In this document: positions 1 to 53,577 of the stretch, in pieces
Layout of the letters: the number at the start of each line of letters is the position of its first letter
Position numbering within the stretch: the first letter of the stretch is position 1
NCBI GenBank assembly: GCA_943357285.1
Contig: CALRGJ010000009.1
Coordinates: forward strand, 1 to 53,577
Direction: 5' to 3'
DNA length: 53,577 nt
Source of the DNA: Candidatus Peribacteria bacterium
GTDB lineage: Bacteria > Patescibacteriota > Gracilibacteria > UBA1369 > LOWO2-01-FULL-3
Position numbers and translations under genes: made by a program
The notes under the pieces: model-generated
What the model was told of the DNA's origin: nothing
What the model saw: the letters and a program-made list of their open reading frames with translations, nothing else
Databases searched by the model: none

Positions 1-2
1 GA

Positions 3-3000
3 GTGCTCAGATATGCAGAGGATGTACGTAAAAACAATGATCTCAGATATGCAGAGGATGTACGTAAAAGCAATGATCTCACAGATGTAAAAATTGTTTT
101 CTACGATAAAAATAAAGATTCAGTGCAGGATTTATCCAGTGCTTTGGAAAACCTCTACCTAAATGGAGATGGTGCTAATAAAAATAGATTAGCTGGTGTG
201 GTTTTGGTTGGAAATATTCCTCTGCCGGTAGTTAACAAAGAAGGAAATCGTTACATAAGCATGTTCCCATATACCGATTTCTCTGATCAGGCTTACAAAT
301 ATAATCCTGAAACAAAAAGCTTTGAGCGAAATGCATCTGTCGCCTTTCCTAAGCCAGAAATCTGGCATGGGGTAATCAGATCTCCTAGTGATGATTTTGC
401 TGGCCGTGAACAGTTGGCAGAATATTTTGATAAGAATCATTTGTACTACGAAGGCGTGGAAATGTTCTCAAAGTTTGATAGGAGAATGTTCTTCGGAGAT
501 TTGGTGCATGAAGAGGAACAGCTAAATCCTGATTCATTCAAACAGTATTTGAAGTACATTACTTCATTCGAAGACCTTGCCTACATGCGTTACAACAAGT
601 TTTGGGCGCAAGAGTTGAGTAGTCAAAGTATGGAAGTTCTAAAAGATATACCTGCAGAAATAAAACCAAAAACTGAGAACAAAGCACTACAAGATTTCTT
701 AAAAGACACAAATCCTCTAGAAAATGTGCCGGATATTTACGCTAAATCTATAATTGATCAAAACTTAATTCCTTATTATCAGGTTTTAAGCAAATATATT
801 GGCAGCACAAATGATTTCTCGTACAACACGGCACGTTATGAAAAAAGCACTAATGGCAGCCCAAATATCGATAGCGTTGTAGGACTTATTGGAATAAAAG
901 ACGAGTATACAAAATATTATCTCAAGAGCGTAAACGAAGCACTTGAGAAAAAAATTAACGAGGTGGCTGCGAAGATTCAAGAGCCATTAAATATTGTCGA
1001 CTACTCAAAATTAACAGGTAAAATTGGCAATCAAGATTTTGTTATTCAAGCCTCTGACAATGGTGTGCCAATTAATGTAAATGGATTGTTTTACAACTTT
1101 AATTATAAGAATGAACAAGATGGAAAATGGTACATCAATGGTACGGATACCGCTATTTTAGAAAGTCCAAAACAGTGCGTGCCGCTACTTGGATCTACAA
1201 AATCCAGCTACTTTGATAAGAATCTCTCCTTTAATCCTAAGGCGGTTGGCGGTGAATATTCAATTCTCACTCGCTCATTGAGATCAGATAATGGAGCTAC
1301 TGGTACTGATTTACATACTGCAGGAGTGTACACAAGAATGCTTTCTCCTTCTTCCGCAGGTGCTAAAGATTCTGAATTATTTACTGCTACCGGTGGAGCC
1401 TATGCCGGTCAGGCAAACAGTGATGGCACATACAATACCGGAGCAATCATTGAGGATAATCCGGCTTATGGAATTTCAGCGTTCATAAATAACCCATTGG
1501 CTGGAAAGGGTACAAATTATAGAAGCCCCATAGAGAGAGATGTGAAGAATATCCCTTCTCAGAATTTGAATCAGATAGATGATCAGGGATTACAAAAAGG
1601 TGATGTGATTGTAAAAGTGAATGGTCAAGATTTGAATTATGCTTACAGCTTTGATCAGGCAATTGAGAATTCATATCAGTCGGTGAAATATGTACTTGAT
1701 ACAATTAACGATAATAATGTTACGCCATCTCAGCAATTCAAGAACTTTCCATATCCAATCAAATTTAGACCAGGTGACAATCCTGATGTTAAGCGTAATG
1801 CAACTGCAGTTGTTGGTTATTTCAGTGTTGATTTTTACCGAAATGGAAAAGCTGGAAAAAAATATTTCTCCTTCACAGTTAGGAATGCTTCTACAACAGA
1901 CAAAGGCCTAACTAGTGATTACCCTCCTCAAGGTGATACCAGAGCCTACGTTCTTTTGGATACACCTACAAATATTAACTTCAATGATGCCAGTATTTAT
2001 AGCGATGATAGTCGCAGCCAAGGTGCTATTTTCACTTTGTATCGAAATAAAAATGATGGTTATAACAACGGCTCCTATGATGCTTCTGCAGGTTGCAATG
2101 CAAATTCTACCAGCAAAAATAGCGATAGATGTTTGGGAATGGTAGCCACTATTCCCGTGCTTGATCCTGCCGGAAGCTTGGCTCCAATTTTAATGACAAT
2201 TCCAGGGTTGGGAGATCGTTTAAAATTCCCGGAAAAAGTAAAAAGAAATAATCTTGGACAAAATTCTGCCGAAGAAGACGATTACACAAAACATGTAGAT
2301 AGCTATCAATTCCCGGGAGGTTTGCAAACTGACTACCACAAATATGATGACGTGGATCAGGTTTATTTCAATTCTTGCTATACCGGTTTACCAAGCGTAG
2401 CGGCTACTTCAGTCGATTCAAATCCTTATAGATTTGTTTTGGATGCTTCAACAATTGAGACAGATCCAAATGCTATTCATAATGTTGCTCCTGATTTCTA
2501 CGGTCAGTTAATGAAACAGTTTGAGACTTTTATTAATAGTGGAACAGCTAAGCAAATTGATTATTCCACCAATAATGGAACTGCAGAAAGTAGCACTTAT
2601 GATCCTAAAACCTCTATTTGGGCTGGCCGTGATAAAGTGGATGCAAGCGAAATCATTCTAAATAGTGAACCGAAACTTACTCTAAAAGATTTCTCCGATT
2701 ATTATGGACTTTTTGATGGAATGGATAATGACGGGAATGGTTTAACAGATTACAAATGGATAGATAGCGATAATGATGGAGTGTTTGATTTAAAGTACTA
2801 TGACTTTAAAGAAGCGGATTTAGAATATGGAATACCGAGCTGGGATATTCAAGAAATTGCTAGAAAATTATTATCTCATGATGCCAGCTACACAATTCCA
2901 TATGGAGTACCTTCTTTCCCTAATAAAAAATTTGATAAGGATGTAACACTTACCGTAAAAGCGGATAGCGTAAAAAAACTACCTAGCTTAATTCTCCATA

Positions 3001-6000
3001 ATGAACCGACTGACTATACAATTTCACAGCAGATGAAATCTCAGACTGCATTTAGTCTACCTATTGATAATCCGAGATATGTAGCTTTTCAAACTGCACC
3101 TAAAAAAGGCCCTGATTATCCAGCTGATCAAAATCAGCCAAGCAAACCGAATCTTGATGTACAAGCAATTATTAATAGCTTGGGCGATACAAATCCACCT
3201 GTTTATCCTGGTCAAATTCAAAAGATAAAATATGTAAATCTTTTTGATTCAGATATTTCTAATATGGCTCAGTTGCAATCTGCAATAATTACTAAAGCAA
3301 CAGAGCTAGCTTCATTGCCAGGTAGCTACAGAATTATTGATACAAATGCTGCACCCGATAAGTACACTCAAAAAGACATAATTGATGCAATTCTAAATAA
3401 CTATTTGTCCCCTGTAGTAAATAATAATGATTCCGACAGTCCGGCTTCAGGTTTTAATTTAGAAAAAGCTTCTAGCAAAAAGATTTATGATGCCTTGGGT
3501 TGGCTGAAGATGAGTATTGATGAAAAGCATCAGTATATACTTCAGTATTACTTGAGTGGTGGTGACAATGGTTACGCTGCAGATCGTACGCTCTTACCGT
3601 CTCCTGCAGGCTCTCAAGCGGCCTTTGGTTACGAGGCGGCATACTTAGTGCTTGATGGGGACAAGAGTTCGTTCGATATGAATTTCAATAAAGCAGTACC
3701 GGAGGAAAAAGATAATGTTTTTGATCCTATATATCAGATAACAAACCCAGGCAGTGGTGCGAATGGCGGTCAGGGACAGGGAGAAGAAAGTGATTCATCC
3801 GATCAAGGTGCGCAAAAAGATGGTGAAGATTTTGAATTTGTCTGGGTACAAGATTTTCTAAAAGAAATGAAGAAGTTTATCGATTCTCTGAAAACAGAGC
3901 CTCAATTTACTAATGAGTGTTTTAGCCCAGAATCATGGAACCCTGGTTACAAAGATAAATTGCCAGTAGGTCCTGCTAAAACCGGAGATGTTAGTGCTCC
4001 CGCCATAGACACAAATGTTCCTGATCCAAATGCCAATCAGGTTCAAATAAATAGTTATGTTTATCATGAAATTGCCGGATATGATGATCTTCTTCAAAAA
4101 ATTGAAGCTCAAAAAAATGCTCCTGTTACGAGTTCTGAGAATGGAAGTGTGGGAGTAGTAAATGCAGAAAATAATGGAACTGGAAGTGGAACTACCGGTG
4201 AAAATGGAGCTACTAATGTAAATAACACTGTTGGTAACACCTCTACTCAAGGTACAGGCTTACAGCAAATCCTAGATAATATCAGCAAAGATGCTGGGAT
4301 AGTAAAGAAAAATAGTACTATAAATAACTCTGGTTCAGATGGAGCTGGGACTTCAAATACATCTGTATCTAATGTTGGAAATGGCGGACTAAAAAATGCA
4401 GGGAATAGCTTAAACGGAACTGTAACAACAACTGAAAATAATGGGGTAACCGGAAATACTGGAGACGCTGGTGGTGGAGCTAACGCTACAAGTGACACTA
4501 CTCAGAACGAAAAAGATCTTCAAATTTTAAAGTCTACTCTGATAGAAGACAAGGCTCCAATATCCAGAGGCCCTCAGACTAAGCCCGTGGAAACTCCGCA
4601 GAAAACGGCTGAAATCCAGAAGGTAGAAACTCCAGTTGAAATTCAAAAAGAGCCAGAGATAAAACCGGAGCCAAATCAGAAATGGGAAGAATACTTTATC
4701 GGTGGAAAATATTATCAAAAATTTCTTCCAAAGAGACCACAGACAAATGTTCGTAGATTATTAGCTGAAGTTCTTACAGATAATCCTTTTGTTAATGCTT
4801 CAACTGATGATTTCAGCAAGTACATCGTAGAAAGCAATGATTCAATGGTGGCTGATAACAGCTCTCTGATGAAAATTGAGGCGGTTATTTTTGACTCGAA
4901 AGGAAATGCGGAGATCAATGGTAGTCATAAAGTTAAATTCTCCATATCTTCAGATTTAGTCAGCTTCAAGGGAAATAATATTGTTGATAGCAAGAATGGT
5001 ATTGCAACAGTTTATATAAAAGCAGGCAAAATTACCGGAGATTTTTACATTAAAGCAGAAGTTTTAAAAGATAATGGAAAGGTAGACACAAACTATCAGG
5101 TTGTTACAAAAAATTTAAATTTGGTCGCTGGAGAACCCGCCAGCGTGGATATTAAATCTGATTCTGGAGTCTTGGTGGCAAACAATCAGTCCAAGATGAT
5201 TTTGAATGTTGTGTTGAAAGATAAATTTGGAAATGTAGCTAATAATTCATTTGAAAAAATAGGAATTTTTGTAAACGATAAAGTGAAAATTGATCAAAAA
5301 AACGACAGTGATAACAAACTTATTGGTACACAACTAGACACCCTAGATGGAGGCGCAAGTGTAGAACTCTTTGCGGGCATAAAATCTGGCTCTGCTGACG
5401 TTGTGGCAGTGGTAATGGATCAAGAGTTACAGGATAAATTATTGGAAGCTGGAAACAACATTGGCAGCATAGATTTCAAGAAGTATGTTGGTGCTACAAA
5501 ATCTTTCCAAATCCTGGATAAGGTGGATTTGGCACTAGAGATATTTGATGAGAATTTCAAAGCAATTAGCGAATTGCCGGCAGATGGTAAATCAATCGTA
5601 AGGTTAGGAGTAAAATTATTAAATAATGGACAGATTGTTAAGGCTTTTAATGGACCGGTAAAATTCACGGTCCTAAAAACTAATCTTGGAAATTTTGTCT
5701 CCAATCCTCCTTCTCACTTGGTAAATGGAGAATTAAACCCAGCAAATATTAGCTTTAAAGCCGGCAAGGTAACCGGTGATGAGGAAATTCTTATAAGTAT
5801 TCCCGGTTTCGCCAGTGATTCGTTTAAATTCAAAGTAAAAGCAAATAAAGCTACTCAGATAATGCTGAGTGGATCCGAAGATATCGTAGATACAAATTCA
5901 GCCAAACAAGTAATTTTGACTGCTAAGGTATTGGATGAAAATGGAAACATAGTAGAAGGAGATAATGGTACTGTAATCAATTTTTATGCTTCAAAAGCTA

Positions 6001-9000
6001 CCACTGATTTAATAAATTTCTCAGCAAATAAAGCTGTTACAAAGAATGGTGTGGCAACAGTACAAATTACAGGAAAGAATATTTCCGGCAGTGCAAATAT
6101 TATTGCCGAAAGTTCTGGACTCACTAATGGAAAAATTCCGTTAAAAATAAATAAGCATGTCACGAGTGATATCGTGAAAAATTTCTCACCAAGGTCACTG
6201 TATGTTTCACTGCTTGGAGGAGCTTATGGACAAGTGGGAGATCAAAATAATTTGGCTAATTCTATCCTATTCTCAAAAGGGCAGGTAGAAACAATAAGCA
6301 CTGTCACCGCTACACAAAGCGAAAAGAAGCGCATGTTTGCAGTTGATGGTTATGGTAAAATTGATTTCCTTACTAGCACTGTTTATGGAAAAGTAATTGG
6401 TGCTACTAATTCCTTCCCATATCAAAAGGTTTCAATTTCTGATGACATAGCCGGTGATGATTTGGCTAATGTTTTCCTGGTACCGAAGACTGATTCTCCG
6501 GTATTACTGGTTGATGAAAAAACTAATATGCCGGACAAGGACGGTGTTTTTGTGAAGACTTTGGATGAAGCAAATAAGAGCATGTTCAGTCAGGACGCTG
6601 ATGGAGTTTACGTGAAGGTGGGAAGTGATACAAAAATGAAAGTAGATAAATATGGAAGAATTTTTATCAATGATGAGGTTTATAAACTTCGTATTCCTAC
6701 AAAAGATGATCAGCTAGATGTTAGCACTTTCGCTTTCATCCTTGCAAAAGGTGGTTCCGATATAGCGATGATTTCATTCAATCAGAATTTTGGCAAAGGT
6801 GTTAATACTATTAGTTTTGGAGAAAATATTCAAAATTTGACTCCGGGTATTTACGTAGAATCAATTACTACAAAAAATAAATATTCATTTACCTCAGCAT
6901 ATAGCGGCAATTCTACTGCAGAACCTCAGGGAATTTATTTTATTGATAATGAAGAAGAGATAGATACTAATCAAGCTCCAGGCTTCGGATATAGTAGTTT
7001 GGATGGGGCTAAAAAAGAATTTGGCTTGGGCTTTCAAGGTTCAAATAAGCATATGCTTTTATTTGCAGCTGGAAATTCCGTGGGAGCTTCTTTTGTGCCT
7101 TATGCATCTGATTCTGGAATTATTTATGGTGATCCAACCATTAAGTTGAAGGTGGATGGAAATTTGGTAAGCAAAGATACCGGATACAGCAAAGATATTG
7201 GCAAATCTATTTTCAGCGGGCAAGAGCCTATTCAACAAATGATTGAGTTTGATGCTAATGGGGATGACTATGAAGATTTATTATTGGTGTATGAGAGTGG
7301 ACTTATTAGATTGATGGAGAATGAGATCAGCAATAAAAGATTCCGTGATAGAGGTTATATTTTGAATATATATGGAGGCATAGAAAGTATTGCGAAAATT
7401 GATGTGGATAATGATGGCTATGATGACTTGGCCGTAGGTACGAAGCAGCCATGTAATGCCGGCGAGCAATGTGTAAGTTTGATTAAGAATACTAATGGTA
7501 ACTTTGATAGAAAACCTTTGAATTTAGCTCTTCAAGATAGAAAAGTTTATGAGATGAAGGGGTCAGATATGAATAATGATGGTTGCCAGGATTTGGTAAC
7601 CAGCGATTCATCCGGTAGCATTAGCATTTTCTACAATAAATCTGATGGAAAAAGCTGCAATGGTTTAGAAACAAATTATGGATATAGTAAGAATTTTGGT
7701 TTTACACTCAAGAGTGGTTTGAATGAAGTGGCTAATCTTTTCCTCAATTATCCGGGCATGGAAACTCCTGACGATGGAAAGGATAAAGCTAATGCAGATG
7801 GAAGTGAGGCAGGTAAATCCAACTGGTATAAATTCATTCAATTTAGTCTACCAACAACTCAGCCGCCGGCAGTAAATCCTAAGGAAAAAGATCCGGCCTT
7901 TAGTAGTGCTCAGTACGCTAAGGACGGAATTGACTTACAAAATACAATTTTGGGAAGTGGTCAAATAACGACAAAAGATGTACCTCAACAAACTTTCAAT
8001 AAAAACTATGATTTCATTCATATTTCTGAAGATGGAAGATTTAAAGGTAAATCTGTTAAAGAAGCAAAAGATTTAAATGGTGGTTCCGTAGCAAATGGAG
8101 ACGTGATTGAATATTTAATTGCCCTTCAAAATGATAGTGATCAAGCGGTAAATAATCTGATGCTTTCTGATGCCACACCTACTTCAATGACACTTATTCA
8201 GAGTAGTTTGAAGTGTTTGGATGCCGGTTGCAGCGATAAATTGGAGTGGCTGGATACAGGCACAAGCTTAAGGTCCGCAATCATTAAAAACATCAGTATT
8301 CCGGCTAAGGGAAAGAGAATAATTAGTTATCAGATGACAGTGGATTTAACTCCTAAGGTTCACTTTGATATTGGAAATAATTTTGTGAAATATCCATCCA
8401 ATGCCAATGATCCATATCAGGATATAATGGTTAGACCTGAGGTAAATCCAGATGGAATTATTACTTACCTATATTCAACCGGCGCAAAAACTTATGAAAA
8501 ATTTGATGTTAATCCCGCTAATAATTCAAAAAATGCTTTAGATGATGCTTTTGAAAAAATCGGTTTACCAAGTCCAACTGAGTTATTGAAGAATGCCAAT
8601 GGAGAATTATCTCCCGAAGTAAAAGCATCATTACAAAAATTTTCCGGTTCTCAATATTCGGATAAAGATTATAACGGCTGTGCTGATTCATGGAATTCTG
8701 TTCTCACAAATGCACAAGATACAGGTGAAGCAGTGGCCAATGGAATTGGAAATATTCTTGGAGCGATGAGATGTTCCGGGGCTGGTTGTCTGCCTATTCC
8801 ATATAATATTGCTCTGCTGACTCCTAACGCTATGGGCCCAGGAACACCTGGATTCCCAGCATTTCTTGCCGGTACTCCTAATCCACCATTCTTCGGATTC
8901 TTTTTACCAAGCTATACAATTTCAAGTTTGAGACTTTATCTCTCTCCTACTTTAACGATGGGACTTGGCACTGCTATTTGTTCCGGTCCTAATTCAGCCG

Positions 9001-12000
9001 CCGGAATGTGTTTTGCCTTTGCTGCACCAGGTGGTATTCCAGGAGCATGTAGTGCCATTAAGGCTAGCGTAGATCAGGCAATATCTTCTGCAAAGAGCGC
9101 AGTTGTGGATACAGCTACCGGTCAATCAGCTGTCATTACGGATGGCGAAGGAACTGGAGGTACTAAGGGAGTAAATATGGGTGGAAGTTTTGGTAGTCCT
9201 GACAGTCCACTTTCCGGTAATGCAAAAGTTAATATAAAAATACCTGGATTCCCAAGTGTTGTTACAAATTGGTTGGATGGAGAAATTGATGAAATTTACA
9301 GTAAACTTTTGCGCTTCCCTACCTTCTATTTCATTTTGCCAGACTTCTCAAAAGTGGCTCAAGAAAGCAAATTAGCAGGTAAGGAATTTAGTTTTTCGAG
9401 CTTCCATGACTTTGCTACAAGCCTTAGTAATTTCCCATTCGTGAAGCTTGAAGGAAAAGAAATTCTAATCAAGGTTCCAGCCATTTCTCCAAAAGAAATA
9501 GCTAAATATAAGATCCAAGCAGATGCGTGGTTGAAGCATATGGAGAACGAATTACAAAAGTATAATGCGTGGAATTGTTCTGCAAATGAGAATAGAAAGA
9601 CCATTTGTGACAACATAATGGTGAACATGCAGAATTTGATGGCCTCAGTGAAGAGGACAATGGATATGCTGGATAAGATTGCGAATCTTCCAAAAGATAT
9701 TTTGCAGTTTAAAAATATGCAGTCTAAATATGCGACCCAGATAATTTGTTATCTCGATGCAATAACAAATTACACTGGTGGATATATCAAGAGACAGCAA
9801 AAGATTATAGAGTCATGGATTAAAACTATCCAAGATGTAATTCGCACATTTAAGGAGTGGAAAGTCTTGCTCGATGTGGTAGCGGACTATCAACAATCAT
9901 GTGACAAATGTAAGAGTGATAGATTCGGCAAGTTGGGATTATTGATGCAGCTTTTTGTGGCAATACCGGATATTCCAATTATTCCTCTACCAAAATGGCC
10001 AGATGTAGTTGTAGATTTTTCTCAAATTAAAACTGGCATTAAAATTGTTTGGCCAGATGTAGTTTTCCGACCTGAGCCAATTACTTTGCCAAATCTACCT
10101 GACATCACTTTGCCGGAAGTTCTTCCAGATGTGAATATTGATTTATCGGGCTTAAATTTCAATGTAAATTTACCTGATCTATCCAAGTTTTCTTTGCCAA
10201 CTTTGCCGGATCTACCTCAAATTCCTATTCCTCAATTACCAGACCTACCTAGACCTCCAAAAATTCCTGGTCTACCAAAAATAGTTGGTAAATTGATGGC
10301 AAATTTAAAAGTTGTTTTCAAAATTCTTTGCTTATTAAAAAATGGATTTATTCCAATTCCGGAAACAACTTTGAATACAGAACTTGAAACTCTTACTCAG
10401 CCTAGCGTGGATGCCATTCTGCCTTTGATCAAGAACCTCGGAATGCAATATCCACCTATTCAATATAGTTATGTTGACCAGATCAGAATCACTGGAAAAT
10501 TGAGTTTTGATGTCGATACTAATCTTATATATGTCGTAGCGGATAAAGGTGCTCAAATATGGAATGAGGGAATTACAAGCTTTGTGAAAAGCATTAATAG
10601 AATTACAAATATACCTTTTGGACAAGCATTAAATACTTTGATTCAGGAGGCAATAAATAAAGCGGCTGCAGAAGCACAGAAATCAATAAATGAAGGAACA
10701 AACACGGTAAATGACGCTGCTGATAATGCGTTGCCACTCAGTTTTGATACTTCCGAAATGATGAGTTTCAAGAAAGAAATGGATGACTATGTTGCAAGTG
10801 TGAAAGCTGAAGCTACAACACCAGACGTATATCACTTAGTAGCAACTCAACATTTCATTGATTCCACAGACCCAATATTGAATAGAAGTTTGGCTGATGT
10901 AAAAGCCGGAATAAAATTTGAAGATCTGCCTGATGGCGGAAATCTAAAACAATTAGCTGAAATTAGAAATCAGATGATTGCTTCAGTGGATTCATTGAAT
11001 TCTTCTACCAACATATTAAGTGAAATTGAAGACTTTAATGAATTCAATAAAATCCTTGTTGATAATAATGATCAACGTATTGATCTTATTGCCGCTAATC
11101 CTACGGTAAGTGACCTTGGCCTAAGCAATATTAGCGACACGGTATCAGGCAAAACATTAGCCTTCAGTTTCCTAGGAAAGGATATTGAAAATACTATTAA
11201 TCAAGCAGCCAATAGTGCCAACTTACCTGACAAGAGAAACTTAATCGCTTCTGCAATTGATTTCACACCACAAAGTGCAGTAGAAAGCGCAAATACGCCA
11301 GCTACTACCCCTGCAGGATTCTCTGTATCAGCCGGTGGAACAAACGAGAGCGTACTGAATTATGCTACAGAACTAAAAGGCCGTACCAATATTGTTTTTA
11401 GTGATGTAGACCATGATAAAGATACGGACATTATTTATTCAATGGGTGGAGATGTTTATATGAAAACCAACTACAAAAATACTCCAAATTTGGCGAAGGG
11501 AGATTTGATTGTTGGCTTCACCAAAAATACTGTTGGGGATTATGTAAATGCAGGTGGAGGTGGTGTACAAGGAGTGCAAGTTCCATATATTGGAACAGGT
11601 AAAATTGATATTTCTTGGTTGGCAACCGAAGATGCAATTTCATATGAAGTAGTTTTAAGAAAATCTATTTATGATGAATTTAAAGATGCAGCATATTCAT
11701 TTAAAATAAATGTCACTGATTTAAGTGATAAATCAGCTCCTAGAATTTCCGAAAAGATTCCAAATGGAAATTATTACGTGAGTGTCTTTGCTGTAAATTC
11801 TCTAGGTAATAAATCATTAGAATCCGAGGTAATAATTGCCGCTCCCCAATCTTGTGCAGATAATGATGCGCCAATGCCTGTAATCAATACTACAAATTAT
11901 ACTTTGCCTATATTTAAGAATTTGCAGATTGATGCCAGCGCGTCGTTTGATCCTGATGGAGAAGTGGAACAATATTATTTGGAAACTGTTCCATTTGAAA

Positions 12001-14237
12001 CAGATAAAACTGATCCAATAACAAAGGATAAATTAAAAACTACACCAATAAAAAAAATAATTTGGAGTGATTTGACCGCAATGGTGGATGAAGATGGGAA
12101 TGGATTTACTTTTGATGACAGAATTAATCCTAATTTCAATATTGGTCCTTTCCTAAATGAAGGAGATATTGGTGATCACAAATTCTTGCTTCATGTCGTG
12201 GATGCCTCTGGCAAGGATGCGAGCTTACAATTTGTTGTACATGTAGTGGCTCCAAATGTTAGCCTGGATCAATCATTTGCTACAACATCAGTAGCTACCG
12301 GAACAACACTTCCAATGACTGCTCAATTCCCATTCTGGTTAATGCGTAATCGTTATATTGAAAGAGTTATTAAAGGTAAACTCACTTTGGTTCCAAGAAT
12401 TGATAAAGTGAGAGAATCAACTACCAGGGATGATGGCTCATACAATATTTCAGATTTCGATTTGGAAGATATGATTTTGGTGGAAAATGCTGAAGGAAAA
12501 ATTGTAGCTGAAATAAATCCAAAGACTGGAAATGTTGGCAAAATAGAGACCGGATATAAGACAATTACCAATGAGGCTCTCCCTCCAAATATACCAACCA
12601 GCGTAAGCGTTGTGGACAAAAACAATCAGATTTTGGGTACGATCTATTTGGTTTCAAATGCAAATTCGGACGTACAGACATATCAAAATTATGGATTCAA
12701 TACTGCAAATATTGAGTTCATACATGGCACAAACGTAGACGATTTAGACGAAGCTGATAATTTCATTTTTGAAAATTTACCTGGTAATGATCCTGATAAT
12801 CCAGGTGGAGTAGTTCTCAAAAATACTGTGGAAAATAAGATTATGGCTTCAATTGATAGTACTGGAAATATCGTAGTGATTGATCAACGTATTACTCTCA
12901 CTCAAAAGCCAAATGATCATGTAGATGACCCTCTAATTATTCAGATTAATTTTGAAGGAAAAGCTGTAGGAGAAGTTTATATTGCTCTTACAAATTCCGC
13001 TCTTGTGATAGGACCTGATGATGTTCCCTTTATGAGTCCTAGAAAACCTTCCGAAGGAGTACTACAAGGATCGCAGATTAGCTCCGGCAAGTTTAATATT
13101 GCCAACTTGATTTTTGATCCAGGATTTAAATTCACACAACAAGACCTAGTAAAAAGAAAGGACTTCGTAAAAGTACTGCTAAAAATGATTTGTATTATTC
13201 CTAGGCCGGAAGCTTATGAGCCGTTTAAATCTGGTGCAGGCTATGCCGATAACAATATACTTGCTGACTACCATCCAGACATTAAAGAGGCTACTTTGCT
13301 TGGATTTGTAGATGGATATAAAGGAGAAAGTAATGAACAAGGACTGTTCCCATTCAAACCAGAAAATAATATTACACGAGCTGAGGCAGTAAAAATTATT
13401 CTAAAAGCTCTACAATATCGTAATATCGTAGATGTCAGTGGCTTGAAAGAAGGCGATCCATGGTTTGGCGATTATATGAAAGCTGCACAAGACTTAACTC
13501 CATATTTAAAAGGGTTAAAACCACTTCAAAATAATTTTATTATTACAGCTGAAGAAGCGAAGGATCCGAATAAACTAATGACTTTTGGTGAATTGATTAT
13601 GATGGTACAGAGAGTTCTTGAAACTTATAATTGTTTTGAAGAAGATAGTGATAGTAATGGATTGACTGATTACTGCGAAGCAAAATATGATATTAGCGAT
13701 CCAAAAGCTGACCAAGACAAAGATGGTCTTAATAATGCATTGGAATGCGCTGATAACCTAAGTCCACTGGATCCAGATACTGATGGTGGTGGAGTGACTG
13801 ACGGCAAAGAAATAGCTGCTCATACAAATCCACTAGATCCAACTGACGATGCTTTAGATGATGACAATGATGGATTGTCTAACTATGATGAAGTTAATAT
13901 TTATCATACAGATCCGAATAATCCGGATACAGACGGTGGTGGAAAAACAGATGGCAAAGAAGTAGAAAACTGTGGAGACCCATTAGATAAGATCGATGAT
14001 AAAGAAACCTTAGCATGCAAAAATCAAAGCGTTCCAGGACTTTATATTGTACCTGCAGAATGTAATACTTGTCCTTGCATCTCTACATTCCTACATAAGG
14101 CTGAACTAATACCAGGAGATATTTTCTTCTCAGTTGTTGGCACATATTATTCACAGTATTATGACACCAAACCAAACGATAAAACCTATATTTTTACGAA
14201 AGGTAACGAGGTTCAAATACAATCAATAAACAAATAA
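3..14237 (+). CDS. Giant multidomain surface protein, 5'-truncated by the window
   Basis: About 4,744 codons are visible; the frame is open to the left edge and no signal peptide is seen, so the true start lies outside. Visible order: an N-terminal region (residues 60-800) with a weak peptidase C25/caspase-like look (LVGNIPLPVV near 70, NSCYTG with Cys792) and a PDZ-like segment near 523-546 (GLQKGDVIVKVNG); a Ca-binding Asp-rich stretch near 906; an N/G/T-rich linker 1370-1500; four invasin/Big-1-like Ig domains about 1600-2050; FG-GAP-like repeats 2416-2553; a DUF11-like domain about 2690-2790; an LPDLP-rich segment 3320-3430; FN3-like and PKD domains 3860-4086; SLH-like sequence about 4383-4546; thrombospondin-type-3 repeats 4546-4667. 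It is probably exported and bound to the cell surface as adhesin, stalk or protease. Protease activity is a guess; the surface role is well supported. The stop is 1 nt before the next ATG, so it heads a five-gene operon. Confidence 0.85.
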   Translation: MLRYAEDVRKNNDLRYAEDVRKSNDLTDVKIVFYDKNKDSVQDLSSALENLYLNGDGANKNRLAGVVLVGNIPLPVVNKEGNRYISMFPYTDFSDQAYKYNPETKSFERNASVAFPKPEIWHGVIRSPSDDFAGREQLAEYFDKNHLYYEGVEMFSKFDRRMFFGDLVHEEEQLNPDSFKQYLKYITSFEDLAYMRYNKFWAQELSSQSMEVLKDIPAEIKPKTENKALQDFLKDTNPLENVPDIYAKSIIDQNLIPYYQVLSKYIGSTNDFSYNTARYEKSTNGSPNIDSVVGLIGIKDEYTKYYLKSVNEALEKKINEVAAKIQEPLNIVDYSKLTGKIGNQDFVIQASDNGVPINVNGLFYNFNYKNEQDGKWYINGTDTAILESPKQCVPLLGSTKSSYFDKNLSFNPKAVGGEYSILTRSLRSDNGATGTDLHTAGVYTRMLSPSSAGAKDSELFTATGGAYAGQANSDGTYNTGAIIEDNPAYGISAFINNPLAGKGTNYRSPIERDVKNIPSQNLNQIDDQGLQKGDVIVKVNGQDLNYAYSFDQAIENSYQSVKYVLDTINDNNVTPSQQFKNFPYPIKFRPGDNPDVKRNATAVVGYFSVDFYRNGKAGKKYFSFTVRNASTTDKGLTSDYPPQGDTRAYVLLDTPTNINFNDASIYSDDSRSQGAIFTLYRNKNDGYNNGSYDASAGCNANSTSKNSDRCLGMVATIPVLDPAGSLAPILMTIPGLGDRLKFPEKVKRNNLGQNSAEEDDYTKHVDSYQFPGGLQTDYHKYDDVDQVYFNSCYTGLPSVAATSVDSNPYRFVLDASTIETDPNAIHNVAPDFYGQLMKQFETFINSGTAKQIDYSTNNGTAESSTYDPKTSIWAGRDKVDASEIILNSEPKLTLKDFSDYYGLFDGMDNDGNGLTDYKWIDSDNDGVFDLKYYDFKEADLEYGIPSWDIQEIARKLLSHDASYTIPYGVPSFPNKKFDKDVTLTVKADSVKKLPSLILHNEPTDYTISQQMKSQTAFSLPIDNPRYVAFQTAPKKGPDYPADQNQPSKPNLDVQAIINSLGDTNPPVYPGQIQKIKYVNLFDSDISNMAQLQSAIITKATELASLPGSYRIIDTNAAPDKYTQKDIIDAILNNYLSPVVNNNDSDSPASGFNLEKASSKKIYDALGWLKMSIDEKHQYILQYYLSGGDNGYAADRTLLPSPAGSQAAFGYEAAYLVLDGDKSSFDMNFNKAVPEEKDNVFDPIYQITNPGSGANGGQGQGEESDSSDQGAQKDGEDFEFVWVQDFLKEMKKFIDSLKTEPQFTNECFSPESWNPGYKDKLPVGPAKTGDVSAPAIDTNVPDPNANQVQINSYVYHEIAGYDDLLQKIEAQKNAPVTSSENGSVGVVNAENNGTGSGTTGENGATNVNNTVGNTSTQGTGLQQILDNISKDAGIVKKNSTINNSGSDGAGTSNTSVSNVGNGGLKNAGNSLNGTVTTTENNGVTGNTGDAGGGANATSDTTQNEKDLQILKSTLIEDKAPISRGPQTKPVETPQKTAEIQKVETPVEIQKEPEIKPEPNQKWEEYFIGGKYYQKFLPKRPQTNVRRLLAEVLTDNPFVNASTDDFSKYIVESNDSMVADNSSLMKIEAVIFDSKGNAEINGSHKVKFSISSDLVSFKGNNIVDSKNGIATVYIKAGKITGDFYIKAEVLKDNGKVDTNYQVVTKNLNLVAGEPASVDIKSDSGVLVANNQSKMILNVVLKDKFGNVANNSFEKIGIFVNDKVKIDQKNDSDNKLIGTQLDTLDGGASVELFAGIKSGSADVVAVVMDQELQDKLLEAGNNIGSIDFKKYVGATKSFQILDKVDLALEIFDENFKAISELPADGKSIVRLGVKLLNNGQIVKAFNGPVKFTVLKTNLGNFVSNPPSHLVNGELNPANISFKAGKVTGDEEILISIPGFASDSFKFKVKANKATQIMLSGSEDIVDTNSAKQVILTAKVLDENGNIVEGDNGTVINFYASKATTDLINFSANKAVTKNGVATVQITGKNISGSANIIAESSGLTNGKIPLKINKHVTSDIVKNFSPRSLYVSLLGGAYGQVGDQNNLANSILFSKGQVETISTVTATQSEKKRMFAVDGYGKIDFLTSTVYGKVIGATNSFPYQKVSISDDIAGDDLANVFLVPKTDSPVLLVDEKTNMPDKDGVFVKTLDEANKSMFSQDADGVYVKVGSDTKMKVDKYGRIFINDEVYKLRIPTKDDQLDVSTFAFILAKGGSDIAMISFNQNFGKGVNTISFGENIQNLTPGIYVESITTKNKYSFTSAYSGNSTAEPQGIYFIDNEEEIDTNQAPGFGYSSLDGAKKEFGLGFQGSNKHMLLFAAGNSVGASFVPYASDSGIIYGDPTIKLKVDGNLVSKDTGYSKDIGKSIFSGQEPIQQMIEFDANGDDYEDLLLVYESGLIRLMENEISNKRFRDRGYILNIYGGIESIAKIDVDNDGYDDLAVGTKQPCNAGEQCVSLIKNTNGNFDRKPLNLALQDRKVYEMKGSDMNNDGCQDLVTSDSSGSISIFYNKSDGKSCNGLETNYGYSKNFGFTLKSGLNEVANLFLNYPGMETPDDGKDKANADGSEAGKSNWYKFIQFSLPTTQPPAVNPKEKDPAFSSAQYAKDGIDLQNTILGSGQITTKDVPQQTFNKNYDFIHISEDGRFKGKSVKEAKDLNGGSVANGDVIEYLIALQNDSDQAVNNLMLSDATPTSMTLIQSSLKCLDAGCSDKLEWLDTGTSLRSAIIKNISIPAKGKRIISYQMTVDLTPKVHFDIGNNFVKYPSNANDPYQDIMVRPEVNPDGIITYLYSTGAKTYEKFDVNPANNSKNALDDAFEKIGLPSPTELLKNANGELSPEVKASLQKFSGSQYSDKDYNGCADSWNSVLTNAQDTGEAVANGIGNILGAMRCSGAGCLPIPYNIALLTPNAMGPGTPGFPAFLAGTPNPPFFGFFLPSYTISSLRLYLSPTLTMGLGTAICSGPNSAAGMCFAFAAPGGIPGACSAIKASVDQAISSAKSAVVDTATGQSAVITDGEGTGGTKGVNMGGSFGSPDSPLSGNAKVNIKIPGFPSVVTNWLDGEIDEIYSKLLRFPTFYFILPDFSKVAQESKLAGKEFSFSSFHDFATSLSNFPFVKLEGKEILIKVPAISPKEIAKYKIQADAWLKHMENELQKYNAWNCSANENRKTICDNIMVNMQNLMASVKRTMDMLDKIANLPKDILQFKNMQSKYATQIICYLDAITNYTGGYIKRQQKIIESWIKTIQDVIRTFKEWKVLLDVVADYQQSCDKCKSDRFGKLGLLMQLFVAIPDIPIIPLPKWPDVVVDFSQIKTGIKIVWPDVVFRPEPITLPNLPDITLPEVLPDVNIDLSGLNFNVNLPDLSKFSLPTLPDLPQIPIPQLPDLPRPPKIPGLPKIVGKLMANLKVVFKILCLLKNGFIPIPETTLNTELETLTQPSVDAILPLIKNLGMQYPPIQYSYVDQIRITGKLSFDVDTNLIYVVADKGAQIWNEGITSFVKSINRITNIPFGQALNTLIQEAINKAAAEAQKSINEGTNTVNDAADNALPLSFDTSEMMSFKKEMDDYVASVKAEATTPDVYHLVATQHFIDSTDPILNRSLADVKAGIKFEDLPDGGNLKQLAEIRNQMIASVDSLNSSTNILSEIEDFNEFNKILVDNNDQRIDLIAANPTVSDLGLSNISDTVSGKTLAFSFLGKDIENTINQAANSANLPDKRNLIASAIDFTPQSAVESANTPATTPAGFSVSAGGTNESVLNYATELKGRTNIVFSDVDHDKDTDIIYSMGGDVYMKTNYKNTPNLAKGDLIVGFTKNTVGDYVNAGGGGVQGVQVPYIGTGKIDISWLATEDAISYEVVLRKSIYDEFKDAAYSFKINVTDLSDKSAPRISEKIPNGNYYVSVFAVNSLGNKSLESEVIIAAPQSCADNDAPMPVINTTNYTLPIFKNLQIDASASFDPDGEVEQYYLETVPFETDKTDPITKDKLKTTPIKKIIWSDLTAMVDEDGNGFTFDDRINPNFNIGPFLNEGDIGDHKFLLHVVDASGKDASLQFVVHVVAPNVSLDQSFATTSVATGTTLPMTAQFPFWLMRNRYIERVIKGKLTLVPRIDKVRESTTRDDGSYNISDFDLEDMILVENAEGKIVAEINPKTGNVGKIETGYKTITNEALPPNIPTSVSVVDKNNQILGTIYLVSNANSDVQTYQNYGFNTANIEFIHGTNVDDLDEADNFIFENLPGNDPDNPGGVVLKNTVENKIMASIDSTGNIVVIDQRITLTQKPNDHVDDPLIIQINFEGKAVGEVYIALTNSALVIGPDDVPFMSPRKPSEGVLQGSQISSGKFNIANLIFDPGFKFTQQDLVKRKDFVKVLLKMICIIPRPEAYEPFKSGAGYADNNILADYHPDIKEATLLGFVDGYKGESNEQGLFPFKPENNITRAEAVKIILKALQYRNIVDVSGLKEGDPWFGDYMKAAQDLTPYLKGLKPLQNNFIITAEEAKDPNKLMTFGELIMMVQRVLETYNCFEEDSDSNGLTDYCEAKYDISDPKADQDKDGLNNALECADNLSPLDPDTDGGGVTDGKEIAAHTNPLDPTDDALDDDNDGLSNYDEVNIYHTDPNNPDTDGGGKTDGKEVENCGDPLDKIDDKETLACKNQSVPGLYIVPAECNTCPCISTFLHKAELIPGDIFFSVVGTYYSQYYDTKPNDKTYIFTKGNEVQIQSINK
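6..77 (+). repeat. 36-bp tandem duplication at window edge
   Basis: Positions 6-41 and 42-77 are the same 36-bp unit with one mismatch. It encodes two copies of the 12-residue unit LRYAEDVRK(N/S)ND in the giant gene. The mismatch argues against a pure assembly echo, but the position at the extreme left edge makes an artefact possible. Confidence 0.8.
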
Positions 14238-14238
14238 A

Positions 14239-14820
14239 ATGAAAAAAAGTTTATTTATAATTGGGATTATCTTAACTCTCATCATGCAATCTGTAACAGC
14301 ATTTGCTTCTGCAGAAGATGACAAAAATAAGGCAGCCCTAATTAAGATTCTTGATTCAGCGCAAATGAGTCAATGTCAGTCTGCCTTAACACCTATTTAC
14401 GATATAGAGCTAAAGCAATTCATGGAATTTTTAGAGAAAAATTTCCAAAATAAAAGCAGTACCAGTTCATTAACAAATATTGCAATTGCGCGCTATCAGG
14501 ACTTCAAAGAGAATTTGAATAATCTTTTTGCCAAAGTTAGTATCAATGGCTCTAACCAGAGTTATTTGGCGGCACAAAATGCCTATGTGCTTTGTGCAAA
14601 TATTAAAAATGAATATTTTTCACAGGCTAAAAAAACAATGATTGACCATATAAAGAAGACTGCTGCAGTAAAAACAACGACAATTATGCTTGAAAAATAC
14701 CAAGGAATTAATAGTAAATTGAGAGATATGAACACCTCTATTTCACAGATGTATGGATACTTTATGTCTTTCAATAAAATGCTCCCTGGATTCATAGAGC
14801 AATGCTTAACATCAGGTTAA
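14239..14820 (+). CDS. Secreted helical protein of unknown function (surface operon, gene 2)
   Basis: 193 codons. The N-terminus MKKSLFIIGIILTLIMQ followed by AFASAED is a typical signal peptide with AxA-type cleavage near residue 25. The mature part is predominantly helical, Lys/Gln/Asn-rich, with scattered cysteines that could form disulfides outside the membrane. The ATG lies 1 nt after the stop of the giant gene and there is no ribosome binding site, so translation is probably coupled. I do not recognise the family. The arrangement suggests an accessory or assembly partner of the giant surface protein; this is inference from position only. Confidence 0.85.
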   Translation: MKKSLFIIGIILTLIMQSVTAFASAEDDKNKAALIKILDSAQMSQCQSALTPIYDIELKQFMEFLEKNFQNKSSTSSLTNIAIARYQDFKENLNNLFAKVSINGSNQSYLAAQNAYVLCANIKNEYFSQAKKTMIDHIKKTAAVKTTTIMLEKYQGINSKLRDMNTSISQMYGYFMSFNKMLPGFIEQCLTSG

Positions 14821-14821
14821 A

Positions 14822-15526
14822 ATGAAGTTTTTTAAACAAATTTTGATAACTTTTTTTACAGCCATAATGACTGTCACTTTGTTCTATGGCGGTTATACAA
14901 TTTTTGCTGCCGGTGAGAAAAAAATAAACTTCAGAGCAGCAAATAACTTCTATGATGCCTTCGATGGATATCATGGAGAAATGAATACCTATTTCAACAA
15001 TAAAATTGAAAAAATGTTGGTACTGATTGATAGCGATGGATTTTACCAAGATGCAGAAAAAAGAAAAAAATTCTTAGCACCATCAGGACTTCCAGACAGC
15101 GCTACCACATCAGAAATTCTGAAGGCATGTGGCGAAGATAATTTTAGCAGTTACTGTGTCGGAATCGGATCACTACAAATATATTCTGAATATTTGACCA
15201 AGCTTCAGTACTTAAAGAGAACTTTAGATTTTAGTCCATGGGGACAAGGTAGTACTTTTGAAGGAGGAGTTATTGCTACGGATTTATTACGTAAACAGTA
15301 TAAAAAGGCTGATACCATAGATAAAGAATCTCAAGATGCCAAAGCAGTTTTGGAGGCTAGCGTAGCCGCTTACAACGAATTCCGAATGGCTTATCCTATG
15401 CATAAAAAATATCAAGAAATGTTAAATAAATTAACTAAATATAAATTAGTTTTGAAAGATGTTCGTTTACGCGTAGCTGAATTCCCAGTGCGCTTTGTAG
15501 ATGCCAGTACCAGTCAATGCCAATAA
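14822..15526 (+). CDS. Secreted or membrane-anchored protein of unknown function (surface operon, gene 3)
   Basis: 234 codons. The first 30 residues form a hydrophobic signal or anchor ([12 protein letters not shown], then GGYTIFAAG). The rest is charged and helical with aromatic patches ([15 protein letters not shown]) and three cysteines, one close to the C-terminus. It starts 1 nt after the previous stop and ends 2 nt before the next probable start. No known domain is recognised. By context it belongs to the same surface or secretion unit as its neighbours. Confidence 0.83.
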
Positions 15527-15528
15527 AA

Positions 15529-17319
15529 ATGAAAAAGTTTTTACCAATCATTATAGGTCTGATAATCGGAGTGGGTATATCCGCCGGTTTGATCTATTCC
15601 CATAATGAACAGGTTGCTTACGGAGATGATAACGTAGGTTGGTGGAATAGCTTTGTGGCTGGATCAGATAATGATTTGTTTGATTGGCGTACGGTTTTTG
15701 CGCCTACAGATCCATCAAAGAAAGGTAAAAATTTATATAATTTAATCTATAAAAAGGTTACCAGAGATTCCAGTAAGGATGCTTTAAAGGAAGTAGCAAA
15801 AAACTTTGGAATGACTCCGGAACAAGCTAGAGCTGCTATCAATGGAACGTTGGCAACAGTTTTCAATAGCTCCAAACACTCTCAAATGACTCAGGCAGAT
15901 GCGGCAAGAGTTATTTCAAAAATTCAAACTAATTTTGCCGATTTAGCTGAGCTATTCCAAGTACAGAAAGAAATTGAAACGCAGGTGGCACCTACCGAGA
16001 TGTTTGCAAATGGAGACTTGAGTGATTCTGGGTTTGATTTAGTCTATGACCTTTCACTAATTGAAGATGTTCTGTTTTTGAAAAAATCTCCAGTAACGGT
16101 TGGTGGTGTTTATGAGGATGCTTTCACTGCTCCATTGAGTCCTGCGGTTGAGTTAAAAACCAAACAAAATGCCTATGTACCAAATGAATTTGAAGTAGCA
16201 TATTTGCCATTAACTGACGTGAATGGCGGATTTATTGATATTACAAAAAAGGAGATTGCTCTAGGTAGTGAGAAAAAAATAAAACCTGAAGTTTTAATAC
16301 AAGATATTTGTGATACGGATAATGGCTTGGCTAACGCTTTAAATAACTATACTGGCGATAAAATCAGTGGTACTGGCGGTGAAAATCCTGATGCTCAAAA
16401 TGATAATGGAGATGCAGATAATAAAAACGACAAGAATGATAAAAATAATAATGAAAATGCTGCAAATGCTGCCAAAAATATTACTGGTGGAGTAAGTCCT
16501 GCACCTGCAGATACCTGGGGTAGCCAGTGGTGTGCCGGAATTAATGATTCAAGTGTATTCGCCGGAATAGGAGCTTCAGGATTTGGTACCTTGGGAGGTG
16601 CTCAGAATAATTATATTGTTGGAGGTAATGATTCTACTTACTCAAGCAACCTTGTGAATACCAAGGCCAGCGTATGTTTTGATGTAAAATTAATTCCGAA
16701 GGTAGTTTCCAGCTATATGCAGGATCAAAGCTGTATTCTCTGTGAAATACAGAAAATAAATGAATATATGGCAAAAACCATGAACCATACTTTAATTCCA
16801 AATAAAGCCACAGGTAATCTTATGGAATCAGCAAAATGTAAACAGTCTGTATCTGTGCCACTGATTAATTTACAGTTTATTACTATTTGGAATCCGGTTC
16901 CTACACCATCAAATGATAAGTTAATTTTTGGTAGAAATATTTTGGAGGAATGGAATAATTATATTAAAACTTATGAACCGGAATTAGTGAGTAAATTAAG
17001 TTTTGATAGCCCAAATAGGCCTGACTTAACAGATGGCTTCAATAACAAGTTACAAGAACAAATTGGAGCTCAAAATCAAACTCAATCTGAAAGAGGAGAT
17101 TCAATTAGAAAAATCAAAGCTAAAGCAGCAGCTGAAGCTAATTCGAATGTACAAAGTGATGATCTTTCAAATGATATCAATAACAACATGATCTATTCTC
17201 GAAATGTTCTACAAGAGATGAATCAAATGAATTCTCTATTTAAAAATTTCAAGGACACTTTCAGTAAAATGACTACTGACGCTCTACAGAAAACAGTTAG
17301 TAAACCTAATACTAATTAA
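15529..17319 (+). CDS. Secreted protein of unknown function with CxxC motif (surface operon, gene 4)
   Basis: I start it at the ATG at 15529 ([14 protein letters not shown], about 596 codons), 2 nt after the upstream stop; an in-frame ATG at 15517 would overlap the previous gene. A signal or anchor helix covers residues 1-25. A low-complexity N/D/K-rich linker near residues 290-325 divides an N-terminal helical part from a C-terminal part. The C-terminal part has an SCILCEI CxxC motif, further cysteines and a long helical tail. This could be a disulfide-stabilised exported protein. I do not recognise a family. Confidence 0.83.
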
Positions 17320-18501
17320 ATGAAAAAATACAGAATTATAATTAGTATCGGTTTAATGTTGTTGCTAAACAACGCTGTTGCCTATGCCGATCCGACAACT
17401 CAGGATAGTGAGGGAAATCTGAGTGTAATTCGCTGTATCCAGAAAGGGAATATAGAGTTTGGCGCTTTCTTAAGCAGCATGATTTATAATGATAGTTTTA
17501 CAGAAGGAATTATAGAGCCTTGGAATGACGTATTGAGTAGAAATCAGTGTCAAAGTAACGATGTTTATAGTTTGATAAAACAGGAAGATAAAATTCGCTC
17601 AGCAATTAGAGATGCCTTCCTAACATGTAATAATCAAGCCGTACCTCAGCTAAAGAAGTCCTATCAAAAATTGATGGTAGAAATTTATTATGTCAGACAC
17701 GTAGTTGATACTGGAGTCTTAGGCAGATTACCAGTACCGGCTCATACATCTGTTTTTAGAGATGCAGCCGTGGTGAGTAGAGATCAAATATATAGAGATA
17801 TGTCTGAAAAATATATCAAGGAAAGTTTTATGTCGCAGGCGGAATTTGATCTATTATTCTTAAAACTTGAGAGCAAATATTCTGACAGAAAAACTCAATA
17901 CTTGGAGTGCACAAAGAGTCCATGGGAAGAAGTGGGGAAAAAATGGAATGAATTTGTGAAATTTTTCAAAGAGGATGCTGCCGGATTGAAGGATGCCGGA
18001 AAAACAATAGGTGCCAAGTTAACTGGTGGAAAAGATGGGAAAGGTCCCTCTTTATTAAATGAGATGAAGACTATTAAATTTGTGGAAATATTTACTTCTG
18101 CTGACACTAAGGGTGCTGTTGCTGATTACGTAAAATCACTGGGACAAGTGAATATAAATAATCTGACACCGACAAATGCGCTGGATGAAGCTAAAAATTA
18201 TATTGATACACATATAACAAATGGAAGTGGCCTAACTCAAAGTCAATTTGCATCCATAACTACAAGTGCCCAGGAGCAGTACAGTATGGAGAAGGATATT
18301 TCAAAAATTAGAGCAAATTTTGATGCAAGATATAAGTCCGCTGCTGATGGAGGTACGGAAGAGTTTATTAATGCATTGGATGGGCGCCAGACAGGCGGAG
18401 CAGATGATGGCACACTGGAAATCATTGACACTACGTTCTCGCCTCTAAATCAAATTCTTAGCCTTACAACAAAGATCAAAGATAGACAATGTAAGCAGTA
18501 G
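17320..18501 (+). CDS. Secreted helical protein of unknown function (surface operon, gene 5)
   Basis: 393 codons, starting directly after the previous stop with no spacer. MKKYRIIISIGLMLLLNN followed by AVAYADP is a clear signal peptide with cleavage near residue 24. The mature protein is helical with several cysteines (RCIQKG, NQCQS, FLTCNN, LECTK, and RQCKQ at the C-terminus) and a Gly/Lys-rich hinge (KLTGGKDGKG). It resembles the other three small secreted proteins in general style (signal peptide, helices, spaced cysteines), though no sequence identity is obvious by eye. It is the last gene of the operon. Confidence 0.84.
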   Translation: MKKYRIIISIGLMLLLNNAVAYADPTTQDSEGNLSVIRCIQKGNIEFGAFLSSMIYNDSFTEGIIEPWNDVLSRNQCQSNDVYSLIKQEDKIRSAIRDAFLTCNNQAVPQLKKSYQKLMVEIYYVRHVVDTGVLGRLPVPAHTSVFRDAAVVSRDQIYRDMSEKYIKESFMSQAEFDLLFLKLESKYSDRKTQYLECTKSPWEEVGKKWNEFVKFFKEDAAGLKDAGKTIGAKLTGGKDGKGPSLLNEMKTIKFVEIFTSADTKGAVADYVKSLGQVNINNLTPTNALDEAKNYIDTHITNGSGLTQSQFASITTSAQEQYSMEKDISKIRANFDARYKSAADGGTEEFINALDGRQTGGADDGTLEIIDTTFSPLNQILSLTTKIKDRQCKQ

Positions 18502-18715
18502 GTCAATGAATAGAGATAATAGGTACACAAAATAAAAACCCCCTGGCAAGACCGGGGAGTTCTTAGGGCTTTTCTAGGATAGTTCGTGGGCACGAACTAA
18601 AGGGCAATTGGAGTTTTTTAAAATAGGTTTATTAACGTGTTTAGAGTCATTTGAGGCTGACCGGGCCATAAAACCTCTCAAGGTTTAGTACTAAAGGCTT
18701 TTCTAGGGCGTTTTT
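18502..18715. other. Non-coding spacer rich in hairpins
   Basis: 214 bp between convergent units. It holds the minus-strand terminator, a perfect inverted repeat (AGTTCGT at 18581-18587 and ACGAACT at 18592-18598), a second (AAACCT at 18671-18676 and AGGTTT at 18681-18686) and a 12-bp direct repeat GGCTTTTCTAGG at 18567-18578 and 18696-18707. No gene is seen. Confidence 0.7.
18531..18557 (-). terminator. Rho-independent terminator of the HTH/zinc-ribbon unit
   Basis: Read on the minus strand, a GC stem (GGGG paired with CCCC plus CC/GG, one bulged base, loop TCTTG) is followed by TTTTTATT. On the plus strand no T-run follows, so it serves the minus-strand genes. Confidence 0.65.
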
Positions 18716-18886
18716 TTATTTGTGTACTAATCCGAAGACCATATTCCTCATTCGTTCTTTGAGGTTGGCCTTCTCTTCAATCCCGTTGAATTCATAGGTC
18801 AGATCGCTCAATTCAGACGTGCAATATGGGCAATTGTGACCGTGACTCGAGATTGATTTTCCACAGGAGAGGCAGTGAATAATCAT
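18716..18886 (-). CDS. Small zinc-ribbon protein
   Basis: About 56 codons from the ATG at 18886 (MIIHCLSCGKSISSHG). Two CxxC pairs (CLSC near residue 5, CPYC near residue 20) form a classic zinc ribbon, followed by a charged helical tail ending GLVHK. A longer in-frame start at 18937 would overlap the upstream HTH gene by 41 nt; the 18886 start lies 10 nt beyond that gene's stop, so I prefer it. It is probably a nucleic-acid-binding or regulatory partner of the HTH protein in a two-gene operon. Exact role unknown. Confidence 0.7.
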   Translation of the reverse strand: MIIHCLSCGKSISSHGHNCPYCTSELSDLTYEFNGIEEKANLKERMRNMVFGLVHK

Positions 18887-18896
18887 TGTAAATTTT

Positions 18897-19220
18897 TTAG
18901 ATGATGTAGTGAGGCAGTCCTTCCTCGCCATTATCATCTTTCCTCAGAGTATAGAGTTTTTGATCGTCTGAAATTTCTTCTTCAGCGTTGTGTAATTCCG
19001 GCTGTGTCTCTGGCTGAGTGATTTCCGACATCTCATTGAGTCTAGCTCCCCTGGTCATACGAGACTCAAGGAACGCTTGAACGTCACTTTCTTTGATGCG
19101 ATATACTCTACCAAGCTTCACACCCCGGAGCTTACCCGCTTTGAGAAATTTCAAAATGGTAAAGGGATGGACCTGAAGAATATTTGCAACTTGCTCTGTC
19201 GTCAGAAATTTCTCAATCAT
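18897..19220 (-). CDS. Excisionase/MerR-type helix-turn-helix DNA-binding protein
   Basis: 107 codons. Residues 5-55 fit the HTH_17/excisionase-like fold: FLTTEQVANILQVHPFTILK, then GKLRGVKLGRVYRI and DVQAFLES. The C-terminal half is acidic and probably disordered. Such proteins bind DNA as small regulators or recombination directionality factors; no integrase is visible nearby, so a regulator is more likely. It has its own promoter (-35 TTGAAA, extended -10 TGCTAGAAT). The iteron-like repeats lie upstream of and within its leader, which suggests autoregulation or binding there (inference). Confidence 0.8.
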   Translation of the reverse strand: MIEKFLTTEQVANILQVHPFTILKFLKAGKLRGVKLGRVYRIKESDVQAFLESRMTRGARLNEMSEITQPETQPELHNAEEEISDDQKLYTLRKDDNGEEGLPHYII

Positions 19221-19279
19221 AGGAATTTTTGATTTTTCCGGCCTAGCGGCCGGAGTGGATTAAAACTTAAGCAACTTTA

Positions 19280-19597
19280 TTAAACTTTATTAAAGCTATT
19301 TAAATTCTAGCACTTTTCAGGGCAGTTTTCAATATTCTTCTTGTTTTCAATGAACTTTTTTCGTGCGGCAAACTTACCATAACTTAGGCAACTTTGCAAG
19401 AGTTTTGGCAAGTTGATTATATTTAATTAAACTTTAGTTAAAACTATAGACATTTTACCTAAAGCTACTCTAATTTATTATATTTAATTAAACTTTACTT
19501 AATTTAATTAAACTTTATCAACCAGTGAGACTGGTAACTTCCGCTTAAGGCGAATGAACTAATTTAAACGAAAAGCATTAAACTTTATTAAACTCTA
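19280..19597. repeat. Iteron-like TTAAACTTTA array
   Basis: Five exact copies of TTAAACTTTA start at 19280, 19427, 19488, 19508 and 19578, with a variant TTAAACTCTA at 19588. Three of them sit in an exact 16-bp copy ATTTAATTAAACTTTA (19421, 19482, 19502). All have the same orientation and spacing is irregular. It could be an operator array or a replication-type element. Confidence 0.75.
19304..19332 (-). promoter_or_regulatory. Promoter of the HTH gene
   Basis: On the minus strand: -35 TTGAAA (19327-19332), 17-bp spacer, extended -10 TGC-TAGAAT (hexamer 19304-19309). The leader is about 77 nt and includes one array repeat and the GC-rich hairpin. Confidence 0.55.
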
Positions 19598-19802
19598 TTA
19601 AAATTTCTCAAATTTAGAGCGACATTACTAAATCTCAATAGCCCATACTTTCCTATAATAAGATGTAATCATGGAGGCATTATAGATCTGTAAAATAAAG
19701 AGCCAATAGATGCAAGTTGGATGTCTCCTAATTCTGCCCCGAGGCCTTGCCAGTTTTTATAAAAGTATTATAGTTCGACCCTGTATTTATTAATATCTTC
19801 TT

Positions 19803-21113
19803 ATGAAGTCCAACCTACAAAAATTGGCCAGCTCTATGCTTGCAGCCTTTATGGTGCTTACAAGTATTTCCCCTATGGCAATGGCAGACAGCCTTGATTC
19901 AGTTACTCAGGCCCCTGTTCCCGCTCCAGCTAACTTAGAGACAACAATCCCTACTACTACAATAACTACGGCTACAGATGCCGAGCTCGTAGCAGCTGAT
20001 AAGGAAGCTTTGGTCGACTCAATGATCCAAGGTTTAAATCTCGACCTAAACAATGTAACAACCTCACTTACAAATCCCCTACCCTCAATTGGTCCAAACG
20101 GATCAACTATCACATGGGCATCATCAGACTACACTGTAGTAAGCAATGATGGTCAAACAGTTATTAGACCGGCATATTTGGCCGGAGACGTGACTGTACC
20201 AATGTTTGCAACAATCAAAAAAGGCCCAGTAACCGACATCAAAGTATTTACTTTAAAAGTACTTCAATCACCTAGTTCTGTGGCATCAGTATCTTCTGCT
20301 GGTTTGTATATCGTGAGCGCAGACGGAAACACAGTAGAAACAATTAGCAATGTGCCATTTGCTACTTCTAAGGCTAACTTTCTACTAAACATCGCAAAAG
20401 ACGAGCCTACTCAGACATTAGTTGATACTGGACTTCAAGATCCGGTTGTAACTGGAAACACACTAATAGTAACAGCTCAAGATGGTACTACAAGTATCAC
20501 TTACACTGTAAAAACCTTGGATGCTCCTAAAAAAGCTACCCCTGCAAAAGCTCAAAAGCCTTTGCCTAAAAAGATTGCGGAACCTTTCACAGATTCAGAA
20601 AAACACTGGGCAAATGAATATATAGAGAACATGAGATTAAAAGGTATTATCATGGGTCTAGGAAATAGCAATTTTGGACCGGATTTACAGATCACTAGAG
20701 GAGAATTGGTAAAAATTGCCATGACCTATTACAAGAAACCTTTACCTAAACGTCTACAAAAAAAGTCCTTTAGTGATGTAGCAATTACCGATCAATACGC
20801 TTTCTACATTGAGGCTGCAAAAAATGCACACTTCATCAAGGGATTTAAGGATGGAACATTCAAACCTAACGAAATGATTTCCAGAGGAGATGCCTTGAAA
20901 ATACTACTTTTAGCTTCAGACACAAGAATCACCAAAGCGCCAGACGCAGAATTCACTGATGAGGACTACAATGACAGATATGATAAATACATCAATTTCG
21001 CCAAAGAAAAAGATGTAGTAATTGGATACGAAGACGGTACTTTCAGACCAAATCAGATGATAACAAGAGCAGAGTTTCTAAAGATCATTTCTTTAATTAG
21101 AAAACTCAAATAA
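19803..21113 (+). CDS. Secreted S-layer homology (SLH) protein with atrophied Ig domain
   Basis: 436 codons. Signal peptide at residues 1-28 (cleavage after MAMA). Residues about 60-155 match the atrophied bacterial Ig pattern (TITWASSDYTVVSNDGQ, then RPAYLAGDVTV). Residues about 157-236 form a second beta-rich domain, followed by a Pro/Lys-rich linker. Three SLH repeats fill residues 261-436 (each with a GxxDGTFxPNxxITR-like motif), which in characterised bacteria anchor proteins to cell-wall polymers. A medium-size S-layer or envelope-anchored protein is likely. It is monocistronic, with a bidirectional terminator immediately downstream. Confidence 0.88.
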   Translation: MKSNLQKLASSMLAAFMVLTSISPMAMADSLDSVTQAPVPAPANLETTIPTTTITTATDAELVAADKEALVDSMIQGLNLDLNNVTTSLTNPLPSIGPNGSTITWASSDYTVVSNDGQTVIRPAYLAGDVTVPMFATIKKGPVTDIKVFTLKVLQSPSSVASVSSAGLYIVSADGNTVETISNVPFATSKANFLLNIAKDEPTQTLVDTGLQDPVVTGNTLIVTAQDGTTSITYTVKTLDAPKKATPAKAQKPLPKKIAEPFTDSEKHWANEYIENMRLKGIIMGLGNSNFGPDLQITRGELVKIAMTYYKKPLPKRLQKKSFSDVAITDQYAFYIEAAKNAHFIKGFKDGTFKPNEMISRGDALKILLLASDTRITKAPDAEFTDEDYNDRYDKYINFAKEKDVVIGYEDGTFRPNQMITRAEFLKIISLIRKLK

Positions 21114-21120
21114 AGATAAT

Positions 21121-21157
21121 AAAAAAAGGCTTCCTAGAAATAGGAGGCCTTTTTCTT
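21121..21157. terminator. Bidirectional terminator between SLH gene and uvrA
   Basis: A long A-tract, an 11-bp stem including one T-G wobble (GGCTTCCTA with TAGGAGGCC), GAAA tetraloop, then a T-tract. It serves both convergent genes. Confidence 0.8.
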
Positions 21158-21167
21158 TTAATGTTTT

Positions 21168-24077
21168 TTATTTCAAAATCTTCTTCAGCCACATACCAGT
21201 ATAAGATTCTTTGACCTTAATCAACTCTTCTGGCGTGCCTTTAGCTATAGCCTGACCACCTTTATCCCCGCCTTCCGGACCCATATCTATTATATGATCA
21301 ACGGATTTGATTACGTCGAGGTTGTGTTCGATAACGAGCACAGTGTTACCTTTATCCACCAACTGCTGTAATACGCTAAGTAAACGCTTCACATCTTCGA
21401 AGTGCAAACCTGTGGTCGGCTCATCGAGAACATAGAGTGTTTTACCAGTAGAACGCTTAGATAATTCAGTGGCGAGCTTAATACGCTGAGCCTCACCTCC
21501 CGATAAAGTAGTCGCTGATTGACCCAAATGAATATAACCAAGACCCACTTCATGCAAAGTCTGAAGTTTTGTTTTAACAGACGGAATAGATGCGAAGAAT
21601 TCCAAAGCTTCCTCAACAGTCATCTCCAAAACTTCGTAAATATTCTTATTTCTATATCTGATTTCAAGAGCTTCATTATTGTATCTCTTACCCTTACATG
21701 ATTCACAAGGAACATAAATATCAGGCAAGAAGTGCATTTCAATCTTTTTAATACCATCACCGGCACAAGCTTCGCAACGACCACCTTTTACATTAAAGCT
21801 GAAACGACCTGATTTATAGCCGCGAAGTTTAGATTCAGGTGTCTGAGCAAACATGTCGCGTATATCTGTAAATACACCGGTATATGTAGCAGGATTTGAA
21901 CGTGGAGTACGTCCAATTGGAGACTGATCAATATTAATAATCTTATCAATATTTTCTACTCCTTTAAGGTCTTTGTGAGCTCCAGGAGCTGCCTTTGAGC
22001 CATATACCTCCTTAGAAACACGTTTTACTAGGATATCGTTGATAAGAGTAGATTTTCCAGAACCGGAAACACCTGTAACACCTATAAACATTCCTAATGG
22101 AAATTCTACCGTAACATCTTTCAAATTATGCTCCGTACAACCTGACAATGTAAGCTTCTTACCATTTCCTTTGCGACGTTTTTTTGGCACTTCCACTTCT
22201 ATTTCTCCAGATAAATACTTACCGGTAATAGAGTTTGGATTTTTCATTATTTCTGCGGGAGTCCCGGCAGCAACGACATTTCCTCCATTCTTTCCGGCAC
22301 CAGGCCCAATATCAAGAATATAATCAGCTGCAAGCATGGTATCTACGTCGTGCTCTACGACGATTACAGTATTTCCAAGATCACGAAGAGAGATCAAAGT
22401 TTTAATTAATTTATCATTATCATTTTGGTGCAAACCAATACTTGGCTCATCTAAGACGTAAATTACGCCTGAAAGACGAGAACCAATTTGGGTAGCAAGA
22501 CGAATACGCTGAGCCTCACCTCCTGAAAGAGTATTAGCTGTACGATTCAAAGTAAGATAAGAAAGTCCTACATTCTCCAAGAAGCGCAAACGATTGCAAA
22601 CTTCATGAGTAATTTGACGAGCAATCTCCTGCTTCATCGGACTAAGCTTGAGACTCTGAAAATAATTTAGAGCTTTCATCACAGATAATTCTGTCACATC
22701 AATAATAGACATATCAGCGATCGTAATTGCCAAAATTTCTGGTTTCAAACGCTTACCATGACATGATGGACACTCAAGAATACGCATATATCCCTCAATT
22801 TTCTTGCGAACATAATCGGATTCAGTTTCCAAAAAACGACGCTCAAGATTTGGAATTACACCCTCAAAACTAGTTTCATATTTACCACTAAAATGACCTG
22901 TAGGTGGTTCATCCGAATCAGGCTCTGAGTTACCAATTTCAACAGTATATTTTCTCTCTTTATCACCATTAAGTACTATATTCATTGCTTCAGGTGAAAG
23001 CTTCTTGATTGGAGTATTCATAGAAAACTTGTGAGCCTTCGCTACACTTTCGAGAATTCTATTATACCAAGCAAGATGAGATGTTGTTGTGGACCAAGGC
23101 ATAATAGCTCCTTCAGCCAAAGTAAGATTTGGATTTGGAATTACCAATTCAGGATCAATTTCCAGTTTAGTACCAAGACCATGACACTCCTGACAAGCAC
23201 CATGTGGGCTATTGAAAGAAAAATTTCTTGGAGCAATTTCTGGAATACTTACGTGACAGGTAGGACAAGCAAAATGTTCAGAGTAAATCTTATCTTTACC
23301 GGTATCGTGATTGCCTATCATTACCAACCCTTCACCAAATTTCAGAGCTGTCTCAATAGAATCAGCAAGACGTGTACGGCTTGGATTTGGAATATCAATG
23401 ACCTCTCCGGTTGAAAGTTTTTGAGATTTTTTCTCGAGATCCTTTATCACCACACGATCTACAACTACTTCAATATTATGTTTTTTATTTTCATCCAATT
23501 CGGGAATTTCCAGAACAGAAATCACTTCCCCGTCCACTCTTACACGCACAAAACCTTCTTTTTTAATCTTATCAATAATCTTAGTGTGCTGTCCCTTACG
23601 ATCTCTGATCATTGGAGCCATTACTAAAATCTTAGTTCCCTCTTTCATACTGCAAACGTCTTCCAATATCTGCTGAGCAGTCTGGCGTTCGATTGGGCGA
23701 CTACATTCAGGACAGTGAGGAGTACCAACTTTAGCGAAAAGCAGACGAAGATAATCATATATTTCAGTCACAGTACCCACAGTAGAACGTGGATTTCTTG
23801 GAGCAGATTTCTGATCAATAGAAATAGCTGGAGAAAGTCCTTCGATGTTATCCACATCCGGCTTTTCCATTAACTGCAAAAAATTACGAGCGTAAGTAGA
23901 AAGACTTTCTACATAGCGTCTTTGCCCTTCAGCATAGATGGTATCAAAAGCCAAAGTTGACTTGCCTGAACCGGAAAGACCGGTCACTACAGTAAACTTG
24001 TTTTTTGGAATCTCAACATTGATATTCTTCAAATTGTGCAACTTTGCACCTGTAACGATGATTTTATCGTGGGACAT
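21168..24077 (-). CDS. uvrA: UvrABC excinuclease subunit A
   Basis: About 969 codons from the ATG at 24077 ([18 protein letters not shown]). A TTG 30 nt further upstream is at the predicted transcription start, so it is unlikely. UvrA is the damage-recognition ABC ATPase of nucleotide excision repair and works with UvrB in the cytoplasm. Both nucleotide-binding modules are present: Walker A GLSGSGKS and GVSGSGKS, two [15 protein letters not shown] signatures, Walker [11 protein letters not shown] and [10 protein letters not shown]. Zinc-binding CxxC pairs are present in both halves (CPTC with CQEC; CEAC with CESC). Full family length. No uvrB or uvrC lies in the window. Confidence 0.97.
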
Positions 24078-24113
24078 ATTTAAATTGGGCTTTACGCTAT
24101 TACGCAAGCCGAG

Positions 24114-24142
24114 AGTTTAACATGTCACAAAAGCTTTTTCAA
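24114..24142 (-). promoter_or_regulatory. Promoter of uvrA
   Basis: Minus strand: -35 TTGAAA (24137-24142), 17-bp spacer, extended -10 TGT-TAAACT (hexamer 24114-24119). Transcription would begin near 24107, which supports the ATG at 24077 as the uvrA start. Confidence 0.5.
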
Positions 24143-24160
24143 GTGCTTAAAATTCAACTT

Positions 24161-25069
24161 CTAATTTGCTCTCAGTGCCTCAGTTACAGGATTACGTTTG
24201 AAGTACACTCCGGATTTATGCGGATGATTACGAACATAGTTATATAATTTTCCGTAATTTTTATGGTTTTCTTTAAGATCAAGCAAATAAGTAAGAGTGA
24301 TATATCCTCCAACAAGGAAAGGAACTATCATAAAAGTAATACCCATTTCGAGGAAAATATTAAATAAAGAATGAAGTCCAATCGCAAGAATTAAACCCTC
24401 CAACATTTTTTCCTGATGGAATAAAACTTCACGTTTGAAAAATAAAAGCTTACGTGGAATACGTGCCCAGAAGCTATTTTTTTCACGCATTTCTTCCTGC
24501 AAAATTGGTGTAGCAAAATGGGCAACGCCATAATAATAACCAAGCAAACCGGAGAAAAGAAGATGCGCAAAAGTAGAAAAACAAGATCTGAACAAGAAAG
24601 GCATTAACAGATGAGAAGGACCCTCTATAATCCAAATATTGTAAAAGTAGAGAATATTTTCGGTAAAAGAAAAACCCAAGGCTGCGAGAATAAAAAACTC
24701 CATAGAATCATCAATGTTTTTAATCTCTTCATCATCCACTATTTTCACTGCAAAAAACTTCATGGCTTCTTCAATAATACCTACAATCATAAAAGTAATA
24801 ATAATACTCAAAGGAAGTATGATTGCATGAGAGAAACCGATTACATCATCTCTATAATTATTGGCATATTTAAATGCGTTCATCCAAGGAAAAAACTGCC
24901 AACTAAACTTGTAAATCAGGATAGGAAAAACCGCCAAGGCTCCCATAATAAAGGTGAGCATAGTAAAGCTGCGCTTTTCAGGACTTTTGTGATAAAAAAT
25001 ATTACCCCAGATTATAGCCGGCACTGCCGCCAGGATGATTGATCCGATAATTTGAACTATTTGAGGCAT
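24161..25069 (-). CDS. prsW: PrsW-family intramembrane protease
   Basis: 302 codons with at least seven hydrophobic segments. The PrsW signatures are visible: EEAMKFF (Glu100-Glu101), ALGFSFTEN (Glu137), STFAHLLFSGLLGYYYG (His169) and GLHSLFN (His233), the acidic and His residues proposed as the active site of this membrane metalloprotease family. PrsW in Bacillus cleaves an anti-sigma factor; the substrate here is unknown and no anti-sigma gene is adjacent. The gene has its own strong promoter inside the end of the upstream gene. Confidence 0.85.
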   Translation of the reverse strand: MPQIVQIIGSIILAAVPAIIWGNIFYHKSPEKRSFTMLTFIMGALAVFPILIYKFSWQFFPWMNAFKYANNYRDDVIGFSHAIILPLSIIITFMIVGIIEEAMKFFAVKIVDDEEIKNIDDSMEFFILAALGFSFTENILYFYNIWIIEGPSHLLMPFLFRSCFSTFAHLLFSGLLGYYYGVAHFATPILQEEMREKNSFWARIPRKLLFFKREVLFHQEKMLEGLILAIGLHSLFNIFLEMGITFMIVPFLVGGYITLTYLLDLKENHKNYGKLYNYVRNHPHKSGVYFKRNPVTEALRAN

Positions 25070-25104
25070 TTATTTTTGTTTTTATTCAGAATGGCCTTTT
25101 GTAT

Positions 25105-25133
25105 ATTATAACACAATCACTATAATTTTTCAA
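25105..25133 (-). promoter_or_regulatory. Promoter of prsW
   Basis: Minus strand: -35 TTGAAA (25128-25133), 17-bp spacer, extended -10 TGT-TATAAT (hexamer 25105-25110). The -35 lies inside the 3' end of the upstream gene; the leader is about 30 nt. Confidence 0.65.
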
Positions 25134-25926
25134 GTATACCGAGGGCTTCTTTCCTCATCCTTTCCCTGATCATTTCCGGATCCGCAGCTTGATACAAATC
25201 ATTAGCAGCCGAGAGCGTGGATATAAGCCTTGGTACTGTGGTTCCTATCCTTTGCACTAACCCTTCCATTTCCAAATTAAACTTGTCCTGTTCATGAAAT
25301 GTGCGAGAACTTTTTGGATCTGGCCCCATAACTCCCACTTGAATTTCTCGAGCGCCATTGGCAATCATCCAAGTAAGCTTCATTACCTCTCCATTTTCGA
25401 AAGGAACCCTGATATTGAATAGCCTGCGGGGATGAAAATAAGGGTTGCCATCTTCCCCTGCATAAATTTCTTTTGAACGTCTATTTAAATCATATTTAGA
25501 TTCCCAGACCATTTCATATTGGAGAAATCTGGATCTGTGCATATGACTTGAGATATTAAATCCATCTCTAGTTCTTGTTAAAATGATTTTTGTAGGCTTT
25601 TCATCAACTACTGGCAAAGCCTCCACGGTTTTTGTTCCCACTTCTTTTAAGTCACTAATATCCACCGGATCATGATGCAAAAGATATGGATCCATATAAA
25701 ATTCTCTTTTTCCATCGCTGGCTAGCAAAGCCCAATGATTGGATTCTGAATCTGGAATAAAAGAAACTTTGTAACCTGCGGCTTTTAATTTTTCAGCTAA
25801 AATTTGTATTTGATGAACACAATCGCCTCCTAATTCGGGATCACCCTGTAATCCTCTGAGATTAAGGATTTTTAAATAATCCGCAAAAGGAACTTCCATT
25901 TTTACTGCGTCGAATTGCTCTTTCAT
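25120..25926 (-). CDS. Cys-His-Asp protein resembling NAT/transglutaminase fold
   Basis: 268 codons, no signal peptide, so cytoplasmic. Residues 33-82 carry a possible papain-like triad in the arrangement of arylamine N-acetyltransferases and transglutaminase-like proteins: GGDCVHQ (Cys36), then NHWALL (His64), then FYMDPYL (Asp79). The C-terminal half is beta-rich and unassigned, ending in a charged helix. The gene lies 41 nt downstream of recF on the same strand and may be co-transcribed with it. An acyl-transfer or thiol-peptidase role is only inferred from the triad; the substrate is unknown. Confidence 0.65.
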   Translation of the reverse strand: MKEQFDAVKMEVPFADYLKILNLRGLQGDPELGGDCVHQIQILAEKLKAAGYKVSFIPDSESNHWALLASDGKREFYMDPYLLHHDPVDISDLKEVGTKTVEALPVVDEKPTKIILTRTRDGFNISSHMHRSRFLQYEMVWESKYDLNRRSKEIYAGEDGNPYFHPRRLFNIRVPFENGEVMKLTWMIANGAREIQVGVMGPDPKSSRTFHEQDKFNLEMEGLVQRIGTTVPRLISTLSAANDLYQAADPEMIRERMRKEALGILEKL

Positions 25927-25967
25927 CAGTTAAGTTTAGATAAGAGCGGATATTTTGCCATATAGAT

Positions 25968-27119
25968 CTAATCTTGGCAATCTGTGGCGAAGAAGACGAC
26001 TTTATTAGCAGGTAAATCATCAAGACTGGAGGTGTCGCAAGTAGTGATGATAGTTTGGCAATCTTGAATAGATTTGAGGAGATGGACTTGGCGTTTACGA
26101 TCTAATTCTGAGAATACATCATCTAGAAGAAGAATTGGATTTTTGCCGGTTTTTTCTTTGATGTATTCAATTTCGGCTAGCTTAAGAGCGAGAAGGAGGG
26201 TGCGAAATTCTCCACGTGAGGCCGAAGCGCAAATATTTTTTCCATTAATAAAGAAAACTAAATCTTCACGATGGGGACCTATGGAAGTTTCGGCTTTGAA
26301 AGTATCGTGCTTTTTACGAGAAAAAAGGGCTTCTTCGTAGAGGGTGGTAAGAGACTTTTCTTGAGGAAATTTGGCCAGATCAAGAGCGGTGACAATTTTG
26401 CTCATGTACTCGATGGAAATTCTCTCTTTTTCTCCTGAAATTGAGGAGTAAATATCTTCAATATGCTTATTAAGGAAATTGGTAAACTCCAATCTCTTTG
26501 AAATAATTGGTGTGCCATATTCTACGATCTCTTGATCCCAAGCGGCAAGGTCGTTTTTCAGAGCTTCTTGAGAGGAATCTTTTACATTATTAAAATAGGC
26601 TTCTCTCATTTGACCGAGAAGTGCGTTGCGTTGTTTGAGAGCTTTTTTGTATTTAGAAAGGGCCAGAAGATAATTTTTATCCGTCTGAGAAAGCACAATA
26701 TCCATGTAACGACGACGCAAAGATGGATTCAAATAAAGCATATTCAAATCTTCCGGATGGAAAAGTACAGTGAGTAGATTGCCGAGATATTCGCTGTTTT
26801 TCAGATTAACTCCATTCTTTTTAAAATTTTTACGACGAGTAGGAGCGGTGGAATAAAAAACTTCTAAATGACAGTCTTCTTCTTCAATGATTGCATTAGC
26901 ACTGCAGCGAAGATATTCACTATCCCAACCAACAAGATCATCATGCACCAAAGAGCGAAATGACTTTCCCAGAGAAAGTAAATAAATGGCTTCAAGAAAA
27001 TTGGTCTTACCGGTGCCATTTGGACCAATAATCACTATCAACTCCTTATCTTTAGGAAAATCGTAATTAAATTTCGCGTAATTGCGGAAATTTTCGAGTT
27101 TTAGATTCGTTAGTTTCAT
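25968..27119 (-). CDS. recF: DNA replication and repair protein RecF
   Basis: 383 codons, normal length. RecF is an SMC-like ATPase that with RecO and RecR loads RecA at single-strand gaps. Visible are the N-terminal LENFRNY strand, Walker A GPNGTGKTN (about residues 33-41), the signature region SRGEFRTLLLALKLAE and Walker B ILLLDDVFSELD. dnaA, dnaN and gyrB, its frequent neighbours in other bacteria, are not in this window. It is divergent from thrS; a TATAAT on the minus strand at 27151-27156 is a possible -10. Confidence 0.96.
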   Translation of the reverse strand: MKLTNLKLENFRNYAKFNYDFPKDKELIVIIGPNGTGKTNFLEAIYLLSLGKSFRSLVHDDLVGWDSEYLRCSANAIIEEEDCHLEVFYSTAPTRRKNFKKNGVNLKNSEYLGNLLTVLFHPEDLNMLYLNPSLRRRYMDIVLSQTDKNYLLALSKYKKALKQRNALLGQMREAYFNNVKDSSQEALKNDLAAWDQEIVEYGTPIISKRLEFTNFLNKHIEDIYSSISGEKERISIEYMSKIVTALDLAKFPQEKSLTTLYEEALFSRKKHDTFKAETSIGPHREDLVFFINGKNICASASRGEFRTLLLALKLAEIEYIKEKTGKNPILLLDDVFSELDRKRQVHLLKSIQDCQTIITTCDTSSLDDLPANKVVFFATDCQD

Positions 27120-27192
27120 GGGAAGTGACTATTGCAAATTTCTCTATAAAATTATATGTTTCGTGGGCATTCTAATCTTAATTTTATCCTAC

Positions 27193-28929
27193 ATGTCAAA
27201 AGAGAAGCAACCAATAGATATTGAGGCCATGAGACATTCATGTGCACATGTGCTAGCGCAGGCAGTTTTACAGATGTTTCCGGAAGCTAAATTAGGCATT
27301 GGACCTACCATTGAAAATGGTTTTTACTATGATTTTGAATTACCAAGAACTTTGATTCCTGAGGATTTGCCAATTTTGGAGAAAAAAATGAAGCAGATTG
27401 TAAAACAGAATCAGAAATTTATCTGTAAGGATGAACCTGCAGAAAAGAGTTTGGAGTTTTTTAAACAAACAGGTCAGAAATATAAATTGGAATTGGCAAA
27501 AGAGTTCATCGAAGAAGGAAAGGAAATTACTTTCTATGAGAATGTAATGCCGGGACCTGATGGCAAGGCGATGTTTGTGGATTTGTGCCGTGGTGGACAT
27601 GTAGAACATACTGGTCAATGTGGTGCTTTTAAGTTGATGAAAATTGCTGGAGCTTATTGGAGAGGAGATGAAAAAAATCCTATGCTTCAACGTATTTACG
27701 GCGCGGCTTTCGAAACTCAAGAAGAATTGGATGCACACTTAAAACAGCTTGAGGAAGCCAAAAGACGCGACCACAGAAAACTCGGAGTACAATTGGGATT
27801 ATTTCAATTCCATGAAATCTCTCCTGGTTCTGTTTTCTTTTTACCAAAAGGAACAATCGTATTTAATGAATTACAGGCTTTTCTGAGAAGAGAATATGTG
27901 AAACGTGGGTACAAGGAAGTTATCACTCCCCTAGTTTATGATAAGAGTTTGTGGGAAAAAAGTGGTCACTGGGAACACTATAAAGAAAATATGTTCCAAG
28001 TAACTATGGATGAAAAAGAGGCTTCATTGAAACCAATGAACTGTCCTTCACACATGCTGATTTTCAAAATGACAAACAGAAGCTACCGCGAATTGCCTTT
28101 GCGTATAGCGGATTTTGCGATGTTACATAGAAATGAATTACGTGGTGCTCTCGGTGGAATGACTCGTGTGAGAAAATTCTGTATGGATGATGCTCATCTT
28201 TTCATTACCGCAGATCAGATTCAACAAGAAGTAATCAATTGTATAGATTTCGTAAAATATGTTTATACTGAAGTTTTTGATTTCACTTATGATGTGGTTC
28301 TTTCTACACGCCCAGCGAATTCTATGGGTACGGCAGAACAATGGAAAAATGCTGAAGATTCTTTGGAGAATGCGTTAAATAAAGCTGGAATGAAGTTTGG
28401 TATTAATCCTGGAGACGGAGCTTTCTATGGACCAAAAATCGACTTTAGAATTAAGGATTCTTTGGGACGTGAATGGCAATGCGCGACAATCCAAATTGAT
28501 TTCCAAATGCCTTTAAGATTTGAATTGGAATATGAAGGCGCTGATGGAAAAAATCATACACCGGTAGTTATTCATAGAGCTATTTTTGGCTCAATGGAGC
28601 GCTTTATGGCAATATTGATAGAACATTATGCTGGAGCTTTCCCTGCGTGGTTGGCGCCGGTACAAGCAAAAATATTACCTGTTTCTGATAAATTCCTAGA
28701 TTATGCTAAGGAGGTGGCAGAGAAATTTGCTGGAAAAGGTTTACGTTTTGAAATTGATGATTCAAATGAAACTCTAGGCAAAAAAATCCGTAATGCAGAA
28801 ATGGAAAAAGTGCCATACATGATAGTCGTCGGTGAAAAAGAAGTGGCGGAAAAGAATATTGCCGTCAGAGATTACGCGACTAAAAAACAAGAAGTTATGG
28901 ATGTGGAGAAGTTTCTTGAATTGATGTAA
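27193..28929 (+). CDS. thrS: Threonyl-tRNA synthetase lacking the TGS domain
   Basis: About 578 codons from the ATG at 27193 (MSKEKQPIDIEAMRHSC); an upstream in-frame start would overlap recF. It charges tRNA-Thr. The editing domain is at the very start: HSCAH (HxxxH) and CRGGHVEHTG supply the usual editing residues. The class II core has MNCPSHMLIFK (zinc Cys), HRNELRGALGG and HRAIFGSMERF, followed by the anticodon-binding domain (WLAPVQAKILPV). The N-terminal TGS domain of about 60 residues found in Escherichia coli ThrS is absent, explaining the short length. It converges on the RelA/SpoT-like gene with an 11-nt gap. Confidence 0.96.
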   Translation: MSKEKQPIDIEAMRHSCAHVLAQAVLQMFPEAKLGIGPTIENGFYYDFELPRTLIPEDLPILEKKMKQIVKQNQKFICKDEPAEKSLEFFKQTGQKYKLELAKEFIEEGKEITFYENVMPGPDGKAMFVDLCRGGHVEHTGQCGAFKLMKIAGAYWRGDEKNPMLQRIYGAAFETQEELDAHLKQLEEAKRRDHRKLGVQLGLFQFHEISPGSVFFLPKGTIVFNELQAFLRREYVKRGYKEVITPLVYDKSLWEKSGHWEHYKENMFQVTMDEKEASLKPMNCPSHMLIFKMTNRSYRELPLRIADFAMLHRNELRGALGGMTRVRKFCMDDAHLFITADQIQQEVINCIDFVKYVYTEVFDFTYDVVLSTRPANSMGTAEQWKNAEDSLENALNKAGMKFGINPGDGAFYGPKIDFRIKDSLGREWQCATIQIDFQMPLRFELEYEGADGKNHTPVVIHRAIFGSMERFMAILIEHYAGAFPAWLAPVQAKILPVSDKFLDYAKEVAEKFAGKGLRFEIDDSNETLGKKIRNAEMEKVPYMIVVGEKEVAEKNIAVRDYATKKQEVMDVEKFLELM

Positions 28930-28940
28930 TAGATAGTTAT

Positions 28941-30299
28941 CTATTCATCATCAGCATCTCTTCTTGCTTCTCTTTCTTTATATCTTGTTAGCAAATTGTT
29001 CGATCCTAATCGTTCGCGTACTGCGGCTGTTTGTCTTTTCATATAATCGTCATGAGGAGCCTCTTGTTCATTTACTTCTTTTGATGCTTGGTCAACAATT
29101 TGAATTTCTACCGGAAAATGTGCCTTTTTCCCTTCTTTAGTTGTTATTGGTAAATCAAAAGTGAGCTGAATTGCACGATATTTCTTAGAAGAAAATTTAT
29201 TTGCACCATCTGATTCACTTCCTACGGTTGTGAGATCGCTGTGATCCGAAGTTGGAGCAGAAAGTTCTTTTACAAGAGAGGCTGCTTTACGAGGATTTCT
29301 CAAGGCCTCCATTAATTTATCTTCATCAAAAATTAACTGTTTTCCTTCTTTTATACGAAATGTCATTCCAGGGAACATAGCTGTATCTTGCTTAAAGAAA
29401 GCATAATACAAGAATCTCAAGGCATCACTGGCGGATTTAGTGGTAACCCTCATTCCTACGTGATCCACTACTTCCTGAGTACTATTTTGTGGTTTGTGAA
29501 GCAACTTGGCGATCATTCTCGTCCTATTTTTAACTCTTTGTTCAGCTTTTATAATTTCCATTGGAATTTCCCCGGGATTTCCCGATCTAAAATAAGTTTT
29601 TCCTTTTTGATTTGGAAAATACTTGTCACATATCTTCTTAAGTTCCTCTTGAGCTTCAGGTAATACCGCAAGCAATGGATCTCTATTTAAAAAGTCTATA
29701 GCAGCGGTTATTCTCAAAAGTCCACAAGCCTGTGGAACAAGACGCTTTTGTTTTTTCCCCGCAGCAGTTTTAAAAATGTCAGTGATACCGTCAACATTAC
29801 CGGTATTTCTAAGGGTTGGATTAATTTTTTCTTGTGGCGTCCTCGCTATTACTTCATCAAAAAATACGATAGCCTCCTTCAGCACTTCATCTACATATTT
29901 AAAATCACGAGGATTATCCAGGTCCGATCCATGCCTCTTTAAAAACTTTTTCACTTCTGGAGTTTCTGTAAGCCCTAATGTTACCACGTCCAACATTGAG
30001 ATGGCTCCTTTTTGATCATCTTTCATTAATGGCTTAAGTAAAGGCTTTATGTCGGCAGCAAGAAGAGTACGTAGCGTTGGAAGATCTATACCCTCTAAAG
30101 ATCCCAATCTATCCCTCAACACTGCCTCCACTTTTGCCCCAACATCACCTACTAATAAATCTAGTTTTTTTTCAGGACTGTCTCCATTTGTGGGATTACC
30201 ATTAAGTCCCATACCTCTCAGTGTATGTCTAAACGGAGCTGCTCCATTTTGCTCATCAGCGAAGGCTTCAAACTCAATTTGGCTATTTTTTTTACCCAT
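28941..30299 (-). CDS. RelA/SpoT-fold nucleotidyltransferase-like protein
   Basis: 452 codons, no signal peptide. Residues about 238-405 resemble a RelA/SpoT synthetase domain: KAEQRVKNRTRMIAKLL (basic ATP-side helix), VVDHVGMRVTT (Asp279 at the Mg-binding position of DLIGIR), KKYRAIQLTF (Tyr374, matching GYRSLH) and FPVEIQIVDQ (Glu398, Gln400). The His of YRSLH is Gln378 here, which could alter guanine nucleotide use or activity. Residues 1-235 are a helical region with no recognised domain; no HD hydrolase or ACT domain is visible. Candidates: a divergent alarmone synthetase, a toxic RelA/SpoT enzyme or an inactive regulator. It has its own strong promoter. Confidence 0.65.
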   Translation of the reverse strand: MGKKNSQIEFEAFADEQNGAAPFRHTLRGMGLNGNPTNGDSPEKKLDLLVGDVGAKVEAVLRDRLGSLEGIDLPTLRTLLAADIKPLLKPLMKDDQKGAISMLDVVTLGLTETPEVKKFLKRHGSDLDNPRDFKYVDEVLKEAIVFFDEVIARTPQEKINPTLRNTGNVDGITDIFKTAAGKKQKRLVPQACGLLRITAAIDFLNRDPLLAVLPEAQEELKKICDKYFPNQKGKTYFRSGNPGEIPMEIIKAEQRVKNRTRMIAKLLHKPQNSTQEVVDHVGMRVTTKSASDALRFLYYAFFKQDTAMFPGMTFRIKEGKQLIFDEDKLMEALRNPRKAASLVKELSAPTSDHSDLTTVGSESDGANKFSSKKYRAIQLTFDLPITTKEGKKAHFPVEIQIVDQASKEVNEQEAPHDDYMKRQTAAVRERLGSNNLLTRYKEREARRDADDE

Positions 30300-30322
30300 A
30301 ATTGTTTTATATTCAGACGTCT

Positions 30323-30350
30323 ATTATAACATTTCAATCTGATGCGTCAA
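30323..30350 (-). promoter_or_regulatory. Promoter of the RelA/SpoT-like gene
   Basis: Minus strand: -35 TTGACG (30345-30350), 16-bp spacer, extended -10 TGT-TATAAT (hexamer 30323-30328). The leader is only about 17 nt, with no ribosome binding site. Confidence 0.7.
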
Positions 30351-30365
30351 TACGCTGTAAATCTA

Positions 30366-33300
30366 CTAATCAAGCTTACTCTTGTCTACAAAGGCGGCTT
30401 TACGTTTAGCTTTTTCTTCGTCGCTCACGCCCTCCGGCATACCTTCGAAGTTCTTTCCAAGAATGATAGCCTGCATTTTTTCACCATTATCGGTTTTCAC
30501 CACGTCATCGAAAACTTTATTAAAATCTTCGAAAGCTAGGTTAACCTGCTGTTGTTGTTTTTTTCCTGCATCACTGTAAATATCTGCCACCTCACCTGAA
30601 AAGATTTGAGCAACAATGGCATTTAATTTTGGATCGTTATAGGCCTTGGCTATTTCCTTAATTGCTGGAGTTATCTGGTCAATAAAGGCCTGAGGTGGAG
30701 TAGTAGTAACAATTGTTGGGCCATTAAGCGTAGATCTACTCATACGTTGGTATGGATCCTTGGCGTCATCAGTTTTCTGAAAACGTTTTGTCATAATACC
30801 TTCAAAACGTACATAGGACTTAATTGCCTCTCTTAATTTCACCTTACGTCCCATGGCAGCTGTAGAACGCATGTACTGACTGAATCCAGGAAATACATTC
30901 GCATATCCCTCAATGGTCAAGAATTTCTTGTTACCTGTTGTGGCTTTACACGCATCACTTACTACCTGGTAATTGGCAGGTGGAAGGTATGCAAACATAT
31001 CATCATGATCAAGTTTTTCACCATTACGAATGGCTTTATTGATACGATTTTCAGTCTCATCGCTAGGGATTACGTATTTCCACATAAATTCATCTACGAA
31101 TGGACTAGGAGAATGATTATCCGGATCTGCCGGGTGACCATTATCAAACCAATGTACCCATTGTTTGTAATCCTCCAAATTGAAACGAGCGACTTCACCA
31201 GTTGGCTTACGAGGCATTCTAGCAGTGATGTATTCGAGAATTGGAAATTGGGCAAGCATTTCCGAATTAATATGCGCAATACGATCGAAAGGCATAATAG
31301 TACGACCATCATGATTGGCTGCGGCTACTCCTTCAATCATGTAATAAATTTTTGCCTGCATACTGGATTTACCAGCTTCAATTGAATGAAGAATCAATCC
31401 CTCGTACTCATGTGGATTCACATAAATACCCTGTTTGTGCTGTTGTAAAAGAATTCCAAGTCTACGTGAATGTCCTCCATCTAAACCTTCGAGCTGTTTA
31501 CCTTCCTCGTAGAATCCCTTAGCATTGCTGGCATAAGCACTTTTGTTTTTTGAATAGAATCCATCGAAAGTTCCTTCACCCCAGATAGAATCCATAGCGG
31601 GCTTCAAGAAATCCGAACCAGTTCTTGGATCATTTTTACTTACCATAGTACTTGGATCACCATTGGAAGGGATAGGAATTCTATTTTTTTCTGAATTTAC
31701 AAATTTGTTAAGATTCTTCCAAAATGGGATACTATCCAAACGTAATTGTCCTTTATCTGAAAGGGTTACTAGCGTGGCTTTCAACTCATCTTTATTGCTG
31801 GTATTTTCCAGACGATATTGGATTTCATAAATACCTTTATGTTCGAAAGCTTCTTGATATTGATGCACCTCTTCGTGCTCAGTGGCCTCAACAATACGAC
31901 GCATTTCCGGAGAGAAGTATGGCAATTCCTCACCAACTCTTGAAAATTTATCCTTTTGTTTACGCTCCCAACGACGTTCATAATATTCGAACATAGATTT
32001 ACCCATCTTCCAGCAATCGTTCATACTAAGGAAACGAGTATTTGTCCAAAGTGCCTTAAGATAACTAATTTCAGTATGCTGCATACCACCAGCTTTCTTT
32101 ACCTGATCGATTGGTAAAGCGACATCATCATTATAGTTAACAGCTTTTTCATGTCCGTGACCACCACCGTGGGCATCATGTTTTGCATCATGTTTTGCAT
32201 CTCCGTGAGCAGCTTCTTTGCCGTGAGCATCATGTCCAGCGTCTGCGGCATGTGCGTCAGTGCCATGAGCAGCTTCGTGGGCAGCTGCCTCTTCTTCCTC
32301 CTCTTCAAAAGCGTGTAATTGAGATGATTCCAAATATGCTCTCTGACTTGGTTGATTTTTTACTGTCCATTTTCCATTTCCGGCCGGACGAGTAGCTGGA
32401 GCATTGAGAATTGATCCATCTCTCACCATGCGAGCCAATTCGAGTGGTTCTAGAACTTTTCTGCCATCTCCACCACTTTCTTCCCAACCGCTGCTAGCTC
32501 TCTTAGTAAAAGCTATATCAATAGGTACTCCTGCTTCTGCTAAATTTGTAACTGTAGCGTCACCATTTTTGAAATGATTCTTTTTTTCTTCAATCACATA
32601 ATATTCCATTCCATTCGCAGATTTTTCTCTCTTCAAATTACCCCAACGAAGCAAATCATTTTTATCTCTGAAAAGAATTTCTTTTTCCTCACCGGATTTT
32701 GGAAGATCTAGCTTTGGAATGCCACCTCTATTTAATCGATCAAATCTTTCTTTGGATTTTTCACTGGAACCACTCATGAAATTTTGAATTTTTGCTTCTT
32801 CCCTAGCCTTAGCACTTTCGCAAACGGCTTCAGCTTCATCAATATGAACATTTCTTTGGTAATTGTGTTGCTTGAGAAATTTAGCGAATTCGCCGAAGCT
32901 AAATTCGCGTTGTTTTCTATCAAAATACAAAGAATTATCTACGGAAAATTCAATCCATTCGCGTGGTACTTTTGTTACTGACTGGTCGAGAGTAATAGTC
33001 TTTTTACCGGCATCTATTCCCTCTATTTTAAAACTATGTTTTTCAGTAATTTTCTTTCCTTCCTTATCAAAACCCACCAGCACCTCAGCATTAAATTCCT
33101 GACCCACTGCTATGTCGGCATATCCAAATTCTTCGGCTGAACGTTCATTAAGATCATCAAGAGAATCTATTTCTTCATAACCCTCAAAAGCTGTCAGCAA
33201 TTGTAAGAAATTTTTATAACCTTCAATTTTCGAATCTCCATTTTGGTCCTTATATTCAATAATCATTTCACCTGCCGCATCAGCCTCGATGTGACTACGA

Positions 33301-34322
33301 TCACTAGTATCAAATCTTAAACCGGTAATTTCAATACATACTTCTTTCTTTTTTGTTGCTCCGCTTAAAGGATCTATTTCCATTCCCATCAATTTCAAAG
33401 AAGCTTTATCCCCTTCTTTGGCTTTGCCGCTAGTTAAATCAAAGAACCACATACGAAGTCTTTCAGCAGTTCTTACGTCCACACCAGCTTTTTTGAAGAA
33501 TCCTTCTAAGGCTCTATATCTAGCCAAATTTCTAGCGAGATAATTCTGATATTCCAGACGTGGTTTGCTTAATTCTCTATGTAATTTATCGAATTCTTCA
33601 TCGAGCTTAATGATCTCTTGTTTGAGACGTTCTATTAAATTTTCATCTGGCTTTGGTGCGGCTTTTGCGAGTCTGAATTGACGATCAACTTCGTTAGATC
33701 TCTCGGCAAGTTCAGCCTCAGCTTCTTCTAGACGATCTAATTCTTCAATGAGTTTTTCAGGAGCAGCTTCCACTTTCCAATTAGTTGGTGTAGTTCTCGC
33801 AGCTTTTTCTACCATATTCTTAATACCAGCAGTTTCCGTGATAGCTTTAGCCGCAGATGATATTTCGGAAATAGTTTTTTGTTCTAGGTCTTCTTCGCGA
33901 AGATCACTCAACTTTTTGAGGGCATCTTTTTCACTACGTTCAGTGAGAGGACTTTTGCTTTCTTCACTTAAATCTTTAAATAGATCTATAGTATATTCTC
34001 TTTCTTTTTCTGTGCCTTCCAGCGCTTGCAAGAAACGTAAAGCATACTTTGCTTTGTTTGGAAATTTACCCTGACTCAAAGCTTTCATGAAATGCTGATA
34101 CTCTTTCTTTTCCATCTTATTTGGATTTCGAAGAGTCTCGCGCACTTGTTTCAAAACTTCAGGTTCAATTTTTCCATCACGTGCTAACTTAGCAATTTTC
34201 TGAGCATGGGTATTTGGCTCCATTTTAGAGAGCTCTTCTATGTAACCTTTATACTCAGGAGAATAACGATCCTGTAATGGTTTTTTTAATTTTTTCTTAT
34301 TTTCTAATCTTGGATCTTTCAT
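30366..34322 (-). CDS. Large cytoplasmic-type protein with coiled coils and His-rich segment
   Basis: 1,318 codons; I recognise no family. The N-terminal third is Lys/Glu-rich and helical with coiled-coil character around residues 180-270 (LEEAEAELAERSNEVDRQF). The middle is mixed. Residues about 670-745 are an E-run followed by a His/Ala/Gly/Asp-rich tract (DAHGKEAAHGDAKHDAKHDA, and GGGHGHE) that could bind metal ions. The C-terminal half is globular. There is no signal peptide or clear membrane helix. It lies 76 nt downstream of the VirB6-like gene on the same strand, suggesting a cytoplasmic partner of that membrane complex (inference). Confidence 0.75.
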   Translation of the reverse strand: MKDPRLENKKKLKKPLQDRYSPEYKGYIEELSKMEPNTHAQKIAKLARDGKIEPEVLKQVRETLRNPNKMEKKEYQHFMKALSQGKFPNKAKYALRFLQALEGTEKEREYTIDLFKDLSEESKSPLTERSEKDALKKLSDLREEDLEQKTISEISSAAKAITETAGIKNMVEKAARTTPTNWKVEAAPEKLIEELDRLEEAEAELAERSNEVDRQFRLAKAAPKPDENLIERLKQEIIKLDEEFDKLHRELSKPRLEYQNYLARNLARYRALEGFFKKAGVDVRTAERLRMWFFDLTSGKAKEGDKASLKLMGMEIDPLSGATKKKEVCIEITGLRFDTSDRSHIEADAAGEMIIEYKDQNGDSKIEGYKNFLQLLTAFEGYEEIDSLDDLNERSAEEFGYADIAVGQEFNAEVLVGFDKEGKKITEKHSFKIEGIDAGKKTITLDQSVTKVPREWIEFSVDNSLYFDRKQREFSFGEFAKFLKQHNYQRNVHIDEAEAVCESAKAREEAKIQNFMSGSSEKSKERFDRLNRGGIPKLDLPKSGEEKEILFRDKNDLLRWGNLKREKSANGMEYYVIEEKKNHFKNGDATVTNLAEAGVPIDIAFTKRASSGWEESGGDGRKVLEPLELARMVRDGSILNAPATRPAGNGKWTVKNQPSQRAYLESSQLHAFEEEEEEAAAHEAAHGTDAHAADAGHDAHGKEAAHGDAKHDAKHDAHGGGHGHEKAVNYNDDVALPIDQVKKAGGMQHTEISYLKALWTNTRFLSMNDCWKMGKSMFEYYERRWERKQKDKFSRVGEELPYFSPEMRRIVEATEHEEVHQYQEAFEHKGIYEIQYRLENTSNKDELKATLVTLSDKGQLRLDSIPFWKNLNKFVNSEKNRIPIPSNGDPSTMVSKNDPRTGSDFLKPAMDSIWGEGTFDGFYSKNKSAYASNAKGFYEEGKQLEGLDGGHSRRLGILLQQHKQGIYVNPHEYEGLILHSIEAGKSSMQAKIYYMIEGVAAANHDGRTIMPFDRIAHINSEMLAQFPILEYITARMPRKPTGEVARFNLEDYKQWVHWFDNGHPADPDNHSPSPFVDEFMWKYVIPSDETENRINKAIRNGEKLDHDDMFAYLPPANYQVVSDACKATTGNKKFLTIEGYANVFPGFSQYMRSTAAMGRKVKLREAIKSYVRFEGIMTKRFQKTDDAKDPYQRMSRSTLNGPTIVTTTPPQAFIDQITPAIKEIAKAYNDPKLNAIVAQIFSGEVADIYSDAGKKQQQQVNLAFEDFNKVFDDVVKTDNGEKMQAIILGKNFEGMPEGVSDEEKAKRKAAFVDKSKLD

Positions 34323-34354
34323 AGAAATTTTTGTGAGAATTTCTTAAACATTTA

Positions 34355-34383
34355 ATCGTAGTACTATTGTTCTTTTTGCGCAA
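34355..34383 (-). promoter_or_regulatory. Possible promoter of the 1,318-codon gene
   Basis: Minus strand: TTGCGC (34378-34383), 17-bp spacer, TACGAT (34355-34360). Moderate match only; read-through from upstream is also possible. Confidence 0.3.
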
Positions 34384-34398
34384 GTGGTTGAGAAAATT

Positions 34399-36945
34399 TT
34401 AGTGGGCTCCCGGTGACGCTGGCGGTGTAGCTCCCGGTTGAGGAGGTGTCACAGCTGGTGGTGTTCCTGGCGCTGGCGCCGGTGCAGCTCCTGCTGCTGG
34501 TGCAGGTGGAGTAGGTCCATTCTTCTTCAAAATTTCAACGTACGCTGCATCTCCTCCACAAGCAGCTACTGTTTCAGCATATTTTGGTCCTAAAACTACT
34601 CGCATATCACTATCTTGAGCAACAGCTCCTGTGGCGTCAAATAAAGTTTTAGCAATTACTGCTACTTGTGATTTTACCGCTTCTTTATCTGCTTTCGCTC
34701 CCTTTTTAATTTCAGCCTCAATTTTTGTTTTACTATCGTTTTTTGTTTTAATTCTTTGAGGATCTTTTAATTTATCATCAACTACCTTGTCTTCCCCAGG
34801 TGTTGCAGCTGCTTTCTTGTCATCAAGAGCAGGTACAGTAGTATCACCCTGAGCAATCTTTAGCTTCTTAATTTCGATTGCTGCGTCTTTTGCTTTTCCA
34901 TCATCACCATTGGCAAGAAACTCAATTTGTGTAGCCAATCTTCTAACTTCATCATTTTTATCGGTTTTCATCCTTTCTATTAGCTTTCCATGTTCAGTAT
35001 CACTAATCCACTTTTTGAAGGCTGCTCTATTTTCTTTATTTGCCAATCTATCTTTATCTAAAGGCTTAATATAATTGAGAAGTCCTTCTTTATCATGAAC
35101 CTTTTTCAAATCATCAGGTGATTGGATATTATCTAGACCAAGCTTGGAAGATAGTCCTCCAGCGTTTTCCATGTTGGATTTAATTTTGTTCAATGAATGC
35201 ATCATTTCAGGCAATGTAGCAGTGTAATGTTCGTGTGGATGATCTGGTAAAGCCACTGGGAACATTGGCATATGCTTGAATGGTAAAGCTCCAAGGAATT
35301 TTCCGGCTGAAGTGACTTGGTCCTTGAGCCAATTTACAGCAAAATCAGCAATTGTACCTTCAGCAGCGGCAAATACTCCCACCCACACCACTCCGATTAC
35401 TCCTAGGGCTACCACGATGTCTTGTAGGGTATTTAATCCTGCTACAGGAATACCATTTGATGGATTAGTGCTTAGGACAGAGCTACCTGCAAAAGAACCT
35501 GGCTGTGCGCTCACTTCTATTCCCTGTATTGCTTTGAGCATTATCCATCCAATAGTCAAAGCTAAGGAAATTATGATTGGCGCTATAGCGTTTTTTGTAA
35601 AATTTTCAGAAAGTTTGCTTAATCCACCCATTTTTTCTTTCACCTGTGGTGAAGCAATCATGAGTAATAAAATTGGGGAAACGGCAATACTTAACCACAT
35701 CACTACCAACCTTCCCATCAAGACAATGAAGAGAGCAATAAATGAAGCGGCGTATACAATATAAAGCAGCATCGAGAATAAACTATTTGTAAAAACTTTT
35801 TCTACTCCATCCGCAGTACTGTTGGCGAGTTTAGGATCTACATCTTGGTAATAAATTATTTTACCCATGTTAAGAGCGAGGGCAAAAGCAGCATTTCTGG
35901 AATTATAATGACTCAAAAATAATCTACCGTTTGCGCTAAGCACTTTTCCATCACACCATCCTCCACCTTTAGAAACAGCGACTTTGTTATCGAATGATTT
36001 TTGAACTCCACCGGTTCCACCGTCAAGTGTTTTTATTTTTTCCTTTATTTCTAATATAGAATCTGTAGCAAGAACTCCTGCACTTTTAAAATCTGGCTGC
36101 ACACCTACATTTCTATAGATATTTAATTCTACCGCTTTTTTAATACTATCATCTGACTGTTCAATATATTGACTATATGAACTTCCGTTAAAATTTGCAC
36201 AAAGTCTTGCTTGATCTTCAGCAGTCATATTATCACCTACTTTTCCTAAATCCTGACTCACTTGATCGGGCAGCGCAAAAATGGCCGTATTCAGGACATT
36301 AATACCATCGAGCACTACTTTAATTGCAATGAAAGAAAAGTTTACCGCAATAATACCAATAACAATTTTTGGTAACATTGCCTTAATAGAACTATTGTCA
36401 TCACTAAGTCCAAGTACGTTGTAGAGGGCAAGACCGACCAAAACTATTACAAATAAAATATTTACCAAATTACGAATTGGAATCCAGATATCACGTAGTT
36501 TCTCTTCCATACCATTGCCATATAGAAGATCATTTTCCATCAATCCTCCAATGAGCACTAGAACTGGCCACATCAATCTGTTTAAACCACTTTGAAGACC
36601 TCCAATTACAGCAATGCTGCTCATAAGCGTTTTTGCTTCCTGAGGTGATGCACCGGCAGAAGTTACCTTGGCACATACTAATCTATTTTCACTGACTGGA
36701 TTATCTCGTGCGAAACCCGGCGACGGACAGCTATCCTTAACTGGATCATAGTCTTTTTCCTTAATACATAATTTGTTATCAACTGAAGCAATAAATCCAG
36801 GCTGGAAATTTGTAGAACAATCCAATCCAGGATCCGGTTCTACCGCATAGGCTACTTTAGCTACTCCGGTATTGAGAATTAAGACCACGGGAATTAAAAA
36901 TCCGCAGATTATTCTAGATGCTAATTTTTGTTTTATATGTTTCAT
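34399..36945 (-). CDS. VirB6/TrbL-like polytopic membrane protein
   Basis: 848 codons. A signal peptide (residues 1-34, AYA cleavage) precedes a Cys-containing extracytoplasmic stretch. Membrane helices follow near residues 120-136, 158-180 and 190-215, then after a soluble loop near 385-430, 455-475 and 510-540. The layout (several helices, central loop, helix cluster with WLSIAVSPILLLM) resembles VirB6/TrbL inner-membrane components of type IV secretion systems. The C-terminal 300 residues are soluble, charged, and end in a Pro/Ala-rich tail. The start overlaps the upstream gene by 4 nt. No VirB4 or VirD4 ATPase is in the window, so a secretion role is inferred. Confidence 0.65.
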   Translation of the reverse strand: MKHIKQKLASRIICGFLIPVVLILNTGVAKVAYAVEPDPGLDCSTNFQPGFIASVDNKLCIKEKDYDPVKDSCPSPGFARDNPVSENRLVCAKVTSAGASPQEAKTLMSSIAVIGGLQSGLNRLMWPVLVLIGGLMENDLLYGNGMEEKLRDIWIPIRNLVNILFVIVLVGLALYNVLGLSDDNSSIKAMLPKIVIGIIAVNFSFIAIKVVLDGINVLNTAIFALPDQVSQDLGKVGDNMTAEDQARLCANFNGSSYSQYIEQSDDSIKKAVELNIYRNVGVQPDFKSAGVLATDSILEIKEKIKTLDGGTGGVQKSFDNKVAVSKGGGWCDGKVLSANGRLFLSHYNSRNAAFALALNMGKIIYYQDVDPKLANSTADGVEKVFTNSLFSMLLYIVYAASFIALFIVLMGRLVVMWLSIAVSPILLLMIASPQVKEKMGGLSKLSENFTKNAIAPIIISLALTIGWIMLKAIQGIEVSAQPGSFAGSSVLSTNPSNGIPVAGLNTLQDIVVALGVIGVVWVGVFAAAEGTIADFAVNWLKDQVTSAGKFLGALPFKHMPMFPVALPDHPHEHYTATLPEMMHSLNKIKSNMENAGGLSSKLGLDNIQSPDDLKKVHDKEGLLNYIKPLDKDRLANKENRAAFKKWISDTEHGKLIERMKTDKNDEVRRLATQIEFLANGDDGKAKDAAIEIKKLKIAQGDTTVPALDDKKAAATPGEDKVVDDKLKDPQRIKTKNDSKTKIEAEIKKGAKADKEAVKSQVAVIAKTLFDATGAVAQDSDMRVVLGPKYAETVAACGGDAAYVEILKKNGPTPPAPAAGAAPAPAPGTPPAVTPPQPGATPPASPGAH

Positions 36946-38255
36946 TTTATAAACAGATGAATAAGAGAAATTATTGAATCAAATGCACTAATAGAATGTG
37001 TAGTAATGAAGCTTGCAGCATTGGCAGTAGTATCATCGGAGTTAACAAGTAACCCTAAAAATGTACCTCCACCCAATACAGCTGCAACTGCTCCTCTCTT
37101 TATAAATTTACCAACGAATCCCTTTTTCTTTTTTCCTCCTTGCTGAATTCGAGCGAGTTGAGCCCTACGTGCCACTTCGTTTTGGTAATCGTAAAACTGT
37201 TCAGATTCTTGATTATTCTGATTAGATCCGGATTGAGCTCTCTGATCATCATGAGAAGTTTGTAATTCTTGAACTCTTCTTACACCCTTATCTTTTACAG
37301 AAGATCTCATCTCTGTACCTTTCACTCTGAGTACCTTTTTGCGAATAGGTCTCCTTAAAACAACAGCTGAAGGCCTTTCCTCATTAGTTGCAAATACACT
37401 TTTGCTGAGACTTTCTCTGAATTCAGTTTCTTCTTCTTTTATAAAATCAGTAGAAGTAGATTTTTCTGATTTAGGTTTAAATAGAGTTTCTGTAGGAATT
37501 TCAGCAAGTTCGGGAATTTTTATTTCTCCAATTTCCTTGTTAGCAGGTTTGGTATCAATCTTTTCCCCATTCGTAGGAACTTTTTTATCAATAATGTTTT
37601 TATCAGTAACTGTTTGATCACTAACTGTTTCAGTATTTACTGTTTCTATTTTGGCATTCAAGGTTTCTTCCTCCGGTTTATTTTCACTAAAACCAGCTGC
37701 TCTAATCGATTGACCAGAGTCTACTGTCCCACCTTCAGGGCTTAATGAAGGCTCTTTCTTTAATTCACCTGCCTCTGATTTTTTAGGCTCAGCAGCTACC
37801 TTGGAGATTTTAGCAATTTCTTCTTTAACAGGTTCAATAAAACGGGCACTTCTAAGAGCAATTCTGTAATTATTTAAATAGTTGTTTTCATCGTTAATCA
37901 GATTTAGAGAATCGAGCTCTTTGGCAAATATTAATAGAGTATTTTTTTCCGGTGTTCTGTCTTCAATGATGTTAGAGGTGTGAAGTTGTTCTATCTTCTT
38001 AATCAAATCATCATTCTCATCTTTTTCCTGCGTATCTCTCAAAAATTTAACAAATTTCTGAGCATTAATTGAATTATGCGCAATTTGATTTTTATCAACT
38101 CTTGTTACTTTCAATATCCACTTTCTGAAAAGCTCAAAAGGTCTAGGATTCTTTTCCGGGTCACCAAATAGTCCCGTAGGACCAAAAAGCTCCCTCTTAG
38201 TGTAGGTTTTTACAATTCCAGATAGTCCCCTGTATTTTTCGATATTTGCGTCCAT
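36942..38255 (-). CDS. Membrane-anchored protein of unknown function in VirB6-like cluster
   Basis: 437 codons. Residues 1-135 form a helical N-terminal domain (LFRKWILKVTRVDK, and NSINAQKFVKFL). Residues about 150-350 are low-complexity, rich in Glu/Lys/Pro/Thr/Ser and probably disordered. A basic stretch (GGKKKKGFVGKFIKRG) leads into a hydrophobic segment AAVLGGGTFLGLLV near residue 400 and a short C-terminal hydrophobic tail. There is no signal peptide, so the bulk probably faces the cytoplasm with a C-terminal anchor. It overlaps the VirB6-like gene by 4 nt, so the two are co-translated. No family recognised. Confidence 0.75.
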   Translation of the reverse strand: MDANIEKYRGLSGIVKTYTKRELFGPTGLFGDPEKNPRPFELFRKWILKVTRVDKNQIAHNSINAQKFVKFLRDTQEKDENDDLIKKIEQLHTSNIIEDRTPEKNTLLIFAKELDSLNLINDENNYLNNYRIALRSARFIEPVKEEIAKISKVAAEPKKSEAGELKKEPSLSPEGGTVDSGQSIRAAGFSENKPEEETLNAKIETVNTETVSDQTVTDKNIIDKKVPTNGEKIDTKPANKEIGEIKIPELAEIPTETLFKPKSEKSTSTDFIKEEETEFRESLSKSVFATNEERPSAVVLRRPIRKKVLRVKGTEMRSSVKDKGVRRVQELQTSHDDQRAQSGSNQNNQESEQFYDYQNEVARRAQLARIQQGGKKKKGFVGKFIKRGAVAAVLGGGTFLGLLVNSDDTTANAASFITTHSISAFDSIISLIHLFIK

Positions 38256-38258
38256 TTT

Positions 38259-39782
38259 TTAGGCTGTTTTTTTATCTGTATTGGTTGTTGGCGGTTCTTT
38301 TGAACAAAGCTCGTATTTGTCTTTGGCGTTTTTTGCACCAATATTCAATACGTCAAAAGCTCTAGCCAAAGTATAAATTTCCTTTGGATTAACTTTTTCA
38401 AAAGATTCTTTAATAGCAGCATAGTCATAAGTTTCATAACTATCTTTTTTTGGTTTTTTATCTGCAATTTTCACATCCAAGTATGCTATGAATTGGGAAG
38501 GAGTTAGTAGTTGAGAAACCTTACTAATATCAGGTTCCTTTCCTTTAATACTTCTTACAAATTCAAAGAATACTTTTGATCCGGCGTAATCGCTTTGTTT
38601 GAAAAATCTATCCCACTCGGAATTGTTTTTAACTTCTCTTCTCAAATCTGCTGATGCCTCCTGTTCAGGTTTACTACCATGAAAGAGTTGATCCAAAGTT
38701 TTATCACTTTCTATCATCTTAATTGCAGCATATGTACCTATTGCTAGTGAAGATTGACGGTTTAAAAGACGTTTCACAGCTACTCCAAAACCCCTAAATT
38801 TTCCTCCTTGCCATGCACCGGCCACAAAGTTACCAATAACCGTAAATCCGGCACCAAATTTTACAAAAGTCATAAGAGCATTACGAATATTAATCATATT
38901 TCCGGCGGCATTTTCAGTACCATAGGGAATCATTCCCAATTTGGCCGCTTCCATCTTGAAATCATTCTGACCTTGCCATGCGAGATCTTGAGCTTTTACC
39001 TCATCATCGGAATATTTTTTTGATGGATTTAGAATTTTTAATTCAGCTGAAGAAAATACCCCCATGCAATTACCTTTTACTAAAAAGGCTTCTACTTTAT
39101 CCTTAGGTTTTCCTTTGATGTAATCCTTTGCCACACTGATTCGTGTGTCTTTATCCATGAAAGAAAAAATACTCCAAATGTATGTCATCACTACGCTATC
39201 AGCTTTATCAAAATCGGATTTCAGATATTTCAGAATTGTTATCTTAGCTTGATTTCCCGCTTCAGATAGAGAGGAACTCTTTCCCCTAGGCCCTACGGCA
39301 AACAACATTGCTTCTTCAATCTCAGTAAAGTTTTTCTCAAGAAATAAATCTATAAACTTACTAGCTTTACGATTTTGGTCATTCACCATTTTTGTCAGAG
39401 CTTCAGCATTTAAACCACCTTCCTTAGCCATTGTATTGATATAGGAAGTTGCTGCATCCAAGGCCCTAGTAAGGCGTTTGCCATATTCTTCAACTTTTGG
39501 CTGATCAAGCATTCCTCCCTCTTGATTTAAAATATCCGCTTCTACCTCTTTACCTAATTGCTGCAAAGGCAATTTCAAAATACGTGCAGTGACAGATTTC
39601 TCAAAATTTGCCAATGGAGTACGGATTTTTCTCTCAGCTTCGTCATAAGCAGCATCTACATCTCCCACAGCTTGAGCAGTGCGTTCTCTCCAGTTTTGTA
39701 ACTGTTCCTCTGCATTTTTCAATTTAGGTTCATTGAGCTTTTTTTCAGGCTCTTTTTCTGGTTGTTTCTCTGGATTAGTCAT
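38259..39782 (-). CDS. Helical protein of unknown function in VirB6-like cluster
   Basis: 507 codons. The first 40 residues are Lys/Glu/Pro-rich. The rest is mostly helical, with a hydrophobic stretch near residues 300-350 (FVKFGAGFTVIGNFVAGAW) that may touch or cross the membrane. There is no signal peptide. It is 3 nt upstream of the next gene and 2 nt downstream of the previous one, so it belongs to a tight operon with the membrane proteins. No domain recognised. Confidence 0.75.
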   Translation of the reverse strand: MTNPEKQPEKEPEKKLNEPKLKNAEEQLQNWRERTAQAVGDVDAAYDEAERKIRTPLANFEKSVTARILKLPLQQLGKEVEADILNQEGGMLDQPKVEEYGKRLTRALDAATSYINTMAKEGGLNAEALTKMVNDQNRKASKFIDLFLEKNFTEIEEAMLFAVGPRGKSSSLSEAGNQAKITILKYLKSDFDKADSVVMTYIWSIFSFMDKDTRISVAKDYIKGKPKDKVEAFLVKGNCMGVFSSAELKILNPSKKYSDDEVKAQDLAWQGQNDFKMEAAKLGMIPYGTENAAGNMINIRNALMTFVKFGAGFTVIGNFVAGAWQGGKFRGFGVAVKRLLNRQSSLAIGTYAAIKMIESDKTLDQLFHGSKPEQEASADLRREVKNNSEWDRFFKQSDYAGSKVFFEFVRSIKGKEPDISKVSQLLTPSQFIAYLDVKIADKKPKKDSYETYDYAAIKESFEKVNPKEIYTLARAFDVLNIGAKNAKDKYELCSKEPPTTNTDKKTA

Positions 39783-39784
39783 AT

Positions 39785-40360
39785 TTAAATTTTAAATAAT
39801 CTTAAAAGAATATCGCTTAATTTTTCAGATTGCCCCTCAAGTTCTGGAATTTTTGTCATCAAAAACTCGCGAACTTCCGCGGGAGACTGATTACCAAGCT
39901 GAATAGTAATATCATCAATTACCTGACCATTTACACGAATATTCAAGGTAGCCAAATAAGGAGGATCATATAAAAGCCAGAAAGATCTGATCTGACTATA
40001 AGCATATTTGCGATAACCAACCTTAATACCAATATCGGAAATTTTAATATCAATCGCTTTAGGACGCTGTAAGTGAACCACTGTATAAGCAGTGGCCAAA
40101 GCGGCTACAGCAAGAGAAAAAGTCCATGCATCAAAATAAATTCCACCAATAATACTAGCTAATATAATGATTCCCATTACCACTTTCCATGTAGGACCAC
40201 GCTCGTGAATAACAGCTTCAGATGCATTCCAATAAATCTGGGCGTCGTCATAGGCAGAAAGAGTGTTTCTGATCTGATCAATTTGGCGCTTTCTTACTTC
40301 TCTTTTTTGCGCTCTTTTTAATCGATGCTGCTGATATTTTGTTTTTATTTTGTGAAGCAT
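39785..40360 (-). CDS. Small membrane protein with two TM helices and PH-like domain
   Basis: 191 codons. A basic N-terminal helix (residues 1-35, KRAQKREVRKRQ) is followed by two adjacent hydrophobic helices near residues 60-95 (VVMGIIILASIIGGIYF and FSLAVAALATAYTVV). A beta-rich C-terminal domain (KISDIGIKVGYRKYAYSQIR, then FWLLYD) looks like a bacterial PH-type domain. It is the first gene of the VirB6-like cluster, 92 nt after rpsR and beyond that operon's terminator, so it probably has its own promoter. Function unknown. Confidence 0.75.
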   Translation of the reverse strand: MLHKIKTKYQQHRLKRAQKREVRKRQIDQIRNTLSAYDDAQIYWNASEAVIHERGPTWKVVMGIIILASIIGGIYFDAWTFSLAVAALATAYTVVHLQRPKAIDIKISDIGIKVGYRKYAYSQIRSFWLLYDPPYLATLNIRVNGQVIDDITIQLGNQSPAEVREFLMTKIPELEGQSEKLSDILLRLFKI

Positions 40361-40390
40361 TTTTGTTTTTTAAATCTCATTACTATACCA

Positions 40391-40417
40391 TAAAAAGACC
40401 CTCTTTTGAAGGGTCTT
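40391..40417 (-). terminator. Terminator of the rpsF-ssb-rpsR operon
   Basis: On the minus strand an 8-bp stem AAGACCCT/AGGGTCTT with a 7-nt loop runs into TTTTT. It separates the ribosomal operon from the following membrane-protein cluster. Confidence 0.8.
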
Positions 40418-40452
40418 AGTACAAATCTGTGGACAAACTATTGAATGATTTT

Positions 40453-40665
40453 CTACTTCGTGTGTGGAACTAGAGCCATGAAACGAGCATTTTTGATAGC
40501 CTGAGCTATTCTCTTTTGGTGTTTCATGCAATTTCCGTTGTAGTATCTTGGAACGATCTTGAAATACTGAGTTGTGTATTTGCGCAAAACTGTAAGATTT
40601 TTGTAATCAATCTGATCCATCTGATCAATACAGCATTGGCATTTTCTTCCTTTGTAACTTGGCAT
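40453..40665 (-). CDS. rpsR: Ribosomal protein bS18
   Basis: 70 codons, normal bS18 length. It is a small-subunit platform protein that pairs with bS6 and binds 16S rRNA. Visible are CQCCIDQMDQIDYKN at the N-terminus, LRKYTTQYFKIVPRYYNGNC in the core, and the basic helix HQKRIAQAIKNARFMALVP. The cysteines (CQCC, and C46) suggest a zinc-binding form. It is the third gene of the classic rpsF-ssb-rpsR operon, 18 nt after ssb. Confidence 0.96.
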   Translation of the reverse strand: MPSYKGRKCQCCIDQMDQIDYKNLTVLRKYTTQYFKIVPRYYNGNCMKHQKRIAQAIKNARFMALVPHTK

Positions 40666-40683
40666 AATAAATTAGATTAAAAT

Positions 40684-41121
40684 TTAGAACATATTTTCAG
40701 CACTGCCTTCTCCCGCTTCGTCAGGATAAGCATCCATTCCGGCAGATTCTGCCTCAGGCTCTGGTAGGACTGCTGAATCGTCTCCACCTGAACGTTTTTC
40801 CAACATAATCATATCTTGTAGAACGATTTCTGTACGGAAACGTTTTTCGCCGTTTTCGGCTTCCCAGCTTCTGGTCTTTAAATAACCTTCTAGGTAAACC
40901 AACTTTCCTTTTCTGAGATATTGGTGGCAAATTTCGGCCAAACGAGCCCAAGCTACCACTTCATGAAATTCTGTAGATTTTTTCTTATCTTGAGCAGTTG
41001 TTACCCATTCGCGGTTAGTAGCGATGCCAAATGTAGCAACAGCCTGACCACTCTGAGTCTGCTTTAATTCAGGATCTCTAGTCAAATTTCCGATAATAAT
41101 TACTTTGTTTACTGATCTCAT
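40684..41121 (-). CDS. ssb: Single-stranded DNA-binding protein
   Basis: 145 codons. One OB-fold at residues 1-108 (MRSVNKVIIIGNLTRDPELK, and FHEVVAWARLAEICHQYLRKG, and LVYLEGYLKTRSW). It coats single-stranded DNA during replication and repair. The acidic C-terminal tail is short and ends AENMF rather than the common DDDIPF tip, keeping the terminal Phe that docks partner proteins in other bacteria. It lies between rpsF (9 nt) and rpsR (18 nt). Confidence 0.96.
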   Translation of the reverse strand: MRSVNKVIIIGNLTRDPELKQTQSGQAVATFGIATNREWVTTAQDKKKSTEFHEVVAWARLAEICHQYLRKGKLVYLEGYLKTRSWEAENGEKRFRTEIVLQDMIMLEKRSGGDDSAVLPEPEAESAGMDAYPDEAGEGSAENMF

Positions 41122-41130
41122 AATTTAGAA

Positions 41131-41802
41131 TTATAGAGTGATATCTGGATCATCGATGATGCTCTTCAATTTAGCGTCAACTTCTTCAAGCTTTACTTTT
41201 GAAGGAGCTGCTTTCTTTGTCTTTTTCTCAACCTTCTTTGGCTCTTCTACTGCCACTTCAGCCTTTTTGACTTCGCCTCGCGGCGCGCTCTGCTGAGCGT
41301 CTGGCTTTGCAGCTGGAGTATAAGTCTTTGTTTCAGGTTTTCCTTTTCTCTCAGATTTTTCGAATCTTGGAGTTCTTGGGCCTGGACCAGACTGGTTCTT
41401 CTTAGCTTCTTTTTCGCGCTTAGCTTCTTCCTTTAAAGCCTGAGCTTTTTCTTCTTCTTCTTGGTATTCAGCAAAAGTTCTGAATACGAACTTGAGTGGT
41501 AACTTAGTGATTAGTGAGCGAACAACAGTTGGGTTAATAACCAATGCTCTCTGCATTTCACCTAACTTGAGTGTATCAAGTGAAAAACTAAGGATATAAT
41601 AGTATCCTTTGTCTTGTTTCTTGATGCGATATGACATATCGCGAATACCCCAAGCGTCTTCGTTCAATACCTCTCCTCCATTAGAAGAGATGTATTTTCT
41701 GAGCTCGTCGAGCTCCTTATTAATGGCTGCTTCCCCAATATCATGGAGGAAAATTACCATTAATTCATAATTTTGTACTGTTAGTACAGATGTGTCTCCC
41801 AT
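41131..41802 (-). CDS. rpsF: Ribosomal protein bS6 with long C-terminal extension
   Basis: 223 codons. Residues about 9-105 are the bS6 fold (VQNYELMVIFLHDIGEAA, and YRIKKQDKGYYYILSF, and RALVINPTVVRSLITKLPLK), the bS18 partner in the 30S platform. Residues 110-223 are an added tail rich in Lys, Ala, Glu and Pro (EEEKAQALKEEAKREKEAKK, and VEEPKKVEKKTKKAAPSK), about twice the length of a typical bS6. The tail is probably disordered and could touch rRNA or other proteins. First gene of the operon. Confidence 0.95.
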   Translation of the reverse strand: MGDTSVLTVQNYELMVIFLHDIGEAAINKELDELRKYISSNGGEVLNEDAWGIRDMSYRIKKQDKGYYYILSFSLDTLKLGEMQRALVINPTVVRSLITKLPLKFVFRTFAEYQEEEEKAQALKEEAKREKEAKKNQSGPGPRTPRFEKSERKGKPETKTYTPAAKPDAQQSAPRGEVKKAEVAVEEPKKVEKKTKKAAPSKVKLEEVDAKLKSIIDDPDITL

Positions 41803-42185
41803 AGTTTCTTTGGATTAAGATCTAAAAATATGGATCTAAGCTCTGTTTTAAAGTAAACAAAGCAGAAATTGCAGACGGACATTAACAAAGGGGCCTTCTT
41901 TTGGCAATAGAAAAAGACAATATTACGTCTAGATAGTCAAGTTCTTATTTTTCCCTTCACCTTGGAGTAATCAATTAATCAATCCTTATACTTTGGCTTA
42001 ATTGAGCCAATAAGTCCTCAGAGGCTTGACTTAAATAGATTATTTTGGCAATATGAATCGCGATTTGTCAATGTATGGACCTTGATAGATCCCCGTCTTT
42101 TGGGAGATAATTAGTCCAGTGAATGAAGTACGTCTTGTTTAGGTTGATTTTATAAGGAGTGGTTGATAGTTTTTTAAACACCCGA
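41803..42185. other. Long divergent regulatory region between rpsF and the LysM/M23 gene
   Basis: About 380 bp with no gene. It holds an 8-bp tandem repeat TAATCAAT (41968-41983) and a near-perfect palindrome TTGGCT-TAATTG-AGCCAA (41993-42010). A possible promoter for the peptidase follows, then a foldable leader (stem TGGAC 42076-42080 with GTCCA 42114-42118 enclosing a 6-bp hairpin at 42089-42108), and the only clear Shine-Dalgarno-like AAGGAG I found (42154-42159). Confidence 0.6.
42026..42054 (+). promoter_or_regulatory. Possible promoter of the LysM/M23 gene
   Basis: TTGACT (42026-42031), 17-bp spacer, CAATAT (42049-42054). The -35 is good and the -10 weak. The leader would be over 100 nt and contains the nested hairpin. 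Confidence 0.35.
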
Positions 42186-43403
42186 ATGGAGATTATCGAA
42201 CAGACATTACAGGTAAATGAATTCGCACGTAGAAATAGACACTTAAAGATCTTCTCAAGAGGAGGTCTAGTGAGAATGAATATTGGTTATTTCTTCTCTA
42301 GTGCTCTGAATTCAGTAAAAAAGCTTGTTAATAATCCTGTTTTCATTGTAGCAAAAAAGACCTTGGGAGTGGCCACAACGGCTTTCTCAGGTGTTTTACC
42401 GGTATCTCCTCAAAGAAAACTTCTAGCTCAATCTATATTTATTGCTACTTCAGCTCTTTTCGTAACTTCACTTACCACAGGAGGCACATTCGCCCCTGCT
42501 GATACGGCTTATTCAAGTGATTATCTTTCAACTTACACCTTGCCTGGAGATGTGCTGATAAGTGATGATTCAGGATATTTAGTAAAAGTTAATCCTCCTA
42601 CTGACGAATCAAATAGAATTGGTTTAACAGATTATGCTGTTCATACAGTTTCAAGTGGTGAAACAATGTCTCTTATCGCTAAAAAATATAGCGTAAAAGT
42701 GGAGACTATTATGTGGGAAAACAATGTTTCCAATTCTAATAGCTTAAGAGTGGGACAAAAACTACTAGTTCCTCCTGTTGACGGAGTTAGCTATAAGGTT
42801 TCAAGCGGTGATAACCTAGATAAAATTGCGAAAAAATATAAAATTTCTTCTGATTCTATTATCGCTCAGAACGGACTTGGAAAAGACACTGTATTTAAGG
42901 GTCAAGAATTATTCCTTCCTGGGGCTAAACCAATCGAAGCTCCTAATCTAGTAATTGCTCGTAACCCTACTACAGCAAGAAATTATAGAAGTACTATCAG
43001 CGCTGCTCCTTCTACTTCAAGACCTGACATAGGCAAGATGTTCATTTATCCTACTCTAGGATCAATCACTCAAGGTTTCCGCTCAGGACATTACGCTTTG
43101 GATATTGCTAACCGTGCTATGCCTCCTATCTGGTCTGCAGCCGGTGGTACAGTAACAAAGGCTTCATCCGGTACATGGGGTGGTGGTTACGGTACTCATG
43201 TTATTATCGACCATGGAAATGGAGTGAAGACTCTTTACGGACATATGGATTCACTTAATGTTTCTGAAGGCCAATGGGTTAATCAAGGTGACGTTATCGG
43301 TGTGATGGGTCGCACAGGACGCGTATATGGTGTGACCGGTATACACTTGCACTGGGAGGTTATCATCAACGGCGTGAAGGTAAGCCCAATCGGTTACTAC
43401 TAG
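42186..43403 (+). CDS. LysM-M23 peptidoglycan endopeptidase
   Basis: I start at ATG 42186 (MEIIEQTLQVNEF); an in-frame GTG at 42159 is possible but overlaps the AAGGAG sequence. Numbering from that GTG: a hydrophobic segment near 88-112 (LAQSIFIATSALFVTSL) is an anchor or late signal. Two LysM domains follow, about 160-205 and 211-254 (SSGETMSLIAKKYSVKVE, and SSGDNLDKIAKKYKIS). The M23 domain at 295-414 has all zinc ligands: His311 and Asp315 in GHYALD, plus HLH (396-398), with YGHM His362. It should cut cell-wall cross-bridges during growth or division. The long upstream region suggests tight control. Confidence 0.93.
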   Translation: MEIIEQTLQVNEFARRNRHLKIFSRGGLVRMNIGYFFSSALNSVKKLVNNPVFIVAKKTLGVATTAFSGVLPVSPQRKLLAQSIFIATSALFVTSLTTGGTFAPADTAYSSDYLSTYTLPGDVLISDDSGYLVKVNPPTDESNRIGLTDYAVHTVSSGETMSLIAKKYSVKVETIMWENNVSNSNSLRVGQKLLVPPVDGVSYKVSSGDNLDKIAKKYKISSDSIIAQNGLGKDTVFKGQELFLPGAKPIEAPNLVIARNPTTARNYRSTISAAPSTSRPDIGKMFIYPTLGSITQGFRSGHYALDIANRAMPPIWSAAGGTVTKASSGTWGGGYGTHVIIDHGNGVKTLYGHMDSLNVSEGQWVNQGDVIGVMGRTGRVYGVTGIHLHWEVIINGVKVSPIGYY

Positions 43404-43445
43404 GTATACGGGACACCAACGATTAAGTGACACTTTAATTTTGAT

Positions 43446-43718
43446 ATGAAAACTTTTAAAACTATTTACTTGAGTATCTGGCATTTACCTCGACGCGTAG
43501 GGGCTATTTTTATTTCGGCTTATCAAAAAACTTTATCTCCTGACCATGGATGGTTCAAGAGATTCTATCCATATGGTTACTGTAGGTTTCACCCAACTTG
43601 CTCAGAGTATTCAAAGCAAAGTCTTTTAAAACATGGCTTTGTTTGGGGTTCAATAAAATCTTTCTGGAGGATTTGCAGATGTAATCCATGGAGTAAAGGT
43701 GGTGAGGATAAGCCGTGA
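43446..43718 (+). CDS. yidD: Membrane protein insertion efficiency factor YidD
   Basis: 90 codons. Characteristic features are an amphipathic N-terminal helix, ISAYQKTLSPDHGW, then CRFHPTCSEYSKQSLLKHG and WRICRCNPWSKGGEDKP. YidD assists YidC and the Sec translocon in inserting membrane proteins and sits on the inner face of the membrane. In many bacteria it lies with rpmH-rnpA-yidC; here it is 42 nt downstream of the LysM/M23 gene, an unusual position. Ends with TGA, confirming TGA as stop. Confidence 0.95.
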   Translation: MKTFKTIYLSIWHLPRRVGAIFISAYQKTLSPDHGWFKRFYPYGYCRFHPTCSEYSKQSLLKHGFVWGSIKSFWRICRCNPWSKGGEDKP

Positions 43719-43740
43719 TGTAATTGCTGATCCGATTTGA

Positions 43741-43768
43741 TTGACTTTTAATCCGTTACAATTAGAAT
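43741..43768 (+). promoter_or_regulatory. Promoter of purH
   Basis: TTGACT (43741-43746), 16-bp spacer, TAGAAT (43763-43768). Transcription would start near 43775, which supports the ATG at 43807 rather than the in-frame TTG at 43741. Confidence 0.55.
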
Positions 43769-43806
43769 TCACCAGGGCCGATTCTATCTCAATAATCTCA
43801 AATAAT

Positions 43807-45318
43807 ATGCCGATTCAGCGAGCTTTGATCAGTGTGTCTGACAAAACCGGAATAGTTGATTTAGCAAGGAAGTTAGCTGAAAAAGATGTAGAAATTTTAT
43901 CTACCGGCGGTACCGCTAAGTCTCTCAAGGAGGCTGGAATAAAAGTGGTAGATGTTTCTGAATATACTGGTTTTCCAGAAATGATGGATGGCAGAGTAAA
44001 AACCTTGCATCCTAAAATTCATGGAGGAATTTTGGCGGTTCGCGACAATGCTGAGCATAGAAAACAGGCAGAGGCTGCCGGAATCAAGATGATTGATATG
44101 GTTATTATTAATTTCTATCCATTCCTCCAGAGTCCAAGCATAGAAAATATTGATATTGGTGGGCCAAGCATGGTGAGAAGTGCAGCAAAGAATTTTCAGC
44201 ATGTAACTATCGTTACGAGCCCGGCTGATTATGATGAGGTGATGAATGAAATTGAAAAGGATGGAGAGACTTCTCTTGAAACACGCAGAAAATTAGCGAG
44301 AAAGGCTTTTACAGCTACTAGTAATTATGACTCTGCTATTGAACAATTCTTCAGAGAAATGACTGGAGAACCAGAGCTACTTAAATTGCATTATGAAAAA
44401 GTATCCAGCTTGAGATATGGAGAAAATCCTCATCAGAAAGCCGCTTTCTTCCGTAATCCGGAAAATACAGATGCAAACATTACAAATTCAAAAGTTCTTC
44501 ATGGAAAACAATTATCTTTCAATAATTTAGTTGATGGAGATAGTGCACTAGAGCTTGTGAAGGAATTCAGAGAGCCTACAGCGGTTTTCGTGAAGCATAA
44601 TAACCCATGCGGAGTGGCAAGTGGTGCGACAATCGAGGAAGCCTTCAAAAAGGCTTACGACGTGGATCCAATGTCTGCGTTCGGTTGTATTATTGCTGTG
44701 AATGGAGAAGTGAATGAGGCCGTGGTGGATTACATGAAGGAAAAGAAGATGTTCGTGGAAATGATTATTGCTACAAGTTATGAAGAAAAAGCTTTGAAGA
44801 GATTGATGACTCGTGAAAATTTGAGAATTTTGGAAACGGGAGAGTTGAAATTGGATTTATTGAAAACGGACATTAAAAAAGTGGCTGGAGGACTTCTTAT
44901 TCAGACAAAAGATACTTACGAATTAACACGTGCGGATCTGAAAGTGGTAAGCAAAAAACAGCCAACAGAAGAGGAATTAGACTCTATGCTCTTTGCTACA
45001 AAAGTAGTGAAACATGTGATGTCCAATGCTGTAATTATGGCTAAGAACAACGTGGTAACAGGTATTGGCGCAGGACAGATGTCACGCGTAGATAGTGTGT
45101 TTATCGCGAGCAATAAGGGTGGTGAAAACATCAAAGGATCAGTAATGTCGTCTGATGCATTCTTCCCTTTCCCAGACGCAGTAGAAATGGCTGTGAAGGC
45201 TGGTGTGACTGGAATTATTCATCCAGGTGGATCTGTGAACGATGACAAAGTAATAGAAGTCGCTGATAAACTTGGTATCACGATGGTGGTGACAGGAAGA
45301 AGATATTTTAGACATTAA
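43807..45318 (+). CDS. purH: Bifunctional AICAR formyltransferase/IMP cyclohydrolase
   Basis: 503 codons from ATG 43807 (MPIQRALISVSDKTG). PurH carries out the last two steps of purine synthesis: folate-dependent formylation of AICAR and ring closure to IMP. The N-terminal cyclohydrolase (MGS-like) domain has LISVSDKTGIVDLA, ILSTGGTAKSL and DGRVKTLHPKIHGG. The C-terminal transformylase has LRYGENPHQKAAFFR, VKHNNPCGVASG (catalytic Lys-His region), DPMSAFGCIIA and FFPFPDAVEMA, ending GRRYFRH. Both halves look complete, which matters because PurP-type enzymes for the same formylation step are encoded about 5 kb away. Confidence 0.96.
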   Translation: MPIQRALISVSDKTGIVDLARKLAEKDVEILSTGGTAKSLKEAGIKVVDVSEYTGFPEMMDGRVKTLHPKIHGGILAVRDNAEHRKQAEAAGIKMIDMVIINFYPFLQSPSIENIDIGGPSMVRSAAKNFQHVTIVTSPADYDEVMNEIEKDGETSLETRRKLARKAFTATSNYDSAIEQFFREMTGEPELLKLHYEKVSSLRYGENPHQKAAFFRNPENTDANITNSKVLHGKQLSFNNLVDGDSALELVKEFREPTAVFVKHNNPCGVASGATIEEAFKKAYDVDPMSAFGCIIAVNGEVNEAVVDYMKEKKMFVEMIIATSYEEKALKRLMTRENLRILETGELKLDLLKTDIKKVAGGLLIQTKDTYELTRADLKVVSKKQPTEEELDSMLFATKVVKHVMSNAVIMAKNNVVTGIGAGQMSRVDSVFIASNKGGENIKGSVMSSDAFFPFPDAVEMAVKAGVTGIIHPGGSVNDDKVIEVADKLGITMVVTGRRYFRH

Positions 45319-45333
45319 AATTCAGACTAAATT

Positions 45334-45366
45334 AAAAAGATCCTCCATAAACGAAGGATCTTTTTT
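45334..45366. terminator. Bidirectional terminator between purH and the PKD/SLH gene
   Basis: Stem AAGATCCT/AGGATCTT with A-tract before and TTTTTT after, loop about 10 nt. It ends both converging genes. Confidence 0.85.
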
Positions 45367-45375
45367 CTATGAGTA

Positions 45376-48300
45376 TTATTTCGCTGATTCTAAAACTGAA
45401 GAATAGTAATTGTAGATAAAAGTTACCATTTCATTTCTGTTCATCAATTCATCAGGAGAAAGATAACGTTTACCGTTTATCATCTTGCCGGCAACTATGT
45501 TGCTACAGAAAGCTTCGCGTGCAACTTTATATCCCCAATGATCTAAGCCAATGTCTGCAAAAGGCTGTTTTTCGCATGAATCAGGGGCTTTTGCTATACC
45601 TGCTATACGAGAAAGCATAGCAATGGATTCAATTCTTGTAACATTATTATTTGGGCGATATGTCCCATCATCAAAACCTGTAACAATCTTCAATTCGTAA
45701 GCTGAATTAATATAGTCCTTCGCCCAGTTATCTTCAGATACATCGTCAAAGACTGATTTTTCTCCATAAGTGATATCAAAAGGAGTACAACTTGAAACCA
45801 TTAGCACCTTTAATACTTCTGCTCTGGTAGCAGGGTTTGCTCCTTTGAATTCGCGCTCTCCATCGGCATTGAGATAACCCTCAATAATTGCTCTAATTGT
45901 TCCATCACCTGTTCCAAGCTTTGTAAGCAAGGTTGCTGTTTTGTCCTTTGTATCAATTAGTTTTACAGGGTTTAATATATCCTGAAGACAATTGAATTTC
46001 TCATTACTTGTGATGGATTTTTCAGCAACATTTCCTGTTTTGATTTCAGGAGCTTTTTCAAAACGAGATACGGTTCCGCTTGTTCCATTATTCGCTGAGC
46101 CAGTATTGTTAGTAGTGTTTGTAATGTAGTTGTTTGTAACATAAGTATTACTTCCACCTTTCACGGTATCGGTAGTTGTATTTGATCCAGTTTTTACTTC
46201 TGTTTCTGTTTCATCAAAATTGGATTTATTATCAATAGGAGCAGAAATCTTAATTGTTTGAGTACATTTGTCTTCAACAATTCCATCAGCTGGATTTATT
46301 GCAAATAGAGTAACTGTGAAAGTACCAGCTTTGCTAAATTTATGTTCTAAAGTTTGTTTCTTTGGATCATAGTTTACAGGACTACTTGAATCTCCAAAAT
46401 TCCATCTTCCAGCCTTGCTGGCTGCAGTTCCGGTGAAATTGAAAACCGTGTCTGTAGTTCCTTCATTTTTGTCGACGCTACATGTAACTTTTTTACTTTC
46501 AATAGCTGCACCAGTGCCTTCTTTTTTAACGTCACCACCGGCGGGAGCAGAAACCTTAATTGTTTGAGTACACTTGTCTTCAACAATTCCGTCAGCTGGA
46601 TTTATTGCAAATAGAGTAACTGTGAAAGTACCTGCTTTGCTAAATTTATGTTCTAGAGTTTGTTTCTTTGGATCATAGTTTACAGGACTACTTGCATCTC
46701 CAAATTCCCATCTTCCAGCCTTGCTGGCTGTAGCTCCTACAAAATTGAAAACTGTATCTGTAGTTCCTTCAGTCTTATCAACACTACATTTAACCTTTTT
46801 GGTTTCTGTGGCGTCACCAACGGCACTCACTTTTACCGCCATTTTGCAAATATCTATGTTCTTATCTTTGTCTCCGATAGAAAGCTTTGCCTCATACTCC
46901 CCTGCCGCTGAATATTTGTATTTTACAACTTTTGTAGATTCCACATCAGGCAAGAATTGTTGACTAGACTTACCCTCACCAAATTCCCATCTTCCGGCTA
47001 CAATAGGACCGGTAGAATCTTTACCTGTAAAAGTAAATTCCGTGTCAGTTGTGCCGCTGAGTGGCGATACTGAACAAATGGCTTTTAGTGCATCACTTTT
47101 TGTATCCTCAACCTTTTTCTCATCCTCAACCTTTGATTCCTTCTTAGCGTCTTTCTTAGCGCATGATGACTGATCACCGGAATTCACATCCAAATCGACC
47201 TTATTTCCATAAGTGCCATTACTAGATTCCATCACATGACTAAGAATTAAATTTTCAATATCGCCAGCGTCACCATTATCATCAATAACTTTACTGCTTG
47301 CTGTATCATATGGACTCATATGTATGGATCCTACGCTATCTTTACAAGTAGTAGCCTCAAAATATACGGTAGAACCTGCATGAGCATATGCCCAATTGTA
47401 GTTATTCAAACTAATTGACTGATCAGCTCCCATAGCATCTGCACCAAACACACTAGCCATTAAATAATTAGCTGCTGCTGTCGGTTGAGGAAGACCTGCA
47501 CATTTAACGGAAAGCTTATCTGTTCTGGAAGAAGTTAAAGTTTTTGCAACATTGGCAACTGTGTATTTAAAATCTTTCTCCACATCCGCTTTCAAAACAT
47601 TAAAATTAAGTGGAGGCATGGAACTATTTAGAACTACTGGGGTCAATGGACCAAAAATATTTTTATTATCATTCACGTTATCGAGCTGAACACTTCCGAT
47701 TGCATCATCCACGACAAAGACGGCGGAATTGTCATTAAAGTGTAGAGTATAAGAGTCATCAGTAGAACCAACAAGTCTACAATTGTATTCCGCAGTAATT
47801 TTGACTGGAGCAAATTGTGCATCTGGAATAATCTTTTTGAGTTCTGTATCAACAACCTTATTTACCGCTGTGTCTACTGGAACAATAGTGAACTTTGTAT
47901 CATCAACTATTTCAAGCTTCTTATCTGGAATAACTGCATCCAGCTTAACAAATTTAAGTTCGTCGCTTGGTAATCCAGGGCATTTTTCTGGAATTGTAGT
48001 GTTAATTGATTCAGTTTGGCCATCAACACTTACCGTATAAGTCATTGGCTCATTGATATTTGATTTCAAAACTTGATGACTATCTTTCTGTAAATCTAAT
48101 GGAGCGACATCAATAATATGCACTTGGCTGATTACTGCCATATTATCATTTACAAATGATACCAATCCCGTAGATAAGGCTTTGCTATCCAGAAGAGACT
48201 TATCTATAAATTTCAAAGTATATTCTGAATCCAAAGTTGGCTGCTGTACCTCACAGGTAAAATTTGGGGTTAAAGCTGGTTTCACAGCAGGAACGTTGGC

Positions 48301-49317
48301 CTCTTTAGTCGGCAAATTGTCACACTTTTTAGATAACTTAGTTTTTATTTTATTCGAGATATTTTTAGTATCATTTGTAGCTGAATATTCAACGTCAGCA
48401 TCTAAATTAGCTATTTTTACAGCATATTGTTTTTCCTTTAAACTTGATGGGATAACTTTTTCAATCTTTAATGGATTAACAATGTTTTGATCTGTATTTA
48501 CGAGAGAAACCATTGCAATACCAACGGCTGCATCGCTTACTGTTGAATCATCTGCAAATAAGAAATTATAAGAATCCGGATCGTCTACATTTTTGCCAAT
48601 ATATCTACATCCAAAATTTGCCGTAATTTTTGCATTTGAAATCATAGGTTCTACCGGTGCAACTGGCACTACAGGCTCTACAGGTTCATCAGTTTTTTCG
48701 GTAAGATCAAGAGTCGTAAATTGAGAATCTGAACGATTCTTTTCATCAAAAACGGTCAAAGTAATGGTGTAAGTCTCAGGTTCAAAGCTAGATGTATCAA
48801 TTTCTATAGATGCAGGATTTCCCACTCCATTTTTCTTTGGCATTTTCTTACCATGAGATGAAACGATAGTAACTTCCCACAACTCAATTGCTGTATTTTT
48901 AGCGCTAGAATTATTTGAAATTGTTAAGATCTTGGTTGATTTAGATAAGTGTTGAGAAAAATCAGCTTTCATCACCTTCCAATTTCCAGCATCCTTATCA
49001 CTCCAAAAAACTACATCTGATGGAGACTTATCAGAAACCAAAAAACTTGTTTCCTTACCGGATTCAATTGGCCAAGTTCCAAACTCACTACTGGTCGTGT
49101 TTACCGTCACATAATCCTTTAGCTTTTCTATTAAATTATTTGATTGATTTAATGTGAGCTGTCCTTTAAGAATATCTCCTCCAGCAAGGAAGTAGCTAAA
49201 AATACCTATAAGCAAAAGTCCTCCACCTCCAATAATGCTCCATTTCATAGTTTTATCCTGAAATATAGGGCTTTTAACGGGCTCTTGAATTGGTGCAGGT
49301 GTGTTTGGTGTTTCCAT
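45376..49317 (-). CDS. Membrane-anchored PKD/SLH surface protein
   Basis: 1,313 codons. A cytoplasmic N-terminal tail is followed by one membrane helix near residues 27-48 (WSIIGGGGLLLIGIFSYFLA), an uncleaved anchor. The large exported part has repeated beta-rich segments each with a Cys (CRYIGKNVDDPDSY, CEVQQPTLDSEY, CRLVGSTDDSYT). Three PKD domains follow near 745-835, 844-940 and 946-1042 (GRWEFGEG, GRWEFGD, GRWNFGD). A Thr/Asn-rich linker leads to three SLH-like repeats at 1140-1310 (DDVSEDNWAKDYIN, then GFDDGTYRPNNNVTRIE). PKD domains 2 and 3 are almost identical, indicating recent duplication. Likely an envelope-linking or adhesive protein. Confidence 0.88.
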   Translation of the reverse strand: METPNTPAPIQEPVKSPIFQDKTMKWSIIGGGGLLLIGIFSYFLAGGDILKGQLTLNQSNNLIEKLKDYVTVNTTSSEFGTWPIESGKETSFLVSDKSPSDVVFWSDKDAGNWKVMKADFSQHLSKSTKILTISNNSSAKNTAIELWEVTIVSSHGKKMPKKNGVGNPASIEIDTSSFEPETYTITLTVFDEKNRSDSQFTTLDLTEKTDEPVEPVVPVAPVEPMISNAKITANFGCRYIGKNVDDPDSYNFLFADDSTVSDAAVGIAMVSLVNTDQNIVNPLKIEKVIPSSLKEKQYAVKIANLDADVEYSATNDTKNISNKIKTKLSKKCDNLPTKEANVPAVKPALTPNFTCEVQQPTLDSEYTLKFIDKSLLDSKALSTGLVSFVNDNMAVISQVHIIDVAPLDLQKDSHQVLKSNINEPMTYTVSVDGQTESINTTIPEKCPGLPSDELKFVKLDAVIPDKKLEIVDDTKFTIVPVDTAVNKVVDTELKKIIPDAQFAPVKITAEYNCRLVGSTDDSYTLHFNDNSAVFVVDDAIGSVQLDNVNDNKNIFGPLTPVVLNSSMPPLNFNVLKADVEKDFKYTVANVAKTLTSSRTDKLSVKCAGLPQPTAAANYLMASVFGADAMGADQSISLNNYNWAYAHAGSTVYFEATTCKDSVGSIHMSPYDTASSKVIDDNGDAGDIENLILSHVMESSNGTYGNKVDLDVNSGDQSSCAKKDAKKESKVEDEKKVEDTKSDALKAICSVSPLSGTTDTEFTFTGKDSTGPIVAGRWEFGEGKSSQQFLPDVESTKVVKYKYSAAGEYEAKLSIGDKDKNIDICKMAVKVSAVGDATETKKVKCSVDKTEGTTDTVFNFVGATASKAGRWEFGDASSPVNYDPKKQTLEHKFSKAGTFTVTLFAINPADGIVEDKCTQTIKVSAPAGGDVKKEGTGAAIESKKVTCSVDKNEGTTDTVFNFTGTAASKAGRWNFGDSSSPVNYDPKKQTLEHKFSKAGTFTVTLFAINPADGIVEDKCTQTIKISAPIDNKSNFDETETEVKTGSNTTTDTVKGGSNTYVTNNYITNTTNNTGSANNGTSGTVSRFEKAPEIKTGNVAEKSITSNEKFNCLQDILNPVKLIDTKDKTATLLTKLGTGDGTIRAIIEGYLNADGEREFKGANPATRAEVLKVLMVSSCTPFDITYGEKSVFDDVSEDNWAKDYINSAYELKIVTGFDDGTYRPNNNVTRIESIAMLSRIAGIAKAPDSCEKQPFADIGLDHWGYKVAREAFCSNIVAGKMINGKRYLSPDELMNRNEMVTFIYNYYSSVLESAK
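46253..46800 (-). repeat. Tandem near-identical PKD-domain duplication
   Basis: Two adjacent units with a 306-bp offset (102 codons; for example the segment starting at 46253 recurs at 46559) are nearly identical at DNA level, with scattered single-base differences. They encode PKD domains 2 and 3 of the surface protein. Confidence 0.85.
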
Positions 49318-49371
49318 TTTGAAAAAAATTATGTTTTTATTTTTGTTTTAGGGTTTTCACCCAATCATATT

Positions 49372-49400
49372 ATTATATCCTATTTTTCACATTTACACAA
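49372..49400 (-). promoter_or_regulatory. Promoter of the PKD/SLH gene
   Basis: Minus strand: -35 TTGTGT (49395-49400), 17-bp spacer, -10 TATAAT (49372-49377). Its -35 overlaps the opposite-strand -35 of uppP. Confidence 0.5.
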
Positions 49401-49422
49401 GCGGATGTCATCGTGTTATATT
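49392..49422 (+). promoter_or_regulatory. Promoter of uppP
   Basis: -35 TTTACA (49392-49397), 19-bp spacer, extended -10 TGT-TATATT (hexamer 49417-49422). The leader is about 20 nt, with no ribosome binding site before ATG 49449. Confidence 0.45.
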
Positions 49423-49448
49423 GAGTGAAATAAATTAAATTTCCTCAA

Positions 49449-50261
49449 ATGAACTTTCTAGATGCTGCCATTCTTGGTGCTTTACAAGGAATTACCGAAT
49501 TTTTGCCTATTTCCTCTAGTGGACATCTTATTTTGGCAGAGAAATTTCTCAATTTGGAGGTAGAAAGTCTAAAAACTTTTGATGTAATGCTTAATCTTGG
49601 AACTCTTTTGGCGGTATTTATTTACTTCTGGAAAGATGTGAAAGGCATGATTATTGCGCTATGGAAATTTATTATGAGAAAATTGCCTGCAAATGATCCA
49701 TCTGCAAAACTCATTGTTTATCTAATTCTTGGCACAATTCCTGCAGTAATTTTTGGACTTTTTGGTGATACGATAGATTCTTATTTTAGAAATGCTAAAT
49801 CTGTGACTATTTTGATGATTGTCGTGGCCTGTGTATTTATTATTGCGGAATTATTCTACAAAAAAGTTAAAGTAAAAAAACAGGAAGTCAGCACGTGGAA
49901 ACAAGCTTTGATTATAGGATTTGCTCAATCTCTCGCGCTAATTCCAGGTATTTCCAGATCTGGATCAACAATAGTTGCAGGACTTTTTCAAGGAATTGAG
50001 CGTGAGAATGTTGCTAAATTTTCATTTCTATTAAGCATTCCTGCTGTCTGTGGAGCTCTAACTTTGACTGGAATTAAAATTCTAAAAAGTGGAAGTGTTG
50101 ACGTAGAAATTGCCCAATTATTCATAGGGTTTTTGACTTCTTTTATTTTCGGAATTTTGAGTGTGGCATTCTTAATGAAATTCTTGAAAAAGCATTCATT
50201 AAACGTTTTTGCGGGGTATAGAATTATTTTCGCCATATTACTTTTTACATATTTCCTCTAG
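49449..50261 (+). CDS. uppP: Undecaprenyl-diphosphate phosphatase (UppP/BacA)
   Basis: 270 codons, polytopic membrane protein with about eight hydrophobic segments. It recycles undecaprenyl diphosphate to the monophosphate carrier for peptidoglycan and other wall polymers. The family motifs are present: GALQGITEFLPISSSGHLIL (residues 11-30, catalytic Glu and Ser-rich loop), LGTLLAVFIYFWKD, and IPGISRSGSTIVAGLF with the second conserved loop. Length is typical. It starts a plus-strand run leading into purP, 53 nt downstream. Confidence 0.97.
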   Translation: MNFLDAAILGALQGITEFLPISSSGHLILAEKFLNLEVESLKTFDVMLNLGTLLAVFIYFWKDVKGMIIALWKFIMRKLPANDPSAKLIVYLILGTIPAVIFGLFGDTIDSYFRNAKSVTILMIVVACVFIIAELFYKKVKVKKQEVSTWKQALIIGFAQSLALIPGISRSGSTIVAGLFQGIERENVAKFSFLLSIPAVCGALTLTGIKILKSGSVDVEIAQLFIGFLTSFIFGILSVAFLMKFLKKHSLNVFAGYRIIFAILLFTYFL

Positions 50262-50314
50262 ACATAGGTGGGTTGTGTTTTGTATGATGGCCAAAAGCTC
50301 AACTTTTCAAATTT

Positions 50315-51340
50315 ATGGGAAATATTAAAGATTACAAGATAGCAACTCTAGGAAGCCACACTGCTTTGCAAATTTTAAAGGGTGCGAAGGATGAGGGTTT
50401 TCAAACTATTTGTATTTGCGAAAAAGGTCGTGATAGACCATATAAAAGCTACGGTGTAGCTGATGAAATTATATACGTGGATTCGTTTAAAGATTTTTTC
50501 AAAATTGAAGAAGAGTTGATTAAGAAAAACGCAATTGTTATTCCTCATGGTTCTTTTGTGGCTTATATAGGCGCAGATAAAGTTCCTACTATTAAAGCTA
50601 TGCACTATGGCGCTAAAGGAATTTTGGAATGGGAATCTGATAGAAATAAGGAAAGACAATGGCTTGATCACGCTAAAATAAAGATGCCTGCTTTATTAAA
50701 GAGCCCTGAAGAAATTGATAGACCAGTTATTATTAAATTCCATGGAGCTTCTGGTGGAAAAGGTTATTTCTTAGCAAATAGTCCAGCTGAATTCTACGAG
50801 CGTTTTAAGGTTTATGAAGGTAAAGCTGATCATAATGATTATGTAATTCAAGAATATATCGTAGGAGTTCCTGTTTATACTCATTATTTTTACAGCAAAT
50901 TTACAGGTGAGCTTGAGATTATGGGATTTGATAAACGTTATGAATCAAATGCAGATTCCATTGGTCGTATTGCCGCAAAAGATCAGGTAGATGCGGATAT
51001 TCGTACTACTTATACAATCACAGGAAATGTACCTTTGGTTATTAGAGAATCAATTTTGCCAGAGATTTTTGAAATGGGAGATCGTGTAATAGAATCTTCA
51101 AAGAAATTCACAGAAGGAGGACTTTTCGGACCTTTCTGTTTGGAAGGAATTATTGATCCGGAATTAAATTATTATATATTCGAAATTTCCGCGAGAATCG
51201 TGGCCGGCACAAATCCTTACGTCCATGGATCTCCGTATACTTGGCTTAGATATGATGAACCAATGAGTACTGGCCGCAGATTAGCGCGAGATATTAAGCA
51301 AGCAATTGAGGCTGATCAATTGGCAAAAGTTCTAGGATAA
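50315..51340 (+). CDS. purP: PurP-type formate-dependent AICAR ligase
   Basis: 341 codons, normal PurP length. PurP, best known from archaea, is an ATP-grasp enzyme that formylates AICAR to FAICAR with formate and ATP instead of formyl-folate. Visible signatures: ATLGSHTALQILKGAKDEGF at the N-terminus, ICEKGRDRPY, IPHGSFVAYIG, the ATP-grasp glycine loop IKFHGASGGKGYF, GFDKRYESNADSIGRI, and the metal-binding acidic strands GPFCLEG and FEISARIVAGTNPY, ending MSTGRRLARDIKQA. All expected motifs are intact, so it is probably active. It starts 53 nt after uppP. A full purH nearby makes this unusual. Confidence 0.92.
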   Translation: MGNIKDYKIATLGSHTALQILKGAKDEGFQTICICEKGRDRPYKSYGVADEIIYVDSFKDFFKIEEELIKKNAIVIPHGSFVAYIGADKVPTIKAMHYGAKGILEWESDRNKERQWLDHAKIKMPALLKSPEEIDRPVIIKFHGASGGKGYFLANSPAEFYERFKVYEGKADHNDYVIQEYIVGVPVYTHYFYSKFTGELEIMGFDKRYESNADSIGRIAAKDQVDADIRTTYTITGNVPLVIRESILPEIFEMGDRVIESSKKFTEGGLFGPFCLEGIIDPELNYYIFEISARIVAGTNPYVHGSPYTWLRYDEPMSTGRRLARDIKQAIEADQLAKVLG

Positions 51341-51366
51341 ATCAGAATCCTCTAGGTGGAGATTTG

Positions 51367-51396
51367 TTGATTTTGTTTTTGCTGTGGTGATATAAT
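51367..51396 (+). promoter_or_regulatory. Promoter of a candidate small RNA
   Basis: TTGATT (51367-51372), 18-bp spacer, extended -10 TGA-TATAAT (hexamer 51391-51396). Transcription would begin near 51403. Confidence 0.55.
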
Positions 51397-51402
51397 CTGG
51401 AT

Positions 51403-51494
51403 GTTCTCAAATCTGCCTTGCAGATGAGAGACTGGTGGACTGGACGGATACCCGTCTCAACAAAAATCCCCCTGTTACAAGCAGGAGGTTTTTT
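51403..51494 (+). ncRNA. Candidate small RNA (about 92 nt) with intrinsic terminator
   Basis: It follows a good promoter. Hairpin 1 (51406-51428) pairs ATCTGC with GCAGAT and CTC with GAG around a CTT loop. Hairpin 2 (51443-51456) is GACGG-ATAC-CCGTC. The terminator hairpin (51468-51488) is followed by TTTTTT. The segment between hairpins 1 and 2 includes CTGGTGGACTGGA (51432-51444), most of it unpaired. That is exactly complementary to the 3' end of the neighbouring tRNA-like gene, CCA included. No open frame of note. The existence of the RNA is inferred from signals only. Confidence 0.4.
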
Positions 51495-51520
51495 GTTTTG
51501 CCCTAAGCTGGTGGACTGGA
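51432..51520 (+). repeat. 13-bp direct repeat matching a tRNA 3' end
   Basis: CTGGTGGACTGGA occurs at 51432-51444 and 51508-51520, 76 bp apart. The second copy is the reverse complement of the tRNA-like gene's acceptor and CCA end. Confidence 0.85.
51462..51494. terminator. Bidirectional terminator shared by small RNA and tRNA-like gene
   Basis: A-tract 51462-51466, stem CCCCCTG/CAGGAGG with one mismatch and loop TTACAAG, then TTTTTT (51489-51494). On the minus strand the stem is followed by ATTTTT. Confidence 0.7.
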
Positions 51521-51579
51521 GGGGAATTGAACCCCTATCAACGGGTGCTAACCCCATCGCAGATACCAATCTCCAGCCC
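51509..51579 (-). tRNA. tRNA-like gene with truncated D-arm (anticodon uncertain, UAG by position)
   Basis: 71 nt including encoded CCA. Acceptor stem GGGCTGG/CCAGTCC pairs over 7 bp (one G-U), discriminator A. The T-arm AGGGG-TTCAATT-CCCCT is canonical. The anticodon stem ATGGG/CCCGT has a loop GTTAGCA, giving UAG after U33, but position 37 would be C, which is unusual. The D-arm is very short (AGAT-TGGT-ATCT) and the usual two linker bases before it are missing; the variable region is 4 nt. A possible -10 (TATAAC, 51599-51604) lies upstream and a terminator downstream. Could be a functional divergent tRNA, a tRNA-like RNA or a decayed copy. Confidence 0.5.
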
Positions 51580-51695
51580 AAGATCTTAAGGCGTATCTGT
51601 TATAGCAACCAAACATTAAATTTTCTTAAATTTTTTCTAAATTAATTTACGATCAACTTGCGTGAAAGTAAAAAATATTTTATTTACCTTCAGTT

Positions 51696-51706
51696 TGTTA
51701 TACAAT
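51696..51706 (+). promoter_or_regulatory. Extended -10 upstream of the second purP-like gene
   Basis: TGT-TATACAAT at 51696-51706, 22 nt before the ATG at 51729; no clear -35. It resembles the TGTTATAAT elements elsewhere in the window. Confidence 0.35.
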
Positions 51707-51728
51707 GCATCCATAAATAATTTCTCAC

Positions 51729-52865
51729 ATGAACCTAAAAGACGTTATCAAAAAGTATGATAAGAAAAAAATTACTATAGGTGTGCTTGGTGGACACAGC
51801 GCTTTAGATGTGTGTCATGGAGCCGCAAAATACGGTTTTAAAACTGTGGTAGTTTGTCAGAAAGGACGTGAAAAAACTTATGCAAAATATTATAAAAAAC
51901 GTGCTGATGGAATGGGTGGAGAAAAAGGATGTGTAGATAATATTATTCTTGTAGATAAATTTTCTGACATTGTGAAGGCAGATGTGCAGAAAAAATTGAG
52001 AGATTTAAATACAGTATTTATTCATAACAGATATTTCTGGGTTTATTGTGATTTCGCGAAGATTGAAAAAGATTTCAAAGTACCAATTTTTGGCTTAAGA
52101 GAGGGCGTAAAACTAGAAGAAAGAGATCATCCAAATAATCAGTACGTGCTGCTAAAAAAGGCTGGAATTAGAATTCCGAAGATGTTTAAAACTGCGAAAG
52201 AAATTGATCGCTTAGTCATAGTAAAAGTGAATGAGGCTGAAAGACGTTATGAAAGAGCTTTTTTCTTTGCTAATTGCGAAGAGGCTTATAAATGTGAAAG
52301 TGAGGAAAGAATTAAGTCCGGAATGATTCTGGAGAAGGATTTAAAGAAGGCTGTGATTGAAGAATATATCATTGGTGCTCATATTAATTTAAATTACTTC
52401 TATTCTACTTTGACTGATGAAGTGGAGTTGATGGGAACAGATACAAGAAGGCAGACAAATCTTGACGGATTCTTGAGGCTAACAGCAAAAGACCAAATGG
52501 ATTTAATTGAATCTGCAGGATTCAGCCCAAAGATGATTGAGACTGGTCATTATGCTGTGACGATGAAGGAATCTTTGGTGGAGAAAGCTTTGGCTCTTGG
52601 TGAAAAATTTGTAAAAACTATGAAGAAAGAAGTGGCTCCTGGAATGATTGGACCATTTGCTTTGCAAGGTGCTGTGGTGGCTGAAGATGGAAAAGAAGAA
52701 TTTGTGATCTTTGACGTGAGCATGAGAATTCCTGGTTCACCTGGTACAAAATTCACACCATATTCCGGATACTTATATGGAGAATCTATGAGTTATGGTG
52801 AAAGAATTGCCATGGAAATTCAGATGGCGATAGAAAAAGATAAATTACAGGATATTTTAACTTAA
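51729..52865 (+). CDS. Divergent PurP paralogue (ATP-grasp)
   Basis: 378 codons. It aligns by eye with the preceding PurP along its length: GVLGGHSALDVCHGAAKYGF, VVCQKGREKTY, EEYIIGAHINLNYFYS, MGTDTRRQTNLDGFLRLTAK, GPFALQG and a C-terminal MSYGERIAMEIQMAI. Key positions differ: the glycine loop of the ATP-grasp becomes VKVNEAERRYERAFFF, the CLE acid becomes ALQ, and EISARI becomes DVSMRI followed by PGSPGTKF. Many archaea also carry two PurP types, so this may have a different or subunit role. An extra stretch near residues 55-65 (RADGMGGEKGC) is inserted. Its stop overlaps the next start (TAATG), coupling it to a lipid enzyme. Confidence 0.8.
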   Translation: MNLKDVIKKYDKKKITIGVLGGHSALDVCHGAAKYGFKTVVVCQKGREKTYAKYYKKRADGMGGEKGCVDNIILVDKFSDIVKADVQKKLRDLNTVFIHNRYFWVYCDFAKIEKDFKVPIFGLREGVKLEERDHPNNQYVLLKKAGIRIPKMFKTAKEIDRLVIVKVNEAERRYERAFFFANCEEAYKCESEERIKSGMILEKDLKKAVIEEYIIGAHINLNYFYSTLTDEVELMGTDTRRQTNLDGFLRLTAKDQMDLIESAGFSPKMIETGHYAVTMKESLVEKALALGEKFVKTMKKEVAPGMIGPFALQGAVVAEDGKEEFVIFDVSMRIPGSPGTKFTPYSGYLYGESMSYGERIAMEIQMAIEKDKLQDILT

Positions 52866-53401
52866 TGGTTAAATTTCTAAGTAAGCTTGGAGTAAAATTA
52901 AAAGAGTTTAAGGACTCTATGGTTTTGCCTTTTGCGAAGTTTTTTAATTGGCTGCATTTCAAGCCGATTTATCTCACAATTATTTCTTTAATTGCTGGGT
53001 TTGTAGCGGTGTATTTTTTGGCACTGGGAGATGCTGAAATATTTTTATATTGGATATTGGTTAAAATTATTTTCGATGGTTTTGATGGGTCTTTGGCAAG
53101 ATACCAGAAGAAAGACTCAAAGCTTGGATTTTGGCTAGATTACGGATCAGATCGACTAATTACTTCTGCCATCTTAGTTACGATTTGGATTAAAAGTGGA
53201 ATGGAAGTTATTTATTTAATTCAGATCATTCTTTTTGCTTTGGTTCATTTTATATACTTGAGGAACAAACAAAAATCGATGATTATTTATGGTGATGGGT
53301 TTTACTATATTATTGTTGGATTCAGTTTGTTTTACGGCACCGTCTTCCACATATCTCTAAATTCAATCAATCTAGTTTTGTTATTAGCTTCACTTATTTG
53401 A
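52865..53401 (+). CDS. CDP-alcohol phosphatidyltransferase family protein
   Basis: 178 codons, small polytopic membrane protein with about five helices. The catalytic signature D-G-x2-A-R-x8-G-x3-D-x3-D is complete (DGSLARYQKKDSKLGFWLDY then GSD). Such enzymes transfer a phosphoalcohol from a CDP-alcohol to lipid or alcohol acceptors, building phospholipid head groups or related polymers. The substrate cannot be told from sequence. It overlaps the upstream gene by 1 nt and is followed 39 nt later by a nucleotidyltransferase gene that could make its CDP-activated substrate. Confidence 0.88.
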   Translation: MVKFLSKLGVKLKEFKDSMVLPFAKFFNWLHFKPIYLTIISLIAGFVAVYFLALGDAEIFLYWILVKIIFDGFDGSLARYQKKDSKLGFWLDYGSDRLITSAILVTIWIKSGMEVIYLIQIILFALVHFIYLRNKQKSMIIYGDGFYYIIVGFSLFYGTVFHISLNSINLVLLLASLI

Positions 53402-53440
53402 GGTTTCCGTATAGATTATATGAGTAAATAATCCGGTCTT

Positions 53441-53577
53441 ATGAAAGTCATAATGTTGGCTGCAGGACGCAGTAAAAGAATGAAACCGATTGAAGACAAA
53501 AATTTCCTAAGTTTTCTGGGAAAGCCTTTGCTTGTGCACCAATTGGAAATTCTAAAAAAGGCTGGAATAGGTGAAGT
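53441..53577 (+). CDS. Sugar/alcohol-phosphate nucleotidyltransferase, 3'-truncated
   Basis: 45 complete codons are visible before the window ends: MKVIMLAAGRSKRMKP, then KNFLSFLGKPLLVHQLEIL. The GRSKRM loop and the GKPLL motif are the NTP-binding start of the NTP-transferase family (GT-A-like cytidylyl- or uridylyltransferases). Next to a CDP-alcohol phosphotransferase, a cytidylyltransferase supplying its CDP-alcohol (for example an inositol- or glycerol-phosphate type) is a reasonable inference. Confidence 0.85.
   Translation, partial: MKVIMLAAGRSKRMKPIEDKNFLSFLGKPLLVHQLEILKKAGIGE

Follow-up and report, generated by a model that had tools for sequence, protein, structure and literature searches.

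A tandem pair of PurP cluster Ib and cluster II genes beside an intact PurH in Peregrinibacteria

Why would a bacterium with an intact PurH also carry two archaeal-type PurP genes? This question is raised by a contig of Candidatus Peribacteria bacterium (CALRGJ010000009.1, assembly GCA_943357285.1), of which the whole 53,577-nucleotide stretch, hereafter the window, was analyzed. The host belongs to the Peregrinibacteria (Patescibacteria). PurP was described as exclusively archaeal in a 2014 comparative study (PMC4177761), and no discussion of PurP in Patescibacteria was found in the literature searched, the coverage of which lay mostly outside subscription journals.

The pair is composed of ORF A (50315–51340, plus strand, 341 aa) and ORF B (51729–52865, plus strand, 378 aa), separated by a gap of 388 bp. 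The gap contains, on the opposite strand, a tRNA/tmRNA-like element with an encoded CCA (51512–51579, minus strand); ARAGORN called no tRNA or tmRNA for this intergenic element. The purH gene, encoding the bifunctional AICAR formyltransferase/IMP cyclohydrolase (43741–45318, plus strand), is situated 5.0 kb upstream, and the active-site motifs of both its domains, RYGENPHQ and KHNNPCG, are intact, in agreement with the initial annotation, which had placed a complete PurH about 5 kb away. Between purH and the pair lies uppP (bacA), encoding undecaprenyl-diphosphate phosphatase (49449–50261, plus strand), a conserved neighbour in many Peregrinibacteria. Downstream, a CDP-alcohol phosphotransferase ORF (52865–53401, plus strand) overlaps the ORF B stop codon by one base. 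This stop/start overlap (TAATG) is real, but the function outside purine synthesis that it had been taken to hint at is not supported: among the loci examined, this neighbour follows ORF B in the window and in two close relatives (L034 and L035) and nowhere else. Because the coupling is local, a role of the pair outside purine synthesis is unlikely.

Both ORFs contain PF06849 and PF06973 (E-values from 1e-38 to 1e-68), and ORF A passes the family cut-off for the DUF1246 and DUF1297 pair (PF06849, 153 bits; PF06973, 230 bits). A PDB sequence search returned PurP structures as the sole matches, with ORF A matching 2r84 (5e-117) and ORF B matching 2r7k (4e-73); neither protein had a best match in a non-PurP ATP-grasp family. 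Against the NCBIfam formate–AICAR ligase equivalog, ORF A scored 444 bits (cut-off 580) and ORF B 312 bits (cut-off 556); both proteins are thus inside the PurP family yet under the functional-equivalence cut-offs. In a quick tree with one Ib reference (PF1517) and one Ia reference (MJ0136), ORF A rows join cluster I beside PF1517 (98), separate from MJ0136, and the ORF B rows are split off by a branch at 99.

The two cluster II diagnostics of Brown et al. divide the alignment rows cleanly into A and B. In M. jannaschii numbering, the Asn258 site is occupied by His in 96 of 97 B rows (H274 in ORF B) and by Asn in all 99 A rows (N238 in ORF A). The glycine loop is of the GG(K/R)G type in ORF A (GASGGKG, residues 144–150), whereas the corresponding loop of ORF B (161–165; NEAERRYERA, residues ~168–177) is two residues longer, has no glycines and carries positive charges (VNEAERRYERAFFF versus FHGASGGKGYFL). 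By domains, tree and alignment, ORF A is therefore a cluster Ib PurP of the formate–AICAR ligase family and ORF B a cluster II PurP, two clusters that Brown et al. delimited for archaea in 2011 (PMC3261824). The tandem archaeal-type pair of the initial annotation is confirmed at exactly the same coordinates, and the second copy is indeed a distinct paralogue.

Other binding-site residues are kept or changed selectively. ORF B retains H23, S282 and R333, of which H23 and R333 correspond to the formyl contacts H27 and R314. Position 94, a contact of the 5'-phosphate, is Tyr in the window's ORF B and in 95 of 97 B rows, with Ser in L090 and L093; Ser/Thr at this site is largely, not strictly, conserved in cluster II, and hence is no strict defining feature (PMC3261824). 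The metal-site acids E277 and E290 of ORF A are matched by Q313 and D329 in ORF B. The differences pointed out initially at these positions (CLE to ALQ, EISARI to DVSMRI) are genuine; however, the first is no sign of lost activity, since Gln also occupies this position in the M. jannaschii PurP (FCLQ, site 297), an enzyme of proven activity.

To what extent do the two genes travel together? PurP was present in 53 of 60 relatives, with exactly two genes in 51 of them, and exactly two genes were also found in 29 of the 30 PurP-bearing genomes among 287 Patescibacteria. In the 51 loci with both A and B, the genes always share a strand, with A preceding B in 50; at most 100 bp separate them in 27, a number that includes 10 overlaps. 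The same clade of Saccharibacteria and one woesearchaeon appears among the A sequences of the tree and again among its B sequences, matching the expectation for genes that move together. In the close relative L034, A is identical over the compared columns and B is 93% identical. Median distances over nine genomes were 0.36 for A, 0.49 for B and 0.46 for PurH, so that A is less divergent than PurH and B similar to it; in a mirror-tree comparison the A–B correlation was not above that of A with PurH. One genome, G044 (96% complete), has an intact B, and A was not found there.

Gene content, assessed by family searches, ties the pair to purine synthesis. PurH was detected in all 38 PurP-bearing relatives of at least 90% completeness and, in the rest of the phylum, in 16 of 17 genomes with the pair versus 4 of 23 without it. 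Widespread co-occurrence in relatives, which the initial annotation had named as evidence against its reading if accompanied by known roles, is thus real, but no role has been established. G133 has a split PurH and G251 a divergent one. In two other Patescibacteria (G267 and G224) the pair is located between purA/guaA and purH-purB-purE-purC-prs, and the ends overlap in G267. As the pair co-occurs with PurH and the de novo purine genes and sits in purine operons in other Patescibacteria, we regard it as purine-linked. Three genomes of the same class (G040, G102 and G274) possess PurH and lack PurP, and the pair is therefore dispensable when PurH is present.

The window's genome itself encodes PurN, PurL, PurM, FolD and PurH, and has no match to the PurO-type IMP cyclohydrolase (PF07826), which among the 30 genomes searched was detected only in the Methanocella genome G357. 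FTHFS was absent from all 30 genomes tested, which makes PurP a plausible entry point for formate. Fmt and PurN, users of 10-formyl-THF, are present in genomes without FTHFS, and FolD gave no match in G027 and G043, which keep PurH, PurN and the pair. PurK is absent from most genomes, and PurE without PurK is common; a true PurK occurs in one genome only, G044, which carries only B. Replacement of PurK by the pair was considered and rejected, G044 being a single case on which we do not rely. Compensation of a degenerate PurH in Peregrinibacteria was likewise rejected, as the PurH motifs are intact, and GAR formylation by ORF B is unlikely, PurN being present in the pair-bearing genomes of the order.

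ORF B is not a degenerating copy, because its loop EAxRxYERAFF hardly varies across a range that extends from DPANN archaea to Patescibacteria. B rows show 20 switched and 40 B-only invariant sites, arguing that ORF B is selected for a job of its own, and retain H27, K156, E200, S266 and R314. Fold comparison of AlphaFold models, which are single chains, with 2r7k gave Z 38.4 for ORF A and Z 38.0 for ORF B (339 residues, rmsd 3.2). In G266, which lacks both the ORF A type and PurH, B is decayed and H27 is lost.

Judging from these sequences, the most likely role of the pair would be a folate-independent parallel route, one of the options raised by the initial annotation. In these bacteria the genes are retained together as a unit for making purines de novo, and we tentatively propose that their products form an AICAR formyltransferase of two subunits that depends on formate and ATP and works beside the folate-dependent PurH. 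The ATP-grasp active site of ORF A would phosphorylate formate and transfer it to AICAR, giving FAICAR, which the cyclohydrolase half of PurH would close to IMP. ORF B may be a specialised partner in putative physical contact with ORF A, still binding nucleotide and formyl group, with a different conserved loop at the position where A binds ATP, and presumably catalysing no separate reaction. AICAR would then be formylated in two ways in such cells, by PurH from 10-formyl-THF and by the PurP pair from formate and ATP. Several points weigh on this proposal: the A–B correlation in the mirror-tree comparison is no higher than that of A with PurH, the M. jannaschii PurP needs no second type, G044 has an intact B with no A found, three genomes of the class have PurH and no PurP, and where the pair occurs without PurH and PurO another IMP cyclohydrolase would be needed. 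Two subunits would nevertheless account for the archaeal observations that type Ia is mostly found alone and active alone, that Ib always occurs with exactly one II, and that PF1517 (Ib) and PF0421 (II) were inactive in tests (PMC3261824).

The main rival, which we consider possible but somewhat doubtful, assigns ORF B the IMP cyclohydrolase step: formylation of AICAR to FAICAR with formate and ATP would fall to A, and ring closure to IMP to B, a role of cluster II already raised as speculation by Brown et al. (PMC3261824). On this view the pair would replace PurH entirely without folate, and cluster II would supply the cyclohydrolase that is missing in Crenarchaeota and some Thermococcales. 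Eight genomes reached through B have PurL/PurM-type domains and neither PurH nor PurO, with an adjacent A confirmed in five (the archaeal MAGs being of uncertain completeness). In B the formyl-contacting H27 and R314 are kept, and His replaces the Asn that touches the carboxamide, from which the attack on the formyl carbon has to come; the ATP glycine loop that B has lost would not be needed by a cyclohydrolase. However, such an activity would be redundant in Peregrinibacteria, PurH-bearing DPANN archaea and Methanosarcinales, all with an intact PurH cyclohydrolase, and in Archaeoglobi B occurs alongside a separate PurH2 that is active (PMC3261824, PMC6797443). ATP-grasp features also persist (K156, E200, acidic or amide metal-site residues), and in G266, without PurH and PurO, B decayed rather than being kept.

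It is unlikely, in our estimate, that ORF A is an ordinary single-gene PurP and ORF B a separate ATP-dependent enzyme acting on a related substrate in or near purine synthesis. The switched and B-only invariant positions, including R93 beside the phosphate-binding Ser94, the Tyr at 94 in the DPANN/Peregrinibacteria branch and the retained ATP-grasp fold would fit a new substrate, but the near-strict one-to-one pairing with A and the fixed gene order do not favour it, and no purine step was found missing across all pair-bearing genomes. Quite improbable is a formate–folate exchange with AICAR as carrier, hinted at by the absent FTHFS, the presence of Fmt and PurN, and the missing FolD matches in G027 and G043; here the pair would formylate AICAR and a reversed PurH formyltransferase half would pass the formyl group to tetrahydrofolate, substituting for the missing formate–THF ligase or, when reversed, producing ATP and formate. 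Chance retention as redundant baggage, or contamination, is highly improbable and largely refuted by conservation, for although PurH is complete and occurs without PurP in a few relatives, the pair's family persists in 53 of 60 small genomes (which also rejects archaeal DNA contamination) with a divergence that is below that of PurH for A and similar to it for B, contamination of the window's genome is 0.04%, and L034 carries closely matching copies.

The closest known system is the archaeal Ib and II pair of Crenarchaeota, Thermococci, Thaumarchaeota, Archaeoglobi and Methanosarcinales (Brown et al. 2011, PMC3261824), in which there is likewise one gene of each type, often adjacent and close to purine genes; ORF B shares with archaeal cluster II the His at 258 and the longer loop. 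The pair reported here differs in the bacterial host, the fixed A-then-B order and PurH as the rule, and the Ser94 to Tyr change of the Peregrinibacteria/DPANN B proteins has no description for most archaeal cluster II members. Compared with MJ0136 (2r7k), the cluster Ia PurP of Methanocaldococcus jannaschii and a proven formate-dependent AICAR formyltransferase, ORF A has the same fold and key residues (H27, S94, N258, S266, R314, GGxG loop), while ORF B keeps the fold, H27, S266 and R314 but is changed in the glycine loop and at S94 and N258. No partner is required by MJ0136, which acts as a single type. PurH shares with the pair the AICAR to FAICAR to IMP steps, genomes and operons, but has an unrelated fold and uses 10-formyl-THF rather than formate and ATP. 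A similar coexistence of a folate route and a formate/ATP-dependent ATP-grasp route is offered by E. coli PurN and PurT at the GAR step, although that step comes earlier in the pathway and PurT is encoded by one gene.

PurP with full-length PurH, and the Ib and II pair with it, is known from Methanosarcinales (PMC3261824); consistent pairing in bacteria is new. The function of cluster II PurP has been a question since at least 2011, as has the identity of the cyclohydrolase at the end of the purine pathway in Crenarchaeota. With PurH intact, the pair is unlikely to simply supply a missing step, which points to a two-subunit formate-dependent formyltransferase or a further role of cluster II. 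The question becomes testable in a large bacterial group that has retained both genes as a unit along with an intact PurH, at times within one operon, and assays may be easier with mesophilic proteins from bacteria and DPANN archaea than with those of hyperthermophiles. The Patescibacteria pair thus provides a new setting for finding the job of the second PurP copy.

The side-by-side PurP-like genes of the initial annotation, ORF A (50315-51340) and ORF B (51729-52865), were both borne out as PurP: the two PurP domains are their sole Pfam domains, and their PDB sequence matches are to PurP proteins only. M. jannaschii PurP is the best structural match for the predicted models of A (mean pLDDT 86; Z 38.4 over 322 residues) and B (mean pLDDT 88; Z 38.0 over 339 residues); the next ATP-grasp families reach Z of about 19-20. 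The nearby PurH (43741-45318) is likewise complete, with the motifs of both domains intact. Public family models would already recognise A and B, so the genes are not unknown to annotation. The window spans an entire contig (G000:C9). The source genome, G000, measures 1.21 Mb (completeness 99.35%, contamination 0.04%); it is most closely related to Candidatus Peregrinibacteria MAGs, with a B that is 93% identical in the nearest. The contig also begins with an open frame of 4744 aa (window 3-14237, plus strand), probably encoding a giant surface protein.

Archaeal PurP-like proteins were split by Brown et al. 2011 (PMC3261824) into types Ia, exemplified by the active M. jannaschii MJ0136, Ib and II, and any species carrying Ib also carried one, and only one, protein of type II. 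The latter type is marked by His in place of Asn258 (MJ0136 numbering, used throughout) and by a loop two residues longer that replaces the glycine loop (PMC3261824). Both diagnostics were concordant in the 171 sequences compared, A-type rows having Asn with the glycine loop and B-type rows His with the longer loop; one row has Pro. A branch with support 99 sets apart the B-type sequences, without exception, in a tree of 112 rows, and the type Ib protein PF1517 of P. furiosus groups with the A-type sequences (support 98). Because both diagnostics and the tree placement agree, A is assigned to type Ib and B to type II.

The conservation pattern shows that B is not decaying. When 97 B rows were compared with 99 A rows, 33 positions were found to hold the same near-invariant residue in A and B, 20 are near-invariant in both but different, and a further 40 are near-invariant in B alone. 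The B loop EAxRxYERAFF is near-identical across Patescibacteria, Woesearchaeota and Nanoarchaeota. B keeps S266 as well as H27 and R314, which are formyl contacts in MJ0136, where Ser94 contacts phosphate (PMC3261824); in the 97 B rows, site 93 is always Arg and site 94 is Tyr in 95. The change from CLE to ALQ, noted in the initial annotation, does not by itself mean a loss, since active MJ0136 also has Gln at the same place (site 297). Median distances over nine genomes were 0.36 (A), 0.49 (B), 0.46 (PurH) and 0.85 (UppP, encoded next to the pair).

Pairing was assessed in 60 genomes of the window's genus, family and order, its own included. PurP is present in 53 of these, with exactly two matches in 51; of the two single-match genomes, G033 has a fragment where a contig ends and G044 has B only. 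Over the phylum, clear PurP was detected in 30 of 287 genomes and two copies in 29 of the 30. The sole exception, G266, has a lone B in which H27 and parts of the loop are gone, and PurH is also absent. This degenerate cluster II gene lies at 6960-8225 of locus L132; the genome is 99% complete and has PurL-type domains, and no A, PurH or PurO (another type of IMP cyclohydrolase) was found in it. G044 also holds the only clear PurK-type ATP-grasp domain in 30 genomes (G044:C1:43100-43630). Where both genes occur (51 loci), they always share one strand, A lies upstream in 50, and the junction is at most 100 bp in 27, with overlap in 10, some depending on the start codon chosen. Saccharibacteria group with the woesearchaeal locus L081 twice in the tree, once among the A and once among the B sequences (support 98 each), which suggests that the two genes were transferred jointly.

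Extra genes recur between the two or just before them: a protein family of ~250 aa at DPANN loci (L041, L042, L069, L077, L088) and an HD-domain-like protein of ~180 aa at Patescibacteria loci (L037, L038, L061, L078). A tRNA/tmRNA-like element of roughly 71 nt with an encoded CCA lies between purP-Ib and purP-II in the window (51512-51579, minus strand), in L034 (5785-5853, minus strand) and in L104 (1305-1375, plus strand). Against the Rfam tRNA model the window element scores 28.2, just under the cut-off of 29; that of L034 scores as tRNA-Sec and that of L104 as tmRNA without its middle. The acceptor stems of the window and L034 differ by compensatory changes, the D arm is apparently missing, and ARAGORN made no call on the element. 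Just after A (about 51380-51497, plus strand), a TATAAT-like box precedes ~100 nt that fold strongly, ending in a terminator-like hairpin and T run; this stretch may encode a small RNA or serve to terminate A, and alignment revealed no counterpart in L036.

The pair belongs to purine synthesis. Among 41 genomes of the order at least 90% complete, PurH occurs in 38/38 with PurP and 1/3 without, and in the rest of the phylum in 16/17 with the pair versus 4/23 without (one of the four a fragment), kinship being ignored in both counts. G031, G056 and G057 lack PurP, PurH and PurL/PurM-type domains and seem to have lost the purine pathway. The gene order in G267 is purD, purL, purQ, guaA, purA (other strand), PurP-Ib, PurP-II, purH, purB, purE, purC, prs, purM (other strand), with overlapping ends at Ib-II, II-purH and purH-purB; G224 has the same layout. 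In many Peregrinibacteria loci purH lies upstream and purN downstream of the pair, and at DPANN loci homologues of purF (recognised by sequence inspection) and of guaA, purD and purA (by similarity to identified purine proteins) lie close to it. Among the loci compared, a CDP-alcohol phosphotransferase comes after B in the window, L034 and L035 alone. In G133 (L140 6847-8581) and G146 (L141 6804-8380), which both keep the PurP pair, PurH is split in two; the G133 pieces are an ORF with weak likeness to IMP cyclohydrolase and a formyltransferase ORF without the domain start.

Folate genes were surveyed in 30 good genomes of the Peregrinibacteria order (G000 and 29 relatives). Fmt was found in all 30, FolD in 27 (not in G027, G043 or G056), a second, PurN-sized formyltransferase in every genome except G031 and G056, and FTHFS (formate-THF ligase) in none. 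On this survey, the folate route to FAICAR, the product of AICAR formylation, is available in G000, and the pair fills no missing step there. This picture agrees with published Peribacteria, which have near-complete nucleotide synthesis and THF enzymes, folate itself being probably acquired (PMC4736985).

We favor a model in which A and B would act together as a formate-dependent AICAR formyltransferase of two subunits, A being catalytic and B its partner. Brown et al. (PMC3261824) report that type Ia, mostly present without another type, is active by itself, while PF1517 (Ib) and PF0421 (II) were inactive; a need for both subunits would explain these inactive proteins as well as the strict pairing. 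In the main rival reading, B would be an IMP cyclohydrolase, in line with its His at the site where A has Asn touching the carboxamide. Also in its favor, eight genomes carry B and PurL/PurM-type domains yet lack both PurH and PurO, A being confirmed adjoining B in five, a soft argument given that archaeal MAGs may be incomplete. Against this rival, B is retained where PurH is intact and has decayed in G266, which is without PurH and PurO. A mirror-tree comparison did not separate the two readings, the A-B correlation being no higher than that of A with PurH.

PurP was termed exclusively archaeal in a 2014 survey (PMC4177761), and no paper discussing it in Patescibacteria was found in the literature searched. 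The archaeal Ib and II pair described in 2011 shares with the bacterial one the pairing, the sequence marks and the tie to purine genes, and a PurP pair alongside full PurH was already known from Methanosarcinales (2011). Added here are a bacterial clade that carries the Ib and II unit as a rule, the location of this unit next to or within purine operons that contain PurH, near-strict pairing across 30 genomes of one phylum, and a Tyr94-bearing branch of B; these bear on the question of what cluster II proteins do.
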